Positions 1 through 64,000 of a stretch of DNA of 64,000 bases are shown piece after piece. A program made the translations under genes and the position numbers. The DNA comes from Verrucomicrobiota bacterium JB022 (GTDB lineage: Bacteria; Verrucomicrobiota; Verrucomicrobiia; Opitutales; Oceanipulchritudinaceae): positions 1 to 64,000 of the forward strand of contig JAUTCQ010000005.1 of NCBI GenBank assembly GCA_030673845.1, read 5' to 3'. The notes under the pieces are model-generated. The model was not told the DNA's origin. It saw nothing but the letters and a program-made list of their open reading frames with translations, and made no database searches. Within the stretch, counting starts at the first letter, position 1. Each line of letters begins with the position of its first letter.

Positions 1-375
1 GATTAAGCCAGGACGCTTCGAGCGATCCCTGCTCGGCGATGAACTTCGCTCCGACATCGGAGCGGTTCCAGACGCAAAATGATCTCTCCCGAAGCTTCAG
101 CGGGGCCGGTGGCCACCGGCCCCGCTGATCCCTGGCCCCCCCAAGCCTGCCAACAGGCTGAGGCCATCGCCAATCTCTTCTTGAGCAGGCCAGATGGCCA
201 TACCCGCAGAAGATTCCCGGCAAAATCTGAACACACGGAAACCTACAAGGCGCAAAGTAGGGATTTCGATTCCCTTTACTTCGGGTGTTGAGAAGAGAGG
301 CTCAAGCTTCAATGAATTTCGTGGCGGCTCTGCGGCTTGGCGTGAGGCCCAATCCCGAACCAGAACGAAGCAAAC
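1..375. other. Non-coding left edge, no gene supported
   Basis: I see no convincing coding region here. The short open frames overlap each other on both strands and match no family I know. The stretch holds a long perfect palindrome (97-128) and a second weaker hairpin around 255-281. It may be intergenic DNA or the remnant of an excised element, but nothing in it identifies which. Confidence 0.5.
97..128. repeat. 32-bp perfect palindrome
   Basis: Positions 97-112 are the exact reverse complement of 113-128, with no spacer. The core is very GC rich (GGGGCCGGTGGCCACCGGCC). No T-run follows on either strand, so it is not a standard intrinsic terminator. It could form a cruciform or be a recombination or REP-like site. 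That function is inference; only the symmetry is seen. Confidence 0.8.
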
Positions 376-1662
376 TTATAGCTTCCTAGCGGCGTCTTCC
401 ATCGCGACCTTCATCAGGTCGAGGTGGCGCAGGGGGGTCGGCAGGCCGGGGGTGACGCGCACGCCTTTGACGACCGGGTGGTCCACGCCGGCGATGAGGA
501 TGTTGTGCTTGTCCCAGAGGAAGTCACCGAGCTGCTTGGGGGTCGCACCCCGCACGCCCACGTTGGAGATCGCGACGTAGCGGGAGGGGTCGGTCGGCGT
601 GTTGAAGTAGATGCGGTCGTGGTCGCGGAAGTCCTGCGTCCAGTAGGTGTTGAGGTAGCGCAGGCGCTCTTCCTTCGCCTTGCCCCCGATCTGCTTGTGA
701 AACTCGATGGCGGTACGCAGCCCGCGGTGGTGGTTGTAGGGGCGCGTGCCCAGCTCTTCCAGCTTGCGGATGTCGTCCACCTTTTTGCCGGTGTCGGCCA
801 TCAGCGGCCAGATCTTCTCGATCTTCTCCCGCTTTACGTAGAGCATGCCGAGGCCCACGGGAGAGCACAGCCACTTGTGCAGGCTCGTGCCGAGGTAGTC
901 GCAACCAAGATCCTCGATCTTGTAGTCGATGTGGGCAAAGGCATGGGCGGAGTCGACCAGCACCTCGACGCCGTGGCGGTGGGCCATGTCGCAAATCTTG
1001 CGCACCGGCAAGATGTGTCCGGTGATGTTGATCAGGTGGGTGACGTGGAGCAGCTTCGTCCGGGGCGTGATCGCACGCTCCCAGATGGCCACGATCTCGT
1101 CGTCGCTCTTCGGATCGAGCGGGATGGCCACCTGCTTGAGCACCACGCCGTAGCGCTTCGCCTTCTGCTCCATCGACTCGACCATGCTGCCGTAATCCTG
1201 GTCGGAGTAGACGATCTCGTCGCCCCGCTCCATATCCAGGCCGTTGACGATGATGTTCATCGACTCGGTCGTGTTGCGCGTGATGCAGATTTCTTCCGTC
1301 GAAACCCCCGCGAGGGCGGCGAGGTCGGTCCGAGCTTCCTCCAACTCGTCGTGCATCTCCCGACGCATGAAATAGGAGCCTCCGGAATTGATGTCGCGCG
1401 CGCCACGCACCGTCGTCTCCAGCGTGGAGAGGGCGGAGGGGCAGAAGTAGCCGTATTCGAGGTTGACGAAATCAGGACGCGGCGCGAACTCACGGCGCAC
1501 GCGCTGCCAGAACAGTTCGTCCTTGGCCAGCGCGAGCGGAGCCTTGCCTCCCGTGTCGATCGGACCGGCGGCAGCCGACAAATCGGAGGCCAACCAGCCT
1601 CGGCTCATACCCACGGCCAACCCACCCACGGCGGCCGTCTTGAAGAAATTGCGACGGAGCAT
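376..1662 (-). CDS. Class V aminotransferase-like PLP protein, Tat-exported
   Basis: A fold-type I PLP enzyme of the class V aminotransferase family (isopenicillin N epimerase/cysteine desulfurase-like), about 428 aa. The N-terminus has a twin-arginine motif (RRNFFK) and a hydrophobic stretch (TAAVGGLAVG), so it is probably exported folded. The PLP lysine is likely the K in TSLHKWL near residue 270, preceded by VDSAHAFAH, where the Asp would contact the pyridine nitrogen. I chose the ATG at 1662 because it places RRNFF near the terminus; the frame stays open to an ATG at 1692. Class V enzymes are usually cytosolic, but Tat-exported members occur in bacteria. The substrate cannot be told. It is not clearly in an operon with the aldolase upstream, about 146 bp away. 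Confidence 0.85.
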   Translation of the reverse strand: MLRRNFFKTAAVGGLAVGMSRGWLASDLSAAAGPIDTGGKAPLALAKDELFWQRVRREFAPRPDFVNLEYGYFCPSALSTLETTVRGARDINSGGSYFMRREMHDELEEARTDLAALAGVSTEEICITRNTTESMNIIVNGLDMERGDEIVYSDQDYGSMVESMEQKAKRYGVVLKQVAIPLDPKSDDEIVAIWERAITPRTKLLHVTHLINITGHILPVRKICDMAHRHGVEVLVDSAHAFAHIDYKIEDLGCDYLGTSLHKWLCSPVGLGMLYVKREKIEKIWPLMADTGKKVDDIRKLEELGTRPYNHHRGLRTAIEFHKQIGGKAKEERLRYLNTYWTQDFRDHDRIYFNTPTDPSRYVAISNVGVRGATPKQLGDFLWDKHNILIAGVDHPVVKGVRVTPGLPTPLRHLDLMKVAMEDAARKL

Positions 1663-1808
1663 AAGCGGCAGCTCCAGCACAATATGCACCATCGCCGCTA
1701 ATCGGCTCCATCAGCCCCGGAATTGAGCAAAAGCGAACATTTTTAGCGATTCAACTACCCTACATGCGCACAATTCTGCACAGATAGGGGCGGAGAAGGC
1801 CTACTCAA

Positions 1809-2774
1809 CTACGCCTCGTCCGTACCGACAAAGCCTGCCTGGAAGTTGCTGGTGTCGCGCAGCTCGTCGTCGCGGAGGGTAAAGCGGCGGTCGTCCATGC
1901 CGTAACGGCGGCGCAGCTCCAGCAAGTCGCGCGCGTGAGGGCCGGAGATGGGCGTCAAAGGCTTGCCGAGCTGGGAGGATACCCAAACCGTGCGGCAGTA
2001 GACGTCGGTATTCTCCAGCTTCCAGTAAGCGTCCTCGATGTTGCGGCCCCAGGTGATGACACCGTGGTTTTCCATCAGGATCGACATGTGCTGGCGCGCA
2101 GTCTGGCCGATCAGCTCCGCAATCTCGGGTTCGCCGGGGGTGGCGTAGCGGCACATGCCGATCTCGCCGAGAAACACTTCCGCCTCCGGGATGAGGTAGC
2201 TGGGCGGCTGCACCTTGGCGACGGCGAAGGCGGTGGCGTGCGCCGGGTGGCCGTGGCAGCAGGCCAACGCGAGCGGCTGGTGGCGCATGATGCCAAGGTG
2301 GGTCTTGCACTCGCTGGTGCGGCGGCGGGTGCCCGCCAGCTGGTTGCCCTGCAGGTCCACGAGGCAGATGTCTTCGGGCTCCATGAAGCCCTTGGAGATC
2401 ATGGTGGCGGTGGAGAGCACGAGGCTATCCCCCACCCGCACGGTGAGGTTACCGCCATTGCCGTCGGTATATTCGCGCTCCCACATGCGGCGGCCAATGT
2501 CGCACATCCAGCGCTTCTGGGCCTCGATCCGGGCCGAGTGGAAAAAGTCCTGAATGTCGGCCGGCGTCTGCGGATCGGACCCCGGCTCCCAGGTAAACTT
2601 GTAGTCGATGACCGAGGGGCGCGCCCCCACAGTGTCGTCGATCGCGCCCCGCTCGCGCATCAGCCGGGCGGCGTCGCGGGTCAGGCGCACGCCGGGGGGC
2701 AAATCATTGAGCTTGAGGCCCGCCGCCAGCACGGCCTCGACATCTTCCACCGTATAGAGCATACTCATCGCCAA
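1809..2774 (-). CDS. Class II aldolase/adducin family protein
   Basis: About 321 aa, related to L-fuculose-1-phosphate and L-ribulose-5-phosphate aldolase/epimerases. Visible signatures are the metal-binding histidines in HGHPAH and a third in MENHGVI, plus the GNLTVR segment that binds the phosphate side of the substrate. It is about 100 residues longer than a minimal aldolase; the first ~80 residues form an extra N-terminal region. An ATG two codons in (2768) is an alternative start. It is divergent from a DeoR-type regulator, with a palindromic operator between them, so it is probably induced by its sugar-phosphate substrate. No dedicated kinase or isomerase is adjacent, so the exact sugar is unknown. 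Confidence 0.88.
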   Translation of the reverse strand: MAMSMLYTVEDVEAVLAAGLKLNDLPPGVRLTRDAARLMRERGAIDDTVGARPSVIDYKFTWEPGSDPQTPADIQDFFHSARIEAQKRWMCDIGRRMWEREYTDGNGGNLTVRVGDSLVLSTATMISKGFMEPEDICLVDLQGNQLAGTRRRTSECKTHLGIMRHQPLALACCHGHPAHATAFAVAKVQPPSYLIPEAEVFLGEIGMCRYATPGEPEIAELIGQTARQHMSILMENHGVITWGRNIEDAYWKLENTDVYCRTVWVSSQLGKPLTPISGPHARDLLELRRRYGMDDRRFTLRDDELRDTSNFQAGFVGTDEA

Positions 2775-2800
2775 GATAGTTCAGGGTCCAATCAACCGCT

Positions 2801-2824
2801 TTTATGATCGAATTCAATCATAAA
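2801..2824. promoter_or_regulatory. Palindromic operator between aldolase and DeoR genes
   Basis: TTTATGATCGAA followed by TTCAATCATAAA: 11 of 12 positions pair around the centre at 2812/2813. It lies in the 67-bp gap between two divergent genes, one of which encodes a DeoR-family repressor. It is therefore a strong candidate for that repressor's binding site, controlling both genes. Binding is inference. Confidence 0.65.
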
Positions 2825-2841
2825 GCAGTCCCATCTTCGTC

Positions 2842-3618
2842 ATGCGCCAGCCTCAACAAGTAATTGATCAACGCCGCCGCGAGCTGGCCGAAGCCATCCG
2901 GCGCGAGCGCTTCATCCCGGTGGCGGAGGTGTGCCGCCGCTTCGGCATCTCCGAAGCTACGGCCCGCCGCGACTTGCGTTTCCTCGAAAAACACGAGCAG
3001 ATCAAGCGGCACTTCGGCGGCGCGTTGATGGATTTCGACCGCGACTTCGACTCGTTTCAGCAACGCGTGCGCAAGCGTGAGCCAGAGAAGCGGCGTATTG
3101 CCGACCGCTGCGCCGAGTTTGTCGAAGACGGCATGACGTGCTTTCTGGACGCCGGCTCGGCTATTTATTACGTAGCCAGCGCCCTCTGCCGCCGCGATTT
3201 CGAATCGCTCGCGGTGGTGACGAACAACATCGCGGTCGCCGAGCTGCTGGGCGAAGAGCCGGGCATCCACACCATCCTCTCCGGCGGGCGCTATTTTGGC
3301 CGACAATCCGCCCTGCTGGGGCGCGAGGCCAAGGCGCACCTGAAGGATTACCAGTTCGACCTCTGCCTGTTGGGGGCCGAAGCGATGAACGAGCGTGGCA
3401 TCTGGAATTCCGACGCCGAGATCGTGGAGCTGCAGCAGGCCGTGATCGAGCAGAGCAAGCGAGCGCTCTTTGCCCTCGATGCCAGCAAGTGGAACCGAAC
3501 GGCAGGCGAATTCCTCTGCCCGTGGCTCTCGCTCGACTACCTCGTGACGGACTTGCCCCACGCAGAGTTTGCCGAAGGCGGCGGAGGCTTGCCGGCTGAG
3601 CGCTACCTGGCGGTTTAG
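2842..3618 (+). CDS. DeoR family transcriptional regulator
   Basis: 258 aa. The N-terminal winged HTH spans about residues 10-65 (ERFIPVAEVCRRFGISEATARRDLRFLE, split by the turn after CRRFGIS). It is followed by the DeoR C-terminal sensor fold, with LDAGSAIYYVA and VVTNNIAVAELL, which in this family binds a sugar phosphate. It probably represses the divergent aldolase gene and itself through the palindrome just upstream. Length and domain order are typical. Confidence 0.92.
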   Translation: MRQPQQVIDQRRRELAEAIRRERFIPVAEVCRRFGISEATARRDLRFLEKHEQIKRHFGGALMDFDRDFDSFQQRVRKREPEKRRIADRCAEFVEDGMTCFLDAGSAIYYVASALCRRDFESLAVVTNNIAVAELLGEEPGIHTILSGGRYFGRQSALLGREAKAHLKDYQFDLCLLGAEAMNERGIWNSDAEIVELQQAVIEQSKRALFALDASKWNRTAGEFLCPWLSLDYLVTDLPHAEFAEGGGGLPAERYLAV

Positions 3619-3675
3619 CAACCGTTCGCCATGCCTTGAGATTTGAGCAGAGCCGGCTACCTTGCCCTGCAACAG

Positions 3676-4707
3676 ATGACTCTCCTCATCCTCTACCTGA
3701 CTCTGGCGGTTGCCGTTTCATTCTTGTGTTCCATTCTCGAAGCCGTGCTGCTCTCGCTCACGCCCTCGTTCATTTCCGCGACCAAGGAGGCAGGCAAGCG
3801 CTCAGGCAAGATGCTGGACGACCTGAAGCGCGACGTGGACCGCCCGCTAGCCGCGATCCTCAGCCTCAACACGATTGCGCACACCGTCGGCGCAGCAGGC
3901 GTGGGCGCACAGGCGCACGTGGTCTTCCACAGCGTGCCGGTATCCGTCATCTCCGGCGTGCTGACGCTGATCATCCTCGTTTTTTCGGAGATCATCCCCA
4001 AGACCATCGGAGCCACCTACTGGCGCGCTCTCGCCGTATCTTCCGCCTACTGCATCCATTGGTTGACGATCCTCCTGTGGCCGCTGGTCGTGCTTTCGCA
4101 GGGGATTTCCAAGATGTTGCGCCCGGGCAAGGCCGAGGCCGCCATCAGCCGCGACGAAATGTTTGCCATGGCCGAGCTGGGACACCAGGAGGGCGTGATC
4201 GACAGCTCCGACGCTCAGGCCCTGCGCAGCATCGTGCAATTCCAGACCCTGAAGGTCCACGACGTGTTCACGCCCCGCACGGTGGCGGTGATCCTGAAAT
4301 CGCGGTGCACGGTCCGCGAAGTGATGGACCAGACGCCGGATCTCACCTACTCGCGTTATCCAGTGATGAGCGAGGGCGACACCATCGCCGGTTACGTGCT
4401 GAAGAGCGACATCCTCGTGGCGGCCGCCAACGACGAGTGGGACCGCCCGATCGACGATTTTGTGCGCAAGGTACTGGTGATGCCGGAAAACCTGACGCTG
4501 AAGCGCGCATTCTCACGCTTCCTGCGCCAGCGCGACCACTTGGCCGTGGTGGTGGACGAGTTTGGCAGCTTTGCCGGCGTATTAACGCTGGAGGATGTGA
4601 TCGAATCCCTCATCGGCCACGAAATCATGGACGAGGCCGACGACGTGGAAGACTTGCGCGAACTCGCCCGCCAAGCCTCTCCCTATCGCGAGCAAAGCGG
4701 AGCGTAA
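3676..4707 (+). CDS. CNNM (DUF21) and CBS domain membrane protein
   Basis: About 343 aa. The N-terminal DUF21/CNNM transmembrane domain (roughly residues 1-170) has three to four helices, including a SEIIPKTIGA motif typical of the family. A CBS pair follows (roughly 195-320; VFTPRT, SRYPVMSEGDTIAGYVLK, VVDEFGSFAGVLTLEDVIESLIG). CNNM/CorC/HlyC-type proteins are linked to Mg2+ or cobalt efflux and ion homeostasis. The start is ATG 3676; an in-frame TTG at 3643 would add a poorly hydrophobic leader. The C-terminal CorC_HlyC domain found in longer relatives is missing. Confidence 0.88.
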   Translation: MTLLILYLTLAVAVSFLCSILEAVLLSLTPSFISATKEAGKRSGKMLDDLKRDVDRPLAAILSLNTIAHTVGAAGVGAQAHVVFHSVPVSVISGVLTLIILVFSEIIPKTIGATYWRALAVSSAYCIHWLTILLWPLVVLSQGISKMLRPGKAEAAISRDEMFAMAELGHQEGVIDSSDAQALRSIVQFQTLKVHDVFTPRTVAVILKSRCTVREVMDQTPDLTYSRYPVMSEGDTIAGYVLKSDILVAAANDEWDRPIDDFVRKVLVMPENLTLKRAFSRFLRQRDHLAVVVDEFGSFAGVLTLEDVIESLIGHEIMDEADDVEDLRELARQASPYREQSGA

Positions 4708-4771
4708 GAGACAAAAAAGGCCATCTCCGCAGTTGGGAAATGGCCTGAAAATCATCAAAAAGCGGCGCGAA

Positions 4772-5569
4772 CTACGCCTGTTTGCGCCAGCGGCGCAGCC
4801 CGAGGCCAAACAGACCGGCCAAGCCCAGCGCGAGGCCCGTCTCCGCCGGTTCGGGCACCACCGGAGCCACTTCGCCCGCACGGAAGGAGTCGAAGGCCGT
4901 TACAGGGGTACCATCGCCCCCCGCATCCACGTAGAAGAACGCGAACAGGTTTTCCGCACCCGCCAACGCAGGGTTGTCGAGCGTATAGGAGCTGGAGAAG
5001 AGCACATCCCCCAGCGTCCCATCGGCAGCCGACCGCTGGAGCAGTATATCGACGGTAAAGCTGTCTGCGCCGATGTAGAGGAGCGACAGTGACGAGTAAT
5101 ACCAGTCACCCGCCTCCAAAACGTCACTGAACGTGTTATAGCGGCTCCAGTCCTGCTCTACCGTCGTATAATTTGCCAGATACACTTCCGAGATAGAGCT
5201 ATTGAGCAGGAACATGGGATCCATCGCGTAGCCACCTACACTGCTCACGCTGTCGGTGAAGCCCACCCCGGCAAAGTTCGTGTCACCAGTTTGCTGGAAA
5301 TAGCCGCTGACGGCGTAAGGCGTCCCCGTCGTGAGGGCAAAGCCACTTTGGTAGACAAACGCTTCGCGTCGATCGGCGGAGCTCAAGTCGACGCCGCCCG
5401 CGCCGCCAAGACCAGCCGTTGCGCCAACGACGGGCGTGAAGCCGGGGCCGTCGGGGGAGTTGCGGACGAATTGATCCAGATCGGTGGCGTTGTCGAAGTC
5501 GATTTCGACAGCGGCGCTCAACGAGGCCGCGATGCTCAAAGACGTAGCGAGCAGAAGCAGGTGTTTCAT
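4772..5569 (-). CDS. PEP-CTERM sorting domain protein, secreted
   Basis: 265 aa with a Sec signal peptide (MKHLLLLATSLSIAASLSAA). The C-terminal tripartite sorting signal reads VPEPAETG, then a hydrophobic helix, then a basic tail (RRWRKQA). The middle 200 residues look like a beta-rich surface domain without a known catalytic motif. PEP-CTERM proteins are processed by exosortase in EPS-producing bacteria, including many Verrucomicrobiota. The exosortase is not in this window. Confidence 0.85.
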   Translation of the reverse strand: MKHLLLLATSLSIAASLSAAVEIDFDNATDLDQFVRNSPDGPGFTPVVGATAGLGGAGGVDLSSADRREAFVYQSGFALTTGTPYAVSGYFQQTGDTNFAGVGFTDSVSSVGGYAMDPMFLLNSSISEVYLANYTTVEQDWSRYNTFSDVLEAGDWYYSSLSLLYIGADSFTVDILLQRSAADGTLGDVLFSSSYTLDNPALAGAENLFAFFYVDAGGDGTPVTAFDSFRAGEVAPVVPEPAETGLALGLAGLFGLGLRRWRKQA

Positions 5570-5616
5570 AAGCGTAGGAAGTTGCGTAAATATCGCAGGA
5601 CCGGCTTACCTCTTTA

Positions 5617-6843
5617 TCAGTTTCCGCGCTCGTCACAATAAAGTTTCTTATCTATTTGATCCTGTAAATCCCCTCGCCTCCGCTGAAGGAAACGCACTTC
5701 CGCCGGGTCGGTAGCCAGAGTGAGAGCCGCTTCGTAGCTGCCCAGCGCTTCGGGCCAGCGACCGAGACGGCGCAGGAGGTCGGCTCGGGCGGCGTGCCAA
5801 GGGTGGTAATCATGCAGCGGTAGCCGCTCCAACTCTGCCAGACCCGTCTCGTAGCCGGAAGCCATCGCCACCGCCACCGCGCGGTTGAGCGCGACGACGG
5901 GGGATGGATCTCGCCGCACCAGCAGCGTATACAGCGCCACGATTTGCGGCCAATCGGTCGCCTGCACGCTCGGGGCCTCGGCGTGGAGTGCGGCAATCGC
6001 AGCCTGCAGGGCGTAGGGGCCGGAGGATTTGCGCAGCACCAGCCCCACCAACCCGATGCCTTCGCGAATCTGCGCCCGGTCCCAGCGCGTCCGGTCCTGC
6101 TGCTCCAGCAGCACGATCTCGCCGTTCGCATCCAGACGGGTGGCTTGGCGGGAGTGGTGCAACAACATCAACGCGAGCAGGCCCTGCGCCTCGGCCTCGC
6201 GCGGCAACAGCTCGATCAGGTGCCGGGTCAGCCGGATTGCCTGATCGCAAAGCGAAACCTCCGGCACCAGACTGGCGGGGGCCGAGTAGCCAGCGTTGAA
6301 GATCAGGTAGAGCACCTTCAACACACGGGTCACGCGCTCCGGCAAAGCCTCCTCCGGCGGGACGGTATAAGGGATGCCCGCGTCGCGAATCTTGGCCTTG
6401 GCGCGGGTGAGGCGCTGAGCCATCGTCGGTAGCGGCACGAGAAAGGCGGCGGCCACCTGAGGTGTCGAGAGGCCGCCCAAGGTATTGAGGGTCAACGCCA
6501 CCTGCGCCTCCGGTGCGAAGGCCGGATGGCAACAGGTGAAGATAAGACGCAGCGTATCGGTGGGCATGGGGCCTTCCTCGGCGGAGGTGAGGGCTTCGGC
6601 GATGTCGTGCTGGCGCTCGTTGGCCCAGACGCGGCGGCGGATATGGTCGATGGCCTTGCGCCGGGCCGTCGTGAGCAGCCAAGCCTCCGGCTGCGCAGGC
6701 AAGCCCTCGTGGGACCATCGTTGCTGCGCGGCCAGAAAAGCCTCCTGCAGGGCGTCCTCCGCCAGCCCGATATCCCGCACGGTACGAATCAGGCTGGCGA
6801 GGATGCGACCGTAGGAGCCTCGATACAGCGTATCCAAGTCCAT
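5617..6843 (-). CDS. ECF sigma factor with TPR-like C-terminus (ECF42/SigJ-like)
   Basis: About 408 aa, much longer than a standard ECF sigma (~180). Region 2 (roughly residues 8-75: [31 protein letters not shown]) and region 4 (roughly 115-170: [28 protein letters not shown]) are followed by a long helical C-terminal domain (DUF6596/TPR-like; [20 protein letters not shown]). This architecture and the directly upstream DGPF/YCII gene (4-bp gap) define the ECF42-like group, in which the C-terminal domain takes the place of an anti-sigma factor. I chose the ATG at 6843; an alternative at 6861 would overlap the upstream gene. Confidence 0.88.
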
Positions 6844-6847
6844 GCGC

Positions 6848-7249
6848 CTACCGCGCGACAACCTCTTCCATCGACTTGGGGCAGAACTTGCCGCGCTCGT
6901 GGTCGCTCACCACCGGGCGCACCTCCACCGCGATACCCGCCCGCAGCCCCGGAAAGCGGCTGGCAATGGCGATCGCCTCGTCGAGGTTGTCGGCCTGGAT
7001 CCACTCAAACCCGCCCAGCAGCTCCTTGCTCTCGATGTAAGGCCCGTCAGTCACGAAGGTCTGACCGCCGCGCTGGCGGATCGTGGTAGCAGCCGAAGGG
7101 CCATGCAGGCCAGCGAAGTTGAGCGTGTGCCCGCTGCGGACGAGCTCTTCGTGCCAGGCACCGCAATCGCGGTGGATGGCAATGCGTTCTTCCTGCGGCA
7201 GCGCGTCGAACGCCTCCCGGTCCAAACAGATCATCAGAAGATATTGCAT
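6848..7249 (-). CDS. YCII-related DGPF domain protein
   Basis: About 133 aa. The family motif appears as [17 protein letters not shown], and the N-terminal strand is QYLLMICLD. These small ferredoxin-like fold proteins occur next to ECF42 sigma factors as co-transcribed partners and probable targets; their biochemical role is not known. The start at 7249 puts the beta-strand at the N-terminus, as in other family members; the frame also opens from 7285. The stop lies 4 bp before the sigma factor start, so the two are almost certainly one operon. Confidence 0.88.
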
Positions 7250-7353
7250 AGGTTTCCTTGATTCACTCCCTAGACGAACGCGCACCCGCCAAAACGACAG
7301 CAGGTGAGAAAAATTTTAATAAGCGCCGCTTTGGGCTGCAAGTGCACACCACC

Positions 7354-7369
7354 GTTCTAATATTAGAAC
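7354..7369. promoter_or_regulatory. 16-bp perfect palindrome upstream of sugar symporter
   Basis: GTTCTAATATTAGAAC is its own reverse complement. It lies about 107 bp upstream of the GPH symporter start and about 105 bp upstream of the divergent DGPF gene. It is an AT-rich island in GC-rich DNA, which fits an operator. The cognate regulator is unknown. Confidence 0.5.
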
Positions 7370-7476
7370 AAGTCTCCGTTTGCCCCCGGGTGGAGGTTCC
7401 CACAACGTGCCAACTGGCGGCGCCGCAACCCCAAGGCAAGCCGCTACCCCACCCCGACCTACCCCTCTCCCTCCTT

Positions 7477-8967
7477 ATGACCGACGCAGCGCACAAACTG
7501 CGGTTTCGCGAGAAAGCCGGCTACTCCCTCGGCGACGCTTCCGCCAATTTCGTGTTCCAGACGCTCCTGATCTTCCAGTCGTATTTTTATACCGACGTCT
7601 TCGGGATCTCGGCTTCCGCCGCCGCCTGGCTCTTCCTGCTGGTGCGCTTCAGCGATGCCATAACCGACCCGATCATGGGCATTATTGCCGACCGCACGGA
7701 AACGCGCTGGGGCAAGTTCCGCCCCTGGATCCTCTGGTCGGCCATTCCGTTTTGCCTCATGTTCTGGCTCGCGTTCACGACGCCCGACTGGGGAGACACC
7801 GCCAAGCTCTTCTACGCCTACATCACCTACATCGTGCTGATGATGATGTATACGGTGAACAACGTGCCCTACTCAGCGCTCAACGGGGTGATGACGGCCG
7901 ACGTGGATGAGCGCACGAGCCTCTCGCAGTTCCGCTTCTTTGCCGCGATGGCCGCCGCGCTGCTCGTGCAGGGCCTCGTGCGCCCGCTGGCGGACAAGTT
8001 TGGGCAGGGCGACAACCAGCTTGGCTGGTCGATCACGATGGGGATTTTCGCCGCCGTGGCGCTCGTGTTCTTCGTCATCACGTTTTTCACGACCAAGGAG
8101 CGCGTGCGCCCACCCAAGGAGCAGAAGAACTCCATCGCGGCCGACTTCAACGATGCGTTTACCAACCGCCCGTGGCTGACGCTGTTCTTCGCCACGCTAA
8201 TGATCTTCACCATGCTGTCGTTCCGGGGTGGCTCCTACTCCTATTTCTTCGACTATTACCTGTCGCAGCCTGCCTTGGCCGACTTCGCTCGCGGGCTTGG
8301 CCTGGGCGCGCCGGAGGGGCCGCTCAATATCGGGCAGCAGATCCTCAACGCGTTCGGCCTCCTCATCCGCGACGACAATTCCAACGCGGTCTCCGTCGGG
8401 TTCGGGTTCTTCAACATGGCAGGCTCGTTCATCACGATCCTGGGGGTGCTGATGTCGAAAAAGCTGTCGGAGTGGTTCGGCAAGCGGCGGGTCTTCACCG
8501 TCTCGCTGGCCGCGACGGCGGTGGCTGGCATCCTGCCGTTTTTCCTGCCGGCAGAGCAGGTGACGCTGCACTTCCTCGTCGGCATGCTGTGGTCGCTCTG
8601 CTACGGCCCTTCGATCCCGCTCCTGTGGTCGATGATCGGCGATGCGGCGGACTACTCGGAGTGGCGCAACCATCGCCGCTCGACCGCCTTCGTCTTTGCG
8701 GGCGTCGTCTTTGCGCTCAAGGCAGGGCTCGGCATCGGCGGATTCCTCGGTGGTCAAGTGCTGGCAGCCTACGGCTATGCGGCGGGCGTGGCCCAAACGG
8801 AGACCAGCCTGCTCGGCATCCGCCTCTCCGCCACCGCTTACCCGGCCCTCGCGCTCGGCCTCGCGGCGGTCATCATGCTCTTCTACCCCATCACCAAAGA
8901 CATGAGCCACCGTATGCAGGCCGAACTCATCGCCCGCCGCCAGCGCGAAGCAAGCGCAGCGACCTGA
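7477..8967 (+). CDS. GPH-family sugar:cation symporter (MFS)
   Basis: About 496 aa. The N-terminal GPH signature includes GDASANFVFQTL, FSDAITDPIMGIIADRT and WGKFRPWILW; the central part reads NNVPYSALNGVMT. About 12 hydrophobic segments are visible. GPH transporters (MelB, XylP, LacS relatives) import glycosides, pentosides or hexuronides with Na+ or H+. A long loop between helices 6 and 8 (roughly 245-310) is larger than in MelB. The ATG at 7477 is used; the frame is open 73 codons further upstream, but that part is not membrane-like. A terminator follows at 8997-9026. The substrate is unknown; xylose or an oligosaccharide would fit the xylA/xylR genes of the same half. Confidence 0.9.
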   Translation: MTDAAHKLRFREKAGYSLGDASANFVFQTLLIFQSYFYTDVFGISASAAAWLFLLVRFSDAITDPIMGIIADRTETRWGKFRPWILWSAIPFCLMFWLAFTTPDWGDTAKLFYAYITYIVLMMMYTVNNVPYSALNGVMTADVDERTSLSQFRFFAAMAAALLVQGLVRPLADKFGQGDNQLGWSITMGIFAAVALVFFVITFFTTKERVRPPKEQKNSIAADFNDAFTNRPWLTLFFATLMIFTMLSFRGGSYSYFFDYYLSQPALADFARGLGLGAPEGPLNIGQQILNAFGLLIRDDNSNAVSVGFGFFNMAGSFITILGVLMSKKLSEWFGKRRVFTVSLAATAVAGILPFFLPAEQVTLHFLVGMLWSLCYGPSIPLLWSMIGDAADYSEWRNHRRSTAFVFAGVVFALKAGLGIGGFLGGQVLAAYGYAAGVAQTETSLLGIRLSATAYPALALGLAAVIMLFYPITKDMSHRMQAELIARRQREASAAT

Positions 8968-8996
8968 GCCCGAGGTTCCGCCAGGTCTCCATGCAA

Positions 8997-9026
8997 AGCT
9001 TCTGCCTCTGCGGCAGGAGCTTTTTT
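8997..9026 (+). terminator. Intrinsic terminator after symporter gene
   Basis: Stem AGCTTCTGCC/GGCAGGAGCT (one G-T pair) with a 5-nt loop and a run of six T. It directly follows the symporter gene and covers the stop of the truncated GxxExxY frame on the other strand. Confidence 0.8.
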
Positions 9027-9264
9027 ATGCCCGGATGCAAAACCTGGTTAACGCGAATTTCCATTCGGCAAAGTAGTCGCCGACGATGTGGCCTTTATAG
9101 AAGACCCGAATCGCCTTCTCAGTTTCGCAAGCAAGCCCACGGCTCAGAATTTCGACTTGCAGTGCCTTTTGGTGAACCTTTTCCAGAAAGCCGTAACCAA
9201 GTGATCGGTGCACCTCAAAGGCCGCACCGATCACTTCTCGAGTAATGTCTTCGTGCTCCAGCAT
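9025..9264 (-). pseudogene. Truncated GxxExxY protein gene
   Basis: 79 codons matching the N-terminal half of the GxxExxY family (PD-(D/E)XK-like fold, usually ~120-130 aa): ITREVIGAAFEVHRSLGYGFLEKVH, where the name motif reads G-F-L-E-K-V-H with His in place of Tyr. Similarity runs to VGDYFAEW, after which the catalytic half is missing. The frame ends in the symporter's terminator. The gene has probably lost its 3' half by deletion. A copy of the ~32-bp repeat described at 9271 lies immediately upstream, as is common at GxxExxY loci. Confidence 0.7.
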
Positions 9265-9270
9265 CAGAAA

Positions 9271-9302
9271 TCCGCGAAAATCCGCGTTTCATCTGCGGCT
9301 AG
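9271..9302 (-). repeat. GxxExxY-associated 32-bp repeat, copy 1
   Basis: Reads TCCGCGAAAATCCGCGTTTC on the plus strand, then ATCTGCGGCTAG. It matches the two arms of the MITE-like element at 31136-31350 with one mismatch to each over about 31 bp. It lies just upstream of the truncated GxxExxY gene. Confidence 0.8.
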
Positions 9303-9322
9303 AAAACACGTGATCTGAGGCC

Positions 9323-10344
<1,022 letters not shown>

Positions 10345-10351
<7 letters not shown>

Positions 10352-10908
10352 TGGAATGGGAACTATTGTGGGAAACGTATGTTCGAACTTGCCAGAAGTG
10401 GCAAATTGAACCCTCGCACCATGCGATTTTCGTGTCACTTGGCCAGCAAATTCTCTGGCGCGTACGGGATGGGCAGCTAATGGCCACCTACCCCGTCAGC
10501 TTCAGCCGCAAGCCGGTCTCCTGCACCGCCAACTCCGAAGGCACGCCGTGGGGCCTGCACGCGGTGGCGGAAAAGCATGGCGACGGCGCGGCTCCGGGCA
10601 CGGTCTTCATCGGCCGCGTGCCGCAGGGGCTCTACTGGGAGCGCGATGACTACGGGCCCGACCAGCCCGCCTACGTCGCCACCCGCATCCTCTGGCTGAC
10701 GGGCCTGGAGCCGGGCCTGAACCAGGGTGGCAACTGCGACACTTACAAACGCTACGTCTATATTCATGGCACCGTCCACCCCGAGCGTTTCCCGCAGCGC
10801 GACTCCAGCGGCTGCCTCCTGCTGCGCGACGACGACCTGATCGCGCTCTTCGACGCCACGCCGGTGGGCACGCACGTCTTGATCGACCGCTACGGAGTAG
10901 ACGAGTAG
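10345..10908 (+). CDS. L,D-transpeptidase (YkuD) family protein
   Basis: Up to 187 aa. A YkuD domain spans roughly residues 26-187, with the catalytic signature YIHGT followed by SSGCLLL: the His and Cys of the H-x(n)-S-x-G-C motif. Such enzymes form 3-3 cross-links in peptidoglycan or attach proteins to it. There is no obvious signal peptide, which is unusual for a periplasmic enzyme. The start is uncertain: the first ATG (10345) overlaps the asd start codon, and an in-frame TTG at 10366 is possible. Cytoplasmic-looking YkuD proteins are known in several Gram-negative groups. Confidence 0.82.
10389..10404. promoter_or_regulatory. Inverted repeat upstream of asd
   Basis: TTGCCA-GAAG-TGGCAA, a perfect 6-bp inverted repeat 38 bp upstream of the asd start and inside the 5' end of the divergent transpeptidase frame. 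It could be an asd operator or a hairpin in the asd leader. Weak evidence. Confidence 0.3.
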
Positions 10909-10911
10909 CCC

Positions 10912-12072
10912 CTACTCCAGTGCCTCCAGGATGGCCGTGCCGATGCGGTCGGCCAGCAGGCGACCTTCGAGGGTCAGCGCCACCCGCCGGCCCTCCTGCG
11001 TCATCAGGCCTTCCTCGGTCAAGTCGTCGAACAAGGTGCGGAGGGCATCCGGCAGCGGGAGGCCAAAGCGTGACTCGCGCTCGGCCAGGTCTACCCCCTC
11101 GTTCATGCGCAGGCCAAAGACCAGCGCGTCTGCGAGCAGCGACTGCGGGGTCAACGGCACGATCTCCTGCTCCGCCGGTTGGCCGCTTTCGACGCCCTGC
11201 AGCCACTGGTCGATATTCGGGGCATTGGTCCAGCGGCGACCGCCAAATTGGCCGGAGGCCGACGGCCCGTAGGCCAGCCACTCGTGCATCGCCCAGGTGT
11301 TGAGGTTGTGCCGGCAGGCCCGGCCCGGTCGCGCGAAGTTGGAGATCTCGTATTGCGGCAGCCCCTCGCCCTCCAGCACTTCCCAGGCTCGCGTGTAATA
11401 GTCGCTCTCGTCTTCGATGCTCAGCTTGGTCGTCTGGCCCTTCTGCAGCTTCACCCAGAGCGCGGTATCTTCCTCGAAGGTCAGGCAATAGGTGCTGAGG
11501 TGTTGGGGCTCCTGGCGCAAGGCCTCGCGCAAATCGGCTTCCCAGCTATCGAGCGTCTGACCGGGCACGGCGAAGATCAGGTCGAGGTTGAGGTTGTCGA
11601 AACCGGCGGCGCGGATCAGCTCGATCGCGTGGTAGACCTGCTTGGGCGAGTGCGAGCGGCCCAGCCGGTCGAGCAGCACGGGGTCGAAACTCTGCACGCC
11701 CATCGAGATGCGGTTGACGCCCAGCTCGCGCAGCACCTCCAGCTTGTCGGCCTTCACGGTGCTCGGGGCCATCTCGATCGTCCACTCCTGCGGTGGCTGC
11801 GGCAGCGCCGCGAGCATGGCCCGGCCAAGGCGCTCCAGATCCTTCGCGGCCAGCAGGCTAGGTGTGCCCCCTCCCCAGAAAACGGTATCGACGGGGCGAC
11901 TAGGCGGGCGGAGCTGCAATTCGCGCTCGATGCCAGCCAGATAACGGTCCAACTCCTGCCGTTTAGGGGCTTCCTGATAGAAGTTGCAGAAGTCGCACGC
12001 GCGGGCGCAAAACGGCACGTGCAGGTAGAGGCCGAGCGGGCGGCAGAATTCAGCTTTTGCTTGCAGAATCAT
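10912..12072 (-). CDS. hemW: HemW-type radical SAM protein
   Basis: About 386 aa. The radical SAM cluster motif is CARACDFC (CX3CX2C) near residue 22, preceded by LYLHVPF. Downstream are the SAM-binding GGGTPS and SMGVQSFDP, the HemW core DLIFAVPGQT, and the C-terminal HemN_C domain (EYEISNFA-like QYEISNFARPG, then a winged-helix segment RRVALTLEGRLLADRI). HemW relatives bind heme and act in heme delivery rather than as true coproporphyrinogen dehydrogenases. The ATG at 12072 gives the usual start. Only 25 bp separates it from the divergent lipoprotein start, so the promoters must overlap coding DNA. Confidence 0.92.
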   Translation of the reverse strand: MILQAKAEFCRPLGLYLHVPFCARACDFCNFYQEAPKRQELDRYLAGIERELQLRPPSRPVDTVFWGGGTPSLLAAKDLERLGRAMLAALPQPPQEWTIEMAPSTVKADKLEVLRELGVNRISMGVQSFDPVLLDRLGRSHSPKQVYHAIELIRAAGFDNLNLDLIFAVPGQTLDSWEADLREALRQEPQHLSTYCLTFEEDTALWVKLQKGQTTKLSIEDESDYYTRAWEVLEGEGLPQYEISNFARPGRACRHNLNTWAMHEWLAYGPSASGQFGGRRWTNAPNIDQWLQGVESGQPAEQEIVPLTPQSLLADALVFGLRMNEGVDLAERESRFGLPLPDALRTLFDDLTEEGLMTQEGRRVALTLEGRLLADRIGTAILEALE

Positions 12073-12097
12073 TTGTTCATGGGCTAAGTAGCGAATA

Positions 12098-13018
12098 ATG
12101 AAACGCTTTAAAGGCAAAACGTGGGCAGCCCTCGCCGCACTGGCGGCAATCGGCTTTACCCTCAGTGGTTGTAACAACCTCTTCAACAACTACACGCCCA
12201 CGAAAATCCCGCAGAATGCCTCCGGGATTTACACCTTTTCGTTCGCGGCGAAATTCGACTCCACCAACGTGGTCGAAGACTCCGTGCAGGCGCAGATCGT
12301 CATCAATGGCGACACGTATGAGATGTCCCGCCAGCCGGGCAATCCCATGATGTTTACCTATGACTACCGGATGGCCCCGGGCGTCAACAAGGCCAAGTAT
12401 TACTATATTCTGAAATACGATTATATTAATAGCGGCATTCGCAAAACGGCGATTAAGGATAGCTTTAACGAATCGGGCGATCTCTTTTATGCTGACCTGG
12501 CCAACCGCTATGCCATCGAGCTGATCAGCAGCCGCGGCCCCGTCGGTGCCCGCATCGGCCTCACCGGTCGCGGTTTTGCCCCCGGCGATACCGTAGTGGT
12601 GGGCGGCACCGAAACCGACACGACCGTCAATACGCCGCGCGACATCGAATTTACCGTGCCCCCGCTCCAGCCGGGCCAGACCTACCCCGTCACCATCCGC
12701 ACGATGGACGGCGATATGGAGGTCGGCACCTTCCGCGTCGACGCCGCCCAACTGCAAGTGCAGCCCGAAAAGCTGAATCTCTTCACCGGCGAGATCGTAC
12801 TGATGGTGCTCGAAGTCGGCGGCGAGGCCCCTCCCGGCGGCATGCCCGTCTCAGTGATGACGGACATCCCGGACAGCGTGATCATGCCCGAGGTCGTGAT
12901 CCCCGCCGGCGCCCGCAGCGTGAACATCAACGTCGAAGGCGGCAGCCCGGGCCGTGGCATTATCCAGTTCGAAGTCCCCGGCTACAACTCGGTCACCGTG
13001 CCGATCCAGGTCAACTAA
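12098..13018 (+). CDS. Putative surface lipoprotein with IPT/TIG-like domain
   Basis: 306 aa. The signal sequence ends in a lipobox (FTLSGC), so it is probably lipid-anchored. The body is beta-rich. A stretch around residues 150-215 (ARIGLTGRGFAPGDTVVVGG, then FTVPPLQPGQTYPVTI) resembles an IPT/TIG immunoglobulin-like fold. I do not recognise a catalytic motif. It is followed by an intrinsic terminator. Confidence 0.75.
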   Translation: MKRFKGKTWAALAALAAIGFTLSGCNNLFNNYTPTKIPQNASGIYTFSFAAKFDSTNVVEDSVQAQIVINGDTYEMSRQPGNPMMFTYDYRMAPGVNKAKYYYILKYDYINSGIRKTAIKDSFNESGDLFYADLANRYAIELISSRGPVGARIGLTGRGFAPGDTVVVGGTETDTTVNTPRDIEFTVPPLQPGQTYPVTIRTMDGDMEVGTFRVDAAQLQVQPEKLNLFTGEIVLMVLEVGGEAPPGGMPVSVMTDIPDSVIMPEVVIPAGARSVNINVEGGSPGRGIIQFEVPGYNSVTVPIQVN

Positions 13019-13049
13019 GCTGCCTGGCGTTTCATATTTTCCCACGAAA

Positions 13050-13081
13050 GAGCCCGCACCAGAAATGGCTGCGGGCTTTTT
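13050..13081 (+). terminator. Intrinsic terminator after lipoprotein gene
   Basis: Stem AGCCCGCA/TGCGGGCT separated by 11 nt, followed by five T. It closes the lipoprotein transcript. Confidence 0.8.
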
Positions 13082-13094
13082 GATGGCCAGAGCC

Positions 13095-14078
13095 TCAGTA
13101 CGGCCCGCGGATGTGCTGCACGACGCGCTGTTGGTAGAAAGTGGCCAACTGCGCGTGCAAGGTCGGCGAAAGCGGCGGAAGGTGCGAGACGGCCGCATTG
13201 GCCACGACCTGATCCGGTCGCGATGCGCCAGTAATGATCGTCGTGACCGACGGTTGGTCGAGGATCCAGCGTTGAGCGAACTGGGCCATGGTGTAGCCGT
13301 TGGGCACATAGGCCTTCAACTGATCAGCCAGCTCCACCCCTTGCTCGAACGGTAGACCCGCAAAAGTCTCACCCACATTGAAAGCCGCGCCATCTCGGTT
13401 GTAGTGGCGGTGGTCCTGCTCCTCGAACCGGGTATCGTAACGCATCTTGCCGGAGAGCAGCCCGCTGGCCAGCGGCAGGCGCACGATGATCGCGACGCCT
13501 TGCTGGTGCGCCATTTCCAGCACGCGCTCCACCGGCTTTTGACGGAAGATGTTGAAGATGATCTGCAGCGAGGACAGGTCGCGCTGCTTCAGGGCGCTCA
13601 GCGCGTCGTCCATCGACTCGACGCTCGCCCCGAAGGAGCGGATCTTGCCCTCCTCCTTCAGCCTGCGCAGCCACTGGAAGATCTCCCCCTGCTCCACCAC
13701 CTCGTTGGGGATGCAGTGCAACTGGATCAAGTCGAGCGTATCGATCTGCAGCCGCTGCAGCGACTCCTCGACATGTGCACGCACCTTTGCCTCCGTATAC
13801 TGGTCGGGGTAAAGGTCGCCCGTGCGCCCCACTTTGGAGGCGATGAAAAAGCGTTCGCGGCCCAGCTCGTTCAGGACTTTGCCGACGAACTTTTCCGATT
13901 CGCCCGCGCCGTAGACGTCTGCCGTGTCGAAGAAGGTGATCCCCTGCTCCACCGCAGTGCGCAGGATCTGCTCGGCCTGGCGCGGGGCATTCTGGCCGAA
14001 GTCGCCTCCTAGCTGCCAGCAGCCGAGGCCAATTTCAGAAACGGGGGTACCCAGATGATCAAAGATGCGACGTTGCAT
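13095..14078 (-). CDS. Aldo/keto reductase
   Basis: 327 aa. (beta/alpha)8 NADPH-dependent oxidoreductase. The catalytic Tyr is in FFDTADVYGAGESE, the Lys in FIASKVG and the His position in LIQLHC; the C-terminal cofactor segment is IITGASRPDQV. It resembles the AKR group of YghZ/L-glyceraldehyde-3-phosphate reductase-like or general stress enzymes. The substrate is not predictable. The ATG at 14078 starts the barrel (MQRRIFDHLGTPVSEIGLG); the open frame upstream is a shadow. Confidence 0.93.
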   Translation of the reverse strand: MQRRIFDHLGTPVSEIGLGCWQLGGDFGQNAPRQAEQILRTAVEQGITFFDTADVYGAGESEKFVGKVLNELGRERFFIASKVGRTGDLYPDQYTEAKVRAHVEESLQRLQIDTLDLIQLHCIPNEVVEQGEIFQWLRRLKEEGKIRSFGASVESMDDALSALKQRDLSSLQIIFNIFRQKPVERVLEMAHQQGVAIIVRLPLASGLLSGKMRYDTRFEEQDHRHYNRDGAAFNVGETFAGLPFEQGVELADQLKAYVPNGYTMAQFAQRWILDQPSVTTIITGASRPDQVVANAAVSHLPPLSPTLHAQLATFYQQRVVQHIRGPY

Positions 14079-14132
14079 GAGGTATAAGGGAGTTCGGGTA
14101 ACTGCCCACAGCCAAAGGCCTGCAGGGGTAAA

Positions 14133-14654
14133 ATGCAAATCCCGATGCCAATCAAGGCTCTTGCCGGAAACACATTGCGCCCTTACAGTTGCGGCGTGGA
14201 CGAACAAACCCAACAACAGTTGCTGACGGGCGGCCTCTGGATCCTGCTCGCCGTGGTGGCCGTGGTCATCGCCGCCTTTGTCGTGATCCGGGGCAGCCTG
14301 GGCGTAAAAAACGCGCGCGTCTCGCCCTTGCTCGAAACGCGGCTGCGGCAACTGGTGGCAGAGGGCCACAAGATCAAGGCGGTAAAGGAACTGCGCGGCA
14401 GCACCGGCATGAGCCTGCGCGACGCCAAGCGCCATGTCGACCAACTGGCGGCAAGCGAACCGTTGAGCCCGGCTCCCCAACGCTCCGCCGCCGGCGTACA
14501 AATCCCCGCCGACACGCGCGATAAAGCCATCCGCCAGCTTAAGGCGCGCAATAAGATCGGCGCGATCAAGACGGTAAAGGAAGACACCGGACTGGGCCTC
14601 GCCGAAGCCAAAAAACTGGTCGAGCAGATCGAAGCCGAGCTACGTGGCAGTTGA
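14133..14654 (+). CDS. Membrane-anchored protein with two bL12 C-terminal-like domains
   Basis: 173 aa. One transmembrane helix (LLTGGLWILLAVVAVVIAAF, about residues 30-52) is followed by two copies of a bL12 C-terminal-like helix-turn-helix unit: KIKAVKELRGSTGMSLRDAK (about 80-105) and KIGAIKTVKEDTGLGLAEAK (about 140-165). In ribosomal bL12 the same motif (KI-x-VIK-x-VR-x-x-TGLGLKEAK) binds translation factors. A GTG at 14196, just before the helix, is an alternative start. The next gene is ubiE/menG, 39 bp downstream on the same strand. The function is unknown; tethering translation factors or protein-protein binding at the membrane is speculation. Confidence 0.75.
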   Translation: MQIPMPIKALAGNTLRPYSCGVDEQTQQQLLTGGLWILLAVVAVVIAAFVVIRGSLGVKNARVSPLLETRLRQLVAEGHKIKAVKELRGSTGMSLRDAKRHVDQLAASEPLSPAPQRSAAGVQIPADTRDKAIRQLKARNKIGAIKTVKEDTGLGLAEAKKLVEQIEAELRGS

Positions 14655-14693
14655 GCGGCTTGACTTGCGCACCGGGGCCAGCGAAGGTCGTTT

Positions 14694-15395
14694 ATGCCTG
14701 AAGGGAAGGCCGTCCAGTCCATGTTCGCCGGCATTGCCGGGCGCTACGATGTCGCCAACCACCTGCTGAGCTTTGGCGTCGATTACCATTGGCGCAAAGT
14801 GCTGGTCAACCGCGTGGCCGCACGCCGTCCGCAGGACGTGGTCGACCTCGCAACCGGCAGCGGCGACGTCGCCTTTGCGCTCAAGAAGCGCCTGGGTGCC
14901 GACGTGACCGTGCAGGGTCTCGACTTCTGCGAGCCGATGCTCGACGAGGCCCGCCGCAAGCAAAAAGGCGACGCCTTGACCGAAAGCATCCGCTTTGCCT
15001 TTGGCGACTGCCTCAACCTGCCGCTGGCAGACCAGAGCGTCGATGTGATCACGATTTCCTTCGGCCTGCGCAATCTCGAGGACCGCCACCGCGGTCTGCA
15101 GGAGATGCGCCGCGCACTGCGCCCGGGCGGTGCCCTGCTCGTGCTGGAGTTTACCCAACCCGACGCCTGGCTGCGCCCCTTCTACTATGCTTACCTGAAA
15201 GGGGTGCTACCACTGGTCGCCAAAGCCATCACGAGCGACAAGGGGGCCTACGAATACCTCGGCGGCAGCATCGCGAGCTTCCCCGCCCGCCCGGCCCTCG
15301 CCGAAGAGATGCGCGCCGCCGGCTTTGACCACGTCACCTACCGCGGCCTCACCGGCGGCATCGTCGCCCTCCACGAGGCAAGCGTGAAGGGGTAG
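14694..15395 (+). CDS. ubiE: Demethylmenaquinone C-methyltransferase
   Basis: 233 aa. Class I SAM methyltransferase for the last step of menaquinone (MenG) or the C-methylation of ubiquinone. The UbiE signatures are all present: [18 protein letters not shown], the SAM-binding [26 protein letters not shown], and the C-terminal [16 protein letters not shown] / [10 protein letters not shown]. Length is typical. In this phylum menaquinone is the more likely quinone, so MenG activity is expected. Confidence 0.95.
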
Positions 15396-15416
15396 AGGGG
15401 TTACTCGCGCATCAAA

Positions 15417-15812
15417 CTAGCCCAAAATCACCCTTGGAAGCATTAATACCAAGGCGAAGATAACGGCATAAAAAATAGATTCCAGCGAAAATACACCTGA
15501 GAAAATGCACGTGTCAGCGCGTGCTTTTGGCAGACTCATGTCATAGTCGATACTTCCAGCAGGCTTAGTTCTAACACTATTATAAAGATCCTGATAACGT
15601 CGTGCATATGAAGCTGCCTTCATATCGAGTAACCACACCGTCAAAACTCCCACGTAAGCAAGCGGGCCAATTTGATCTGAGTTTGTTCCAGCAAAAGCGA
15701 ACAGGGCAATAACGATACCTAGACATATCTTCTTGAAGCCGTAGGAGCGCAATTCATAAGCTGAAATTTCACTCCGGATGTAGTCGAGATGTTTTTCTTT
15801 CGGATTACTCAT
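15417..15812 (-). CDS. Unrecognised small membrane protein, low GC
   Basis: 131 aa. Two adjacent hydrophobic helices (about residues 29-46 and 49-66) and a C-terminal one (about 108-128), with charged stretches between. No family recognised. The gene is markedly more AT rich than its neighbours and uses A/T-ending codons, which suggests recent transfer. It sits alone, convergent with ubiE and 13 bp downstream of the glycerophosphodiesterase gene. Confidence 0.6.
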   Translation of the reverse strand: MSNPKEKHLDYIRSEISAYELRSYGFKKICLGIVIALFAFAGTNSDQIGPLAYVGVLTVWLLDMKAASYARRYQDLYNSVRTKPAGSIDYDMSLPKARADTCIFSGVFSLESIFYAVIFALVLMLPRVILG

Positions 15813-15825
15813 CGACAGATGTTAT

Positions 15826-16860
15826 CTATCGCAGCCGAACTTCGCCAAGAGGCTGCCCGCCTTTCTTTACCCAATAATTCACCGCGTCGTCGGGGAAGTC
15901 GGTGAAGAGGCCGTCGATGGCGGCGGTGTGAAAGAGCAGCTTGAAGAGGTCGTCTTCGCTGATGCCGTCGGGCAGACTGTCGCGGCGGAGCGTGTAGGGG
16001 TGGATGACGAGGCCCGCGCGATGGGCGTCGGCGGTAAGCGGTAGAGGGCGGTAGGTGCCGTCTTCGTCTGGCGCGATCACTTGGCCGATGGAAGGGCCGA
16101 GACCGTTGGCATAGGTGGCCACCTGTTTCAGCCCATCTGGCGTTTGCATGGCGGCAAAGTCGTCTTGCGGGTCGCCTTCGCTACCGGGGCGGCCGATGAG
16201 TTGCACCAGCGGCAGCTCGCAGCCTGCCTCGCGCAGTTGTTTGAGCGCGCCGGATTCAAAGCACTGGATGTAGCACTTGTCGTCGGCCTGCGCGTAGCCA
16301 TAACGGGCGAGCAGCTCCGCAACGATGGCGGCGATGTCCTGCCCTTCGCGGGTGTGAAAGGTCGGCTGCTTGAGCTCGACGTAGAGGCCCGCATTGCGTC
16401 CGGTCGTGCGGTTGAGGCGTTGGATGAAGTCGATCTCTTCCTCCAGGGTCGGCACCGGCAGGCGGGCCAGGCCGAGACCGAAGCGCTGCGGGAAGACCAG
16501 CTCGCCCGTGCGCTCGCTCTGGCGTTCGTGCGCGTTGAGCTGGCGAACCTCGTCGAGCGTGAAGTCGATCGCGTAATAGTGGCCATCTTCGCGGGCGCGC
16601 CCGGGGAACTTGGCCTCCACGTCGGTCGTGCCGTCGAGGTGGATGTCGTGGAGGATGATGGGCACGCCGTCTTTGGTCAGCACGACGTCCTGCTCCAGGT
16701 AGTCGGCGCCCATGGCGTGGGCGAGGGCTTTGGCCGCCAGAGTGTGCTCGGGCAGGTAGCCACTGGCACCCCGGTGGGCGATGACGATGGGTGATGCTGC
16801 CATAAGTCCGAGCGGCAGCGTAAGCAGCGCCAGCACGGCGCGCGAGAGGTTCTTTTTCAT
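15826..16860 (-). CDS. glpQ: Glycerophosphodiester phosphodiesterase, periplasmic
   Basis: About 344 aa. A Sec signal peptide (LALLTLPLGLMAAS) is followed by the GDPD TIM barrel: IAHRGASGYLPEHT (catalytic His), GADYLEQDVVLTKDG (metal-binding Glu/Asp), ILHDIHLDGTTDV (second catalytic His) and YVELKQP. It hydrolyses glycerophosphodiesters to glycerol-3-phosphate and an alcohol. Length and signal match the periplasmic GlpQ type rather than cytosolic UgpQ. The ATG at 16860 precedes a typical n-region (MKKNLSR). Confidence 0.92.
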   Translation of the reverse strand: MKKNLSRAVLALLTLPLGLMAASPIVIAHRGASGYLPEHTLAAKALAHAMGADYLEQDVVLTKDGVPIILHDIHLDGTTDVEAKFPGRAREDGHYYAIDFTLDEVRQLNAHERQSERTGELVFPQRFGLGLARLPVPTLEEEIDFIQRLNRTTGRNAGLYVELKQPTFHTREGQDIAAIVAELLARYGYAQADDKCYIQCFESGALKQLREAGCELPLVQLIGRPGSEGDPQDDFAAMQTPDGLKQVATYANGLGPSIGQVIAPDEDGTYRPLPLTADAHRAGLVIHPYTLRRDSLPDGISEDDLFKLLFHTAAIDGLFTDFPDDAVNYWVKKGGQPLGEVRLR

Positions 16861-17023
16861 GGCAAGGCGGAGGTTGAGAGCTTCCGTGCCTTCCACTCAA
16901 ACGGCAGGGGCGGAGCGGGCCAGCTTTTTCGCGGTCGATAATGCGTGCTGCTGCCTGTTCTTCGCACCTGATTTCCACGCCAAAGCACTTGCGTAAGTAG
17001 CTTCCTGTGGCACTCTTTTCGCT

Positions 17024-17656
17024 ATGAATCCTTTTCCGCGTTTTGACGACGACGATGACGAGTCTCCCGAAGAGACCCCTGAGAAGCTGGAAAAGCCCAA
17101 GCCGTCGCACCTGAGCGAAGTCATGCAGCGCAAGTTCCTCGAAGAGCGCAAAATCTTCTTCTGGAGCGACGTGAACGACAAGAGCGCCCGTGTGGCCACC
17201 GAGCAGCTCCTCTACCTCGAGGCGATGGACCCGGGCAAGGAGATCACCATCTACCTCAACAGCCCCGGCGGCTCGATCACCGCAGGTATGGCCGTTTACG
17301 ACACGATGAAGCTGATCACCAGCCCGATTTGCGTCGTGGTGGTGGGCCTCGCCGCGTCGATGGGCTCGATTTTCCTCTGCGGCGGCACCAAGGGCCGTCG
17401 CCTGCTCTACCCGCACAGCCGTGTGCTGATCCACCAACCGCTGATCATGGGCACCATGCGCGGCGCGGCGGTGGACATCCACATCCAGGCCCAGGAAATG
17501 GAGAAGATCCGCGAAGAGATGAACCGCATCCTCGCCGAAGCCTCCGGTCAGCCGCTGGAGCGCATCCAGCGCGACACCGACCGCGACTTCTACCTCAATG
17601 CCAAGGAAGCGATCGAATACGGCCTCGCCGACGAGATCGTGACCCAGGCCATCTAA
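17024..17656 (+). CDS. clpP: ATP-dependent Clp protease proteolytic subunit
   Basis: 210 aa. Serine protease that forms the tetradecameric barrel used with ClpX/ClpA. Catalytic Ser112 lies in GLAASMGS and His137 in LIHQP; an Asp follows in the RDTDRD motif. The first ~30 residues (FDDDDDESPEETPEKLEK) form an unusually acidic N-terminal extension that may be a propeptide. No tig or clpX is adjacent, unlike many bacteria. Confidence 0.95.
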   Translation: MNPFPRFDDDDDESPEETPEKLEKPKPSHLSEVMQRKFLEERKIFFWSDVNDKSARVATEQLLYLEAMDPGKEITIYLNSPGGSITAGMAVYDTMKLITSPICVVVVGLAASMGSIFLCGGTKGRRLLYPHSRVLIHQPLIMGTMRGAAVDIHIQAQEMEKIREEMNRILAEASGQPLERIQRDTDRDFYLNAKEAIEYGLADEIVTQAI

Positions 17657-17680
17657 GAGGCGTCACCTCCGCACTTTGCC

Positions 17681-17716
17681 GCCCGGTCCGCGAACCTTTC
17701 GCGACCGGGCTTTTTT
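17681..17716 (+). terminator. Intrinsic terminator after clpP
   Basis: GC-rich stem GCCCGGT-CGCGA/TCGCGACCGGGC with one bulge, followed by six T, 24 bp after the clpP stop. Confidence 0.85.
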
Positions 17717-17731
17717 ACGTCTGGCTGGCTC

Positions 17732-19420
17732 TTACGGAGCTGAGTCAGGCGCTGGGTCCATTGCCTTGAAACGCTCCGCCGCTTTCTTGTCCCCCACCTG
17801 CTCAGCGCCCGCCGCCGCTCGCTCCACGGCGGCCTTGCGCATTTGCTGGTGCTGAATGGCCGGAATCGCCAGATCGTAGGCCGCGACCGCCCGGTCATCC
17901 AGCTTCAAGCGGGCGGCGAGGTCGGCATAGGCCAGCCAGTCGAGCGGCCTGATGCCCGTCGTCTTCAGCTTGGCAGGGTCGATCGTCTTGAGGTAGCGGC
18001 GGGCTTCGCCTTCTTCGTTTGCGCGCATGGCCAAGGTGCCGAGAGCGCGGAGCACCATCGGCAGCGGCACGGCCTCGGCTACCCGGCGCCCCAGGCGGTT
18101 CGCATCGCCCGATTCACCCACATTGCGCAGGCGGTTGACCTCGCGCACGAGCACGTAGGCATCCAGCTCATTCCAGTCGCGCTCGCGCTTGGCCTCCACA
18201 GCTGCCACCTGCGCGGCGAGAGGCACCTGAAAGGGTCGGTAAAGCGGGTCGCCAATCGCCACTCCCTGCCAGCTCAGCACCGGGTAGGAATAGTAGGCAG
18301 CATCACCAAAGGTGGCCCCCCGCGCCAAAGCCTCCAGCAAGAGGTCGAAATTATGCGTGTAGGTGAGATAGGGCTCGGAGGTGTTGCCGACGACCGCACT
18401 GGCCCCGCGCTCCAGCAGCGGCCCCACCCACTTGTCCTTCCCACGGATCGATTGGGCGGAAAAGCTGTGCAGGTGGGCGGCAATCGCGCCGGGCGCAAAG
18501 CGAAACCCGGGTTGCTCGAACATGCCCGTGACATTCTGGGCGTACCACCCGAAATAGATCGCGATGGGCGGCATGACCGTACCAAGCGGGATGACTTCGC
18601 GGGCGTCGTTGGCATAAACGGGGTAGTGCAGGTTTTCCGCCACCTTCTGCGCGCCCGTGATCCAGTTGTTGCCCATTTTGAAGCCCCCACCCCGCCCGTC
18701 GCGGTCGAAGGCGCTGCAGCCGATCAGCCCGGCAGACTCAGCAGCGACAGTGCGGCGCAGATTTTCGATCACCACCTCTGGCGACGGGCCGTCGAGCCGG
18801 GTAACACGGAAAAAGGGCTCCGAGCCGTCGAGGAAGCCGGCCTCCTGCTTGAAAAGCGGGTTCGGGATAAAACCGGCAAGTGGCGCCCCGTCGAGCGGCA
18901 TCGTCGCCAGCTCGGAATCGACCGAAGCGCGGGTGACGTCGAGCGGACCGCCCTCGAAGCGCGGGGCGTTGGTGCCGGCGGCATAGCGATTAAAAAACGC
19001 CTTGAGCTGCTCGGGATCGCGGAAATCGCGGTTCTCCCCAATCATGTAAGGCACGCCGTAAACGGGCACCAGGTAGCGGACTTGCGAGCTGACGATCTGG
19101 GCACGCTCGCGACCGTCCTGCGTTACGTCGCCCAGCAACTGGCCCTTGAGCAGTTCCCGCTCCAGCAGTTGCTTGAGGATCGGGTTGTAGATGTTCTGGA
19201 CGAAGCCGGTGCGGTCGATGCTGCCCGTAGCGCGTGTGTTGATCGTGACGATGTTTTCGCCCGGGATACCACGCAGTTGCTGGTAAAACTCCGCGACCTG
19301 GCGCGAGCCGGGCACGGCTTCGTTTACGACCAGGACTGTGCGGACCGCCCAAGGGTGCGTGACCGCTGCAGAGGCGTAGCTGGCGACCAACAAACAGATC
19401 AGGAGGCAAAGGCGCTGCAT
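17732..19420 (-). CDS. TIGR03790 family secreted protein
   Basis: 562 aa. Signal peptide LCLLICLLVASYASA. The body matches the TIGR03790 family, known mainly from planctomycetes, verrucomicrobia and acidobacteria: VLVVNEAVPGSRQVAEFY near the start, VRYLVPVYGVPY, and a late Gly-rich core (GASAVVGNTSEPYL, PVLSWQGVAIGDPLY). The last ~130 residues are helical and TPR-like. The function is unknown. It is divergent from the riboswitch-controlled transporter. Confidence 0.8.
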   Translation of the reverse strand: MQRLCLLICLLVASYASAAVTHPWAVRTVLVVNEAVPGSRQVAEFYQQLRGIPGENIVTINTRATGSIDRTGFVQNIYNPILKQLLERELLKGQLLGDVTQDGRERAQIVSSQVRYLVPVYGVPYMIGENRDFRDPEQLKAFFNRYAAGTNAPRFEGGPLDVTRASVDSELATMPLDGAPLAGFIPNPLFKQEAGFLDGSEPFFRVTRLDGPSPEVVIENLRRTVAAESAGLIGCSAFDRDGRGGGFKMGNNWITGAQKVAENLHYPVYANDAREVIPLGTVMPPIAIYFGWYAQNVTGMFEQPGFRFAPGAIAAHLHSFSAQSIRGKDKWVGPLLERGASAVVGNTSEPYLTYTHNFDLLLEALARGATFGDAAYYSYPVLSWQGVAIGDPLYRPFQVPLAAQVAAVEAKRERDWNELDAYVLVREVNRLRNVGESGDANRLGRRVAEAVPLPMVLRALGTLAMRANEEGEARRYLKTIDPAKLKTTGIRPLDWLAYADLAARLKLDDRAVAAYDLAIPAIQHQQMRKAAVERAAAGAEQVGDKKAAERFKAMDPAPDSAP

Positions 19421-19529
19421 GGTGGAGACGTTAAGAGGCTTGCCTTCCGCTGGCCAGTCGGAACCCCAGATCGCATCTTCGGCTGCCTGATTTTGAATTT
19501 GCCGAACCCGCCGCCAGCCGCCACTCTAG

Positions 19530-19608
19530 GCGCTGGTAATGGAATTTGCCCTCCTCCGCCCGAGGAAAACCGCCCCCGGCCGTGGCCGACGCTGATGATT
19601 CCTACGCG
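19530..19608 (+). promoter_or_regulatory. Fluoride riboswitch (crcB motif)
   Basis: Matches the crcB RNA consensus: GGTAATGGAATTTGCC at the 5' side (P1 strand GGAAT with the flanking GGUA/UGCC pairing), a variable hairpin TCCTC/GAGGA, the invariant AAACCG, a P3 hairpin CGGCC-GT-GGCCG, and the hallmark 3' sequence GCTGATGATTCCTAC, whose ATTCC pairs with GGAAT. Known crcB RNAs sense F- and switch on fluoride exporters. It precedes a CLC-type gene, one of the two classic riboswitch-controlled fluoride exporter families. Confidence 0.87.
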
Positions 19609-19631
19609 AGACTACGCATCTGGAATCATCA
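19593..19631 (+). promoter_or_regulatory. Expression platform of the fluoride riboswitch
   Basis: TGATGATTCC (19593-19602), which belongs to the aptamer's 3' strand, is perfectly complementary over 10 bp to GGAATCATCA (19622-19631). The second arm abuts and includes the A of an ATG. The two folds are mutually exclusive: F--bound aptamer, or a hairpin that hides the ATG of a short leader ORF. No T-run follows, so control is probably at translation. This is inferred from pairing. Confidence 0.65.
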
Positions 19632-19738
19632 TGCCTGTATTTCGAGCCACCCCGCCGACCTGCGCCGCCGCCTCTCGTCGTGAGAGCCGGGCCCAATCGC
19701 TCCTGCCAGCGCCCAAACGCTTTTCCCTGCTGTCATGA
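19631..19738 (+). CDS. Leader ORF coupled to the CLC gene
   Basis: 35 codons starting at the ATG next to the riboswitch switching hairpin. Its TGA shares the ATGA overlap with the CLC start codon at 19735. The peptide (MPVFRATPPTCAAASRRESR, then a basic tail) resembles nothing known. The arrangement suggests translational coupling: fluoride frees this ATG, and ribosomes finishing the leader restart on the transporter. Confidence 0.5.
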   Translation: MPVFRATPPTCAAASRRESRAQSLLPAPKRFSLLS

Positions 19739-21102
19739 GATCGCTGCTCGATCTACGCGGCCACTTGGCCAATGTCCTCCAACTGCTGCGCTGGACGCTG
19801 CTCGTGATCCCGGTGGGGCTGCTTTCGGGGTCGGCCAGCGCCTTCTTTCTCTGGTCGCTGGAACAGGTGACCGCCACCCAGCAGACGCATCGCTGGCTCT
19901 TGCTGCTGCTGCCGGTGGCCGGCATTGCGGTGGGGTTGATTTATACCTGGATCGGCAAATCGGCGGAAGGCGGTAACAACCTGATCCTCGACCGCATCCA
20001 TGAGCCGGGGGGCGGCGTGCCGGTCCGGATGGCCCCGCTGGTCTTGCTGGGCACCATCGCGACGCACCTTTTTGGTGGCTCGGCCGGGCGCGAGGGCACG
20101 GCGGTGCAGATGGGCGGCAGCCTGGCCAGCGCCTTTGGCCGCATCTGCCGTTTTGGGGAAGACAACATGCGGATCCTGCTGCTGGCGGGGGTGGCCGCCG
20201 GCTTTGGCTCGGTCTTCGGCACCCCGCTGACGGGGGCAGTCTTTGCGATGGAGGTGCTGGTGATGGGGCGGGTGCGCTACGACGCGCTGATCCCCGTGCT
20301 GGTGGCCAGCGTGGTGGGAGACTGGACCTGCTCGGCCTGGGGCATCCACCACACGTCCTACCATATCGCGCTGGAAGCGGATTCCCTGCATGCGCATTTC
20401 GATGCCTGGCTGATGGCGAAAATCGTGGTCGCGGCAATCGCTTTCGGGCTCGCGAGCAAGCTGTTTGCGGAGCTGACCCACGGGCTGCAGCAGGTCTTCA
20501 AGCGTATCACCCCCTCGGCTGCACTACGGGGCGGGCTGGGCGGCCTGATCGTGATTGCGCTCACGTTTGCACTGGGGACCTACGATTACCTGGGACTGGG
20601 CGTGCACGCGCAGGATCCCCATGCCGTGACGCTGATTTCCTCGTTCACCCCCGGAGGGGCCGATACGTGGAGCTGGTGGTGGAAGCTGCTCTTTACCGCC
20701 GTGACGCTGGCGGCGGGCTTCAAGGGCGGCGAAGTCACCCCGCTGTTCTTCATCGGGGCAGCCCTGGGCAATACGCTGGCAATCGCTTTCGGCGCGCCGG
20801 TCGATCTTTTTGCCGGGCTGGGCTTTATCGCGGTTTTCGCCGGAGCCACCAACACCCCGCTCGCCTGCACCATCATGGGGATCGAGCTGTTTGGCGGCCA
20901 CTATACCGTGTATTTCGCGCTGGCGTGCTTCGTGGCCTACTTCTTCAGCGGTCACTCAGGCATCTACGCTTCGCAGCGGATCGGCGTTCCGAAGCAGGCT
21001 CATCCCGGCTTGCCGCCGGAGGTGCCGCTGCGCGAGGCCTACCGCTACCACCCTCGACCGCGACGGCAGGACGAAGAACCTAGCGACCCCGCAGGCGATT
21101 GA
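19735..21102 (+). CDS. CLC-type transporter, probable fluoride/H+ antiporter (CLC-F-like)
   Basis: 455 aa. About ten to twelve hydrophobic helices, with the gating-glutamate motif GSAGREGTAVQMGG (around residues 115-128), GTPLTGAVFAMEVL, and a second half with KGGEVTPLFFIGAALGN. The canonical GSGIP chloride motif is not seen near the N-terminus, which fits a fluoride-specific CLC more than a chloride one. The upstream fluoride riboswitch strongly supports F- export. The C-terminal ~45 residues are a charged tail without CBS domains. Whether it is F- selective is inferred from context. Confidence 0.88.
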   Translation: MRSLLDLRGHLANVLQLLRWTLLVIPVGLLSGSASAFFLWSLEQVTATQQTHRWLLLLLPVAGIAVGLIYTWIGKSAEGGNNLILDRIHEPGGGVPVRMAPLVLLGTIATHLFGGSAGREGTAVQMGGSLASAFGRICRFGEDNMRILLLAGVAAGFGSVFGTPLTGAVFAMEVLVMGRVRYDALIPVLVASVVGDWTCSAWGIHHTSYHIALEADSLHAHFDAWLMAKIVVAAIAFGLASKLFAELTHGLQQVFKRITPSAALRGGLGGLIVIALTFALGTYDYLGLGVHAQDPHAVTLISSFTPGGADTWSWWWKLLFTAVTLAAGFKGGEVTPLFFIGAALGNTLAIAFGAPVDLFAGLGFIAVFAGATNTPLACTIMGIELFGGHYTVYFALACFVAYFFSGHSGIYASQRIGVPKQAHPGLPPEVPLREAYRYHPRPRRQDEEPSDPAGD

Positions 21103-22084
21103 GCGTGCGCTGGTAGGTGATCACGCCGTCGGCAATGGCTTCGGCCAGATCCTGGCGGTAGCTGGCGCTGGCGATCTTCGGCCCTTCGCGGGAGCTGGTG
21201 ACGAAGCCGCCTTCGATCAGCATGCCCGGCATGTTCAAGTCGCGCAGCACGGTGAAGCGGGCCCGCTTGACGCCGCGGTCGGTCGCCTTGGTCTTCTCCG
21301 TCATCGCGCGCTGCACGTAATAACCGGCCAGCATGTTCCAGGTGTCGCTGCGGTTGCCGGCATAGGTGCGGCGGTCGCTGGAGTGCAGGCTGCCGCGGCT
21401 GGACGAGGGCATGTTTTGCGCGGTAAAGACGTAAGTCTCCATCCCTTGGACGGAGGAGGAGCCGACGGCGTTGAAGTGGAGGGAGATAAAGAGGTCGGCC
21501 CCCGCGTCGTTGGCTTTACTGGAACGCGTGCTCAAAGGTAGGTAGACATCGCTGTCGCGCGTGAGCACGACGTCGTAGCCTTGGGCGGCCAGCAGCTTTT
21601 GCAGGCGCTTGGCCACATCGAGCACAGCATCTTTTTCGTTGAGCTTGAGGCCGGTGTTCTGCGCTCCCGGGTCTTTGCCGCCGTGCCCGGGGTCGATCAC
21701 GATGCGGTAGAGCTTGGGCACGTCTTTGAAGACCTGGGGCGTGAGCACGGGCTGCAGCGTCTTCTCGTAGTCGACCTCGCTCATGTAGAGGTCGCCCTTG
21801 GAAGGGGCGATGGGCCAGCCGAGGTTGATCGCAGTGCCGTTGAGCGTGAAGTCGCGACGGTTGATGGTGTATTCCATCGTCGTCCACTGGCTCTTCAGGC
21901 GCAGGCGCTCACCTCTTTTCAACCATTGGGCCTCCATACCGAGGCTGCCGCCCACCTCGCTGAGCGAGACGTAGTCGATCCCGTTGATGCGGGCCGTCTT
22001 GACCGCGTGCAGTGCGGGCCCCAGGCAGAGGATAAGGACAGCCAGCCACCAGGCTAGCCAGTTCCGGTCGGGCCGTCGTTGCAT
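21080..22084 (-). CDS. N-acetylmuramoyl-L-alanine amidase
   Basis: About 334 aa. The N-terminal signal/anchor (WLAWWLAVLILCLGPALHA) is followed by a copper-amine-oxidase-like or AMIN-like beta region (about residues 30-110) and an Amidase_3 domain. Zn2+ ligands are in IDPGHGGKDPG and SLHFNA, with a Glu in LNEKDAVLDV, and the catalytic Glu is in MLIEGGFVTS. It cleaves the amide between MurNAc and L-Ala, for cell separation or recycling. It converges on the CLC gene with a 23-bp overlap of 3' ends. The ATG at 22084 sits just before the signal. Confidence 0.92.
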   Translation of the reverse strand: MQRRPDRNWLAWWLAVLILCLGPALHAVKTARINGIDYVSLSEVGGSLGMEAQWLKRGERLRLKSQWTTMEYTINRRDFTLNGTAINLGWPIAPSKGDLYMSEVDYEKTLQPVLTPQVFKDVPKLYRIVIDPGHGGKDPGAQNTGLKLNEKDAVLDVAKRLQKLLAAQGYDVVLTRDSDVYLPLSTRSSKANDAGADLFISLHFNAVGSSSVQGMETYVFTAQNMPSSSRGSLHSSDRRTYAGNRSDTWNMLAGYYVQRAMTEKTKATDRGVKRARFTVLRDLNMPGMLIEGGFVTSSREGPKIASASYRQDLAEAIADGVITYQRTLNRLRGR

Positions 22085-22163
22085 AGCGTCAGAGTGTCTG
22101 AGACGCACGCCGTCGCAAGCAAATCCGTTGAATTTGGGGCTCGAACCCACTGCTGCCCGGGCA

Positions 22164-22190
22164 CAAAAAAGCCCGCCGAGATGGCGGGCT
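22164..22190 (-). terminator. Intrinsic terminator after infC
   Basis: Stem AGCCCGCC/GGCGGGCT with a short loop, followed on the minus strand by six T. It is 42 bp beyond the infC stop. Confidence 0.8.
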
Positions 22191-22231
22191 GAAAGTGAGG
22201 GACGGCAGGCAGCGCCTTGATGGCGGCTGGC

Positions 22232-22900
22232 CTACTGGTTGTTCTCGTTCTCGTCCAGATTATCTTCGTCCTCGTCGTCGTAATCGTCCTCTTCGTCGTG
22301 CTCTTCGTCTTCACGACCGAGCAGCAGGCGGCGCTTGTTGGTGGGCAGGGGCGACATCACCATGTTGATGTGTCGGCCACTTTGCCGGGGCGCCTGGTCG
22401 GGCTGGCCGACGTGCTCGAGGTCTTTGACGGCGCGGCGCACGATCTCGAAACCGAGCTCGGTGTGCTCCATCTCGCGGCCACGGAACATGAGCGAGAGCT
22501 TGAGCTTGCTGCCCTTGTAGAGGAAGTGCTCGGCGCGGCGAAGCTTGGTCATGTAGTCGTGCTCGTCGATGCGGACCCGGAATTTGACTTCCTTGATCTT
22601 GGACGAGCTGGACGCCTTGGCCTTGTTCTCCTTCTGGCGCTTCGAAAGCTCGTACATGTACTTGCCAAAGTCCAGCACCCGGCACACCGGGGGGCGGGCA
22701 TTGGGTGAGATTTCCACCAAATCGAGACCTACGGCCTTGGCCGCTTCCAACGCTTCATCCCGCGTGACCACCCCGATTTGCTTGCCATCGGGGCCAATGA
22801 GGCGCACTTCACGTGCACGAATGCGTTCATTTTTACGGACGGGGGGCTCACTACGGCCGCGACCGCGGCCTCGTCCTTTAGAACCAGGAAAATTCGCCAT
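22232..22900 (-). CDS. infC: Translation initiation factor IF-3
   Basis: 222 aa. The N-domain (about residues 22-95: RKNERIRAREVRLIGPDGKQ, VEISPNARPPVCRVLDFGKY) and C-domain (about 100-190: KEVKFRVRIDEHDYMTK, RGREMEHTELG) match IF-3. It differs from the standard ~175 aa by an Arg/Gly-rich N-terminus and a C-terminal tail of about 30 residues that is almost purely acidic (DEEDDYDDEDEDN). rpmI and rplT, its usual partners, are not downstream; a terminator follows instead. Confidence 0.95.
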   Translation of the reverse strand: MANFPGSKGRGRGRGRSEPPVRKNERIRAREVRLIGPDGKQIGVVTRDEALEAAKAVGLDLVEISPNARPPVCRVLDFGKYMYELSKRQKENKAKASSSSKIKEVKFRVRIDEHDYMTKLRRAEHFLYKGSKLKLSLMFRGREMEHTELGFEIVRRAVKDLEHVGQPDQAPRQSGRHINMVMSPLPTNKRRLLLGREDEEHDEEDDYDDEDEDNLDENENNQ

Positions 22901-23036
22901 GTATGCTGTTTAGGGGTGTCTCTCGGTGGGATGCGGCGGCCACATTACCGCCAGGTTCGTTACATATGTGGTCAGAGAGTGAGAAATTAGGCAATATGAG
23001 GCAGAACTCAACCCATTTCGCGTAAAAACCTCCACT

Positions 23037-24479
23037 TCAACGAGCCCCTCGCCCGCTGAGCACCACCGGGACGGTCCGGGCCAGGATCCGGAAATCGAGC
23101 GCGAGGCTCCAGCCGTCGATGTATTCGAGGTCGAGGCGCACCCATTCGGCGAAGTCTTCGAGGTCGGCCCGGCCCGAGACCTGCCAGAGGCCGGTGAGCC
23201 CGGGGAGCACGCTGTAGCGGCGGTGGTCGCGCGGCAAAGGCATAGCCGACGTCTCGGCCAAGGGGAGTGGGCGCGGGCCCACGAGGCTCATGTGGCCCTG
23301 CAGCACGTTCCAGAGCTGCGGCAGCTCGTCGATACTGAAGCGGCGCAGCCAGCGGCCTACGGGGGTGATGCGGGCGTCGCGGCGGCTCTTGTAGACGGGT
23401 CCGCGCAGCTCGTTGGGCATTTCGCCGCGCCGGCTCTCCGCATCCACATACATGGTGCGGAACTTCCAGATCGCGAAGGCCCGCCCGCGCCAGCCCGTGC
23501 GCATCTGTTTATAGAGCACGGGGCCGGGAGAGCTGAAGCACACCGCCATGGCGGCCAGCAACATCACCGGGGCAAAGGCGAGCAGGAGCAGCGTCGCCAC
23601 CGTCACATCGAGGCTGCGCTTGAGGGCGAGCTGAGCCTCATACTGGCGGTTGGTGCTGAAGACGACCACCGGGCGCCCCCCGAATTCGTCCATCTCCGCC
23701 TGCGCTTTTTGCGGCAGGGGGAAGGCGGTGAAATACCACACCTCCACGCCCTGCTCCTCCGCCACCGCGAGCACTTGCTGCTCGAAGGCGTTGTGGCCGC
23801 TCTGGTGGAGAAAAACCAGCTGGTAGCGCCCGGAGCGCAAGGCCGGCCCGAGTTCGTCGAAGCCGTTGACCACCGGCAAATCGTCGTGCTCCCCCACCCC
23901 GCCCAGCGGCAGCACCCCGGCAATACGGACGGTGCGCAGGTGCCGCGCCTGGAACTCCTGCCGCCGCCGGGCCACGGCATCACCCGCACAAACGAGCAGC
24001 GCCTGCAGCGGGTGGCGCCGGCAAAAACGGTCCATCACATAATGGCGGAACAGGAACTCCTTCAGCAGCAGATAAAGCCAGAACGAGCCTGCAAAGAGAA
24101 ACAGCAGCGAGCGGTTGAGCCCTTCGTAGCCGATGGTGTAGAGCAGCAGCACGGCGAGCCCTACCCCGATGGCCACCGCGCGCGTGGCGATCCAGGCCAC
24201 CCGACGGCGAGAGGCAAACAAGTCGAGCCGGTAAAAGCCGTTGAGCCGCAGCGCCAGCAGGAGGCTGCAGAGGATCAGCCCAAACCACCAGCCCTCGCGC
24301 AGGAGGTGGTCCACCGTCTGGATATGAAACGGATAGCCGGTAACGCGGGAGAGCAGCCGCTGCAGCGCAGGCCCGAAGGCGTCGAGCGCATGATAGGTCG
24401 TGGCCAGCAGCGCGCTGCCGCCGACAATGTCGACCGCGAAACTGGTATTAGCGAGAACCTGGCGATGACGACCGCGCAT
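23037..24479 (-). CDS. Polyprenyl glycosylphosphotransferase (exopolysaccharide initiation)
   Basis: 480 aa. Four to five N-terminal transmembrane helices, a CoA-binding-like middle region, another helix (about residues 290-315), and a C-terminal bacterial sugar transferase domain: [46 protein letters not shown] and [14 protein letters not shown]. Such WbaP/WcaJ-like enzymes put the first sugar-1-phosphate on undecaprenyl phosphate. It stands alone here without other EPS genes. The PEP-CTERM protein elsewhere in this half fits an EPS producer. Confidence 0.93.
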
Positions 24480-24509
24480 GGAGACAGACCGAGACCGGTC
24501 TGCCCTAGG

Positions 24510-24881
24510 CTAGACGGCGAAGCTCTCGCCGCAAGAACAACTCGCCTTGGCGTTGGGGTTCTGAAACTTGAAACCGCCGGCCACCAGGGCGCTGGAATAG
24601 TCGAGCGTCATCCCGCGCAGGTAGAGCGCGCTCTTGCTGTCGACCACCACACGCTCGCCAAAGCCCTCGATCACGATGTCGCCCGCCTTGGGCTCGGCAA
24701 TGAAGCGCAGCTTGTAAGACAGGCCGTTGCAGCCGCCACCGGTGATCTTGACCCGCAGCAGGTCGCCCTTTTGCTCGCGCTGGCGCAGCTTGCCGATCTG
24801 GCCCGCCGCCGCTTCAGTCAATTTGATCAGCCGTTCGTCGCCCACCCGCACGCCTTCGGGGTATGCCTTTACATCTGCCAT
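24510..24881 (-). CDS. HesB/IscA-type iron-sulfur carrier
   Basis: About 123 aa. A-type Fe-S carrier with all three conserved cysteines: GGGCNGLSY and the C-terminal CSCGESF. It delivers Fe-S clusters to apoproteins; IscA, SufA and ErpA cannot be told apart on sequence alone. The start at 24881 ([10 protein letters not shown]) is preferred; the frame opens 12 codons earlier. No isc or suf genes are adjacent. Confidence 0.93.
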
Positions 24882-25010
24882 GCGGGCAAGATACGGTATG
24901 GCCGGGAAGGAAATCAAGGGCGCCCCTGCTTCCTGCAGATATTTTTTGGAAAAAACTTGCGCCCCCTCCGCAATTCATCTTTTTCTAATCGCTTTTCCGA
25001 AGACTTTTAC

Positions 25011-25325
25011 ATGAAAGCCACGATCAAAACCCAAGGCCGGCAGTTCACGGTGAACGAAGGTGACGTCCTGTTCGTCAACCGCTACCCGGAAACGAATGCT
25101 GGCGACACCGTCACGATCAACGACGTGTTGGCCGTAGGTGAGGGTGCCGATACGCGTTTTGGCACGCCTGTGCTCGAAGGCGCCAGCGTCACCGCCAAGA
25201 TCCTCGAAAACAAGCGCGGCGCCAAGGTGATCATCAAGAAGAAGAAGCGTCGCCACGGCTACCGCCGCACGCGCGGTCATCGCCAGGAACTCTCGGTGAT
25301 CCGCATCGAATCCATCACTGCCTAA
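25011..25325 (+). CDS. rplU: Ribosomal protein bL21
   Basis: 104 aa. Begins [18 protein letters not shown] and carries the family signature [20 protein letters not shown]. It is followed 22 bp later by rpmA, the usual operon partner. The ATG at 25011 follows a T-rich leader. The next expected gene (obg) is not present; a terminator follows rpmA. Confidence 0.97.
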
Positions 25326-25347
25326 CCCCCCTTAATACTTTTTCGTC

Positions 25348-25617
25348 ATGGCACACAAGAAGGGTCAAAGTAGCTCCAAGAACGGCCGCGACAGCAAGGC
25401 CAAGCGCCTCGGCGTGAAGCGTTACGACGGTCAGGAAGTCCTTGCGGGCACCATCCTCATCCGTCAGCGTGGCACCAAGTTCCACCCCGGCGCGAACGTC
25501 GGCCAAGGCCGCGACCACACCCTCTTCTCCCTGGTCGATGGCCGCGTGAAGTGGGATGCCGAGCACCGCAAGGTCGCCGTCATCGAAGCTCCGGTCGCCG
25601 AGCTCGTCGAAGCCTAA
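25348..25617 (+). CDS. rpmA: Ribosomal protein bL27
   Basis: 89 aa. [20 protein letters not shown] at the N-terminus and [15 protein letters not shown] are the bL27 signature. The N-terminal tail reaches the peptidyl transferase centre. It has no cleavable N-terminal extension, unlike Firmicutes. Second gene of the rplU-rpmA operon. Confidence 0.97.
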
Positions 25618-25644
25618 GCGTTTTTACGCCCCGTTCACTTTCCC

Positions 25645-25679
25645 AACCGGCTCCCTTTCGAGGGTGCCGGTTTTTTTTG
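25645..25679 (+). terminator. Intrinsic terminator after rpmA
   Basis: Stem AACCGGCTCCCT/AGGGTGCCGGTT (one mismatch) closed by a stable TTCG loop, followed by a run of eight T. Confidence 0.88.
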
Positions 25680-25761
25680 TTTAGAGGTGCAAGTCGGCTA
25701 ACTTAACTAACTTACGTTGCCCGAACTTGACCGAATTGGCTTAGCTTGATACCGTGCTAGC

Positions 25762-26085
25762 GTGGATGAGCTAAGACTGGCAGAGCTGAAGCGACAACGC
25801 GAACTGGTGCGCGAGCACCTTGAGTGGCTCGATGCCACCATTGCCGCCGCCGAAGATGCGCCCACCGCACCCGCTACGCAGAGGGTAACGCCAGCAGTCG
25901 AACAAGTGCCCCCCAAGCCAAAACCGGAGGCGACTCACGAGCCTTACCTGCTCTCGCGCGAAGCATCACAGGCACAGGAAGTGGCTTCGACCTGGCAGGC
26001 CGGGTGCGTTATGGCCGCAGTACTCGCGACCTTGCTTTTCATCGGCGTGTTTTTCTGGCCGCTGCCACAGTTGATCTACCGGTAA
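25762..26085 (+). CDS. Small tail-anchored protein with N-terminal coiled coil
   Basis: 107 aa from a GTG start (25762). The first ~35 residues are strongly helical and charged (ELKRQRELVREHLEWLD), a short coiled coil. A Pro/Ala-rich linker follows, then one C-terminal transmembrane helix (VMAAVLATLLFIGVFFWPL). I do not recognise the family. Its last bases overlap the 3' end of the hydrolase gene on the other strand. Confidence 0.55.
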   Translation: MDELRLAELKRQRELVREHLEWLDATIAAAEDAPTAPATQRVTPAVEQVPPKPKPEATHEPYLLSREASQAQEVASTWQAGCVMAAVLATLLFIGVFFWPLPQLIYR

Positions 26086-27020
26086 GGCGTCACGCCCGGG
26101 CGCTCGTCGGCTTCCACAAAGCTGCGCACGCGCTCGAGCACTTCAGAGGCCTTGTCTTCCAACACGTAGTGGCCGGCGTCGGCCCAATACTGCGTCGGCG
26201 CGCGCGGGAAGCGGCGGCACCACTCGTCGTAAAACCCATCGTGGAAGCACCAGTCTTGCCCACCCCACAGAATCTGCAGGTCGCTACGGCTGAGAAATTC
26301 CAGCCCCTGCTCGATGCGCTGCAAGTCTGGCCGCGACGGGTGGTCGGCCTCCAGCGGGATGTCTTGCACAAAGCGGTGGATCGCCACGCGGTCGTGCCAG
26401 TTGCGATAGGGGAAAAGGTAACCGCGCTTCACCTGCTCGGCCAGCGGCTGGACGGTCGTCATAAACGTCGCCGGCCAAGCGAAGCCATTCAAGCCGCGCA
26501 CCAGCGGACCGCCCCAGAAGGGGTGGCGACAAAGCGCGATGCGGCGCGGGATCGACGGAAGGTGAAAGGCAGCGGTGTTGAGCACCGTGATACGCCCCAC
26601 CCTGTCCGGGTGCCGCGTGGCAAAGCCCATCCCGATGGCGCCGCCCCAGTCGTGCACCACAAGGTGCACGCGGTCGAGGCGGAGGTGGTCGACCAACTCC
26701 TCCACGTGCTGGATGTGCGCGTCGAGCCGGTAATTGAAGTCCTGCGGCTTGTCGGAGAAGCCGCAGCCCAAATGGTCGGGCACGATACAGCGAAACTGGT
26801 CGCGCAGGCCCAGCACGAGGTTGCGGTAGTAAAACGACCAGGTGGGGTTGCCATGCAGCATCAGGATCGGCGGGCCGGAGCCCTCGTCCACATAATGCAG
26901 GCAATGCCCGTTGGTCAGCAGGTACAGCTTACCGTCGAAGGGATAAAGGGCTCGGATCGAGACCGGCAGGGCGTCGGCACGGATCGGCTCCAAATGGGTG
27001 ACATCTTCAGGCGGTAGCAT
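26076..27020 (-). CDS. oleB: OleB-like alpha/beta hydrolase (haloalkane dehalogenase family)
   Basis: 314 aa. The haloalkane-dehalogenase-type signature LMLHGNPTWSFYYR gives the oxyanion/halide site, and the nucleophile Asp lies in VVHDWGGAIG. An Asp in LWGGQDWCF and a His in DAGHYVLED complete the likely triad. In ole clusters this family (OleB) is a beta-lactone decarboxylase making cis-olefins. It lies 3 bp downstream of an oleA gene and is the last gene of a tight four-gene operon. A stand-alone haloalkane dehalogenase role cannot be excluded without the context. Confidence 0.82.
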   Translation of the reverse strand: MLPPEDVTHLEPIRADALPVSIRALYPFDGKLYLLTNGHCLHYVDEGSGPPILMLHGNPTWSFYYRNLVLGLRDQFRCIVPDHLGCGFSDKPQDFNYRLDAHIQHVEELVDHLRLDRVHLVVHDWGGAIGMGFATRHPDRVGRITVLNTAAFHLPSIPRRIALCRHPFWGGPLVRGLNGFAWPATFMTTVQPLAEQVKRGYLFPYRNWHDRVAIHRFVQDIPLEADHPSRPDLQRIEQGLEFLSRSDLQILWGGQDWCFHDGFYDEWCRRFPRAPTQYWADAGHYVLEDKASEVLERVRSFVEADERPGVTPYR

Positions 27021-27023
27021 GTT

Positions 27024-28058
27024 CTAAGGAAGCGTAAGGCCCAGCATCGCGCTGCTCAGGCCACTGCCGATACCGAGCAAGGCCACCCGGTCGCCGCTTG
27101 TCAACACCCCGGCTTCCATCGCCTTCGCAAGCGAGAACGGCAGTGAGACCGAGCCGACATTGCCCATATACGGATACGTTGGGAAATCTTTCTCCAAGGG
27201 CAAGCCCAGACTTTCGAGCAGGCGGCGCTGGTGCGTGCGACCCACCTGGTGGCAGATCACGTGGTCCACCTCCGCATGGCCCCAGCCAAAGGCCTCCTGA
27301 AAACGCTCCCAGGTACGGCCCGCCACCTTGAGGCCTGCTTCGAGCAGCTGCTCGGCCTCGGTCAACATCTCCAGCGCATCGCCGGCGGTGTCTCCCTGGC
27401 ACAGCTCGTTCGCACTGCTGTCGGTCTCCACTACCCCGCCGAGCAGGGCCGGAGCGTTGGCGGGCGCTTCGTCGGCATGGCAAAGCACCATGGCGACCGC
27501 GCCTGCGCCGATCGTGAGGTTGGCGAAGTAGGGCTTGATCTCGCGGCGGCTCAAGGGGCGCTCCAGCAAGGTCTGGATAGTGCGCTCAAGCAACGGGCGA
27601 CCATTTTCGCCCGAAACGAGCAGCGCGCGGCGGATCGCGCCCGATTCAATCATCGCGGCGGCCATCGTCATGGCATTCACGAAGCCGAGGCAGGCGTTTG
27701 AAAGGTCGAAAATCTGCGTGCGGCTGCCAAGGCCCAGTAGCCCGTGCACGTAGGCTGCGGTCGCTGGCTCCAGCCGGTCGCGGCAGACGCCGCAGTGCAC
27801 CAGCAAGTCGATCTCGTCCTTGCCAAAGCGGGAGCGTTCGAGCGCGAGCGCGCCGGCCTGGGCGCTGGCTTCGCTCGGGCGGATCGGGTGCGGCCAAAAG
27901 TGGCGGGTCTCAATGCCGGTCATCAGCTCCAGGCGGCCTTCAGGCAGCTTCAGGCGCTGGTAGACGGGAGCAAGACGGGCCTCGATCTCGGCCGAAGACA
28001 CGGGCTGCGGCGGCACGATGTAGCCGGTGGCCTCGATGCGGACGTGCTGAAAGCGCAT
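27024..28058 (-). CDS. oleA: OleA-type thiolase (acyl-CoA head-to-head condensing enzyme)
   Basis: 344 aa, thiolase fold related to FabH. Catalytic Cys123 in LSNACLGF; Glu97 in VCRDRLEP; His270 in ICHQVGRTH; Asn300 in YMGNVGS. The Glu-to-Cys spacing (26) and His-to-Asn spacing (30) equal those I recall for characterised OleA (E117/C143 and H285/N315). The Glu is the residue that separates OleA from FabH. OleA joins two acyl-CoAs into a 2-alkyl-3-ketoacid, the first step of long-chain olefin or ketone formation. OleC and OleD are not in the window. It follows fabI by 6 bp. Confidence 0.88.
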   Translation of the reverse strand: MRFQHVRIEATGYIVPPQPVSSAEIEARLAPVYQRLKLPEGRLELMTGIETRHFWPHPIRPSEASAQAGALALERSRFGKDEIDLLVHCGVCRDRLEPATAAYVHGLLGLGSRTQIFDLSNACLGFVNAMTMAAAMIESGAIRRALLVSGENGRPLLERTIQTLLERPLSRREIKPYFANLTIGAGAVAMVLCHADEAPANAPALLGGVVETDSSANELCQGDTAGDALEMLTEAEQLLEAGLKVAGRTWERFQEAFGWGHAEVDHVICHQVGRTHQRRLLESLGLPLEKDFPTYPYMGNVGSVSLPFSLAKAMEAGVLTSGDRVALLGIGSGLSSAMLGLTLP

Positions 28059-28064
28059 GTAAAT

Positions 28065-28862
28065 TTACTCGGGGCGCATCGCAAGGCGCACCACTTCTTC
28101 GTCGAAGTAATTCCAGTCCATCCCCGCGTTGACGGTGATGCCTTGGGCGTTGATGCCGCTGCTGCGCGGGCTGAGCAGATAAACGGCGGTGTCGGCCACC
28201 TCTTGCGTGGTCAGCGCGCGCTTGCGCATGGTCAGCTTTTCGGCAAAGAGGTAATTGTTGAGGTAGTTGGGAATGCCTGCGCTGCTCTTGGTCTTGAGCG
28301 GGCCCGCATTGACAGAGTTGAAGCGCACCTCGCTGTCTTCACTGAAGCTCTTGGCGAGGAAGCGCACGCAGCCCTCCAGCGCGCTCTTGATCGGCGACAT
28401 GTAGCCGTAGGTGCGTGCGGTGACGTAAGACGAGATCCCGATCGCCACCACCGAGGCCTGCGGCTGCAGGTGCGGCTTGAGCGCGCGGGCCAGCTCAACG
28501 AGCGAAAAGGCACTGATCTGCGTCGCCTGCAGGAAGTCCTGCCGGTTGGTTTCGTGAAAGGGCACGAAGCCCTCGGAGTAGTTCGCAAACGCGATGGAGT
28601 GGACGAAGCCGTCGAACGGCCCCAGCTCGGCCACCTGCGCGGGTAGTGCGGCCAGGTCGGCCTCCTGCTCCACGTCGCAGAGCACCGTAGGCCGGTCGCC
28701 CAGCAGCTTGGCCAGCTCGTCGCGACGGGCCGCATTGCGCACGCCATAAACGACCATCGCCCCTTCGCGCTCCAGCGTCTGCCCGATGACCCAGGCCACG
28801 CTCTTGCGGTTGCCGAGGCCGAAGACGAGAAAACGCTTACCGCTGACTTGCAGGAAACTCAT
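28065..28862 (-). CDS. fabI: Enoyl-ACP reductase
   Basis: 265 aa SDR. The FabI signatures are a glycine-rich start lacking the standard GxxxGxG (FGLGNRKSVAWVIG), VHSIAF, and the YX6K catalytic pair in TYGYMSPIKSALEG. It reduces trans-2-enoyl-ACP with NADH in fatty acid elongation. Its start codon abuts the fabZ stop, so the two are translated in tandem. Whether it serves general FAS II or the hydrocarbon pathway of this operon is open. Confidence 0.93.
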   Translation of the reverse strand: MSFLQVSGKRFLVFGLGNRKSVAWVIGQTLEREGAMVVYGVRNAARRDELAKLLGDRPTVLCDVEQEADLAALPAQVAELGPFDGFVHSIAFANYSEGFVPFHETNRQDFLQATQISAFSLVELARALKPHLQPQASVVAIGISSYVTARTYGYMSPIKSALEGCVRFLAKSFSEDSEVRFNSVNAGPLKTKSSAGIPNYLNNYLFAEKLTMRKRALTTQEVADTAVYLLSPRSSGINAQGITVNAGMDWNYFDEEVVRLAMRPE

Positions 28863-29318
28863 TTACGCTTTCTTGGCGGCGCTTTCGTCGATCAGGGCCA
28901 ACGTGCACTCGAGCATCATCGCGGGCTTGCCGTCTTTCAGCACGCGGCCACGCATCTGGTGAAACTGTTGCACCTGGCTGAGGTAGGTGACTTCGATCGT
29001 GATCTCGTCGCCCGGCTTCACCATGCGCTTGAAGCGCGCGTCCTGGATGCGCACGAGCACAGGCGTCAGGGAAGTCGACTCCACCTCGGCGGAGATCTTC
29101 TTTTGCGCGAGGTAGATGGCCGCCGTCTGGAAGATCGACTCGCAGAGCAGGACGCCCGGCATGATGGGGTTATTCGGGTAATGCCCCTCGAACTGCGGCT
29201 CGTCGGCGCGGATCGTGCGGCGGGCCGTTGCCCCTTCATCAGTCACCTCCACGATCTCGTCCACAAAAAGGAACGGCGGGCGGTGGGGAATCGTCTGGTA
29301 AATGGCTTCGAGGCTCAT
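28863..29318 (-). CDS. fabZ: 3-hydroxyacyl-ACP dehydratase FabZ
   Basis: About 151 aa hot-dog fold. IPHRPPFLFVDEI holds the catalytic His and GHYPNNPIMPGVLLCES the catalytic acid (here the Glu of LLCES). It dehydrates 3-hydroxyacyl-ACP. The start is ATG 29318 (MSLEAIYQTIPHRPP); the frame opens seven codons further. First gene of the compact fabZ-fabI-oleA-oleB operon, where gaps are 0, 6 and 3 bp. Confidence 0.92.
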   Translation of the reverse strand: MSLEAIYQTIPHRPPFLFVDEIVEVTDEGATARRTIRADEPQFEGHYPNNPIMPGVLLCESIFQTAAIYLAQKKISAEVESTSLTPVLVRIQDARFKRMVKPGDEITIEVTYLSQVQQFHQMRGRVLKDGKPAMMLECTLALIDESAAKKA

Positions 29319-29413
29319 GAAGCGAGTAACATAAGACAATTCGGGCCTGCGGGGGAATGCGAAAATGCGGCCATCGCACCGGCTTACCGCGCTTTTTACA
29401 TTTCGCAGCCGAA

Positions 29414-29547
29414 AACCAGAACACGCTTCTGGTTAAACAACCCCTCCGCTTGCCGATACAAGAAAGGAGGGGCGCAAGACAGGTGCCCCGCTCGAGGCCT
29501 CCTCCCTCACCTACCTGCCCGGCCAGCGTTTAGGCCGGGCTTTTTAC
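29414..29547 (+). ncRNA. Candidate structured RNA between fabZ and the FAD oxidoreductase
   Basis: Three successive hairpins: AACCAGA/TCTGGTT (29414-29434), CCCCTCC/GGAGGGG (29441-29472) and GCCCGGCC/GGCCGGGC (29517-29540). The last is followed by five T on the plus strand, opposite to both flanking genes. A plus-strand terminator with no plus-strand gene before it points to a small RNA. No clear promoter is visible. The same region could instead be the 5' leader of the fabZ operon on the minus strand. Confidence 0.35.
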
Positions 29548-31019
29548 GCTTCCACGGCCTGCGGGCTACGCAGGAAGCTGTCGACCTTGTTGGAGACGAT
29601 GACGCCGTAATTGATTGTGCCGAGCCAGCCGCTCATAATGATGCCGACCGAACCGGCGTGGTAGAGACCGTGCAACTGGTCGGGCAGCTCTTGCGACACC
29701 TTCAGGCCCTCGAACTTGGTGCCAAAGCTGGTGCCGCCGATGTGGCGCACGTAGCGGTTGACCGTCCGGGGCGTGGCTGCCTCCAGGTGCTCGACCTTTT
29801 GGCGGATGTCGGGGATGAACTTCTCCAGCGCGTCGAGTGAGCTGTCGATCAGCCACTGCTTTTCGCGGGCGTATTCCTCGTCGCTGAGGCTTTCCCAGTC
29901 CTTCCACTGCGCGTTGATCGAAGCGACCACGGCAAAGCGCTCGTCCTTGCTCTGCGGGCGCGTCTCCGGGTAGTAGACCGAGAAAGTCCGGCTGCTACTG
30001 CGCATCCCCGTCAGCTCGGGCGTCGAAAAAGTCTCGGCGCCGGAGGTGAAGACGAGGTCGCCGATGAAGGGGATGCTCTCGCCTTTGCGGATGCCCATGT
30101 AGACCTGACACGAGCTGTTGTTAACGCGTACGGCCTGGGCTTCGGCGGCATAGGCGGCCGGGAACTTCTCCGCGCCGACGAGGCGGAAAATCGTGTTCTT
30201 GATGTTGGCGTTGGAGACGATGGCGCGGCAACGAATGGTGTGCTCGGCCTGCTCGCCGCCAGTGTTCTGGCTCTGCGCCACGATGCCGACCACGCGGTGC
30301 TTGCCGTCTTTGCCCTGCTCGGTCAGCACCTGCTTCACGAGGGCACTCTTGCGCAGCTCCACGCCGTTGCGCTTCAACTCGGCGGTCATGCGGCCAATGA
30401 GCTGATCGGTGCCGCCTTGGTAGATGTAGACGCCCTTGCTCATGAAGTTGCTGAAGACGATGCCGTAGGTGATGGCGGGGTCTTCGAGCGTCGAGCCGTT
30501 GGCGTAGCTGATCGGCTCCATCAACAGGCGGTGCACGTCGTTGCGACCGGGGAAGAACTCTTCGAACATCTCGCCCGTGGTGCGCTGGTCGTCGTCGTAG
30601 AAGTTCATGCCGCGCAGGTGCGTGAAGAACGCCTCCACCTGCTCGCGCTCCAGCCCGAAGTCCTCGACCAGGATGCGCGTAAAGTCGTCGCGGTCGAAAG
30701 TGGTGCGCACGTCCATTTGCGGGTTGATGAAGCGCACGTCCTTGAGCTGGTGGATGCTGTCGGCGATCTCCTTCGTCCAGTATTTGCGGCAGCTCTTGAT
30801 CATGCCCACGGGGAAGCCGTGCAGCGAGATGTCGAAGATGTGGCCGCCGGGCCGCTTGAACCAGGTGGCGAGCCCGCCAAACTGGTAATGATGCTCCAGC
30901 AGCAGCACCTTGTGGCCCTGCTTTGCCAGCAGATTGGCGCTTGTGAGGCCACCGAGGCCGCTGCCAATCACCACTACATCGTATGCGTCGTCTACGCCTG
31001 CCAACCAGTCTTTCGCCAT
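29544..31019 (-). CDS. FAD-dependent phytoene desaturase/RetSat-like oxidoreductase
   Basis: 491 aa. The dinucleotide-binding motif is [20 protein letters not shown], followed by LEHHYQFGG, and the C-terminal FAD segment reads [20 protein letters not shown]. The family includes phytoene desaturases, carotenoid isomerases and retinol saturases; the substrate is therefore probably a polyunsaturated or isoprenoid lipid. It is upstream of the fabZ-fabI-oleA-oleB operon on the same strand but separated by 225 bp, so it may or may not be co-transcribed. No crtB or other carotenoid genes are nearby. Confidence 0.85.
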
Positions 31020-31372
31020 GATCTAAGAGAAAACGGGCAGGTTGTGCGCGTTCTGGCCTCAGGGCAACCGCAAAGCTGCTCGGCGGTCGAGAGAAGGGGC
31101 GGAACGGGAGGAGGTGGGTGTTGGGAGCGGGATTTTAGCCGCAGATGAAACGCAGATTTTCGCGGATAAAGAAGAAGGGAATGGGCCTCACGCCAAGCCG
31201 CAGAGACGCCAAGAGTTTATTGTATACCTTCATTCAATAATGATGGAGAGCGGGCCTTTCCTAGAATTCTTGGCAGGTGCCAATCGATAGATTCCCATCA
31301 CGCAACCAATTCTTCTTCATCCGCGAAGATCCGCGTTTCATCTGCGGCTAGATATTCTGCTTTCCCCCCACC
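31020..31372. other. Intergenic region with MITE-like element
   Basis: No coding region is supported. Most of the stretch is a 215-bp unit bounded by long inverted repeats (next entry). The inner part contains degraded short repeats of the kind CGCCAAGCCGCAGAGACGCC, which are also typical near GxxExxY genes. Confidence 0.6.
31136..31350. mobile_element. MITE-like unit with ~41-bp terminal inverted repeats
   Basis: 31136-31176 (TAGCCGCAGATGAAACGCAG...) and 31310-31350 are reverse complements at about 38 of 41 positions. The 133 bp between has no ORF of note. The same ~31-bp repeat occurs upstream of the truncated GxxExxY gene at 9271-9302. No target-site duplication is evident. It may be a decayed GxxExxY locus or a small non-autonomous element; the mobilising enzyme is not in the window. 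Confidence 0.6.
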
Positions 31373-32530
31373 CTAGCGCCCGGCCAGGAGGCTTTCGCGG
31401 CGGAAGTCGCGGGGGGTTGTGTCGAGGGCGCGACGGAAGGCGTGGGAAAAGCGACTGAGGCTGGAGTAGCCGCTGCGTTCGGCGATTTCACTCAAAGGAA
31501 GACTGGTGTGGGTGAGCAGTTCGCGGGCACGGTCGAGGCGGAGGCGGTCGATCTCTTCCTTGGGGGAGCGGCCGAGGTAGCGGCGGAAGAGGTGCTCCAG
31601 CGTGCGGCGGCTCATGGGCACGGCGGCAGCGAGTTCCTTGACCGATAGATCCGGCAGGCGGCGGTCGCGCAAGAGCTGCAGGGCGCGGCGGAGCTGCGGG
31701 TGCTCCACCGCCAGGCGGTCCGACGAGCGCCGCTCGACCAGGCTGATTGGCGGCAAAAGCACCGGGGCCGTGGGCGCGGGCTCCCCCCGGATCATCGCCT
31801 CGACGAGGCGGGCGGCCTCGAAGCCCATGCGCTGCCACGGGATCGCGACGCTGCTCAGGGGCGGGTGCGTCAGCTCGCAGACGAGCGCGTCGTCGTTGGC
31901 GCCCACAATCGCAACTTCTTCAGGGATCTGCAGGCCCGCGTCGCGACAGGCCTCGGCCAGGCTGCGCCCTTGCGGGTCGTGCACCGCAAAGACGCCGACC
32001 GGCTTGGGCAGTGCTTGCAGCCAGTCGATCATTTCCCGATTGGAGGGAGTCCAGTGCTCGATGTAGCGGCGGTCGGAGGGCGTGGGCTCGATCAGCACGG
32101 CGGCGGGCTCAGCCTGACGGGCGGCGAGGGCCTGCTGGAAGCCCTTTTCGCGCTGGGGCGAATAGGCGCTCGTGTTGCCGAAAAACGCAAAATGCGGTAA
32201 GCCGAGGGCCATCAGGTGCTCGGCCGCCATCGCGCCCACCGCCTCGTCGTCAACATCCACACAGGCCGCGCCGGGTAAGGGACCGTCCCAGGCGCTGACC
32301 ACCGTCGGCAGGCCCCGCTCCAGCAGGCGATCCGTCACGCCGGGCAGCATTTCGGTGATGAAGCCGCTCGGATCAAGGGCATCGAGCAGGGGCCAGAGCT
32401 CGTGCGCCGGGCGCTCGGCATCGACGATCCAGAAGTCGCGGCCGGGGTCGACCAGAGGGGGAAGGCCCTGGGCCAGACGCCGCACATAAACGGCGCTAAT
32501 CACCAAGGCAACGCGTCGGGAATGGCTCAT
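31373..32530 (-). CDS. xylR: XylR-type AraC family regulator
   Basis: About 385 aa. The N-terminal two-thirds is a LacI/periplasmic-binding-protein-like sugar-binding domain (VDVDDEAVGAMAAEHLMALG, EEVAIVGANDDALVCEL). The C-terminal ~100 residues are an AraC double HTH (LSVKELAAAVPMSRRTLEHL, PLSEIAERSGYSSLSRFSHA). This fusion is typical of XylR, the D-xylose-responsive activator. It is divergent from xylA with 154 bp between. The ATG at 32530 is chosen because it lies at the start of the sensor domain. Confidence 0.92.
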   Translation of the reverse strand: MSHSRRVALVISAVYVRRLAQGLPPLVDPGRDFWIVDAERPAHELWPLLDALDPSGFITEMLPGVTDRLLERGLPTVVSAWDGPLPGAACVDVDDEAVGAMAAEHLMALGLPHFAFFGNTSAYSPQREKGFQQALAARQAEPAAVLIEPTPSDRRYIEHWTPSNREMIDWLQALPKPVGVFAVHDPQGRSLAEACRDAGLQIPEEVAIVGANDDALVCELTHPPLSSVAIPWQRMGFEAARLVEAMIRGEPAPTAPVLLPPISLVERRSSDRLAVEHPQLRRALQLLRDRRLPDLSVKELAAAVPMSRRTLEHLFRRYLGRSPKEEIDRLRLDRARELLTHTSLPLSEIAERSGYSSLSRFSHAFRRALDTTPRDFRRESLLAGR

Positions 32531-32552
32531 GTAAAGGCAGAGCTTCCCCTTG

Positions 32553-32562
32553 TTTGCGCAAA
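32553..32562. promoter_or_regulatory. Palindrome TTTGCGCAAA in the xylR-xylA gap
   Basis: A 10-bp perfect palindrome, 23 bp from the xylR start and 122 bp from xylA. It resembles the half-site style of LacI/GalR operators. AraC-type XylR normally binds direct repeats, so another regulator may use it. Weak evidence. Confidence 0.3.
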
Positions 32563-32684
32563 ACGGCAAATCCTTTCCGCAAGATGCGGTTCCTTTTGGG
32601 CCGGATTTTTGGTATTATGCCACCATCGCAGCATTACCCAAGCTTACCCCGCGTTGCTGCAGCCCTTTTCAACCCCACCCTACC

Positions 32685-33995
32685 ATGAGCGAAGCCTTTC
32701 CCGACGTTCCCAAGATTGAATTCGAGGGCCCGAAGAGCCGCAATCCGCTTGCCTTCAAGCATTATAACCGCGACGAGGTCGTGCTGGGCAAGACGATGGC
32801 CGATCACCTCCGTTTCGGTGCCGCCTACTGGCACGTGATGCGCAATGAGCTGAGCGACCCCTTCGGTGCCGGCACCGCACAGACGCCATGGGACGACAAG
32901 AGTAACTCGGTGGCCAATGCGCAAAAGCGCGTGGGCGTGTTCTTCGAGTTCCTCGAAAAGACGGGGATCGACTACTATTGCTTCCACGACCGCGACGTGG
33001 CCCCCGAGGGCAAGGACCTCGCCGAGAGCAACCGCAACCTCGACGCCGTCGTGCAAACGCTGGAAGAAGCCCAACAGCGCACCGGCAAGAAGCTGCTCTG
33101 GGGCACGGCCAGCCTCTTTACCCACACCCGCTACATGCACGGCGGCGCGACCTCCTGCAGTGCCGATGTCTATGCCTACGCCGCTGGCCAGGTGAAGAAG
33201 GCGCTCGAAGTGACGCACCGCCTGGGCGGCCTCGGCTATACCTTCTGGGGTGGCCGCGAAGGCTATTCCACCCTGTGGAACACCGACATGAAGCGCGAGC
33301 GCGAGCACCTCGCCCGCTTCTTCCACCTCTGTGTGGACTACAAGAAGCAGATCGGTTTTGCGGGCCCGTTTTACATCGAGCCCAAGCCGCAGGAGCCGAC
33401 CACCCACCAATACGACTCCGACGCCGAGGCCTGCCTCAATTTCCTGCGCGAGTTCGACCTGATGGAGCACTTCAAGCTCAACATCGAGACCAACCACGCC
33501 ACCCTCGCCGGTCACACGATGCAGCACGAGCTGCAAGTGGCCGCCAATGCCGGTGCGTTGGGTTCGATCGACGCCAACCGGGGCGACCTGCTGGTGGGCT
33601 GGGATACCGACCAGTTCCCGACCGACCTTTACCTGACGACCGAAGTCATGCTGACGGTGCTCAAGACGGGCGGCTTCGTGACGGGCGGCCTCAACTTCGA
33701 CGCCAAGCGCCGGCGCGAGTCATGGGAACCCGTCGATCTCGTCCACGCCCACGTCGTCGGCATGGACGCCTTCGCCCGCGGACTCAAAACCGCCGCTGCC
33801 ATCCGCGCGGACGGCCGCATCGACGAGTTCATCAAGGCCCGCTACGCCACCTGGGACAGCGGCATCGGTGCCGACGTGGAAGCCGGCAAGGCCACCCTCG
33901 CCGACCTCGAGGCATACGCACTCGCAAACCCCGAACCGGTCATCGCATCCGGCCGCCAGGAAATGCTCGAAGGCATCTTCAACGAATACCTCTGA
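32685..33995 (+). CDS. xylA: Xylose isomerase (possible chimeric gene)
   Basis: 436 aa, full length. D-xylose to D-xylulose isomerase of class II size. Active-site segments are [13 protein letters not shown] (catalytic His/Asp), the metal ligands around [11 protein letters not shown] and [12 protein letters not shown], and [14 protein letters not shown] near the C-terminus. The reading frame is intact. Codon use changes at about 33,720: upstream it mixes CTG, GTG and ACG; downstream Leu is always CTC and Val almost always GTC. The last ~90 codons look like the right part of the window. Either two genomes were joined here in assembly, or the gene is a recombination product. A terminator follows. 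Confidence 0.95.
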
Positions 33996-34022
33996 GAGAC
34001 CCGGCAAAACCCATCATCCATC

Positions 34023-34057
34023 GACCCCGCCGCGGCCCGCCCGCGACGGGGTCTTTT
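34023..34057 (+). terminator. Intrinsic terminator after xylA
   Basis: Stem GACCCCG/CGGGGTC with a GC-rich 17-nt loop and a TTTT-G-TT tail, 27 bp after the xylA stop. Confidence 0.7.
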
Positions 34058-34206
34058 GTTGCATTCCACGCCGTTGTTGCATCCCACACCACCCCACACC
34101 GCCGGCGATGATAAAATCCGCAATTTTGGAGATTGGATATGTCTTCATAAACCCATATAGCATCGACGGCTCACGACCGCCCACTCACCACCACCACCTC
34201 CCGTCC

Positions 34207-35109
34207 ATGAAAGTCCACTCCGCCCCCCTCCTCGCCTGCACCTCCCTTTTCCTCGCCCTCGCCACAGCCGAAGACATTCCGGCCCTGCCCACCGCACCCG
34301 CGGATTCCAGCGCCGTGGAAACCACCGCGGAACTGGAGGAAAACCCCTTCGTCACCCTCGTCAAAAGCCTCGACTGGACAACCGACGGAACCGGCCGCCT
34401 CGGCCAGCGCGCCACCCTCCAGGTCCCCGCCGGCTACCAGTTCACCGGCAACGACGGAACCGTCAAACTCATGGAGGCCTACGGCAACCTCACCTCCGGC
34501 GCCGAACTCGGATACCTCTCACCCGACGACATGAGCTGGTTCGCCGTCTTCGAATTCGATGACTGCGGCTACGTCAGCGATGATGAAAAGGACAAGCTCG
34601 ATGCCGATGCCATCCTCAAACAACTCCGCGCAGGCCAGCAGGCCGCCAACAAGGAACTCTCCGCACGCGGCATGACCACCCTCCAGGTCGTCGGCTGGCA
34701 CACCCCTCCCTTCTACAACCCGACCACCAACAACCTCGAATGGGCCATCCGCCTGATGGACTCCGAAGGCTCGCCAATCCTCAACTACAAAACCAAACTC
34801 CTCGGCCGCAAGGGCGTGATGGACGTCACCCTCGTCTGCGATGAATCGCAGATCTCCACGATCATCCCCGAATACCAGAACCTCCTCACCGGCTACTCCT
34901 TCACCCAGGAAGAATCCTACGCCGCCTACAGAAAAGGCGACAAAATCGCCGAATACGGCCTCACCGGCCTCATCCTCGGGGGCGGCCTGCTCGTCGCCGC
35001 CAAATCCGGACTGCTCGCGAAATTGTGGAAACCCATCGCCATCGGCCTCGTCGCCGTCGGCGCCTTCATCAAACGCATCGTCACTGGAAAAACCCGCGAA
35101 TCGGTTTAA
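34207..35109 (+). CDS. DUF2167 domain membrane protein
   Basis: 300 aa. Signal peptide up to LALATAED, then a DUF2167 domain (about residues 55-235: GRLGQRATLQVPAGYQF, WFAVFEFDDCGYVSDDEKDKLDAD, GWHTPPFYNPTTNNLEWAI). Two C-terminal transmembrane helices follow (LTGLILGGGLLVAAKSGLLA; PIAIGLVAVGAFIKRIV). DUF2167 proteins are conserved but of unknown role. A membrane protein with a zinc ribbon follows 12 bp downstream, so the two are probably an operon. Confidence 0.88.
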   Translation: MKVHSAPLLACTSLFLALATAEDIPALPTAPADSSAVETTAELEENPFVTLVKSLDWTTDGTGRLGQRATLQVPAGYQFTGNDGTVKLMEAYGNLTSGAELGYLSPDDMSWFAVFEFDDCGYVSDDEKDKLDADAILKQLRAGQQAANKELSARGMTTLQVVGWHTPPFYNPTTNNLEWAIRLMDSEGSPILNYKTKLLGRKGVMDVTLVCDESQISTIIPEYQNLLTGYSFTQEESYAAYRKGDKIAEYGLTGLILGGGLLVAAKSGLLAKLWKPIAIGLVAVGAFIKRIVTGKTRESV

Positions 35110-35121
35110 GGCTCCGCCGCC

Positions 35122-36198
35122 ATGACGGCCTTCGCCGAATTCCTCCTCGTCGCCACCGCCCTCTACCTCTGGGAATCCCTGCTGTGGCTTCCACTGGGAA
35201 CGACCGCGCTCAGACACTCGTGGCCCGGCAATACCTGGCGCGCGCTCGACCCCGGACGCTACTTCACCACCCGCGCCACCGGCGTGGTGCCGCTGCTCCC
35301 CGTCATGCCGGACTCCGGCCTCGCCCCCTGCCAGAGCCCGCCGCTCATCGCGGACCGCCACGGCAACCTCGCGATCCGCAAGAACTCCGGTGACTATCAG
35401 AAAACCCCGTCCGCGGACTGGCCCGACCTCTCACACGACTCACACCACCTGCAACTCGCGCAACACCGCGTCAGGCTGTCATCCGGACGCAGCCTCGAAC
35501 TCCTCAGGCGGGCCAGGAAACGCGGCCTCACCCTCGCTCAGGCGGCGGACCTGGCGAACCGCCTGTCGCTCTCGCCATCGCGCGCCGGCCGTGAATGGAA
35601 ACGATGGAAACTCGTATCCAAATCACTCAAAATCAACAGCCTGCTCATCACCCTCGGCTTCTTCGCCGGGCTCCCCGCCAGCTATGTTTTCGGCAGCGGC
35701 ATGCAGCTCGCTCTCGTCGCCCTCTGGATCTGGCTGCTGATGGTCTGGACCGCCGCCCACCTCCACTGGTTGGCCCGGCGCGTCTATCGGGACGCCTCGG
35801 CCGAGCTCAACATGGACGCGCTCCTTTCACTGCTCGTCCCGTTTCATGCCATGCGGGCCCACGAGTCCGCCGCCGTCCACGCCATGGCGACCACCCATTT
35901 CACCGCACTTCTCATTCATTCGGGCGACCTCGGGAACCGCGCCCTGCACCGCTACGCCCGCATGCTCCTCCACCCGCGCCCCGGCTACCCCGCAGACGAC
36001 CTGCTCGCCGCTGCCGTCGGGCCGGTCATCACCGGCCACCTCGAGCGCGCGCAATCGTCCTTCGCCGATTTAGACCGGCCGCCGCACGACCCCGACCACC
36101 CCGGCCCGATGTCCTACTGCCCGAGGTGCCACGGCATCTATCAAAGCGGCGTCACTCACTGCACCGAATGCGCCGATCTGCCGCTGCAAACCCGCTAG
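35122..36198 (+). CDS. Membrane protein with C-terminal zinc ribbon, DUF2167 partner
   Basis: 358 aa. A short hydrophobic N-terminus, two central transmembrane helices (LLITLGFFAGLPASYVF; LALVALWIWLLMVWTAA; about residues 172-215), and a C-terminal rubredoxin-like zinc ribbon (YCPRCHGIY, then HCTECADLP). I do not recognise the family. It starts 12 bp after the DUF2167 gene. The zinc ribbon suggests a binding rather than enzymatic role. Confidence 0.6.
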   Translation: MTAFAEFLLVATALYLWESLLWLPLGTTALRHSWPGNTWRALDPGRYFTTRATGVVPLLPVMPDSGLAPCQSPPLIADRHGNLAIRKNSGDYQKTPSADWPDLSHDSHHLQLAQHRVRLSSGRSLELLRRARKRGLTLAQAADLANRLSLSPSRAGREWKRWKLVSKSLKINSLLITLGFFAGLPASYVFGSGMQLALVALWIWLLMVWTAAHLHWLARRVYRDASAELNMDALLSLLVPFHAMRAHESAAVHAMATTHFTALLIHSGDLGNRALHRYARMLLHPRPGYPADDLLAAAVGPVITGHLERAQSSFADLDRPPHDPDHPGPMSYCPRCHGIYQSGVTHCTECADLPLQTR

Positions 36199-36265
36199 AC
36201 CGCGCCCCAGGAATGGCATCACGCCGCCGGTTTGACTGATTTCATTTCGCGCTTAAGGTCCGCTG

Positions 36266-36883
36266 ATGAAAGCAACCATCCTTCCAACCGTCGCCCTCGC
36301 CATCGCCCTCAGCTCCTGCGAAAACCCGGCGGACAAGACCACCAGCGCCGAAGTCGGCAAGGCCGAAACCGTCACCACCAGCACCGCCGGCACCCGCTAC
36401 ACGCTCACCGAAAACTCCAAAATCGGCTTCACCGGATCCAAAGTCACCGGCAGCCACAGCGGCGGCTTCAGCAAGTTCACCGGCACCTTCACCCTCAACC
36501 CGGAGGACCCCGCCAAAAGCAGCGGCCGCGTCGAAATCGACATGGACTCGACCTGGTCGGACAACGACAAGCTCACCACCCACCTCAAGAATGACGACTT
36601 CTTCGACGTCACGGAGCACCCGACCACCGTCTTCGAACTCACCTCGCTGGAGAAAACATCGGACACCGCCTATCAGGTCTCGGGCAACCTCACGCTCCGC
36701 GGCGAAACCAAGAACATCACCTTTCCCGCCACCGCATCCGTCACGGGCGACTCCGTCGCCATCACCAGCACCTTCGACATCAACCGCAAGAACTTCGGCA
36801 TCGTGCACCCCGGCAAACAGGACGACCTGATCCGCGACGAAGTCGTCATCACCCTCGAACTCGAGGCGACTCCCGCGAACTAA
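36266..36883 (+). CDS. YceI family lipoprotein
   Basis: 205 aa. Signal sequence ending in a lipobox-like LSSC (Cys19). The YceI lipocalin-like domain covers about residues 45-200: YTLTENSKIGFTGSKVTG, GTFTLNPEDP, VEIDMDSTWSDNDKLTTHLK, DDFFDVTEHPTTVFE. The family binds long isoprenoid or lipid-like ligands in the periplasm. Here it is lipid-anchored. No obvious partner genes. Confidence 0.92.
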   Translation: MKATILPTVALAIALSSCENPADKTTSAEVGKAETVTTSTAGTRYTLTENSKIGFTGSKVTGSHSGGFSKFTGTFTLNPEDPAKSSGRVEIDMDSTWSDNDKLTTHLKNDDFFDVTEHPTTVFELTSLEKTSDTAYQVSGNLTLRGETKNITFPATASVTGDSVAITSTFDINRKNFGIVHPGKQDDLIRDEVVITLELEATPAN

Positions 36884-36944
36884 CCATTTCCGGCCCCCAC
36901 CCTTTCGCTTGTCCGGCGAATCCGGCACCGATATCATCCGCACG

Positions 36945-38120
36945 ATGAGTGAACTTGATACCGACCGGTTCCGCCGGACATTCGTGGTCTGGCTTGTGAT
37001 CGCCATCTCGGCGGTGTTCCTCGCCATGATCACCCCGTTCATCAAGCCGCTGTTTCTCGCGGCCGTCTTCAGCGGCATCATGACCCCGCTCTACCGGCGA
37101 CTCGCCGTGTGGTTCCGTGGCCGCAAGAAACTCGCATCCGTCGCCACCATCATCCTGCTGCTGCTCGTCGTCATCGGCCCGCTCAGCGGATTCGTCACCC
37201 TCATCGCCACCCAGGCCATCGAGATCAGCAACGAAGCCATCCCGTGGGTCAAACAACAGATCGATCCGGCCAACCCGAACCGGCTGGATTTCGGCCAACA
37301 GCTCGCGGACAAGCTCCCGTTCGCCAGGGAGATGCTGCCGGAACAAGGCGATATCCTCGAGAAATTCGGCGGCGTCATCCAGGCCCTCGGCAAGTTTGTG
37401 GTCAACAACGTGTCCAAACTCACCGCCGGCGCGGCAGGATTCTTCCTCTCCCTCTTCGTGATGCTCTACGCGATGTATTTCTTCCTGATCGACGGCAGGA
37501 AGATCGTCGACCGCATCCTCTATCTCACCCCGCTGGGGCCGGTCGAGGAAGGCCACATGCTCGACCGCTTCACCTCGATCACCCGCGCAACCATCAAGGG
37601 AACCCTCGTCATCGGACTCGTCCAGGGAACCCTCGGCGGACTCGGATTCTATTTCGCCGGCCTCCAGGGCGCCGCCTTCTGGGGAACCGTCATGGCCGTG
37701 CTGTCCATCATTCCCGCACTCGGAACCGCCATCGTCTGGGTGCCGGGCGTCATCTTCCTGCTCGCCACCGGCCATGTCACCTCCGGCATCGTGCTCGCCA
37801 TCTACTGCGCGGCCATCGTCGGCACCGCAGACAACATCCTCCGCCCGATCCTCGTCGGCAAGGACACCGAAATGCCCGACCTGCTCGTCCTGATCGGCAC
37901 CCTCGGCGGCATCTTCCTCTTCGGCGTCGTCGGCATCATCGTCGGCCCCGTCATCTGCGGGCTATTCCTCACCATCTGGGATATCTACGGCCAAACCTTC
38001 AAACAGGCACTGCCCGCCACCGACAAGTCATGGCAGTATAAAATCCCCGCCCGGAAGAAAAAATCCAAGCCGAAACAACCCGAGGATCAGCCGGCTGAAG
38101 CCACCGGTGACGACGAATAA
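36945..38120 (+). CDS. AI-2E family transporter (PurR-regulated permease type)
   Basis: 391 aa. Seven to eight transmembrane helices in the AI-2E/UPF0118 pattern: a two-helix start, a long soluble segment (about 90-150) and a C-terminal block with GTVMAVLSIIPALGTAIVWVPG and NILRPILVGKDTEMPDLLVLIGTLGG, the family hallmark. Members have been linked to AI-2 export or Na+/H+ antiport; the substrate here is unknown. The charged C-terminal tail (KKKSKPKQPEDQPAEATGDD) is low complexity. Confidence 0.9.
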   Translation: MSELDTDRFRRTFVVWLVIAISAVFLAMITPFIKPLFLAAVFSGIMTPLYRRLAVWFRGRKKLASVATIILLLLVVIGPLSGFVTLIATQAIEISNEAIPWVKQQIDPANPNRLDFGQQLADKLPFAREMLPEQGDILEKFGGVIQALGKFVVNNVSKLTAGAAGFFLSLFVMLYAMYFFLIDGRKIVDRILYLTPLGPVEEGHMLDRFTSITRATIKGTLVIGLVQGTLGGLGFYFAGLQGAAFWGTVMAVLSIIPALGTAIVWVPGVIFLLATGHVTSGIVLAIYCAAIVGTADNILRPILVGKDTEMPDLLVLIGTLGGIFLFGVVGIIVGPVICGLFLTIWDIYGQTFKQALPATDKSWQYKIPARKKKSKPKQPEDQPAEATGDDE

Positions 38121-38229
38121 CCACCGATCAATCGAACAACAACCGGTCAATCCGCCGTCCGGCAGACATCCAAATCAAGGACGCAGCCCCCCCGGGGAAC
38201 ACAACGCCCGGTCAGCCGGCCCCGGCGGT

Positions 38230-38640
38230 TCAGCGGTATTTCCGCTTGAAGTTGATCGCCGCAGTCGACTTGGTCACGATCCCCTGCAGGAATGCCACTT
38301 CCTCGGCATTCATGTCATGGTCCATCGTGGTCAACTTCTCTTTCGCCCGCTGGATTGCCTTTTCCATCGAGGCTTCATCGATCTCGCCCTCATCGAGGGC
38401 CATGTCGGTGAGAACCACGACCTTTTCCTGCGTCACTTCGGCGTATCCCGAACCGACTGCCAGCGTCACGATCCGGCCGTTGTGATGGTAACGCAGTTCG
38501 CCGGGTTTCAGTGCGGTCACGAGTCCGGCGTGCATCGGCAGCACGCCAATCTCCCCTTCCTCACCGGGCAACAGGACGTTGTCCACCTCGTCGGAAAAGA
38601 CGGTTTTCTCCGGTGTGACGATGTTGAGGAGCATTGGCAT
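38230..38640 (-). CDS. atpC: ATP synthase epsilon subunit
   Basis: 136 aa. The N-terminal beta sandwich (LLNIVTPEKTVFSDEVDNV, LPGEEGEIGVLPMHAGLVTAL) and C-terminal helical hairpin (about 88-135) match F1 epsilon, which couples the rotor and inhibits ATP hydrolysis. Last gene of the minus-strand atp operon. Confidence 0.95.
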   Translation of the reverse strand: MPMLLNIVTPEKTVFSDEVDNVLLPGEEGEIGVLPMHAGLVTALKPGELRYHHNGRIVTLAVGSGYAEVTQEKVVVLTDMALDEGEIDEASMEKAIQRAKEKLTTMDHDMNAEEVAFLQGIVTKSTAAINFKRKYR

Positions 38641-38685
38641 GACGAATATCGCTGGATGATTGAAAACTGAATCGCTGAACGGTCC

Positions 38686-41093
<2,408 letters not shown>

Positions 41094-41125
41094 TGGGAAT
41101 GCTCCTTATCTAGAAACCGGTGCGC

Positions 41126-42667
<1,542 letters not shown>

Positions 42668-42715
42668 GGGAGAAGTGCGGGTAGTCGGGTTGTCAGTAGG
42701 GAAGTTGGAAATGGA

Positions 42716-43108
42716 TCAGAATGCGGTCGCCAGGCGGTCGAGCCGGCCCTTGACGGACCCGTCGAGCACGTCGTCGCCGACGCGAATCCGGAGACCACCG
42801 ATCAGATCGGGAGTCGTGAGATAGTGAAAGTCGAGGTCCGGCCCGTATTGCTTGGCCAGGCCGGCGGCGATCCGCCCGCGGGTGGGCTCGTCGAGTTCGA
42901 CGGCGCTTTCGACCGTCACCTTGCGGCGGTTGATTTCCAACCGCGTGAGATTGTGCAGCGCGGACAGGATCGCGCGGTAGTCGCGCGGTTTTTCCTCGGC
43001 GATGCGGGTGAACACCATGCGCAGGTTCGCCTCATCCAATCGGCCCGCGGTCTGACAGAGCCCGAAAAGTCGGCGGGCGGTGGCGGCGGCGGATTTGGAA
43101 ATCTTCAT
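42716..43108 (-). CDS. atpH: ATP synthase delta subunit, short form
   Basis: 130 aa against ~175-180 for most delta subunits. The C-terminal part (PDLIGGLRIRVGDDVLDGSVKGRLDRL) is well conserved. The N-terminal six-helix bundle that sits on top of F1 is about 45 residues shorter than usual. It lies between atpF and atpA as expected. Either a genuine compact form of this lineage or a start annotated too late; I find no longer in-frame start that adds a plausible helix before atpF. Confidence 0.85.
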   Translation of the reverse strand: MKISKSAAATARRLFGLCQTAGRLDEANLRMVFTRIAEEKPRDYRAILSALHNLTRLEINRRKVTVESAVELDEPTRGRIAAGLAKQYGPDLDFHYLTTPDLIGGLRIRVGDDVLDGSVKGRLDRLATAF

Positions 43109-43134
43109 GGCGGTGGAAATCGGGATGGAATGTC

Positions 43135-43680
43135 TCAGCCTTCGACCTTCGCGAGCGCTTCTTCGTTGATGCGCTTCTGGTCATCGCTGGTCAGCACCTT
43201 GCCGGTCACCTGTGCGGTGGTGGCGGCGACCAGGCGGCCGAATTCGCCTTTCAGCTCGGCGCTCAGGCGCTCGCGGTCGGCTTTCGCCGCGGCCTCCGCC
43301 TTGACGAGGATCTGCTGGGCCTGGTTGATTGCCTCCTGGCTCTTCTGCTCGGTGAAGGCGGTCGCGCCCTCCCTCGCTTCGTTGATCAGGCGCAACGCCT
43401 CATCGTTGGCCTTGGCGATCGCAGCGGCGGTCGTCTCCTCGGATTCGGCCAACTGCTTTTCAATGCGTTTGAGTTTTTCCTCGCCTTCGGCAATCCGCAG
43501 CCGGCGCTGTTCGAGCATCTCCTGCACCGGTCCGAACGCGAACTTCTTCAGAACCCAGATCACCACGAAGAAATTGATCAGTGCCGCAGCGAAAAGAACA
43601 CCTTTGACACCAAAGGTTCCGGTAATGGTTTCAACAATATTGCCACTTTCGGGAGCAGACGCGAGGAACATGAAACTCAT
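43135..43680 (-). CDS. atpF: ATP synthase b subunit
   Basis: 181 aa. One N-terminal transmembrane helix (VLFAAALINFFVVIWVLKKF) followed by a long charged coiled coil with many Lys/Glu/Ala repeats. Peripheral stalk of the F0 part. Position between atpE and atpH is standard; there is no second b' gene. Confidence 0.93.
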   Translation of the reverse strand: MSFMFLASAPESGNIVETITGTFGVKGVLFAAALINFFVVIWVLKKFAFGPVQEMLEQRRLRIAEGEEKLKRIEKQLAESEETTAAAIAKANDEALRLINEAREGATAFTEQKSQEAINQAQQILVKAEAAAKADRERLSAELKGEFGRLVAATTAQVTGKVLTSDDQKRINEEALAKVEG

Positions 43681-43759
43681 GGCAGGAGGCTAGGACTGAT
43701 TGAACAATGGAAAAAGAAAAAGTGCCGCGCGCGCCGACTCGACGCGCGCGGCTCGGAGA

Positions 43760-43951
43760 TCATGAAACGACGAATGCCGAGAGAATGAAGACACCCTCGA
43801 TGAGAGCGGCAAGAATGATCGAGATCACGAGGATCGGGGTAGCTGCACCGGGGTTGCGACCGGTGGCTTCGGCGGCTTTGGCTCCGAGGAAACCGATGCC
43901 GATACCGGCTCCGATGGCGGCGAGGGCGGCGACTGCGTATTTGGTGGCCAT
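43760..43951 (-). CDS. atpE: ATP synthase c subunit, short
   Basis: 63 aa, shorter than the usual 70-85. Helix 1 (AAIGAGIGIGFLGAKAAEATG) has the Gly motif that packs the c-ring; helix 2 (ISIILAALIEGVFILSAFVV) carries the ion-binding Glu in LIEG. There is no Gln in helix 1 at the usual Na+ position and no Ser/Thr after the Glu, so proton rather than sodium coupling is expected. Confidence 0.95.
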   Translation of the reverse strand: MATKYAVAALAAIGAGIGIGFLGAKAAEATGRNPGAATPILVISIILAALIEGVFILSAFVVS

Positions 43952-44025
43952 GTTACTGTATGTGGTTGTTTGTGTTGTTTTCTACCAGCCCCACGGTTTG
44001 GTCCATGGTCAGCTGGCGGAGAGGG

Positions 44026-44961
44026 TTAGTGGGAATGTTCTTCGTCGCCGTGGTCGCAGATCAGCTTGATGAAGATCGCGCAGAGAAGCGTGAACACCAG
44101 CGACTGAATGAATCCGACGAGAAGTTCCAGGAAATAGATCGGCAGCGACGCACCCGCGGAGCCGAGCGTCTCGGCCAGCGGCTGCAGCCAACCGGGCCAG
44201 CCGGCCACCTTGCTTGCCACCGCTTCCTTGCCCAGCATCGCCAGCGTCTCGATGGTCGTTTCACCACCGTAGATGTTACCAAACAAACGGAAGGTGAGCG
44301 CCACCGGACGAATGCAAATCGAGACGATCTCCAACACGCCGACAAACAGGAAAATCGGAATCATCAACATCCGCATCAGACCGCCAAAATTCCCTTTCGG
44401 CGCGAAGATGTGCGCCAGGAATCCCTTCACGCCATTTTCGGTGATCGCCCAGTAGAACCAGAGGACCGCAAACGTGAAGGCCATCGCCGCAGTCATGTTG
44501 ACATCGGCGTTTCCACCGCGCAGCAACGGCAGCCAGCCCACCTGATGCCCCTCGGGATCCTCGACCGGCCACCCGAGGTTGCCGATGAAGGGAATCAATC
44601 CGAGATAGTTGTTAACCAGAATGAAGAAAAACACCGAACCGAGAAACCAAAACACCCGCTTGTTCAGGTGATCCCCCAACAGCCCGCCCAGGAAATCATA
44701 AAGCGACTCCACAATCCACTCGGAGAAGTTCTGCAAGCCCTGCGGAATCAAACTCATCTTCCCGGTTGCCATCCGGCAGAAAAACACAATCAACCCCACT
44801 GCCACCCATGACATCAGCATCGAATTAGTCAGTGGCAGCCAGTCCGCAACGGGCTCCGCATACAGTGGCGGTGCGTGATGTCCTCCATCACCGGACGCAA
44901 GGGCGGGAACAAGGCATGAAAGCCAGGCAATGAGAGTGAGAATGAGTGATCGACGAAACAT
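44026..44961 (-). CDS. atpB: ATP synthase a subunit
   Basis: 311 aa. Essential Arg is in ALTFRLFGNIYGGET; several transmembrane helices follow. It has a cleavable-looking signal (LILTLIAWLSCLVPALAS) and a ~40-residue exported N-terminus not found in E. coli AtpB. The ATG at 44961 is chosen because the signal begins there. It heads the operon atpB-E-F-H-A-G-D-C; atpI is absent. Confidence 0.95.
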   Translation of the reverse strand: MFRRSLILTLIAWLSCLVPALASGDGGHHAPPLYAEPVADWLPLTNSMLMSWVAVGLIVFFCRMATGKMSLIPQGLQNFSEWIVESLYDFLGGLLGDHLNKRVFWFLGSVFFFILVNNYLGLIPFIGNLGWPVEDPEGHQVGWLPLLRGGNADVNMTAAMAFTFAVLWFYWAITENGVKGFLAHIFAPKGNFGGLMRMLMIPIFLFVGVLEIVSICIRPVALTFRLFGNIYGGETTIETLAMLGKEAVASKVAGWPGWLQPLAETLGSAGASLPIYFLELLVGFIQSLVFTLLCAIFIKLICDHGDEEHSH

Positions 44962-44993
44962 GCCGGGGAGGCCCCGCTCTTTGCGGGCGCGGG

Positions 44994-45022
44994 TGTTTAA
45001 AAACCCCTCGCCAACTCCGCAA
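44994..45022 (-). promoter_or_regulatory. Possible atp operon promoter
   Basis: On the minus strand TTGCGG (-35 like) and TAAACA (-10 like) are separated by 17 bp, about 33 bp upstream of the atpB start. The boxes match the sigma70 consensus only partly (4/6 and 3/6). Confidence 0.25.
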
Positions 45023-45086
45023 GTATTTTCATCAATTATTCTCATCTTTTCCGCATCGATTGATACCTGACATCCAGGGCAAAACA

Positions 45087-46430
45087 TCAAACAGGCTGTC
45101 TGCTGTGATGAAAAGCCAATTCCGCACGCATCCCCGTCATCACCCGGTCGGCCTGCAAACCCGCCGCCACCACCACCCTGAATCCGCAGTCCATCGCCTG
45201 ATTCAAAAACTCCTCGGCCGGCAGACAAAGTCGCCCGCCAACCTCCCGCAGCGCAAACCGCACCGGCCCCACGCCGTGAAACCCCCGATACACCACCTCG
45301 GTGCACACCAGCCGGTCCGCCGTGCGGAAATCAAACAGGAAATCATACGGCTTGCCCTCGTTGGCGAGCGCCCTCCGCAGCGCCGTGCCGAGCTCCTCCC
45401 CCTTGAGCGGCGACCTCGCGACCACCAGCGCATCCACCTGCATCGTCTCCTCCGCCGGACGCACCAACACCCCGTCTTTTTTCGCCTCCAAAAACCACCT
45501 GCCGCCCGCCGGCAGCCCGACCCCCAACTCCGCCGCCTCCTCCGCCGTGCCGAGATACAGCGCCGCGTGCGGCCAGTAGCCCGGCAAAAACAGATTGCTC
45601 AGCGCGTCGTCATGCCGGGTCACGAACACATCCCCCGGCCTCGCCCGCCGCAACACCGCGTCCCTCATCTCCGCCGTGATCCGCTTCGGCGCCCCCGCCG
45701 CCTTCACCCCCGGCTGCCGCAAATCCGCCACCGCACGACCCGAGACCTCGAACATCCCGAACATCACCTTCTTCCATGCCGACCGCCCGCGCCGCAAAAA
45801 CGTGTAGCGCCGGTAGGCGACCTGGCGCTTCACCGCATCCCGCCTCCGCCGGTCGACCCACTCCTCCTCCCCGTGCAGCATCCCCACCACCCGCCCGACC
45901 ACGGGATCTCCGGCCAACTCCGCGATCTCCGCCCGGTGGCTCCGGTAAAAATCCGCCGCCATCAGGAAACGCACCGCATTCAGCGGATTCGACATCGCCC
46001 GGTAAATCCGCGTGAACGTCTTGCGCCGAACACCCGCCGCCCGGTCCTCCTCATCCAGCTTCTTGAACACCACCGGACGATTCGCGGCCAAATCCACCAG
46101 AAACCGGTCCGCCCTCATCAAGACACACGCACAGGCGAATGCCGCGACAAACCCCGGAAGCCGGCGCTCCCACCCCGACGCCATGTAACCGGTCTCCACC
46201 GTCAGCGCCTCCAGAGTCTCCAGCAACGCCGCCCGAATGCCCAGATACTGCCGGAACCTCATCCGCACCGCATCATCCTCGTCCGGCAGGAAATACCCCC
46301 GCGCCTGCGTCGCCTCCAGAATCACCACCTCCGCCGCCAACTCATGCCGCAGCGGCAGCGCCGCCTCCGCCGCCAGTATCGCAGGCACCCCTCTGCGCAG
46401 AATCTCACCCATCCCGTCAGGCTCTTCCAT
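45087..46430 (-). CDS. YiiX/YebB-like permuted papain-fold protein
   Basis: 447 aa. The C-terminal half (about 265-425) matches the permuted NlpC/P60-like cysteine peptidase group: RPGDVFVTRHDDALSN, YWPHAALYLG (catalytic His) and LVCTEVVYRGF (catalytic Cys). The N-terminal ~250 residues are helical and unrecognised (AVRFLMAADFYRSHRAEI). Members may cut lipid-linked or peptidoglycan amide bonds; no substrate is known. No signal peptide is evident from this start. A second ATG six codons in is possible. Confidence 0.78.
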   Translation of the reverse strand: MEEPDGMGEILRRGVPAILAAEAALPLRHELAAEVVILEATQARGYFLPDEDDAVRMRFRQYLGIRAALLETLEALTVETGYMASGWERRLPGFVAAFACACVLMRADRFLVDLAANRPVVFKKLDEEDRAAGVRRKTFTRIYRAMSNPLNAVRFLMAADFYRSHRAEIAELAGDPVVGRVVGMLHGEEEWVDRRRRDAVKRQVAYRRYTFLRRGRSAWKKVMFGMFEVSGRAVADLRQPGVKAAGAPKRITAEMRDAVLRRARPGDVFVTRHDDALSNLFLPGYWPHAALYLGTAEEAAELGVGLPAGGRWFLEAKKDGVLVRPAEETMQVDALVVARSPLKGEELGTALRRALANEGKPYDFLFDFRTADRLVCTEVVYRGFHGVGPVRFALREVGGRLCLPAEEFLNQAMDCGFRVVVAAGLQADRVMTGMRAELAFHHSRQPV

Positions 46431-46666
46431 CCCCCAGACTCCACAAGCCGACGGACCGAGTCAATCACCCGGATGCCCGGCATCCGAGCTAACAGATTCT
46501 AACAGTTGTTGCCTCCGGATTCGCGAGGCGCTCGATCCTTGCTGGAAAGGGGACTCCAAGCCACACCCGACCACCAAGTCAAGCCGCCGTTACCGAAAAA
46601 TCCCCGTGTTTTCGAGACATTTTCACTTGCCAAGTAGCGACCTCACCAGCGCAGAATCGCGCTGCC

Positions 46667-46942
46667 ATGAATAAAGCTGAACTCATCGAAACCATCCAAG
46701 CCGCACTCGGAAAGGACGCCACCAAGCGTGCCGCCGACGAAGCCCTCGAAGCCGTCCTCTCCTCCATCGCCAAAGGCGTGAAGAAAGACAAGAAGGTCCA
46801 AATCATCGGATTCGGCACTTTCGAGGTGAAAAAACGCGCGGCTCGGACGGGTCGTAACCCCAAGACCGGAGAATCCATGAAGATCGCCGCCTCCAAGTCG
46901 GTCGGCTTCAAGCCCTCCTCCGTGCTCAAGGGCATGCTGTAA
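46667..46942 (+). CDS. hup: HU family DNA-binding protein
   Basis: 91 aa. Standard HU: MNKAELIETIQAALGKD, KKVQIIGFGTFEVKKRAART, GRNPKTGE. The DNA-intercalating Pro is in RNPKTG. It bends DNA and compacts the nucleoid. Followed by a strong terminator. The 236-bp upstream gap includes a short direct repeat (CTAACAG twice at a 10-bp interval, 46489-46505). Confidence 0.96.
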   Translation: MNKAELIETIQAALGKDATKRAADEALEAVLSSIAKGVKKDKKVQIIGFGTFEVKKRAARTGRNPKTGESMKIAASKSVGFKPSSVLKGML

Positions 46943-46993
46943 ATTTTACGGGGACTCCGGTCCCCGCGAAATCTGTCAGAATCAAAACCGAAG

Positions 46994-47026
46994 AAACCCC
47001 GACCGTCGCCGGTCGGGGTTTTTTTT
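46994..47026 (+). terminator. Intrinsic terminator after HU gene
   Basis: Perfect 11-bp stem AAACCCCGACC/GGTCGGGGTTT with a 6-nt loop and a run of eight T. Confidence 0.9.
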
Positions 47027-47050
47027 CAAAATCAAGCCAGCAGACGCCCC

Positions 47051-47368
47051 TCAGAACCAGCCCTTGCGGCCGGTCACGTAGGTCGCCACAAACTCATCGT
47101 CGGTCTTCGTCAGATAGATGACACCTTCGACCACGCCAATCACGCCGAAGACGATTCCGCCGAAGCCGCAGGTCAGAATGCTGCCGAGCAGCATGATCAA
47201 GCCCTCCTTCTGATAGCCCAGGTAGAATTTGTGGATCCCGAGGCAATTCAGCAGGATCGCCAGAATCCCGGCGACCATTTTCTTTTCGGCCCCCGGAACC
47301 TGACCGGTTCCTCCGGGTTGTGGTGACGAGGGGGATTGAGCGGATGTCTGTTCAGGTTCAGTGGACAT
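47051..47368 (-). CDS. TM2 domain protein
   Basis: 105 aa. A Ser/Pro/Gly-rich N-terminus (~30 residues) is followed by a TM2 domain: KKMVAGILAILLNCLGIHKFYLGYQ, then a second helix LLGSILTCGFGGIVFGVIGV. The family is widespread and its role unclear. It is convergent with the HU gene. Confidence 0.88.
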   Translation of the reverse strand: MSTEPEQTSAQSPSSPQPGGTGQVPGAEKKMVAGILAILLNCLGIHKFYLGYQKEGLIMLLGSILTCGFGGIVFGVIGVVEGVIYLTKTDDEFVATYVTGRKGWF

Positions 47369-47418
47369 AATGATGAATCTCTAATAAATCGTCTTCCTCA
47401 ACGCAAGCCGGAACGCCC

Positions 47419-48096
47419 ATGAAACCAAGAATCACACTCGCAGAAACACAACTCACCGACGGCGCCACACTCCTCCTCGAAGAACATGACGGCCGCCGCT
47501 CACTCACCGTGCACGGCCAGCAAATCTGCGGCCCGTCCACGCGCTCCGCGGAAGCGGAACTCGCCCGCCTCGGCTGCGCCCCGTTCCGCCCGGCACGCCA
47601 GCCGACAATCTGGATCGCCGGCCTCGGCCTCGGCCACATGCTCGCCTCCGCCGCGTCCGAAATCCACGCCAAACGCGCCAACTTCATCGTCGCCGAACCG
47701 GTCACCGCCATCCCCGAATGGCACCGCGAATTCCTCCCGGACAGCCCCTTCATCACCGACCCCCGGGTGTCCCTCGAAAACGACTGCACCCCCGCCGCCC
47801 TCGCCCGCAAACAGGGCGGACTCCACGCCATCCTGCTGCATCTGGACGCCTCACCCCTCGCGCCCGACAACCGCCCGTGGCCGGAACATCGCACCTGGCT
47901 CGCCGCCGCCTACGACTCCCTGCAACAAGGCGGTTTGCTCGCCATCGCCGCTTCCCGACCCGATGCCGCCATGACCAAACGCCTGCGCCAAACCGGGTTC
48001 GACGTCGCTGAATACACGGTTCCCGCATCCCCCGGCGCGAAAAAAAGCCGCATGCTGCCGATCTGGCTCGGTCGCAAAGGCAAATACGCAGGTTGA
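47419..48096 (+). CDS. Spermidine synthase-like methyltransferase-fold protein
   Basis: 225 aa. The N-terminal beta region (LAETQLTDGATLLLEEHDGR) and a Rossmann motif (TIWIAGLGLGHMLASAA) resemble the spermidine synthase family. An acidic residue at the end of strand 2 (IVAEPV) would bind the nucleotide ribose. It lacks the aminopropyltransferase DDG/D motif, so real spermidine synthase activity is doubtful. No partner genes. Confidence 0.7.
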   Translation: MKPRITLAETQLTDGATLLLEEHDGRRSLTVHGQQICGPSTRSAEAELARLGCAPFRPARQPTIWIAGLGLGHMLASAASEIHAKRANFIVAEPVTAIPEWHREFLPDSPFITDPRVSLENDCTPAALARKQGGLHAILLHLDASPLAPDNRPWPEHRTWLAAAYDSLQQGGLLAIAASRPDAAMTKRLRQTGFDVAEYTVPASPGAKKSRMLPIWLGRKGKYAG

Positions 48097-48133
48097 TCTG
48101 CCGTCGCGAACATGCTTGCCTCCCCGCAAGATC

Positions 48134-49537
48134 ATGAACCGCTTGATTCAATTCACCCTCATCGGCGCACTACTCGCCGCCCCCGTTTCCGCCAAAGAGA
48201 TCACCGTCGAACTCCAGCCGTTCACCATCCGCCGGTCGCTCGACGCCAAAGTCCTCCCCAACGAAGAGGCCAACCTGCTCAAACTCGACCCGCTCGCATG
48301 GTCCGATTTCGAAATCACCGAAATCGCCGACCACGGCAAACACGTCGCCAAAGACGACATCCTCGTCCGCTTCGAAACCGAGGAAATCGACCGCAAAATC
48401 GCCGACCTCGAACGCTCCCTCGCATCGAAAACCGTGCAGCTCGCCAAAGCCGAAGACGACTTCTCCAACCTCAAGGAAACCTCCGCCAACCGCCTCGAAA
48501 CCGCCAAGCGCGAAGCCGAAATCGCCAAAGAGGAAAACACCTACTTCACCACCGTGCGCCGCAAGGCCGAAGAGGAAAGCTCCACCCAGTCACTCGAGCG
48601 TAAAAAACAAATGCTCGAAAACAACCGCGAGGAACTCCGCCAACTCAAGCAAATGTACCTCGCCGACGACCTCACCGAGGACACCGAGGAAATCATCCTG
48701 GTCCGCCAGCAGGACGCCGTCGACGCCGCCGAATTCGCCGTCCGGATGGCCACCCTCAGCCACGAGCGCAACCTCAACGTCAACATCCCGCGCGAGGCCG
48801 TCAAACTCGCTGAAAAACAACGCGACACCGCACTCGCATACGCCAAACTCAAGGCCGACATCCCCCGCGAGATCGAACTCAAGCAACTTGAAATCGACGG
48901 CCTCCGCGAAAGCCTCAAGCGCGACCAACAAACGCTCGAAGAAACCAAAAGCGACCGCAAGCTGTTTGAAATCAAGGCGCCCGCCGCCGGCACCTTCCTC
49001 CACGGACCGGTCATGGACGGCCAGTGGTCGCCGGCCGCAGTCGCCAAGTCCCTGGTCCCCCACGGCAAGGTCCCCGCGCACAAACCGTTCGCAACCTTCG
49101 TCCCCGCCACCAGCCCGCTCACCCTCATCTCCTTCATCGACGAAAGCACCGCCCTCTCGCTCAACACCGGCCTGAAGGGCATCGCCACCCCTCAGGGCGC
49201 CGAGGAAACTGAAATCCCCGTCACCATCGAGGCGCTTTCCACCACCAAAAACCCCGAAGGAAAATACCGCGTCGACCTCACCGCCGAATGGCCGGAAAAC
49301 CACATCCCGGCACCCAATTCCTCCCTCAAGGTCCACCTCATCCCCTATCACAAAAAGGCAACCGTCAGCCTCCCCGTCAAGGCACTCCGCTTCGACCCCG
49401 AAGGCTGGACCGTCGAGGTCAAACTCGCCAACGGCAAAAGCGAACGCCGCCCGGTCAAACGCGGCCGCGTGTCCGGCGACCAAACCGAAATCCTCTCCGG
49501 CCTCGAAGTCGGCCAGGTCGTGATCTTCCAGGACTGA
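48134..49537 (+). CDS. HlyD-like periplasmic adaptor protein
   Basis: 467 aa. Sec signal (FTLIGALLAAPVSAKE), split lipoyl-like halves (about 40-100 and 280-310: FEIKAPAAGTF), a very long coiled coil between them (about 95-280), and a C-terminal barrel (LPVKALRFDPEGWTVEVKLANG). This is the membrane fusion protein layout of tripartite efflux or secretion systems, but no ABC transporter, RND pump or outer-membrane factor is next to it. The start at 48134 (MNRLIQF) gives the signal peptide; the frame is open six codons further. Confidence 0.78.
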   Translation: MNRLIQFTLIGALLAAPVSAKEITVELQPFTIRRSLDAKVLPNEEANLLKLDPLAWSDFEITEIADHGKHVAKDDILVRFETEEIDRKIADLERSLASKTVQLAKAEDDFSNLKETSANRLETAKREAEIAKEENTYFTTVRRKAEEESSTQSLERKKQMLENNREELRQLKQMYLADDLTEDTEEIILVRQQDAVDAAEFAVRMATLSHERNLNVNIPREAVKLAEKQRDTALAYAKLKADIPREIELKQLEIDGLRESLKRDQQTLEETKSDRKLFEIKAPAAGTFLHGPVMDGQWSPAAVAKSLVPHGKVPAHKPFATFVPATSPLTLISFIDESTALSLNTGLKGIATPQGAEETEIPVTIEALSTTKNPEGKYRVDLTAEWPENHIPAPNSSLKVHLIPYHKKATVSLPVKALRFDPEGWTVEVKLANGKSERRPVKRGRVSGDQTEILSGLEVGQVVIFQD

Positions 49538-49579
49538 GCACACCCGAGGGGCTCCGCCCCCGCACCAGCCAATTGATCA

Positions 49580-49616
49580 GGACCCGCCGGAACACCATTC
49601 CGCCGGGTCCTTTTTC
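49580..49616 (+). terminator. Intrinsic terminator after adaptor gene
   Basis: Stem GGACCCGCCGGA/TCCGCCGGGTCC (11 of 12 pairs), followed by five T. Confidence 0.75.
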
Positions 49617-49755
49617 TGTCACCCGGGGGGCACACCGCGCGCCCCCGGAACACCAACCCAACACCCCCGCCGCATCCCGCCGCAGCTGCCGGCAGAATGC
49701 GGTTTTCACCATCGGCGGCACCGGTTCATCGGTCGCTCCTGCGCGCCGCCCCCCG

Positions 49756-51423
49756 TCACTCCAGCACCGCGCCATTGCTGGCGTTGGTCGCCATCCGCGC
49801 ATAACGCGCCAGCCAGCCGGTCTTGAACCGCGGCTCCGGCGCCGTCCACGCCTGCTTCCGCGCGGCCAACTCCTCGTCGGAGAGCCGCACGGATAGTTGA
49901 TTGTTCGGAATGTCGATTTCGACGATGTCGCCCTCGCGGATCAGCCCGATCGGTCCGCCCTCCGCCGCTTCCGGCGAAATGTGGCCGATGCACGCGCCGT
50001 GCGTGCCGCCGGAGAAGCGCCCGTCGGTGATCAGCGCCACGCTGTCGCCGAGCCCCTGGCCCATGATGTAGGATGTCGGCGCCAGCATCTCCTGCATGCC
50101 CGGCCCGCCTTTCGGCCCCTCGTAGCGGATCACCACCACGTCGCCACTCTTCACCTTGCCGGCCAGAATGCCTTCGCACGCCTCTTCCTGGCTTTCGAAA
50201 ATCACCGCCGGTCCCGTGTGCACCAGCATCTTCGGGTCCACGCCCGCGCTCTTCACCACGCACCCGCCTTCGGCCAGATTCCCCCACAGGATCGAAAGCC
50301 CGCCGGTCTGGCTGTAGGCGTTCTCGATCTTGCGGATGCACTCCAGGTCCTTGCTCTCCGCCCCGGCGATGTTCTCGCCCAACGTCCTGCCGGTCACCGT
50401 CGGGCAATCCAGATTCAACAGGCCCTCGCGTTTCGCCACCTCGCCCAGAATCGCGCTGATCCCGCCCGCGGCGTGCACGTCCTCCATGTGATAGTGCGAC
50501 GACGGCGACACCTTGCAGATGTTCGGGCACTTCTTGGACACCTCGTTGATCCGCGCCAAATCGTAGTCCACGCCCGCCTCCTTCGCGATCGCCAGCGTGT
50601 GCAGCACCGTGTTCGTGCTGCCGCCCATCGCCATGTCCAGCGCGAACGCATTGTCCAGCGACTCCCGGGTCACGATGTCACGCGGCAGCGGAGCATCCGC
50701 ATACGCCATCTCCACCGCCCGCTTCGCCGCCGCTTTCCACAGCTCGTGGCGCGCCGGATCCACCGCCAGAATCGTCCCGTTGCCGGGCAACGCCAGACCG
50801 ATCGCCTCGCACAGGCAGTTCATCGAGTTCGCCGTGAACATGCCCGAGCACGACCCCTGAGACGGGCAGCCCTTGCACTCCAGCTCCTCGAGTTCCTCGT
50901 CGGAAATCGTCCCCTGCTTCTTCTCCGCCACACCCTCGAACACGCTGATCAGATCGACCACCTTGCCGTCCGCCGTGCGCCCCGCCTTCATCGGCCCGCC
51001 GCTGGCGAAAATCGTCGGGATGTTCACCCGCATCGCGCCCATGATCATGCCCGGCACGATCTTGTCGCAGTTCGGGATGCAGATCATCGCGTCAAACGCG
51101 TGCGCCCCCACCATCGTCTCCACCGCATCCGCGATCAACTCGCGGCTCGGCAGCGAATACTTCATCCCGCTGTGCCCCATCGCGATGCCGTCGCAGACAC
51201 CAATCATGTTGAACTCGATCGGCGTGCCGCCCGCCTCGCGCACCGCCTCCTTCACCAGCTTGCCCACCTGGTCCAGATGCGCGTGCCCCGGAATCACCTC
51301 GTTGAACGCGTTGCAGATCGCAATAAACGGCTTCTTGATGTCCTCCGAACTCATCCCCGTCGCCCGCATCAAACTGCGGTGTGGGGCCCGTTCCAATCCC
51401 TTCTTCACTTTGTCGCTGCGCAT
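49756..51423 (-). CDS. ilvD: Dihydroxy-acid dehydratase
   Basis: 555 aa. Third step of valine/isoleucine synthesis. Fe-S and metal-site signatures: [30 protein letters not shown], and the C-terminal [14 protein letters not shown] and [14 protein letters not shown]. Normal length. It starts 69 bp from the 3' end of the oxyR-like gene. No other ilv genes are nearby. Confidence 0.97.
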
Positions 51424-51492
51424 GATCGTATCCCCGGAGATCTGCCCGGGGGAAGAAACGCTAGAAAAACCCGCCGCGAAAGTAAACCCCGC

Positions 51493-52380
51493 TCACTCGG
51501 CCGTGTAATCAAGCGCGAACTCCTCCAGCAGCTCGATCAACCCGCGCGCCGACTTCGTCAAATACCGGTCCGGATGCTGCACCAGCGTGATCTCCCGCTC
51601 CAGTTTCGCCCCGCTGATCTCCTTCACTCCCAGCTCGTCGTCCGCCGACCGGACCGCCATCCGCGGCAGAATCGTCACCCCCTGCTTCTCCCGCACCAGC
51701 CGCCGGATCGTCTCAATCTGCGAACTCAGGAAAACCGTGTTCTTCACCCCCGCGTTCATGTTGCAGATCTCGTTGATCTGCTGGCCCGCACAGTGGATGT
51801 GGCTCAACTCCAGAAACGGCTCCGCCAGAATATCAGACAAACCCACCTCCTGCTGATCCATCAACCGGTGACCGCGCGGCATCACCGCCACAAAACTCTC
51901 CTTCCCGATCACCTTCACCAGCAGGTCCGGCTCGTCCACCGGCGACGACATGATCGCGAAATCCAGCGTCCCCGCCCTCACCTTCTCCAGTAGCTTCTCG
52001 GTGAAGTTCTCCTCGATCCGCAACTCCAGCACCCGCTCATTGCCGATCTTCTCCAGCAATCCCGGAATCAAATACGGCGCGATCGTCAGCGTCGCCCCGA
52101 ACGCCACCGTCCCGCCCCGCGAAAATGAATCACCCAGCCGGTCGATCGCGTTGTCGTGCTCCAGCAGGATCCGCCGCGCGCTCGGCTCCAGCAGCTCGCC
52201 CTGCTCGGTCAGCACCACCTTGCGCCCCAAGCGGTGAAACAGCGGCCCGCCCAGCTCGTTCTCCAGCTTCTTGATCTGCTGCGAAAGCGACGGCTGCGCC
52301 ACATTGCAGCGCTCCGCGGCGCGCGTGAAGTTGTGCAACTCCGCCACCGCCAGAAAATACCGAATCTGTTGGAATTCCAT
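51493..52380 (-). CDS. oxyR: OxyR-type LysR regulator
   Basis: 295 aa. LysR HTH (about 1-60: [35 protein letters not shown]) and sensor domain. Two cysteines nine residues apart ([15 protein letters not shown]) match the redox pair C199/C208 of E. coli OxyR, so H2O2 sensing by disulfide formation is likely. It is divergent from ahpC, and OxyR-type ATAG boxes cover its own start codon, implying auto-repression. Confidence 0.93.
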
Positions 52381-52415
52381 AGGACGCGCCTATCCAACGC
52401 ATAGGAACCCGGTGT
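52379..52415. promoter_or_regulatory. OxyR binding array in the oxyR-ahpC gap
   Basis: ATAG-N7-CTAT-N7-ATAG-N7-GTGT: three of the four OxyR quarter-sites are perfect (52379, 52390, 52401) with exact 7-bp spacing, and the fourth (52412) matches at two of four bases. The first ATAG overlaps the oxyR start codon. This is the classic OxyR operator layout, so both genes are probably under its control. Confidence 0.85.
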
Positions 52416-52477
52416 TTCAACAATGAATCACTTTCTGCAAATCTCCGCCCGCGTTCACAAAGCAACCGCAACCAAAC

Positions 52478-53041
52478 ATGTCTATCATCAACTCAACGAT
52501 CCCCGAATTTTCCGCTCAAGCCTACCACAACGGCGACTTCGTCTCCGTCTCCACCGACGACGTCAAGGGCAAGTGGTCCGTCTTCTGTTTCTACCCGGCC
52601 GACTTCACCTTCGTCTGCCCGACCGAACTCGGCGACCTCGCCGACCACTACGAAAAACTCCAGTCCCTCGGCGTCGAAGTCTACTCGGTCTCCACCGACA
52701 CCCACTTCACCCACAAAGCCTGGCACGACGCCTCCGAAACCATCCGGAAAATCAAATTCCCGATGATCGGCGACCCGACCGGCGCGATTTCCCGCGGCTT
52801 CGACGTCATGATCGAAGAAGAGGGCCTCGCCCTCCGCGGAACCTTCATCGCCGACCCCGACGGCGTCATCAAGGCCGCTGAAATCAACGACCTCGGCATC
52901 GGCCGCTCCGCCGCCGACCTCGTCCGCAAGGTGCAGGCCGCCCAATACGTCGCCAACAACGACGGCCAGGTCTGCCCGGCCAAATGGCAACCCGGTGAGG
53001 AAACCCTCAAGCCCTCGCTCGACCTCGTCGGCAAGATCTAA
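52478..53041 (+). CDS. ahpC: Alkyl hydroperoxide reductase subunit C
   Basis: 187 aa. Typical 2-Cys peroxiredoxin. Peroxidatic Cys in FTFVCPTEL and resolving Cys in GQVCPAKW. It reduces H2O2, organic peroxides and peroxynitrite, and is recycled by AhpF, encoded downstream. Length is standard. Confidence 0.97.
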
Positions 53042-53064
53042 ACCGGTCATCCCCTGACCACCGT

Positions 53065-53122
53065 AAAACGCGGGGCGGCCACCCTTCCCTCCCCCCCCAT
53101 TCGGCCGCCCCGCGTTTTCCCA
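53065..53122 (+). terminator. Long hairpin between ahpC and ahpF
   Basis: A perfect 16-bp inverted repeat (AAAACGCGGGGCGGCC at 53065-53080 and its complement at 53103-53118), with a C-rich 22-nt loop and TTTTCCC at the end. It may reduce readthrough so that ahpC is made in excess of ahpF. Confidence 0.7.
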
Positions 53123-53225
53123 CTCCCCCGATCCCACATCCCCCCGCTCCCTTTCCCTCTCCGTCTTTCCCTTTTCCCTTTCCTCCCCCACCCATCCCTC
53201 CCCCCACCCATTTTTCCACCCACAA
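53119..53225 (+). other. Pyrimidine-rich tract upstream of ahpF
   Basis: About 107 bp almost entirely of C and T (runs such as CCCTTTCCCTCTCCGTCTTT). The bias is far stronger than in flanking DNA. Such tracts can form triplex (H-DNA). Role unknown; it lies between the ahpC terminator and the ahpF start. Confidence 0.6.
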
Positions 53226-53243
53226 AACCTGACACCTGACACC

Positions 53244-54821
53244 ATGCTGGACGCATCCATTCTCAACACCCTCGGCGAATACACCAAAAACCTCAGCCGC
53301 AACGTCGAACTCCGCCTGCTCTCAGGCCAACACCCGAAACGCGCCGAACTCGCCGGAATGCTCCAGCAAGTCGCCTCGGTCTCCGACAAACTCAGCTACT
53401 CCGAACAACAGGACACCGAAATCTCCGTCCGCGAGGGCCTCACCTTCGAACTCCTCTCCGACGGCGAACGCACCGGCATCCTCTTTTCCGGCATCCCCGG
53501 CGGCCACGAATTCAACTCCTTCATCCTCGCCATCCTCCAGGCCGGCGGAACCCCGGTGAAACTCGACGAAGGCCTCCAGCGCCAGGTCAGGGGCATCGAT
53601 GCGGACATCATGTTCGAAACCTTCATCTCGCTCGAGTGCCACGTCTGCCCGGACGTCGTCCAGACCCTCAACCAACTCGCCCTCATCAATCCGCGCATTT
53701 CCAACGAAATGATCGACGGCGGACTCCACCAACCCCTCGTCACCGAGCGCAACATCCAGGGCGTGCCCACCGTTTTCCTCAACAAAAAGCCCTTCTCCAG
53801 CGGTGAAATCAGCGCCGCCGCCATCATCGAGAAACTCGTCAACGAGTTCCACACCAACCCGGCCGAGCCCGAACCCGCCGACGACACCATCCATGACAGC
53901 GTCGTCATCGGAGGCGGACCCGCCGCCGCCACCGCCGCCATCTACATCGCCCGCAAGGGTCTCTCGGTCACCCTCGTCGCGGAAAAATTCGGCGGCCAGG
54001 TCCGCGACACCGTCGGCATCGAAAACCTCACCTCCATCAGCAAAACCACCGGCCAGGAACTCACCCAAAACATGCGCCAGCACCTCGCCGACTACCCGAT
54101 CAAGCTGCGAGAGGACATCCGCGTTAAAAACGTCACCGGCTCCGACTCCGGCCTCAAGGAGATCGAGCTTTCGACCGGCGAAACCCTCAAAACCAAAACC
54201 GTCGTCATCGCCACCGGCGCCAAATGGCGCGAACTCGGCGTCCCCGGCGAACGCGAAAACATCGGCTCCGGCGTCGCCTACTGCCCGCACTGCGACGGCC
54301 CCTACTTCAAAGGCAAGGACGTCGCCGTCATCGGCGGCGGAAACTCCGGCGTCGAAGCCGCCCTCGACCTCGCCGCCATCGTCAAATCCGTCACCGTCAT
54401 CGAGTTCCTCGACGAACTGAAGGCCGACAAGGTCCTCGTCGACAAACTCCACGCCACCCCCAACGCCGAAGTCATCCTCTCCACCGCCACCAACCAAATC
54501 CTCGCCGACGACAACGGCGTCACCGGCATCGAACTCAAACACCGCCACAACGACGAACTCAGCACCCGCAAACTCGACGGCGTCTTCGTCCAGATCGGCC
54601 TCGCCCCCAACAGCAGATTCCTCGGCGACCTCGTCGAAACCAACCCGCGCGGCGAAATCGTCACCACCGGGAAATGCGAAACCAATGTCCCCGGAATCTT
54701 CGCCTGCGGTGACGTCACCGATACCCCCTACAAGCAAATCATCATCTCCATGGGCGAAGGCGCCAAAGCCGGCCTCGCCGCCTTCGAATACCTCCTCACC
54801 CACGAGGTCGCCGACGCCTGA
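53244..54821 (+). CDS. ahpF: Alkyl hydroperoxide reductase subunit F
   Basis: 525 aa. N-terminal tandem thioredoxin-like domain with the redox motif ECHVCPDVV (about residues 130-138), then a thioredoxin-reductase-like FAD/NADH domain: [32 protein letters not shown] and [13 protein letters not shown]. It transfers electrons from NADH to AhpC. Two hundred bp separate it from ahpC. Confidence 0.96.
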
Positions 54822-54941
54822 CCCCCCACCTCCCGGCGGCTGGAACATCCTGCTCCAGCCCGGTGCGGGAGCGTCGCGCTCCCCGCGCTCCCGCATCTTT
54901 CCCCGTTGCCGCCCCGGCTCCCCCCGCCTACCCTGCCGGCC

Positions 54942-55694
54942 ATGAAGGCACTCGCCATGGCCACCATCCTCAGCACCTGCGCCACCCTCGCCGCCGAACC
55001 GGAAGCCCGCGAATGGCAGGCGCCAAACGGCACCACCGTCCGCCACCGCTTCCACGCCCCGGAGAAAACCGAAGCCGGCAAGACCTACCCGCTCGTGCTC
55101 TTCCTCCACGGTGCCGGAGAGCGCGGCAGCGACAACACCGCCCAGCTCAAACACGGCGTCCCCGCCATCCTCGCCGGCGCGGATGCCCTCGGCCAACCCT
55201 GTTTCCTCATCGCCCCCCAGTGCCCGGCCGGCCAGTGGTGGTCCCCGGCCGTCCCGTCCCGCACCCGCCTCAGCGCCGCCGCAAAACCCAACGCACTGCT
55301 GGAGGCCGTCATCGCCCTCGTCGATGAAACCGCCAAATCCCAACCCGTCGACCCCGCCCGCATCTACCTCACCGGAATCTCCATGGGCGGCTTCGCCACC
55401 TGGGACCTGCTCGGCCGCGCCCCCGGCAAATGGGCCGCCGCCGTGCCCATCTGCGGCGGCGGAGATCCCGAACTCGCCGCCACGTTCGGCCCCGTCCCGA
55501 TCCACGCGTTCCACGGCGAGGCCGACAGCGTCGTCCCCGTCCGGGCCACCCGGGACATGATCACCGCACTCGAAACCTCCGGCCGCAAGCCGCTCGCCAC
55601 CTACTACCCCGGCGTCGGCCACAACTCGTGGACGCAAACCTACGCCAACCCGGAGCTCATCCGCTGGATATTCACCCAACGCAAGACCGACTGA
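54942..55694 (+). CDS. Secreted alpha/beta hydrolase (PHB depolymerase/esterase-like)
   Basis: About 250 aa. Signal peptide to TCATLAAEP. Nucleophile Ser in [10 protein letters not shown] (GxSxG), oxyanion segment [13 protein letters not shown], Asp in [11 protein letters not shown] and His in GVGHNSW. It belongs to the group with dienelactone hydrolases, PHB depolymerases and feruloyl esterases; these verrucomicrobial forms often act on plant or algal polysaccharide esters. The exact substrate is unknown. The ATG at 54942 opens the signal peptide. Confidence 0.85.
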
Positions 55695-55889
55695 GCACCG
55701 CCACCAAGCACCTCCAGGCACCTCCAGGCACCGCGCCAGCACGTTTCCAGCCACCGCCGGACACCCGCCAGCACGGCAGAATCCGCGGCAAAACCAGCCC
55801 GCTTCAGCCGCCCGCCTTGGGTGTTGCCCTCCGCGCCCCCCCCCGCTAGCATCCCCGCCACCTCGGAGCCACCTCCGAGCCGTTTTCCC

Positions 55890-57239
55890 ATGAACATCAT
55901 CATCGTCGGGGCAGGAGAAATCGGACGCCATCTCGCATCCGTGCTCTCCAAGGAATCCCACAACATCTCCCTGATCGAAAAAAACGCCGACCTCGCCGCC
56001 GAACTCGAACAAGGATTGGATGCGAAAATCATCCAGGGCAACGCCTCCAGCGTCACCGACTTGGTCGAAGCCGACGTCGGTGAATGCGAACTCTTTCTCG
56101 CCCTCACCTCGTCAAACACCGCCAACCTCATCGCCGCCTCCATGGCCAAGGCCATGGGCGTGGAAAAAGTCATCAGCCGCGTCCACCCCGGCCTCCAGCG
56201 CGAAGAATGGATGTTCGACTTCAGGGGCCACTTCGGCATCGATCACGTCTTCAGCTCCGAACGCCTCGCCGCCATCGACCTCGCCAAATACGTGCGTAAC
56301 CCCAACTCGCTCGTCGTCGAGGAACTCGCCCGCGGCCGCATCGAACTCCAGCAGGTCCGCATCGGCGCCAACTCCAAGGCATGCGGCATCACCCTCCGCA
56401 AGCTCAACGCTCCCGCCGGCATCCGCCTCGCCACCGTCTCCCGCGGCGGCGAACTCTTCGTCCCCGATGCCGACACCATACTCGTCGCCGACGACGTGAT
56501 CACCATCTTCGGCGAACCCCGCAAACTCCGCGACTTCGCCGATAAACTCCAAGGCAAATACGCCAAACGCGACCGCTTCAAAGTCGTCATCTTCGGCGGC
56601 AACGAATACGGATTCGCCGTCGCTCAAATGCTCGAAAGCGTCGACTGCGAAGTCCGCATCTTCGAAAAAGACGCCAACCGCTGCAGCCAACTCGCCGACC
56701 GCCTCACCAATACCACCGTCATCAATGCCGACGCCACCGTCGTCGCCGAACTCGAAGAAGAACAAGTCGGCGCCGTCGACTTCTTCATCGCCACCAGCGC
56801 CGACGACGAAGACAACGTGATGTCCTGCCTCCAGGCCCACACGCTCGGCGTCAAAAACTGCCTCACCCTCATCCACCGCGCCGACTACGCCGCCGCCATT
56901 TCCGCCAACGGCAAATCCCTCGGCATCCGCGCCGCCGTCAGCCCGCGCGAATCCACCCGCGCCGAAATCCGCCGCTTCATCACCACCGACAAATTCCACG
57001 TCGTCAAACACTTCGATGGCGCGGACATCATCGAAATGCGCGTCGGCAAAGGCTCCATCGCCGCCGGCCACATGGTCCACGAAATCAAATGGCCCCACGG
57101 CGCCGTCGTCGTCGGACTGCTGCGCGGAATCCACGCCACCGTCCCCGGTCGCGACGACGTGCTGATGGCCGGAGACCACATCTACGCCGTCGTCGCCGAC
57201 GAAGCCCGCAAGGCCTTCGTCAAACTGCTCACGTCCTGA
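55890..57239 (+). CDS. trkA: Trk K+ uptake regulator TrkA
   Basis: 449 aa. Two RCK units, each with a Rossmann NAD-binding motif (IIIVGAGEIGRHLASVL at the start, VVIFGGNEYGFAVAQML near residue 235) and C-terminal RCK_C regions. It binds the TrkH channel from the cytosol and gates K+ uptake in response to ATP/NADH. The ATG at 55890 starts the first Rossmann strand. trkH follows 22 bp later. Confidence 0.94.
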   Translation: MNIIIVGAGEIGRHLASVLSKESHNISLIEKNADLAAELEQGLDAKIIQGNASSVTDLVEADVGECELFLALTSSNTANLIAASMAKAMGVEKVISRVHPGLQREEWMFDFRGHFGIDHVFSSERLAAIDLAKYVRNPNSLVVEELARGRIELQQVRIGANSKACGITLRKLNAPAGIRLATVSRGGELFVPDADTILVADDVITIFGEPRKLRDFADKLQGKYAKRDRFKVVIFGGNEYGFAVAQMLESVDCEVRIFEKDANRCSQLADRLTNTTVINADATVVAELEEEQVGAVDFFIATSADDEDNVMSCLQAHTLGVKNCLTLIHRADYAAAISANGKSLGIRAAVSPRESTRAEIRRFITTDKFHVVKHFDGADIIEMRVGKGSIAAGHMVHEIKWPHGAVVVGLLRGIHATVPGRDDVLMAGDHIYAVVADEARKAFVKLLTS

Positions 57240-57261
57240 CCGCCACCACTCGCCCCGTCCC

Positions 57262-58752
57262 ATGAATCACCGATTGGTTTTCCGGTTACTCGGCATCCTG
57301 CTCCTGCTGGAGGCGATGGCCATGCTCGTCTGCGCCGTCTTCGCCCACTTCGATGTCGTCGCCGGAGATGCCGGTGCCGCCGCCGCGCTGCTCAAGTCGT
57401 CCGGCCTCACCATCCTCGCCGGCACCCTGCTCGTCATCGCCGGCGGCAGACACCGCGCGATGAAACGCATCCCCAAGCGCGATGCCGTCGCCGTCGTCGG
57501 CATCGGCTGGCTCGTCAGCTCCGCCATGGGCGGCCTGCCCTACATGCTCTGCGCGCCCGGGCTGAACTGGGCCGAGGCCTTGTTTGAATCCGCCTCCGGC
57601 TTCACCACCACCGGCTCCTCGGTCTTCACCGTCATCGAAGAATGGCCGCGCGGCATCCTGCTCTGGCGCTCCGCCACCCAGTGGCTCGGCGGCATCGGAA
57701 TCCTCGTCCTCTTCGTCGCCGTGCTCTCCTACCTCGGACTCGACTCGAAATCCCTCTTCCACAACGAATCCTCGTTCCGCGGCGGAGAGTCCGGCATGGC
57801 CCGCATCCATGATACCGCCCTCGCCCTGGTTCGCATCTACCTCGGCATCTCCCTCGCCTGCGCCACCGGCCTGCACCTCATGGGCCTCAGCTGGTTCAAC
57901 GCCGTCTGCCACTCGATGACCGCCGTCTCCACCGGCGGCTTCAGCCCGCACAGCAAAAGCATCGGCTTCTACTCGGACTGGGGCAACGGCTGGCTCATCG
58001 AACTCTGGATCACCATCGTCATGTTCCTCTGCAGCATGAATTTCCTGCTCTACGTAGTCATCCTCAGGAAAAACTGGAAACGCTTCCGCGAAGAGGAGGA
58101 CGCACGCTGGCTGCTCGGCATCGTCGCCGCCTTCATCCTCATCATCGCCGGCGGCCGCGCCTGGCATGGCGACGCCTCGTTTGTCTCCGCCCTGCGCGAC
58201 GCCTCGTTCATCGTCGTCACCATCGTCTCCACCACCGGCTTCGGCGCCGCCGACTACGAACTCTGGCCCGCCTGGTGCCAGGTCATGATCGGCCTGCTCA
58301 TGCTCTTCGGCGGCTGCGCCGGATCCACCGCCGGCGGCGCGAAAATCGGCCGCCTCATCGTCTTCATGAAGTCCGCCCACCACGAAATCGTGCGCGCCTT
58401 CCGCCCCAACCAGGTCTTCCGCCTCCGCGTCAACGGCAACAGCATCGGCGATGACGCCCGCGCGCGCGTCATGTTCTTCCTCTCGCTCTACGTCTTCATC
58501 GGCGCCTTCGCCACCGTCATCATCGGCTTCCTCGAAGCCGGAACCGGCATCTCGCTGGAAACCTGCGGATCCGCCGCCCTCGCCGCGCTCTCCAATATCG
58601 GCCCCGGCTTCGGCGATGTCGGCCCCACCGACAACTTCGGCCACTTCCGCGAAGCCACCCAGGTCTTCCTCGCCTGGCTGATGATCCTCGGCCGCCTCGA
58701 ACTCTTCGCCCTGCTCGTGCTCTTCTTCCCCAGCGTCTGGAAGAAATACTGA
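57262..58752 (+). CDS. trkH: Trk K+ uptake channel TrkH
   Basis: 496 aa. Four pore-loop repeats can be read: SASGFTTTGSSVF, MTAVSTGGFSPH, VSTTGFGAADYE and LSNIGPGFGD. About ten transmembrane helices surround them. It imports K+ and is coupled to the TrkA gene upstream. Confidence 0.94.
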   Translation: MNHRLVFRLLGILLLLEAMAMLVCAVFAHFDVVAGDAGAAAALLKSSGLTILAGTLLVIAGGRHRAMKRIPKRDAVAVVGIGWLVSSAMGGLPYMLCAPGLNWAEALFESASGFTTTGSSVFTVIEEWPRGILLWRSATQWLGGIGILVLFVAVLSYLGLDSKSLFHNESSFRGGESGMARIHDTALALVRIYLGISLACATGLHLMGLSWFNAVCHSMTAVSTGGFSPHSKSIGFYSDWGNGWLIELWITIVMFLCSMNFLLYVVILRKNWKRFREEEDARWLLGIVAAFILIIAGGRAWHGDASFVSALRDASFIVVTIVSTTGFGAADYELWPAWCQVMIGLLMLFGGCAGSTAGGAKIGRLIVFMKSAHHEIVRAFRPNQVFRLRVNGNSIGDDARARVMFFLSLYVFIGAFATVIIGFLEAGTGISLETCGSAALAALSNIGPGFGDVGPTDNFGHFREATQVFLAWLMILGRLELFALLVLFFPSVWKKY

Positions 58753-58774
58753 CGCCCGGCGCAATGAGCCACGG

Positions 58775-59665
58775 TCAGAGTGCTTCGGTCAGATACTCGA
58801 CCTCCAGCACCGCCGACTTCCCCGGCCGCAGCGTCACCGCCTTTTCACCGATGTTGCCGGACTCCACACAGACCATCGTCCGGTAGTCATCGTTGCCGAA
58901 ATCCTGCATCACCCGCGACTTTTCGGTCCACGGATTCCACACCACCGTGGACTGCGCACCCGTCGCACGCACCCGGATCCGCCGCCCCAGATCCTCGTCC
59001 TCGATCACCACGTCACCGTCATGGCGCAGGTAAATCCGGTCGGTCTCGCAGGCGATCCGGATCGGCTCCCCCGACCTCGCAAACTCCTGGTCCACCATGC
59101 AGTCGTGATAGCCGGTCTCCTCCAGCCCCCGGATCGTCACCCGCTCGATCGCACCCACGTGGAAATACGGATGCAGACAGCTCTCGAAAGTCAGCTGCTG
59201 GTCGATGCTCGAGTTCTCGACCCGCAGCGCGAGTTTCAAGCTCGCACCGACCGTCACCTCCAGCGTCACCAGCGATCCACCCAGCCTCGGCAAGGCCAGC
59301 TCCACCGCCACCGCCCCGTCATCCACCAGCCTCACCGCCACCACCTCCCACGGCGTCGTCCGCGCATAACCGTGCTGCGGCAGACTGCCGCGCGCCCCAA
59401 ACCACGGAAAAACAATCGGCACGCCGCCCCGGATCGGTGACACGGAATCAAACCGGCTCGACCTGCTCAGAAACAACAACGGCTCCTCGCCATGCCGCCG
59501 GAACGACGTCACGCACGCACCATGCTGGTAAATCTCGGCGACCGAGTGATCCGACTCGACCCTCAGCGCCGGGAGCACACCCGCTCCCGTAAAGGCCGCC
59601 ACCCGCCTCGGAATCTCGAAGCGGCGGAGCGGGTTCATGGCCTCCAGAGCGTCGGCTGCCATCAC
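58775..59665 (-). CDS. yeaD: D-hexose-6-phosphate mutarotase
   Basis: 296 aa. Galactose mutarotase-like fold: GGVPIVFPWFGARG, ARTTPWEV, a catalytic His in LHPYFHVG, and VVWNPWTEKSRVMQDFGNDDY, the YeaD family signature. It interconverts anomers of glucose-6-phosphate. The GTG at 59665 abuts the ftsZ stop; an ATG at 59662 (one codon in) or an inner ATG (MNPLRRF) is also plausible. Being joined directly to ftsZ is unusual and implies translational coupling. Confidence 0.9.
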   Translation of the reverse strand: MMAADALEAMNPLRRFEIPRRVAAFTGAGVLPALRVESDHSVAEIYQHGACVTSFRRHGEEPLLFLSRSSRFDSVSPIRGGVPIVFPWFGARGSLPQHGYARTTPWEVVAVRLVDDGAVAVELALPRLGGSLVTLEVTVGASLKLALRVENSSIDQQLTFESCLHPYFHVGAIERVTIRGLEETGYHDCMVDQEFARSGEPIRIACETDRIYLRHDGDVVIEDEDLGRRIRVRATGAQSTVVWNPWTEKSRVMQDFGNDDYRTMVCVESGNIGEKAVTLRPGKSAVLEVEYLTEAL

Positions 59666-61651
59666 TTACCTTTTCTTTTTGCGGAGAAATGGCGGGAGAT
59701 CGAGATCCTCGCCATCGACGACGTTCGGATCCCCACCTTCAAAGCGCCCGCGGGGCGTCGTGTCCAGTGACAACTGGCTCTCCTCGGAGCCGGACTTGAC
59801 GCCCAACTTCAACGTCGGCCCGTCCGGCCGCTGCGGCTTCGCTTCCGGTTCCGCCGGCTTCGGCTCATAGCTGCTCGTCCACGGCACCTTGCCTTCCGAC
59901 CGCCGCTTCGGCAGCGTCCCGAATCCCGCGCTCTCCAGATCATCGAGATCCAGATCATCGTCCAGCTCGGTGTCATCGTCCGCGGCCGGCGCCGGGTCCG
60001 GTTCCTGGTCCGCGCCCGGGGCATCGGCTTCCGGCGCCGGCTCCGCTTCCCGCGCCACAAAATCCGCAATCGCCGGCTTCGCCGCACCCTCATCCGCCGC
60101 AGCTTCCTGCTCGGCAAACTCCTCCAGCTCCGGCTCATCGTCGAGCAACGTGAAGGGCTCCACCACCGGCTCCTGAACCCGCGGTTTCACCGCCTTCACG
60201 CCGACATCCGGCTCGGCGAACGGACGCTCGGCATTCCCACCCTCATCGTCGTCAAACAGGGTCAAATCCGCTGGTTTCTTGGAAAGCGATTCGCGCAGCT
60301 TGGTCAGCGGCGACGAAAACTGTGCGACGCTCCGTTTCTCCGGCAACTGGTGCCGGGTCTCGGCAGCCCGCCCCGCCGCGGCATCAGCCTTCGGGACCTC
60401 CGGCGGACCGGAATCAAGATCGTCATCCAAATCATCGAAAATCCCGGTCTTCTCCGGCTTCTCGTGCACCGGAGTCGGCTCAACCGGCGCGGGCTCCGGC
60501 TCAGGCTCGGGAGTCGGCTCAACCATCTCAGGCTCCGGTTCCGGTTCGGGTTCCGGCTCCGGTTCGGGTTCCGGCTCCGGCTCGGGTTCGGGCTCGGGTT
60601 CAGGTTCGGGTTCCGGCTCAGCCTCCGCCGCCCTGCGCAGCGCCGCGGCATTCATGCTTTCCCGCGGCGCCATCGCCAGCGCGTCCTCCGGCAGTGCGCT
60701 GATCAAGGTCAGCGAAAGCGACTCACCCATCGAGGGGTCCACCGCAGCACCGAACAACACATGCGCGCTATCAGGCACGAACTTCTGCAGCTTCTGCATC
60801 AGCAGCTCGATCTCGAACAAGGTCAGGTCCTCGCCGCCACACAAGTGCACCAGCACCGTCTGCGCCTCCTTCAGCAGCGACCCCTGGTCAAGCAGCGGGC
60901 TGGAAAGCGCGTTGTCCAGCGCCTTGCTCGAACGGTCCTTGCCCTTGGCAAGCCCGGAGCCGAACAAACAACGCGAGCGGTTGGTCCGCAGCGCACTCAT
61001 CAGGTCGTCCAGACCGACGTTGATCAATCCCGGCCGGATCACCAGCCGGATCACCGCCTTGATCGACTCACAGATCATGTGGTCCGCCGCGATGAACGCC
61101 TCGTGCACCCCTTGCTTGGCCAGCACCAGCTCGCCCATCCGGTTGTTGTCGAAGGTCACCAGCGCGTTGGAAAGCACCGCCAGCTCGTTGAGCGCGGTCT
61201 CCGCCTGCTCGCGCCGCCGCTTGCCCTCGAATCCGAAGGGCATCGTCGCAAACACCACCACAAACGCACCTTCCTCGCGCGCAATCCGCGTCACGATCGG
61301 TGCCGCTCCCGACCCCGTGCCTCCGCCCAGCCCGGTGCATAGAAAGACGATCCGCCGCCCCTTCACCGACTCACGGACGTCATCCTCCGCCTCCAGCACC
61401 GCCTGGTGCCCCAGCTCCGGATCACCACCCGTCCCCAGCCCTTTCGTCAGGTTCACCCCGAGCTGGATCTTCTCTTTGGCAATGCAGGCACCCAGCGTGC
61501 GGATGTCCGTATTCAGCGCCAGCAGCTCGGCACCCTCCATGCCGTCCAGAGCAATCCGCTCGAGCATGTTGGCGCCGGCCCCGCCGAGGCCGATGATTTT
61601 GACTGATGATGATGGAATGGTTTCCTTAGGGTCGCGGGAGTAAGGGATCAT
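59666..61651 (-). CDS. ftsZ: Cell division protein FtsZ with long repeat linker
   Basis: 661 aa, against 350-450 in most bacteria. The GTPase domain (about 15-330) has [17 protein letters not shown] and the tubulin signature [11 protein letters not shown] (Ser where Thr is usual). A ~300-residue disordered linker follows, starting with about 15 Glu-Pro repeats (about residues 345-375) and rich in E, P and A. The C-terminal peptide ([14 protein letters not shown]) that binds FtsA is intact. It follows ftsA by 42 bp in a normal ftsQ-A-Z order. Confidence 0.95.
60489..60621 (-). repeat. Glu-Pro coding repeat in ftsZ
   Basis: On the plus strand a run of TCCGGT/TCGGGT-type hexamers; on the coding strand GAGCCN/GAACCN hexamers encoding (EP)n. 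The wobble bases differ between units, so the codons have diverged and purifying selection on the protein repeat is likely. Such runs change length easily. Confidence 0.85.
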
Positions 61652-61693
61652 GGTGAAAACTTGGTTGAAATTCGGTCGGAAATCTTGGGGCTG

Positions 61694-62908
61694 CTATCTG
61701 CCAAACGGCCAGAACAAATCACGGATGCGGCTGAACATCCCGGGCGGTGCCACACGCTCGGTCTCGAGAATCTGCGCATAACGGATCAACCCGATCGCCG
61801 TCGCATACCGGGGGTCCTTGAAACTCGCCTGGATGCCACTCAGCTCCGGCAGCTCCGGCCGGTAGATGTCCCGGCCGAACACATCATACGCCAGCTCGCT
61901 GAATCCACGCATCAAACTCGTGCCGCCGGTGAGAAACACGCCGTAACCGATCAAATCCATCCCGCCTTCCGGCAGCTTGTCCTTCACCAGGTTCAGCGTC
62001 TCCTCGAGCCGCTGCCGGATCACCTCGTTGAGCACCGCGCGCTCCACCTCCACATCCGCGAATCCCCGGTCGTCGGTCACCCGCGCCATCCCCACCGAAC
62101 GCACCGGATCCGCCGACGCATCACCCTCCTCCACTTTGAGCGTCTCCGCCTTGGAAAACGGCAGTCCCGTCACCAGATGAATGTCGTTGGTCACGTGATC
62201 CCCACCCACCGGAATGCAGCCGGACGCCGTGATCACTCCGCCGTGATACAGCGCGTAGTCCGTCGTGCCGCCGCCGATGTCGATCACCAGCGCACCGCTC
62301 TCGCGCTGCTCCCTCGCCAGCGCCATCTGCGCCGTGGAAATCGGGGAAAACACAATATCGTCCACCTCCAGCGGCATCTCGCGCACCAGCTTGATGCTGT
62401 TCTGCAGGCGCGTGCCGATCCCGTGCACCACGTGGAAATCCGCCTCCACCGTCTTGCCAAACAAGCCAACCGGCGAGTTCGAGTGCTCCAACCCGTCGAG
62501 CCAGTAGTTGCGCACGATCGGATGCAGATACACGTGGTCCTGCGGAATGTGCACGTCGCGCGCGATCGAACACGCGTCCTCCACATGCTCCGGCGTCACC
62601 ACCGGCTCACCATCCGGCAGCCGGTAGGTCCCGCGGTGGTTCACCCCCTGGATGTGCGAACCCGTCACCGCCAGAAACACACTGCCGATCTCCACGTCAC
62701 TCGCGTCTTCCGCCCGCGCCAGCGCATCCTTCAGGCACGCCCGCGCCAGCGCGTAATCGTAAATCTCCCCCTTCCGCACACCGGCGCTCTTGGTCTCGCC
62801 GATCCCCAGGATCTTCACCGCGCTGTCCGGCTTCACCTCACCCACCACCAAGCAGGTCTTGCTGGTGCCTATCTCAAGTCCTACGTGGATCTTCGTGCGG
62901 CGTGACAT
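61694..62908 (-). CDS. ftsA: Cell division protein FtsA
   Basis: 404 aa. Actin-like fold: HVGLEIGTSKTCLVVGEV (phosphate 1), LVIDIGGGTTDYALYHGG (phosphate 2), GVFLTGGTSLMRGFSELA (adenosine motif). The C-terminus ends in an amphipathic helix (MFSRIRDLFWPFGR) that attaches FtsZ filaments to the membrane. The start is ATG 62908; the upstream frame is open for 30 more codons into the ftsQ gap but lacks homology. Confidence 0.95.
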   Translation of the reverse strand: MSRRTKIHVGLEIGTSKTCLVVGEVKPDSAVKILGIGETKSAGVRKGEIYDYALARACLKDALARAEDASDVEIGSVFLAVTGSHIQGVNHRGTYRLPDGEPVVTPEHVEDACSIARDVHIPQDHVYLHPIVRNYWLDGLEHSNSPVGLFGKTVEADFHVVHGIGTRLQNSIKLVREMPLEVDDIVFSPISTAQMALAREQRESGALVIDIGGGTTDYALYHGGVITASGCIPVGGDHVTNDIHLVTGLPFSKAETLKVEEGDASADPVRSVGMARVTDDRGFADVEVERAVLNEVIRQRLEETLNLVKDKLPEGGMDLIGYGVFLTGGTSLMRGFSELAYDVFGRDIYRPELPELSGIQASFKDPRYATAIGLIRYAQILETERVAPPGMFSRIRDLFWPFGR

Positions 62909-62930
62909 GTGCTGAAATACTGAAATCCCG

Positions 62931-63926
62931 TCAATCGCGCCGGAGTAGCGTCGATAGATCCCTCGCCTGGCGGACACCCGGCCCCTGCTCCGCGACATCG
63001 ACCGTCACCGGGATCGCCCGCGGCGGCGGACCGTCCCCCTGCAGGGTGATCGGAATGTTGTATTTTGGGATCAAGTTGATGGTGGCGATCAGATAACCTT
63101 TTTCCCCCGCGTGGTCCAGCGCCGCGCGCAGACTCTCGATCTGCCGCTCGTGATCGCCCAGCCCGAAGGTCGCCAGCGTCCCCTGCTTCGTCGTCAACAA
63201 CAACGACCACTCGTTCTCCTGCCGAATCGACTCAATCCACTGCACCCCCTCCGGATCCGCCTGCCGCGCCGCCTCCAACAAACGGACGCAATGCGTCAGC
63301 TCCGGATGCCCGACCTTGCCGCCGACCACGATCCCGTGCTCCTCGCTCGCCGGCAGCTCGATCACCGGCAGGCCCTCCGCAGACTCCACCTGCAGCTCCG
63401 GACACGGATACGCCACCCCCTCCTTGCTGACCAGCATCGCGCCGGCCTCGCGCTTCGCCAGCAGCCCGATCTCAGGGCAGGAAATCCACGCCTCCGGCGT
63501 CCGCGCCACCAGGCGCACCACCAGCGTGTCCGGCAGGTGCCGCTCCACCCGCGCGTCGCTCACCTCCGGCAGCGCGCACAGCTTCATCGCCGCCTGCTCG
63601 ACATCAATGTCGAACAAACTCGGCATCTCCAGCAGATCGATCCCGACCACCTCCGCCACGCCCGCCTCGTCGATCACCGGGTTCGTATTCAGCTTGATCA
63701 TCCGCAACTCGAAATCCGGATTCTGGTAAAACGCGTGCCGGATCCCCTGCCACACACCCCAGCCGGCCGCCCCCATCAGCCCGAGAATCACCGCCAACCG
63801 CGCAAACTTGCCGAGAAACCCGAGAAACCCGAACCACGCGATCCGCGGGCTCATCACACGCACCTGCAGCACGCTCTGTTTCGAACGCTTGCGCACTTTG
63901 CTCGTTTTTCTCCTTTTTCTGATCAT
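62931..63926 (-). CDS. ftsQ: Cell division protein FtsQ/DivIB
   Basis: 331 aa. Basic cytosolic N-terminus (MIRKRRKTSKVRKRSKQS), one transmembrane helix (ARLAVILGLMGAAGWGVW), a POTRA domain (FELRMIKLNTNPVIDEAGVAEVVG) and an FtsQ beta domain (LPEVSDARVERHLPDTLVVRLVARTPEAW). It links early and late divisome proteins. ftsA starts 22 bp downstream. Confidence 0.93.
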   Translation of the reverse strand: MIRKRRKTSKVRKRSKQSVLQVRVMSPRIAWFGFLGFLGKFARLAVILGLMGAAGWGVWQGIRHAFYQNPDFELRMIKLNTNPVIDEAGVAEVVGIDLLEMPSLFDIDVEQAAMKLCALPEVSDARVERHLPDTLVVRLVARTPEAWISCPEIGLLAKREAGAMLVSKEGVAYPCPELQVESAEGLPVIELPASEEHGIVVGGKVGHPELTHCVRLLEAARQADPEGVQWIESIRQENEWSLLLTTKQGTLATFGLGDHERQIESLRAALDHAGEKGYLIATINLIPKYNIPITLQGDGPPPRAIPVTVDVAEQGPGVRQARDLSTLLRRD

Positions 63927-63938
63927 GGCGGGGGCGGG

Positions 63939-64000
63939 TTACATGGTGGCGGCGGATTTCATGGTGGCGGCGGATTTCCTGGTGGCGGCGGATTTCCTGG
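63939..64000 (-). CDS. 3' end of the gene upstream of ftsQ (partial)
   Basis: Only the last ~20 codons are inside the window. They read (KSAAT-M/R) three times and stop at TAA, 12 bp before ftsQ. In this order of genes the upstream neighbour is usually ddl or murB, but nothing here identifies it. The C-terminus is a low-complexity tandem repeat. Confidence 0.5.
   Translation of the reverse strand, partial: RKSAATRKSAATMKSAATM
63943..64000. repeat. 18-bp tandem repeats at window edge
   Basis: ATGGTGGCGGCGGATTTC at 63943-63960 and 63961-63978, CTGGTGGCGGCGGATTTC at 63979-63996, and the start of a fourth unit. The units are identical apart from the first base and so are probably recent. They encode the KSAAT repeats on the minus strand. 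Confidence 0.85.

Follow-up and report, generated by a model that had tools for sequence, protein, structure and literature searches.

We consider it likely, from sequence comparison, that the fabZ-fabI-oleA-oleB operon described here belongs, as one of four or more dispersed pieces, to a complete Ole pathway equipped with its own chain-building module. The operon lies in the window, i.e. the whole stretch of 64,000 nucleotides analysed (contig C5 of Verrucomicrobiota bacterium JB022), and the other pieces would be a KS gene and candidate oleD and oleC genes elsewhere in the same genome.

Layout of the operon and recurrence of its linkage

An earlier note on this DNA had described a tight four-gene operon, and its four ORFs were all recovered on the minus strand in the order fabZ-fabI-oleA-oleB with gaps of 0, 6 and 3 bp (ORF coordinates). 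Its span up to 29339 holds except for the fabZ start, for which an in-frame ATG is likelier than the TTG used there. The features are as follows.

29544-31019, minus strand: FAD1, flavoprotein with a carotenoid desaturase/isomerase fold (491 aa)
29517-29540, strand not given: GC-rich hairpin in the FAD1/fabZ interval, a possible transcript boundary
28863-29339, minus strand: fabZ-like 3-hydroxyacyl-ACP dehydratase, ORF counted from TTG 29339 (likelier start ATG 29318)
28065-28862, minus strand: fabI-like enoyl-ACP reductase, accessory copy (265 aa)
27024-28058, minus strand: oleA, predicted head-to-head condensing thiolase (344 aa)
26076-27020, minus strand: oleB, candidate beta-lactone decarboxylase, alpha/beta hydrolase of the haloalkane-dehalogenase-like kind (314 aa)

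Eighty OleA loci were retrieved with peptide patterns, one of them containing NACL, and matches to FabG and to a 253-aa upstream ORF (U253) were removed before the blocks were counted. U253 gave no match in Pfam or NCBIfam and, lying opposite a longer ORF, was judged to be a shadow frame; minus-strand families in one neighbourhood comparison were set aside as probable shadow frames too. In 69 of the 80 loci, oleA is preceded on its own strand by a fabI gene at a distance of no more than 1.5 kb, and the arrangement fabZ-fabI-oleA was counted in 62. Since the same arrangement recurs in this way, the fabI-oleA linkage is not a chance one, and the earlier description of OleA and an OleB-type protein as wired to FAS II genes can be extended to most of these related loci. 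The blocks of 17 loci form an eight-gene cluster, KS-ACP-FAD2-FAD1-fabZ-fabI-oleA-oleB, and the window operon corresponds to the end of such a cluster. In 42/80 loci the block also contains FAD1, placed upstream of fabZ (summed block counts), and 26 blocks have fabI without FAD1, some of them being accounted for by contig ends; oleA-oleB stands alone in its block in eight loci and oleA in two. The order FAD1-fabZ-fabI-oleA-oleB occurs, for instance, in Verrucomicrobiae bacterium DG1235 (L134) and Puniceicoccaceae bacterium K14 (L142), neither of which bears a MAG label. A tree-based count of changes between joined and split labels gave 13, to which no weight is given because contig ends were scored as split. 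The open-licence literature searched yielded no report that connects oleA with FAS genes of this kind.

Identity of the four products

The oleA product passes NCBIfam PRK09258 (NF006720) with 415.6 bits against a cut-off of 285, and its best relatives among solved structures belong to the 3fk5/3row group (E 6e-68), which we take to be Xanthomonas OleA. It carries E97, P98, C123, H270 and N300, with spacings of 26 residues (97 to 123) and 30 residues (270 to 300). The earlier note had pointed to Glu97, Cys123, His270 and Asn300 at the spacings of proven OleA enzymes, and these four residues proved identical in 12 of 12 aligned OleAs and in all 80 loci. For X. campestris OleA, the role of Glu117 is treated in PMC7064751. 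The signature published for OleA in PMC7158056, EPxx[AS]x(14,18)DxxNACL, occurs at residues 97-124 of the window protein and in 82 of 82 OleA rows, of which the 80 loci had been fetched with patterns including one that holds NACL; it is absent from five proper FabH-like rows (a sixth being a wrong-frame read). In a quick tree, where branches are long for 3row and one FabH-like row, the five FabH-like rows fall on one side of a branch with SH-aLRT 100, opposite 3row and 81 OleA rows. The phylogeny thus sets OleA apart from FabH, the reverse of the grouping that the note had named as telling against its reading. Structure matches, tree and published signature together rule out a misnamed FabH; by these features the protein matches true OleA enzymes, and it is predicted to condense two acyl chains head to head.

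The best solved relatives of the oleB product, 8ckp/8ooh, are alpha/beta fold hydrolases and presumably represent DhmeA, a subfamily III haloalkane-dehalogenase-like enzyme (PMC10503415). Residues N58, D124 and H284 are identical in 72/72 aligned sequences, and the score in the haloalkane dehalogenase profile is below the cut-off (167.7 vs 241). This protein is encoded directly after oleA, its fold family is that of the haloalkane-dehalogenase-like enzymes and it has Asp and His as catalytic residues; it is a candidate beta-lactone decarboxylase.

The fabZ product reaches 118 bits with NF000582 (cut-off 113), and its H53 and E67 are conserved in 57/57 sequences. The fabI product matches Pfam PF13561 and a solved FabI structure (E 6e-35), shows the Tyr-x6-Lys pair (Y152, K159) present in 70/70 sequences and scores 151 bits with the top curated FabI profile, for which the cut-off is 370; judged on these matches, it is probably a divergent FabI. 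Because FabV, LpxC-FabZ, FabA and FabB are encoded elsewhere in the same genome, all above profile cut-offs, the window FabI and FabZ are extra copies, and the presence of the first three of these enzymes rules out that the cell has no enoyl-ACP reductase and dehydratase other than the window copies. The claim that the operon has a FabZ and a FabI of its own is therefore kept, as accessory copies. No above-cut-off match to FabK was found in this genome (best E 2e-5).

It is nevertheless conceivable that FabZ and FabI belong to general fatty acid synthesis and simply share the operon, the Ole enzymes using ordinary acyl chains as in Xanthomonas, whose olefins derive from core type II FAS according to PMC6463001. 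At E<=1e-20 the genome shows no FabI-like protein besides that of the window, and KS-ACP-FAD2 and oleA are unlinked in those family loci that were examined, both of which would suit this explanation; we consider it unlikely, given the four enzymes encoded elsewhere and the recurrence of the set together with a KS, an ACP and flavoproteins of its own in 17 of the 80 loci and in L178, a MAG labelled Bacteriovorax.

OleC, OleD and the KS-ACP-FAD2 half

OleC and OleD had been reported as absent, and a pathway variant lacking them had been proposed. They are indeed missing from the operon, and 79 of the 80 related loci likewise lack them in their blocks, but the genome itself holds strong candidates for both: an oleC on contig C24, which reaches 677 bits (cut-off 478) and passes NF006754, and an oleD on contig C16, both remaining below the strict Xanthomonas and Shewanella equivalog cut-offs. 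Each gene was found in 16 of the 17 family genomes, the two being adjacent in eight, and in L178 the order KS-ACP-FAD2-oleA-oleB-oleC-oleD is contiguous. The idea that OleA and OleB work without OleC and OleD, yielding ketones through spontaneous decarboxylation or a new product, would fit the composition of the operon and of the 79 blocks; it is very improbable in view of these candidates, and a true lack of OleC and OleD is rejected. Since this genome carries a candidate for each of the two genes, and each was found in 16/17 family genomes, the product to be expected is an olefin and not a ketone. The four enzymes OleA to OleD are thus all encoded in this genome (C and D as candidates), not in the clustered oleABCD order: oleA-oleB is on C5, and oleC and oleD are each on another contig. 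A complete oleABCD set elsewhere, which the note had listed as evidence against its proposal, is not present in so far as no second oleA was found in the genome; the oleC and oleD found elsewhere complete the set of the window instead.

Among the stretches compared, plsC beside oleC and an FAD monooxygenase beside oleD were seen only in the genus of the window.

The FAD1 gene upstream of the operon was absent from the earlier note, and the KS-ACP-FAD2 half, joined to the operon in some relatives, lay outside its view. A KS ortholog is present in 17/17 family genomes (on contig C3 in the present one), and KS-ACP-FAD2 forms a separate contiguous operon in 13 of them; catalytic residues are conserved in 22/22 KS sequences and the ACP serine in 21/21. 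Neither ACP nor FAD2 was found in the ~60 kb around the KS gene of this genome, and KS-ACP-FAD2 was not found beside oleC/oleD in the family oleC/oleD stretches fetched, with a 26% KS-like match in L207 only.

The predicted model of FAD1 is nearest to 4rep (Z 29.9), and the protein scores below the cut-offs of named carotenoid enzymes (best 100 bits vs 550 for CrtD); fold comparison assigns FAD1 and FAD2 to a broad flavoenzyme fold, shared by amine oxidases and by a fatty acid isomerase (2b9w), a result compatible with a desaturase as well as with an isomerase. No FAD1 match was found in L178. A sister species has an opposite-strand gene between FAD1 and fabZ, and three terminator-like sites, including the hairpin at 29517-29540, were found in the region against 5.0 expected by chance; FAD1 and fabZ may be separate transcripts in the window genome.

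The FAS-like genes might also be devoted to an unusual lipid distinct from the Ole product, of ladderane-like or aryl-polyene-like type, OleA and OleB being mere neighbours or users of by-products. In gene content they are similar to the Kuenenia and Desulfotalea FASII clusters, which include phytoene-desaturase-like genes (PMC2649909, PMC4790861), and KS-ACP-FAD2 stands apart from oleA in family genomes. We regard this explanation as quite unlikely, the halves being joined in the 17 eight-gene loci and KS-ACP-FAD2 adjoining oleABCD in L178, while a Pfam scan confined to 20 genes (ten of L178 and ten others, not a systematic sample) gave no radical SAM domain.

Proposed pathway and its relation to known systems

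In the complete Ole pathway that we favour, a dedicated KS (C3), together with ACP, FabZ and FabI, would elongate the acyl chain, ketoreduction being ensured by a FabG encoded elsewhere. FAD1 and FAD2, which are carotenoid-desaturase-like flavoproteins, would desaturate or isomerise the chain, which for this reason is probably unsaturated. OleA would then join two chains head to head, OleD (C16) would reduce the resulting beta-keto acid, OleC (C24) would close the beta-lactone, and OleB would decarboxylate it to a long-chain olefin. Several observations speak against this proposal: the pieces are spread over four contigs in this genome, ACP and FAD2 were not found in the ~60 kb around its KS gene, the OleC and OleD candidates fall below the strict equivalog cut-offs, some loci have blocks with oleA-oleB or oleA alone or with fabI but no FAD1, L178 gave no FAD1 match, and FAD1 and fabZ may be transcribed separately.

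As in the OleABCD systems of Xanthomonas campestris, Shewanella and Micrococcus, all four enzyme kinds are encoded in the window genome, the OleA catalytic residues and signature are kept and a long-chain olefin is expected; the differences are that the ole genes are here scattered over contigs and tied to FabZ, FabI and FAD1, and in relatives also to KS, ACP and FAD2. The feeding of OleA by a dedicated acyl chain has a precedent in Pfa and C31:9 (PMC6463001). Indeed, the Pfa synthase and Ole enzymes of Shewanella, Photobacterium and Geobacter bemidjiensis (PMC6463001, PMC4882568) also associate a dedicated chain builder with OleA, and the KS, ACP, dehydratase and enoyl reductase functions are all represented on both sides, whereas the proteins are here small and separate, with two carotenoid-desaturase-like flavoproteins in addition. 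No large multidomain PfaA-like synthase was seen beside ole genes in the fetched oleA neighbourhoods, many of which lie on short contigs. In gene content, a FabF-type KS, ACP, FabZ and phytoene-dehydrogenase-like flavoproteins are shared with the FASII clusters of Desulfotalea psychrophila and Kuenenia stuttgartiensis (PMC2649909); the Opitutae clusters differ in joining such genes directly to oleA/oleB, and the radical SAM genes of the former did not turn up in the gene set scanned here. D. psychrophila lacks a Pfa-like synthase and yet produces C31:8 and C31:9 hydrocarbons (PMC2649909), the route being a proposed one.

We tentatively suggest, as a possibility somewhat short of even, that Opitutae have a dissociated (type II) synthase for polyunsaturated chains, composed of KS, ACP, FabZ, FabI and two carotenoid-desaturase-like flavoproteins as individual proteins, which would act without Pfa or oxygen-dependent desaturases and hand a polyunsaturated acyl-ACP to OleA, giving a C31:9-like hydrocarbon. 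The same route may be behind the C31:8 and C31:9 hydrocarbons of D. psychrophila.

The hydrocarbon made by a bacterium depends on the chain supplied to OleA, for which PMC6463001 names core type II FAS and Pfa synthase as sources. In the survey of PMC7158056, oleBCD were sought within 5 kb of oleA, and surveys demanding such proximity could miss or undercount split pathways. If the proposed pathway is true, OleA would have a third source of substrate in the dedicated type II module that many Opitutae carry in linkage with oleA; this module would provide a small-protein route to unsaturated long hydrocarbons, as well as a testable candidate explanation for the making of C31:9 in a bacterium that lacks Pfa (PMC2649909).

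The operon and its OleA

In strain JB022 (4.35 Mb, 25 contigs, 97% complete; the window lies on contig C5), fabZ, fabI, oleA and oleB form a minus-strand row with gaps of 0, 6 and 3 bp, as an earlier note had described. The fabZ frame is opened by a TTG at 29339 and also holds an in-frame ATG at 29318, which is the likelier start. A fifth gene, here called FAD1, lies upstream:

29544-31019, minus, same strand as fabZ: FAD1, carotenoid-desaturase-like flavoprotein, fifth gene, 204 bp upstream of fabZ
28863-29339, minus: fabZ
28065-28862, minus: fabI
27024-28058, minus: oleA
26076-27020, minus: oleB

A GC-rich hairpin separates FAD1 from fabZ, and terminator-like sites are not enriched in this region (3 found against 5.0 expected by chance). 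FAD1 is adjoined by a LacI/AraC-type regulator and a divergent xylose isomerase gene (31373-33995, named by eye from the translation).

OleA passes NCBIfam PRK09258 (415.6 bits, cut-off 285), matches the published OleA signature and aligns near full-length with the solved structures 3fk5/3row, which we take to be Xanthomonas OleA (E 6e-68; next other entry, a synthase 3, E 5e-22). The proposed residues Glu97, Cys123, His270 and Asn300 are present and, with Pro98, invariant in 12/12 family proteins; all five are also identical in 80/80 OleA loci, the best 80 of at least 570 relatives, which were retrieved with a pattern containing part of that signature. Its separation from FabH likewise held, five FabH-like rows splitting off with SH-aLRT 100 in a quick tree of 87 rows. 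No second OleA was found in the genome, where the remaining matches are at FabH level.

OleC and OleD elsewhere in the genome

The same note had read the operon as a pathway variant without OleC and OleD that may yield ketones or olefins. This central inference fails, because an OleC candidate (677 bits, cut-off 478) is encoded on contig C24 and an OleD candidate on C16. The two are related to the olefin beta-lactone synthetase (571 bits, strict cut-off 900) and 2-alkyl-3-oxoalkanoate reductase OleD (396 bits, strict cut-off 580) profiles, yet below their strict cut-offs. The Ole pathway of this genome is predicted to be complete but scattered.

Among 17 family genomes, OleA occurs in 15, OleC in 16 and OleD in 16. 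G007 and G009 lack both OleA and the operon-type FabI while oleC and oleD are present, which suggests an assembly gap. The oleC and oleD matches lie at most 56 bp apart in 8/17 genomes. The distance is at most 2 kb in a further two, G013 and G015; in the genus of the window the matches are on separate contigs.

Directly upstream of oleC is an acyltransferase-like gene (C24, L067:7595-10142) and directly upstream of oleD a flavin monooxygenase-like gene (C16, L068:8079-10457), both named by eye from sequence; JB022 shares them with the sister species, and they are absent from the other stretches compared. AMP-ligase-like matches also fall in very long open frames (8342 and 4284 aa) at C24:21399 (L040, about 7 kb from oleC) and C19:113386-120810 (L038, L044; also a KS-like match), which are probably large NRPS/PKS genes.

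Gene order around oleA

The fabI-oleA-oleB genes are neighbours in all 13 family loci that reach oleB (14 retrieved); fabZ joins them in 8/14 and FAD1 directly in 5/14. The wider set of 80 loci, many on short contigs, comprises 79 whose titles we read as Verrucomicrobiota and one labelled Bacteriovorax.

Table. Blocks around oleA (same strand, gaps below 1.5 kb between sought genes) in the best 80 of at least 570 relatives.
KS-ACP-FAD2-FAD1-fabZ-fabI-oleA-oleB: 17/80
FAD2-FAD1-fabZ-fabI-oleA-oleB: 3/80
FAD1-fabZ-fabI-oleA-oleB: 21/80
fabZ-fabI-oleA-oleB: 19/80
fabI-oleA-oleB: 7/80
oleA-oleB: 8/80
oleA alone: 2/80
fabZ-fabI-oleA: 1/80
FAD1-fabZ-fabI-oleA: 1/80
KS-ACP-FAD2-oleA-oleB-oleC-oleD: 1/80

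Two gut Opitutales MAGs (L139, L145) have oleA without oleB, fabI or fabZ nearby. KS is a synthase of the FabF type that scores under the cut-off of each profile listed; next to it come an ACP of 87 aa and FAD2, the second flavoprotein. KS falls within the block in 18 of the 53 loci in which the sequence extends over 7 kb upstream of oleA (among the best 80 of at least 570). Its Cys-His-His is kept in 22/22 and the ACP serine in 21/21. A KS ortholog (67-73% identical) is present in 17/17 family genomes, including JB022 (C3:134715-135944), where it again scores under the listed profile cut-offs. KS-ACP-FAD2 is contiguous in 13/17. In G016 the three genes are rearranged but stay within 5 kb, and in G015 a contig end interrupts the set; KS stands alone in the stretch examined in G000 (JB022) and G004.

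The contig labelled Bacteriovorax (L178, 39% GC) carries an Opitutae-like KS-ACP-FAD2-oleABCD cluster in a row (4786-17958), with FabG-FabZ-FabI on the opposite strand about 3 kb beyond; either lateral transfer or a misbinned contig would account for it.

The presence of ole genes in Verrucomicrobia and Opitutae is already in print (PMC7158056, PMC5673642), and Opitutae are named among OleA classes in PMC7064751. We found no published description of this FAS module with oleA in the open-licence papers searched.

A proposed chain supply for OleA

At E<=1e-20 the genome encodes no FabI-like protein besides that of the operon, which is divergent (best FabI profile 151 bits, cut-off 370). FabV (646 bits, cut-off 400), LpxC-FabZ (514, 465), FabA (272, 124) and FabB (639, 630) are encoded elsewhere; the operon FabI and FabZ are extra copies. 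The fabA-fabB pair (C12:420392-422111, L205) implies an oxygen-independent route to monounsaturated chains. Among the best 80 of at least 570 relatives, the active-site residues Y152 and K159 of FabI are kept in 70/70 and H53 and E67 of FabZ in 57/57. E. coli FabI has a second active-site tyrosine; this one is without clear counterpart, position 146 being variable among the aligned FabI.

Predicted models of FAD1 (pLDDT 82.5) and of FAD2 from locus L168 (pLDDT 76.3) both have 4rep, a gamma-carotenoid desaturase, as their nearest structure (Z 29.9, rmsd 3.2 and Z 25.8, rmsd 4.0, each over 435 residues). Phytoene desaturases and amine oxidases are in both match lists, as is 2b9w, an isomerase of fatty acids (Z 22.6 and 19.3). 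Such a fold does not specify a reaction; FAD1 and FAD2 may desaturate or isomerise the acyl chain.

Against a chain builder dedicated to OleA count the 10/80 blocks without any FAS gene (best 80 of at least 570), the absence of FAD1 from L178, the family genomes that hold the KS-ACP-FAD2 and oleA halves apart, and the failure to find ACP and FAD2 within about 60 kb around KS in JB022. Precedent for a dedicated chain comes from Pfa, whose 16:4 chain is taken by OleA to C31:9 (PMC6463001), and from Geobacter bemidjiensis, where pfa stands in tandem with the ole genes (PMC4882568). Desulfotalea psychrophila produces C31:8 and C31:9, yet a Pfa-like synthase was not found in it; its FASII clusters contain phytoene-dehydrogenase-like genes, and a new anaerobic route was put forward by the authors (PMC2649909). 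In Kuenenia, assays of the phytoene-desaturase-like proteins gave no CrtI-like activity (PMC4790861). The Opitutae clusters resemble the FASII clusters of these two bacteria by gene content and differ in physically joining such genes to oleA. The most economical reading is that the type II module would build an acyl chain dedicated to OleA, after which OleD, OleC and OleB would act in turn.
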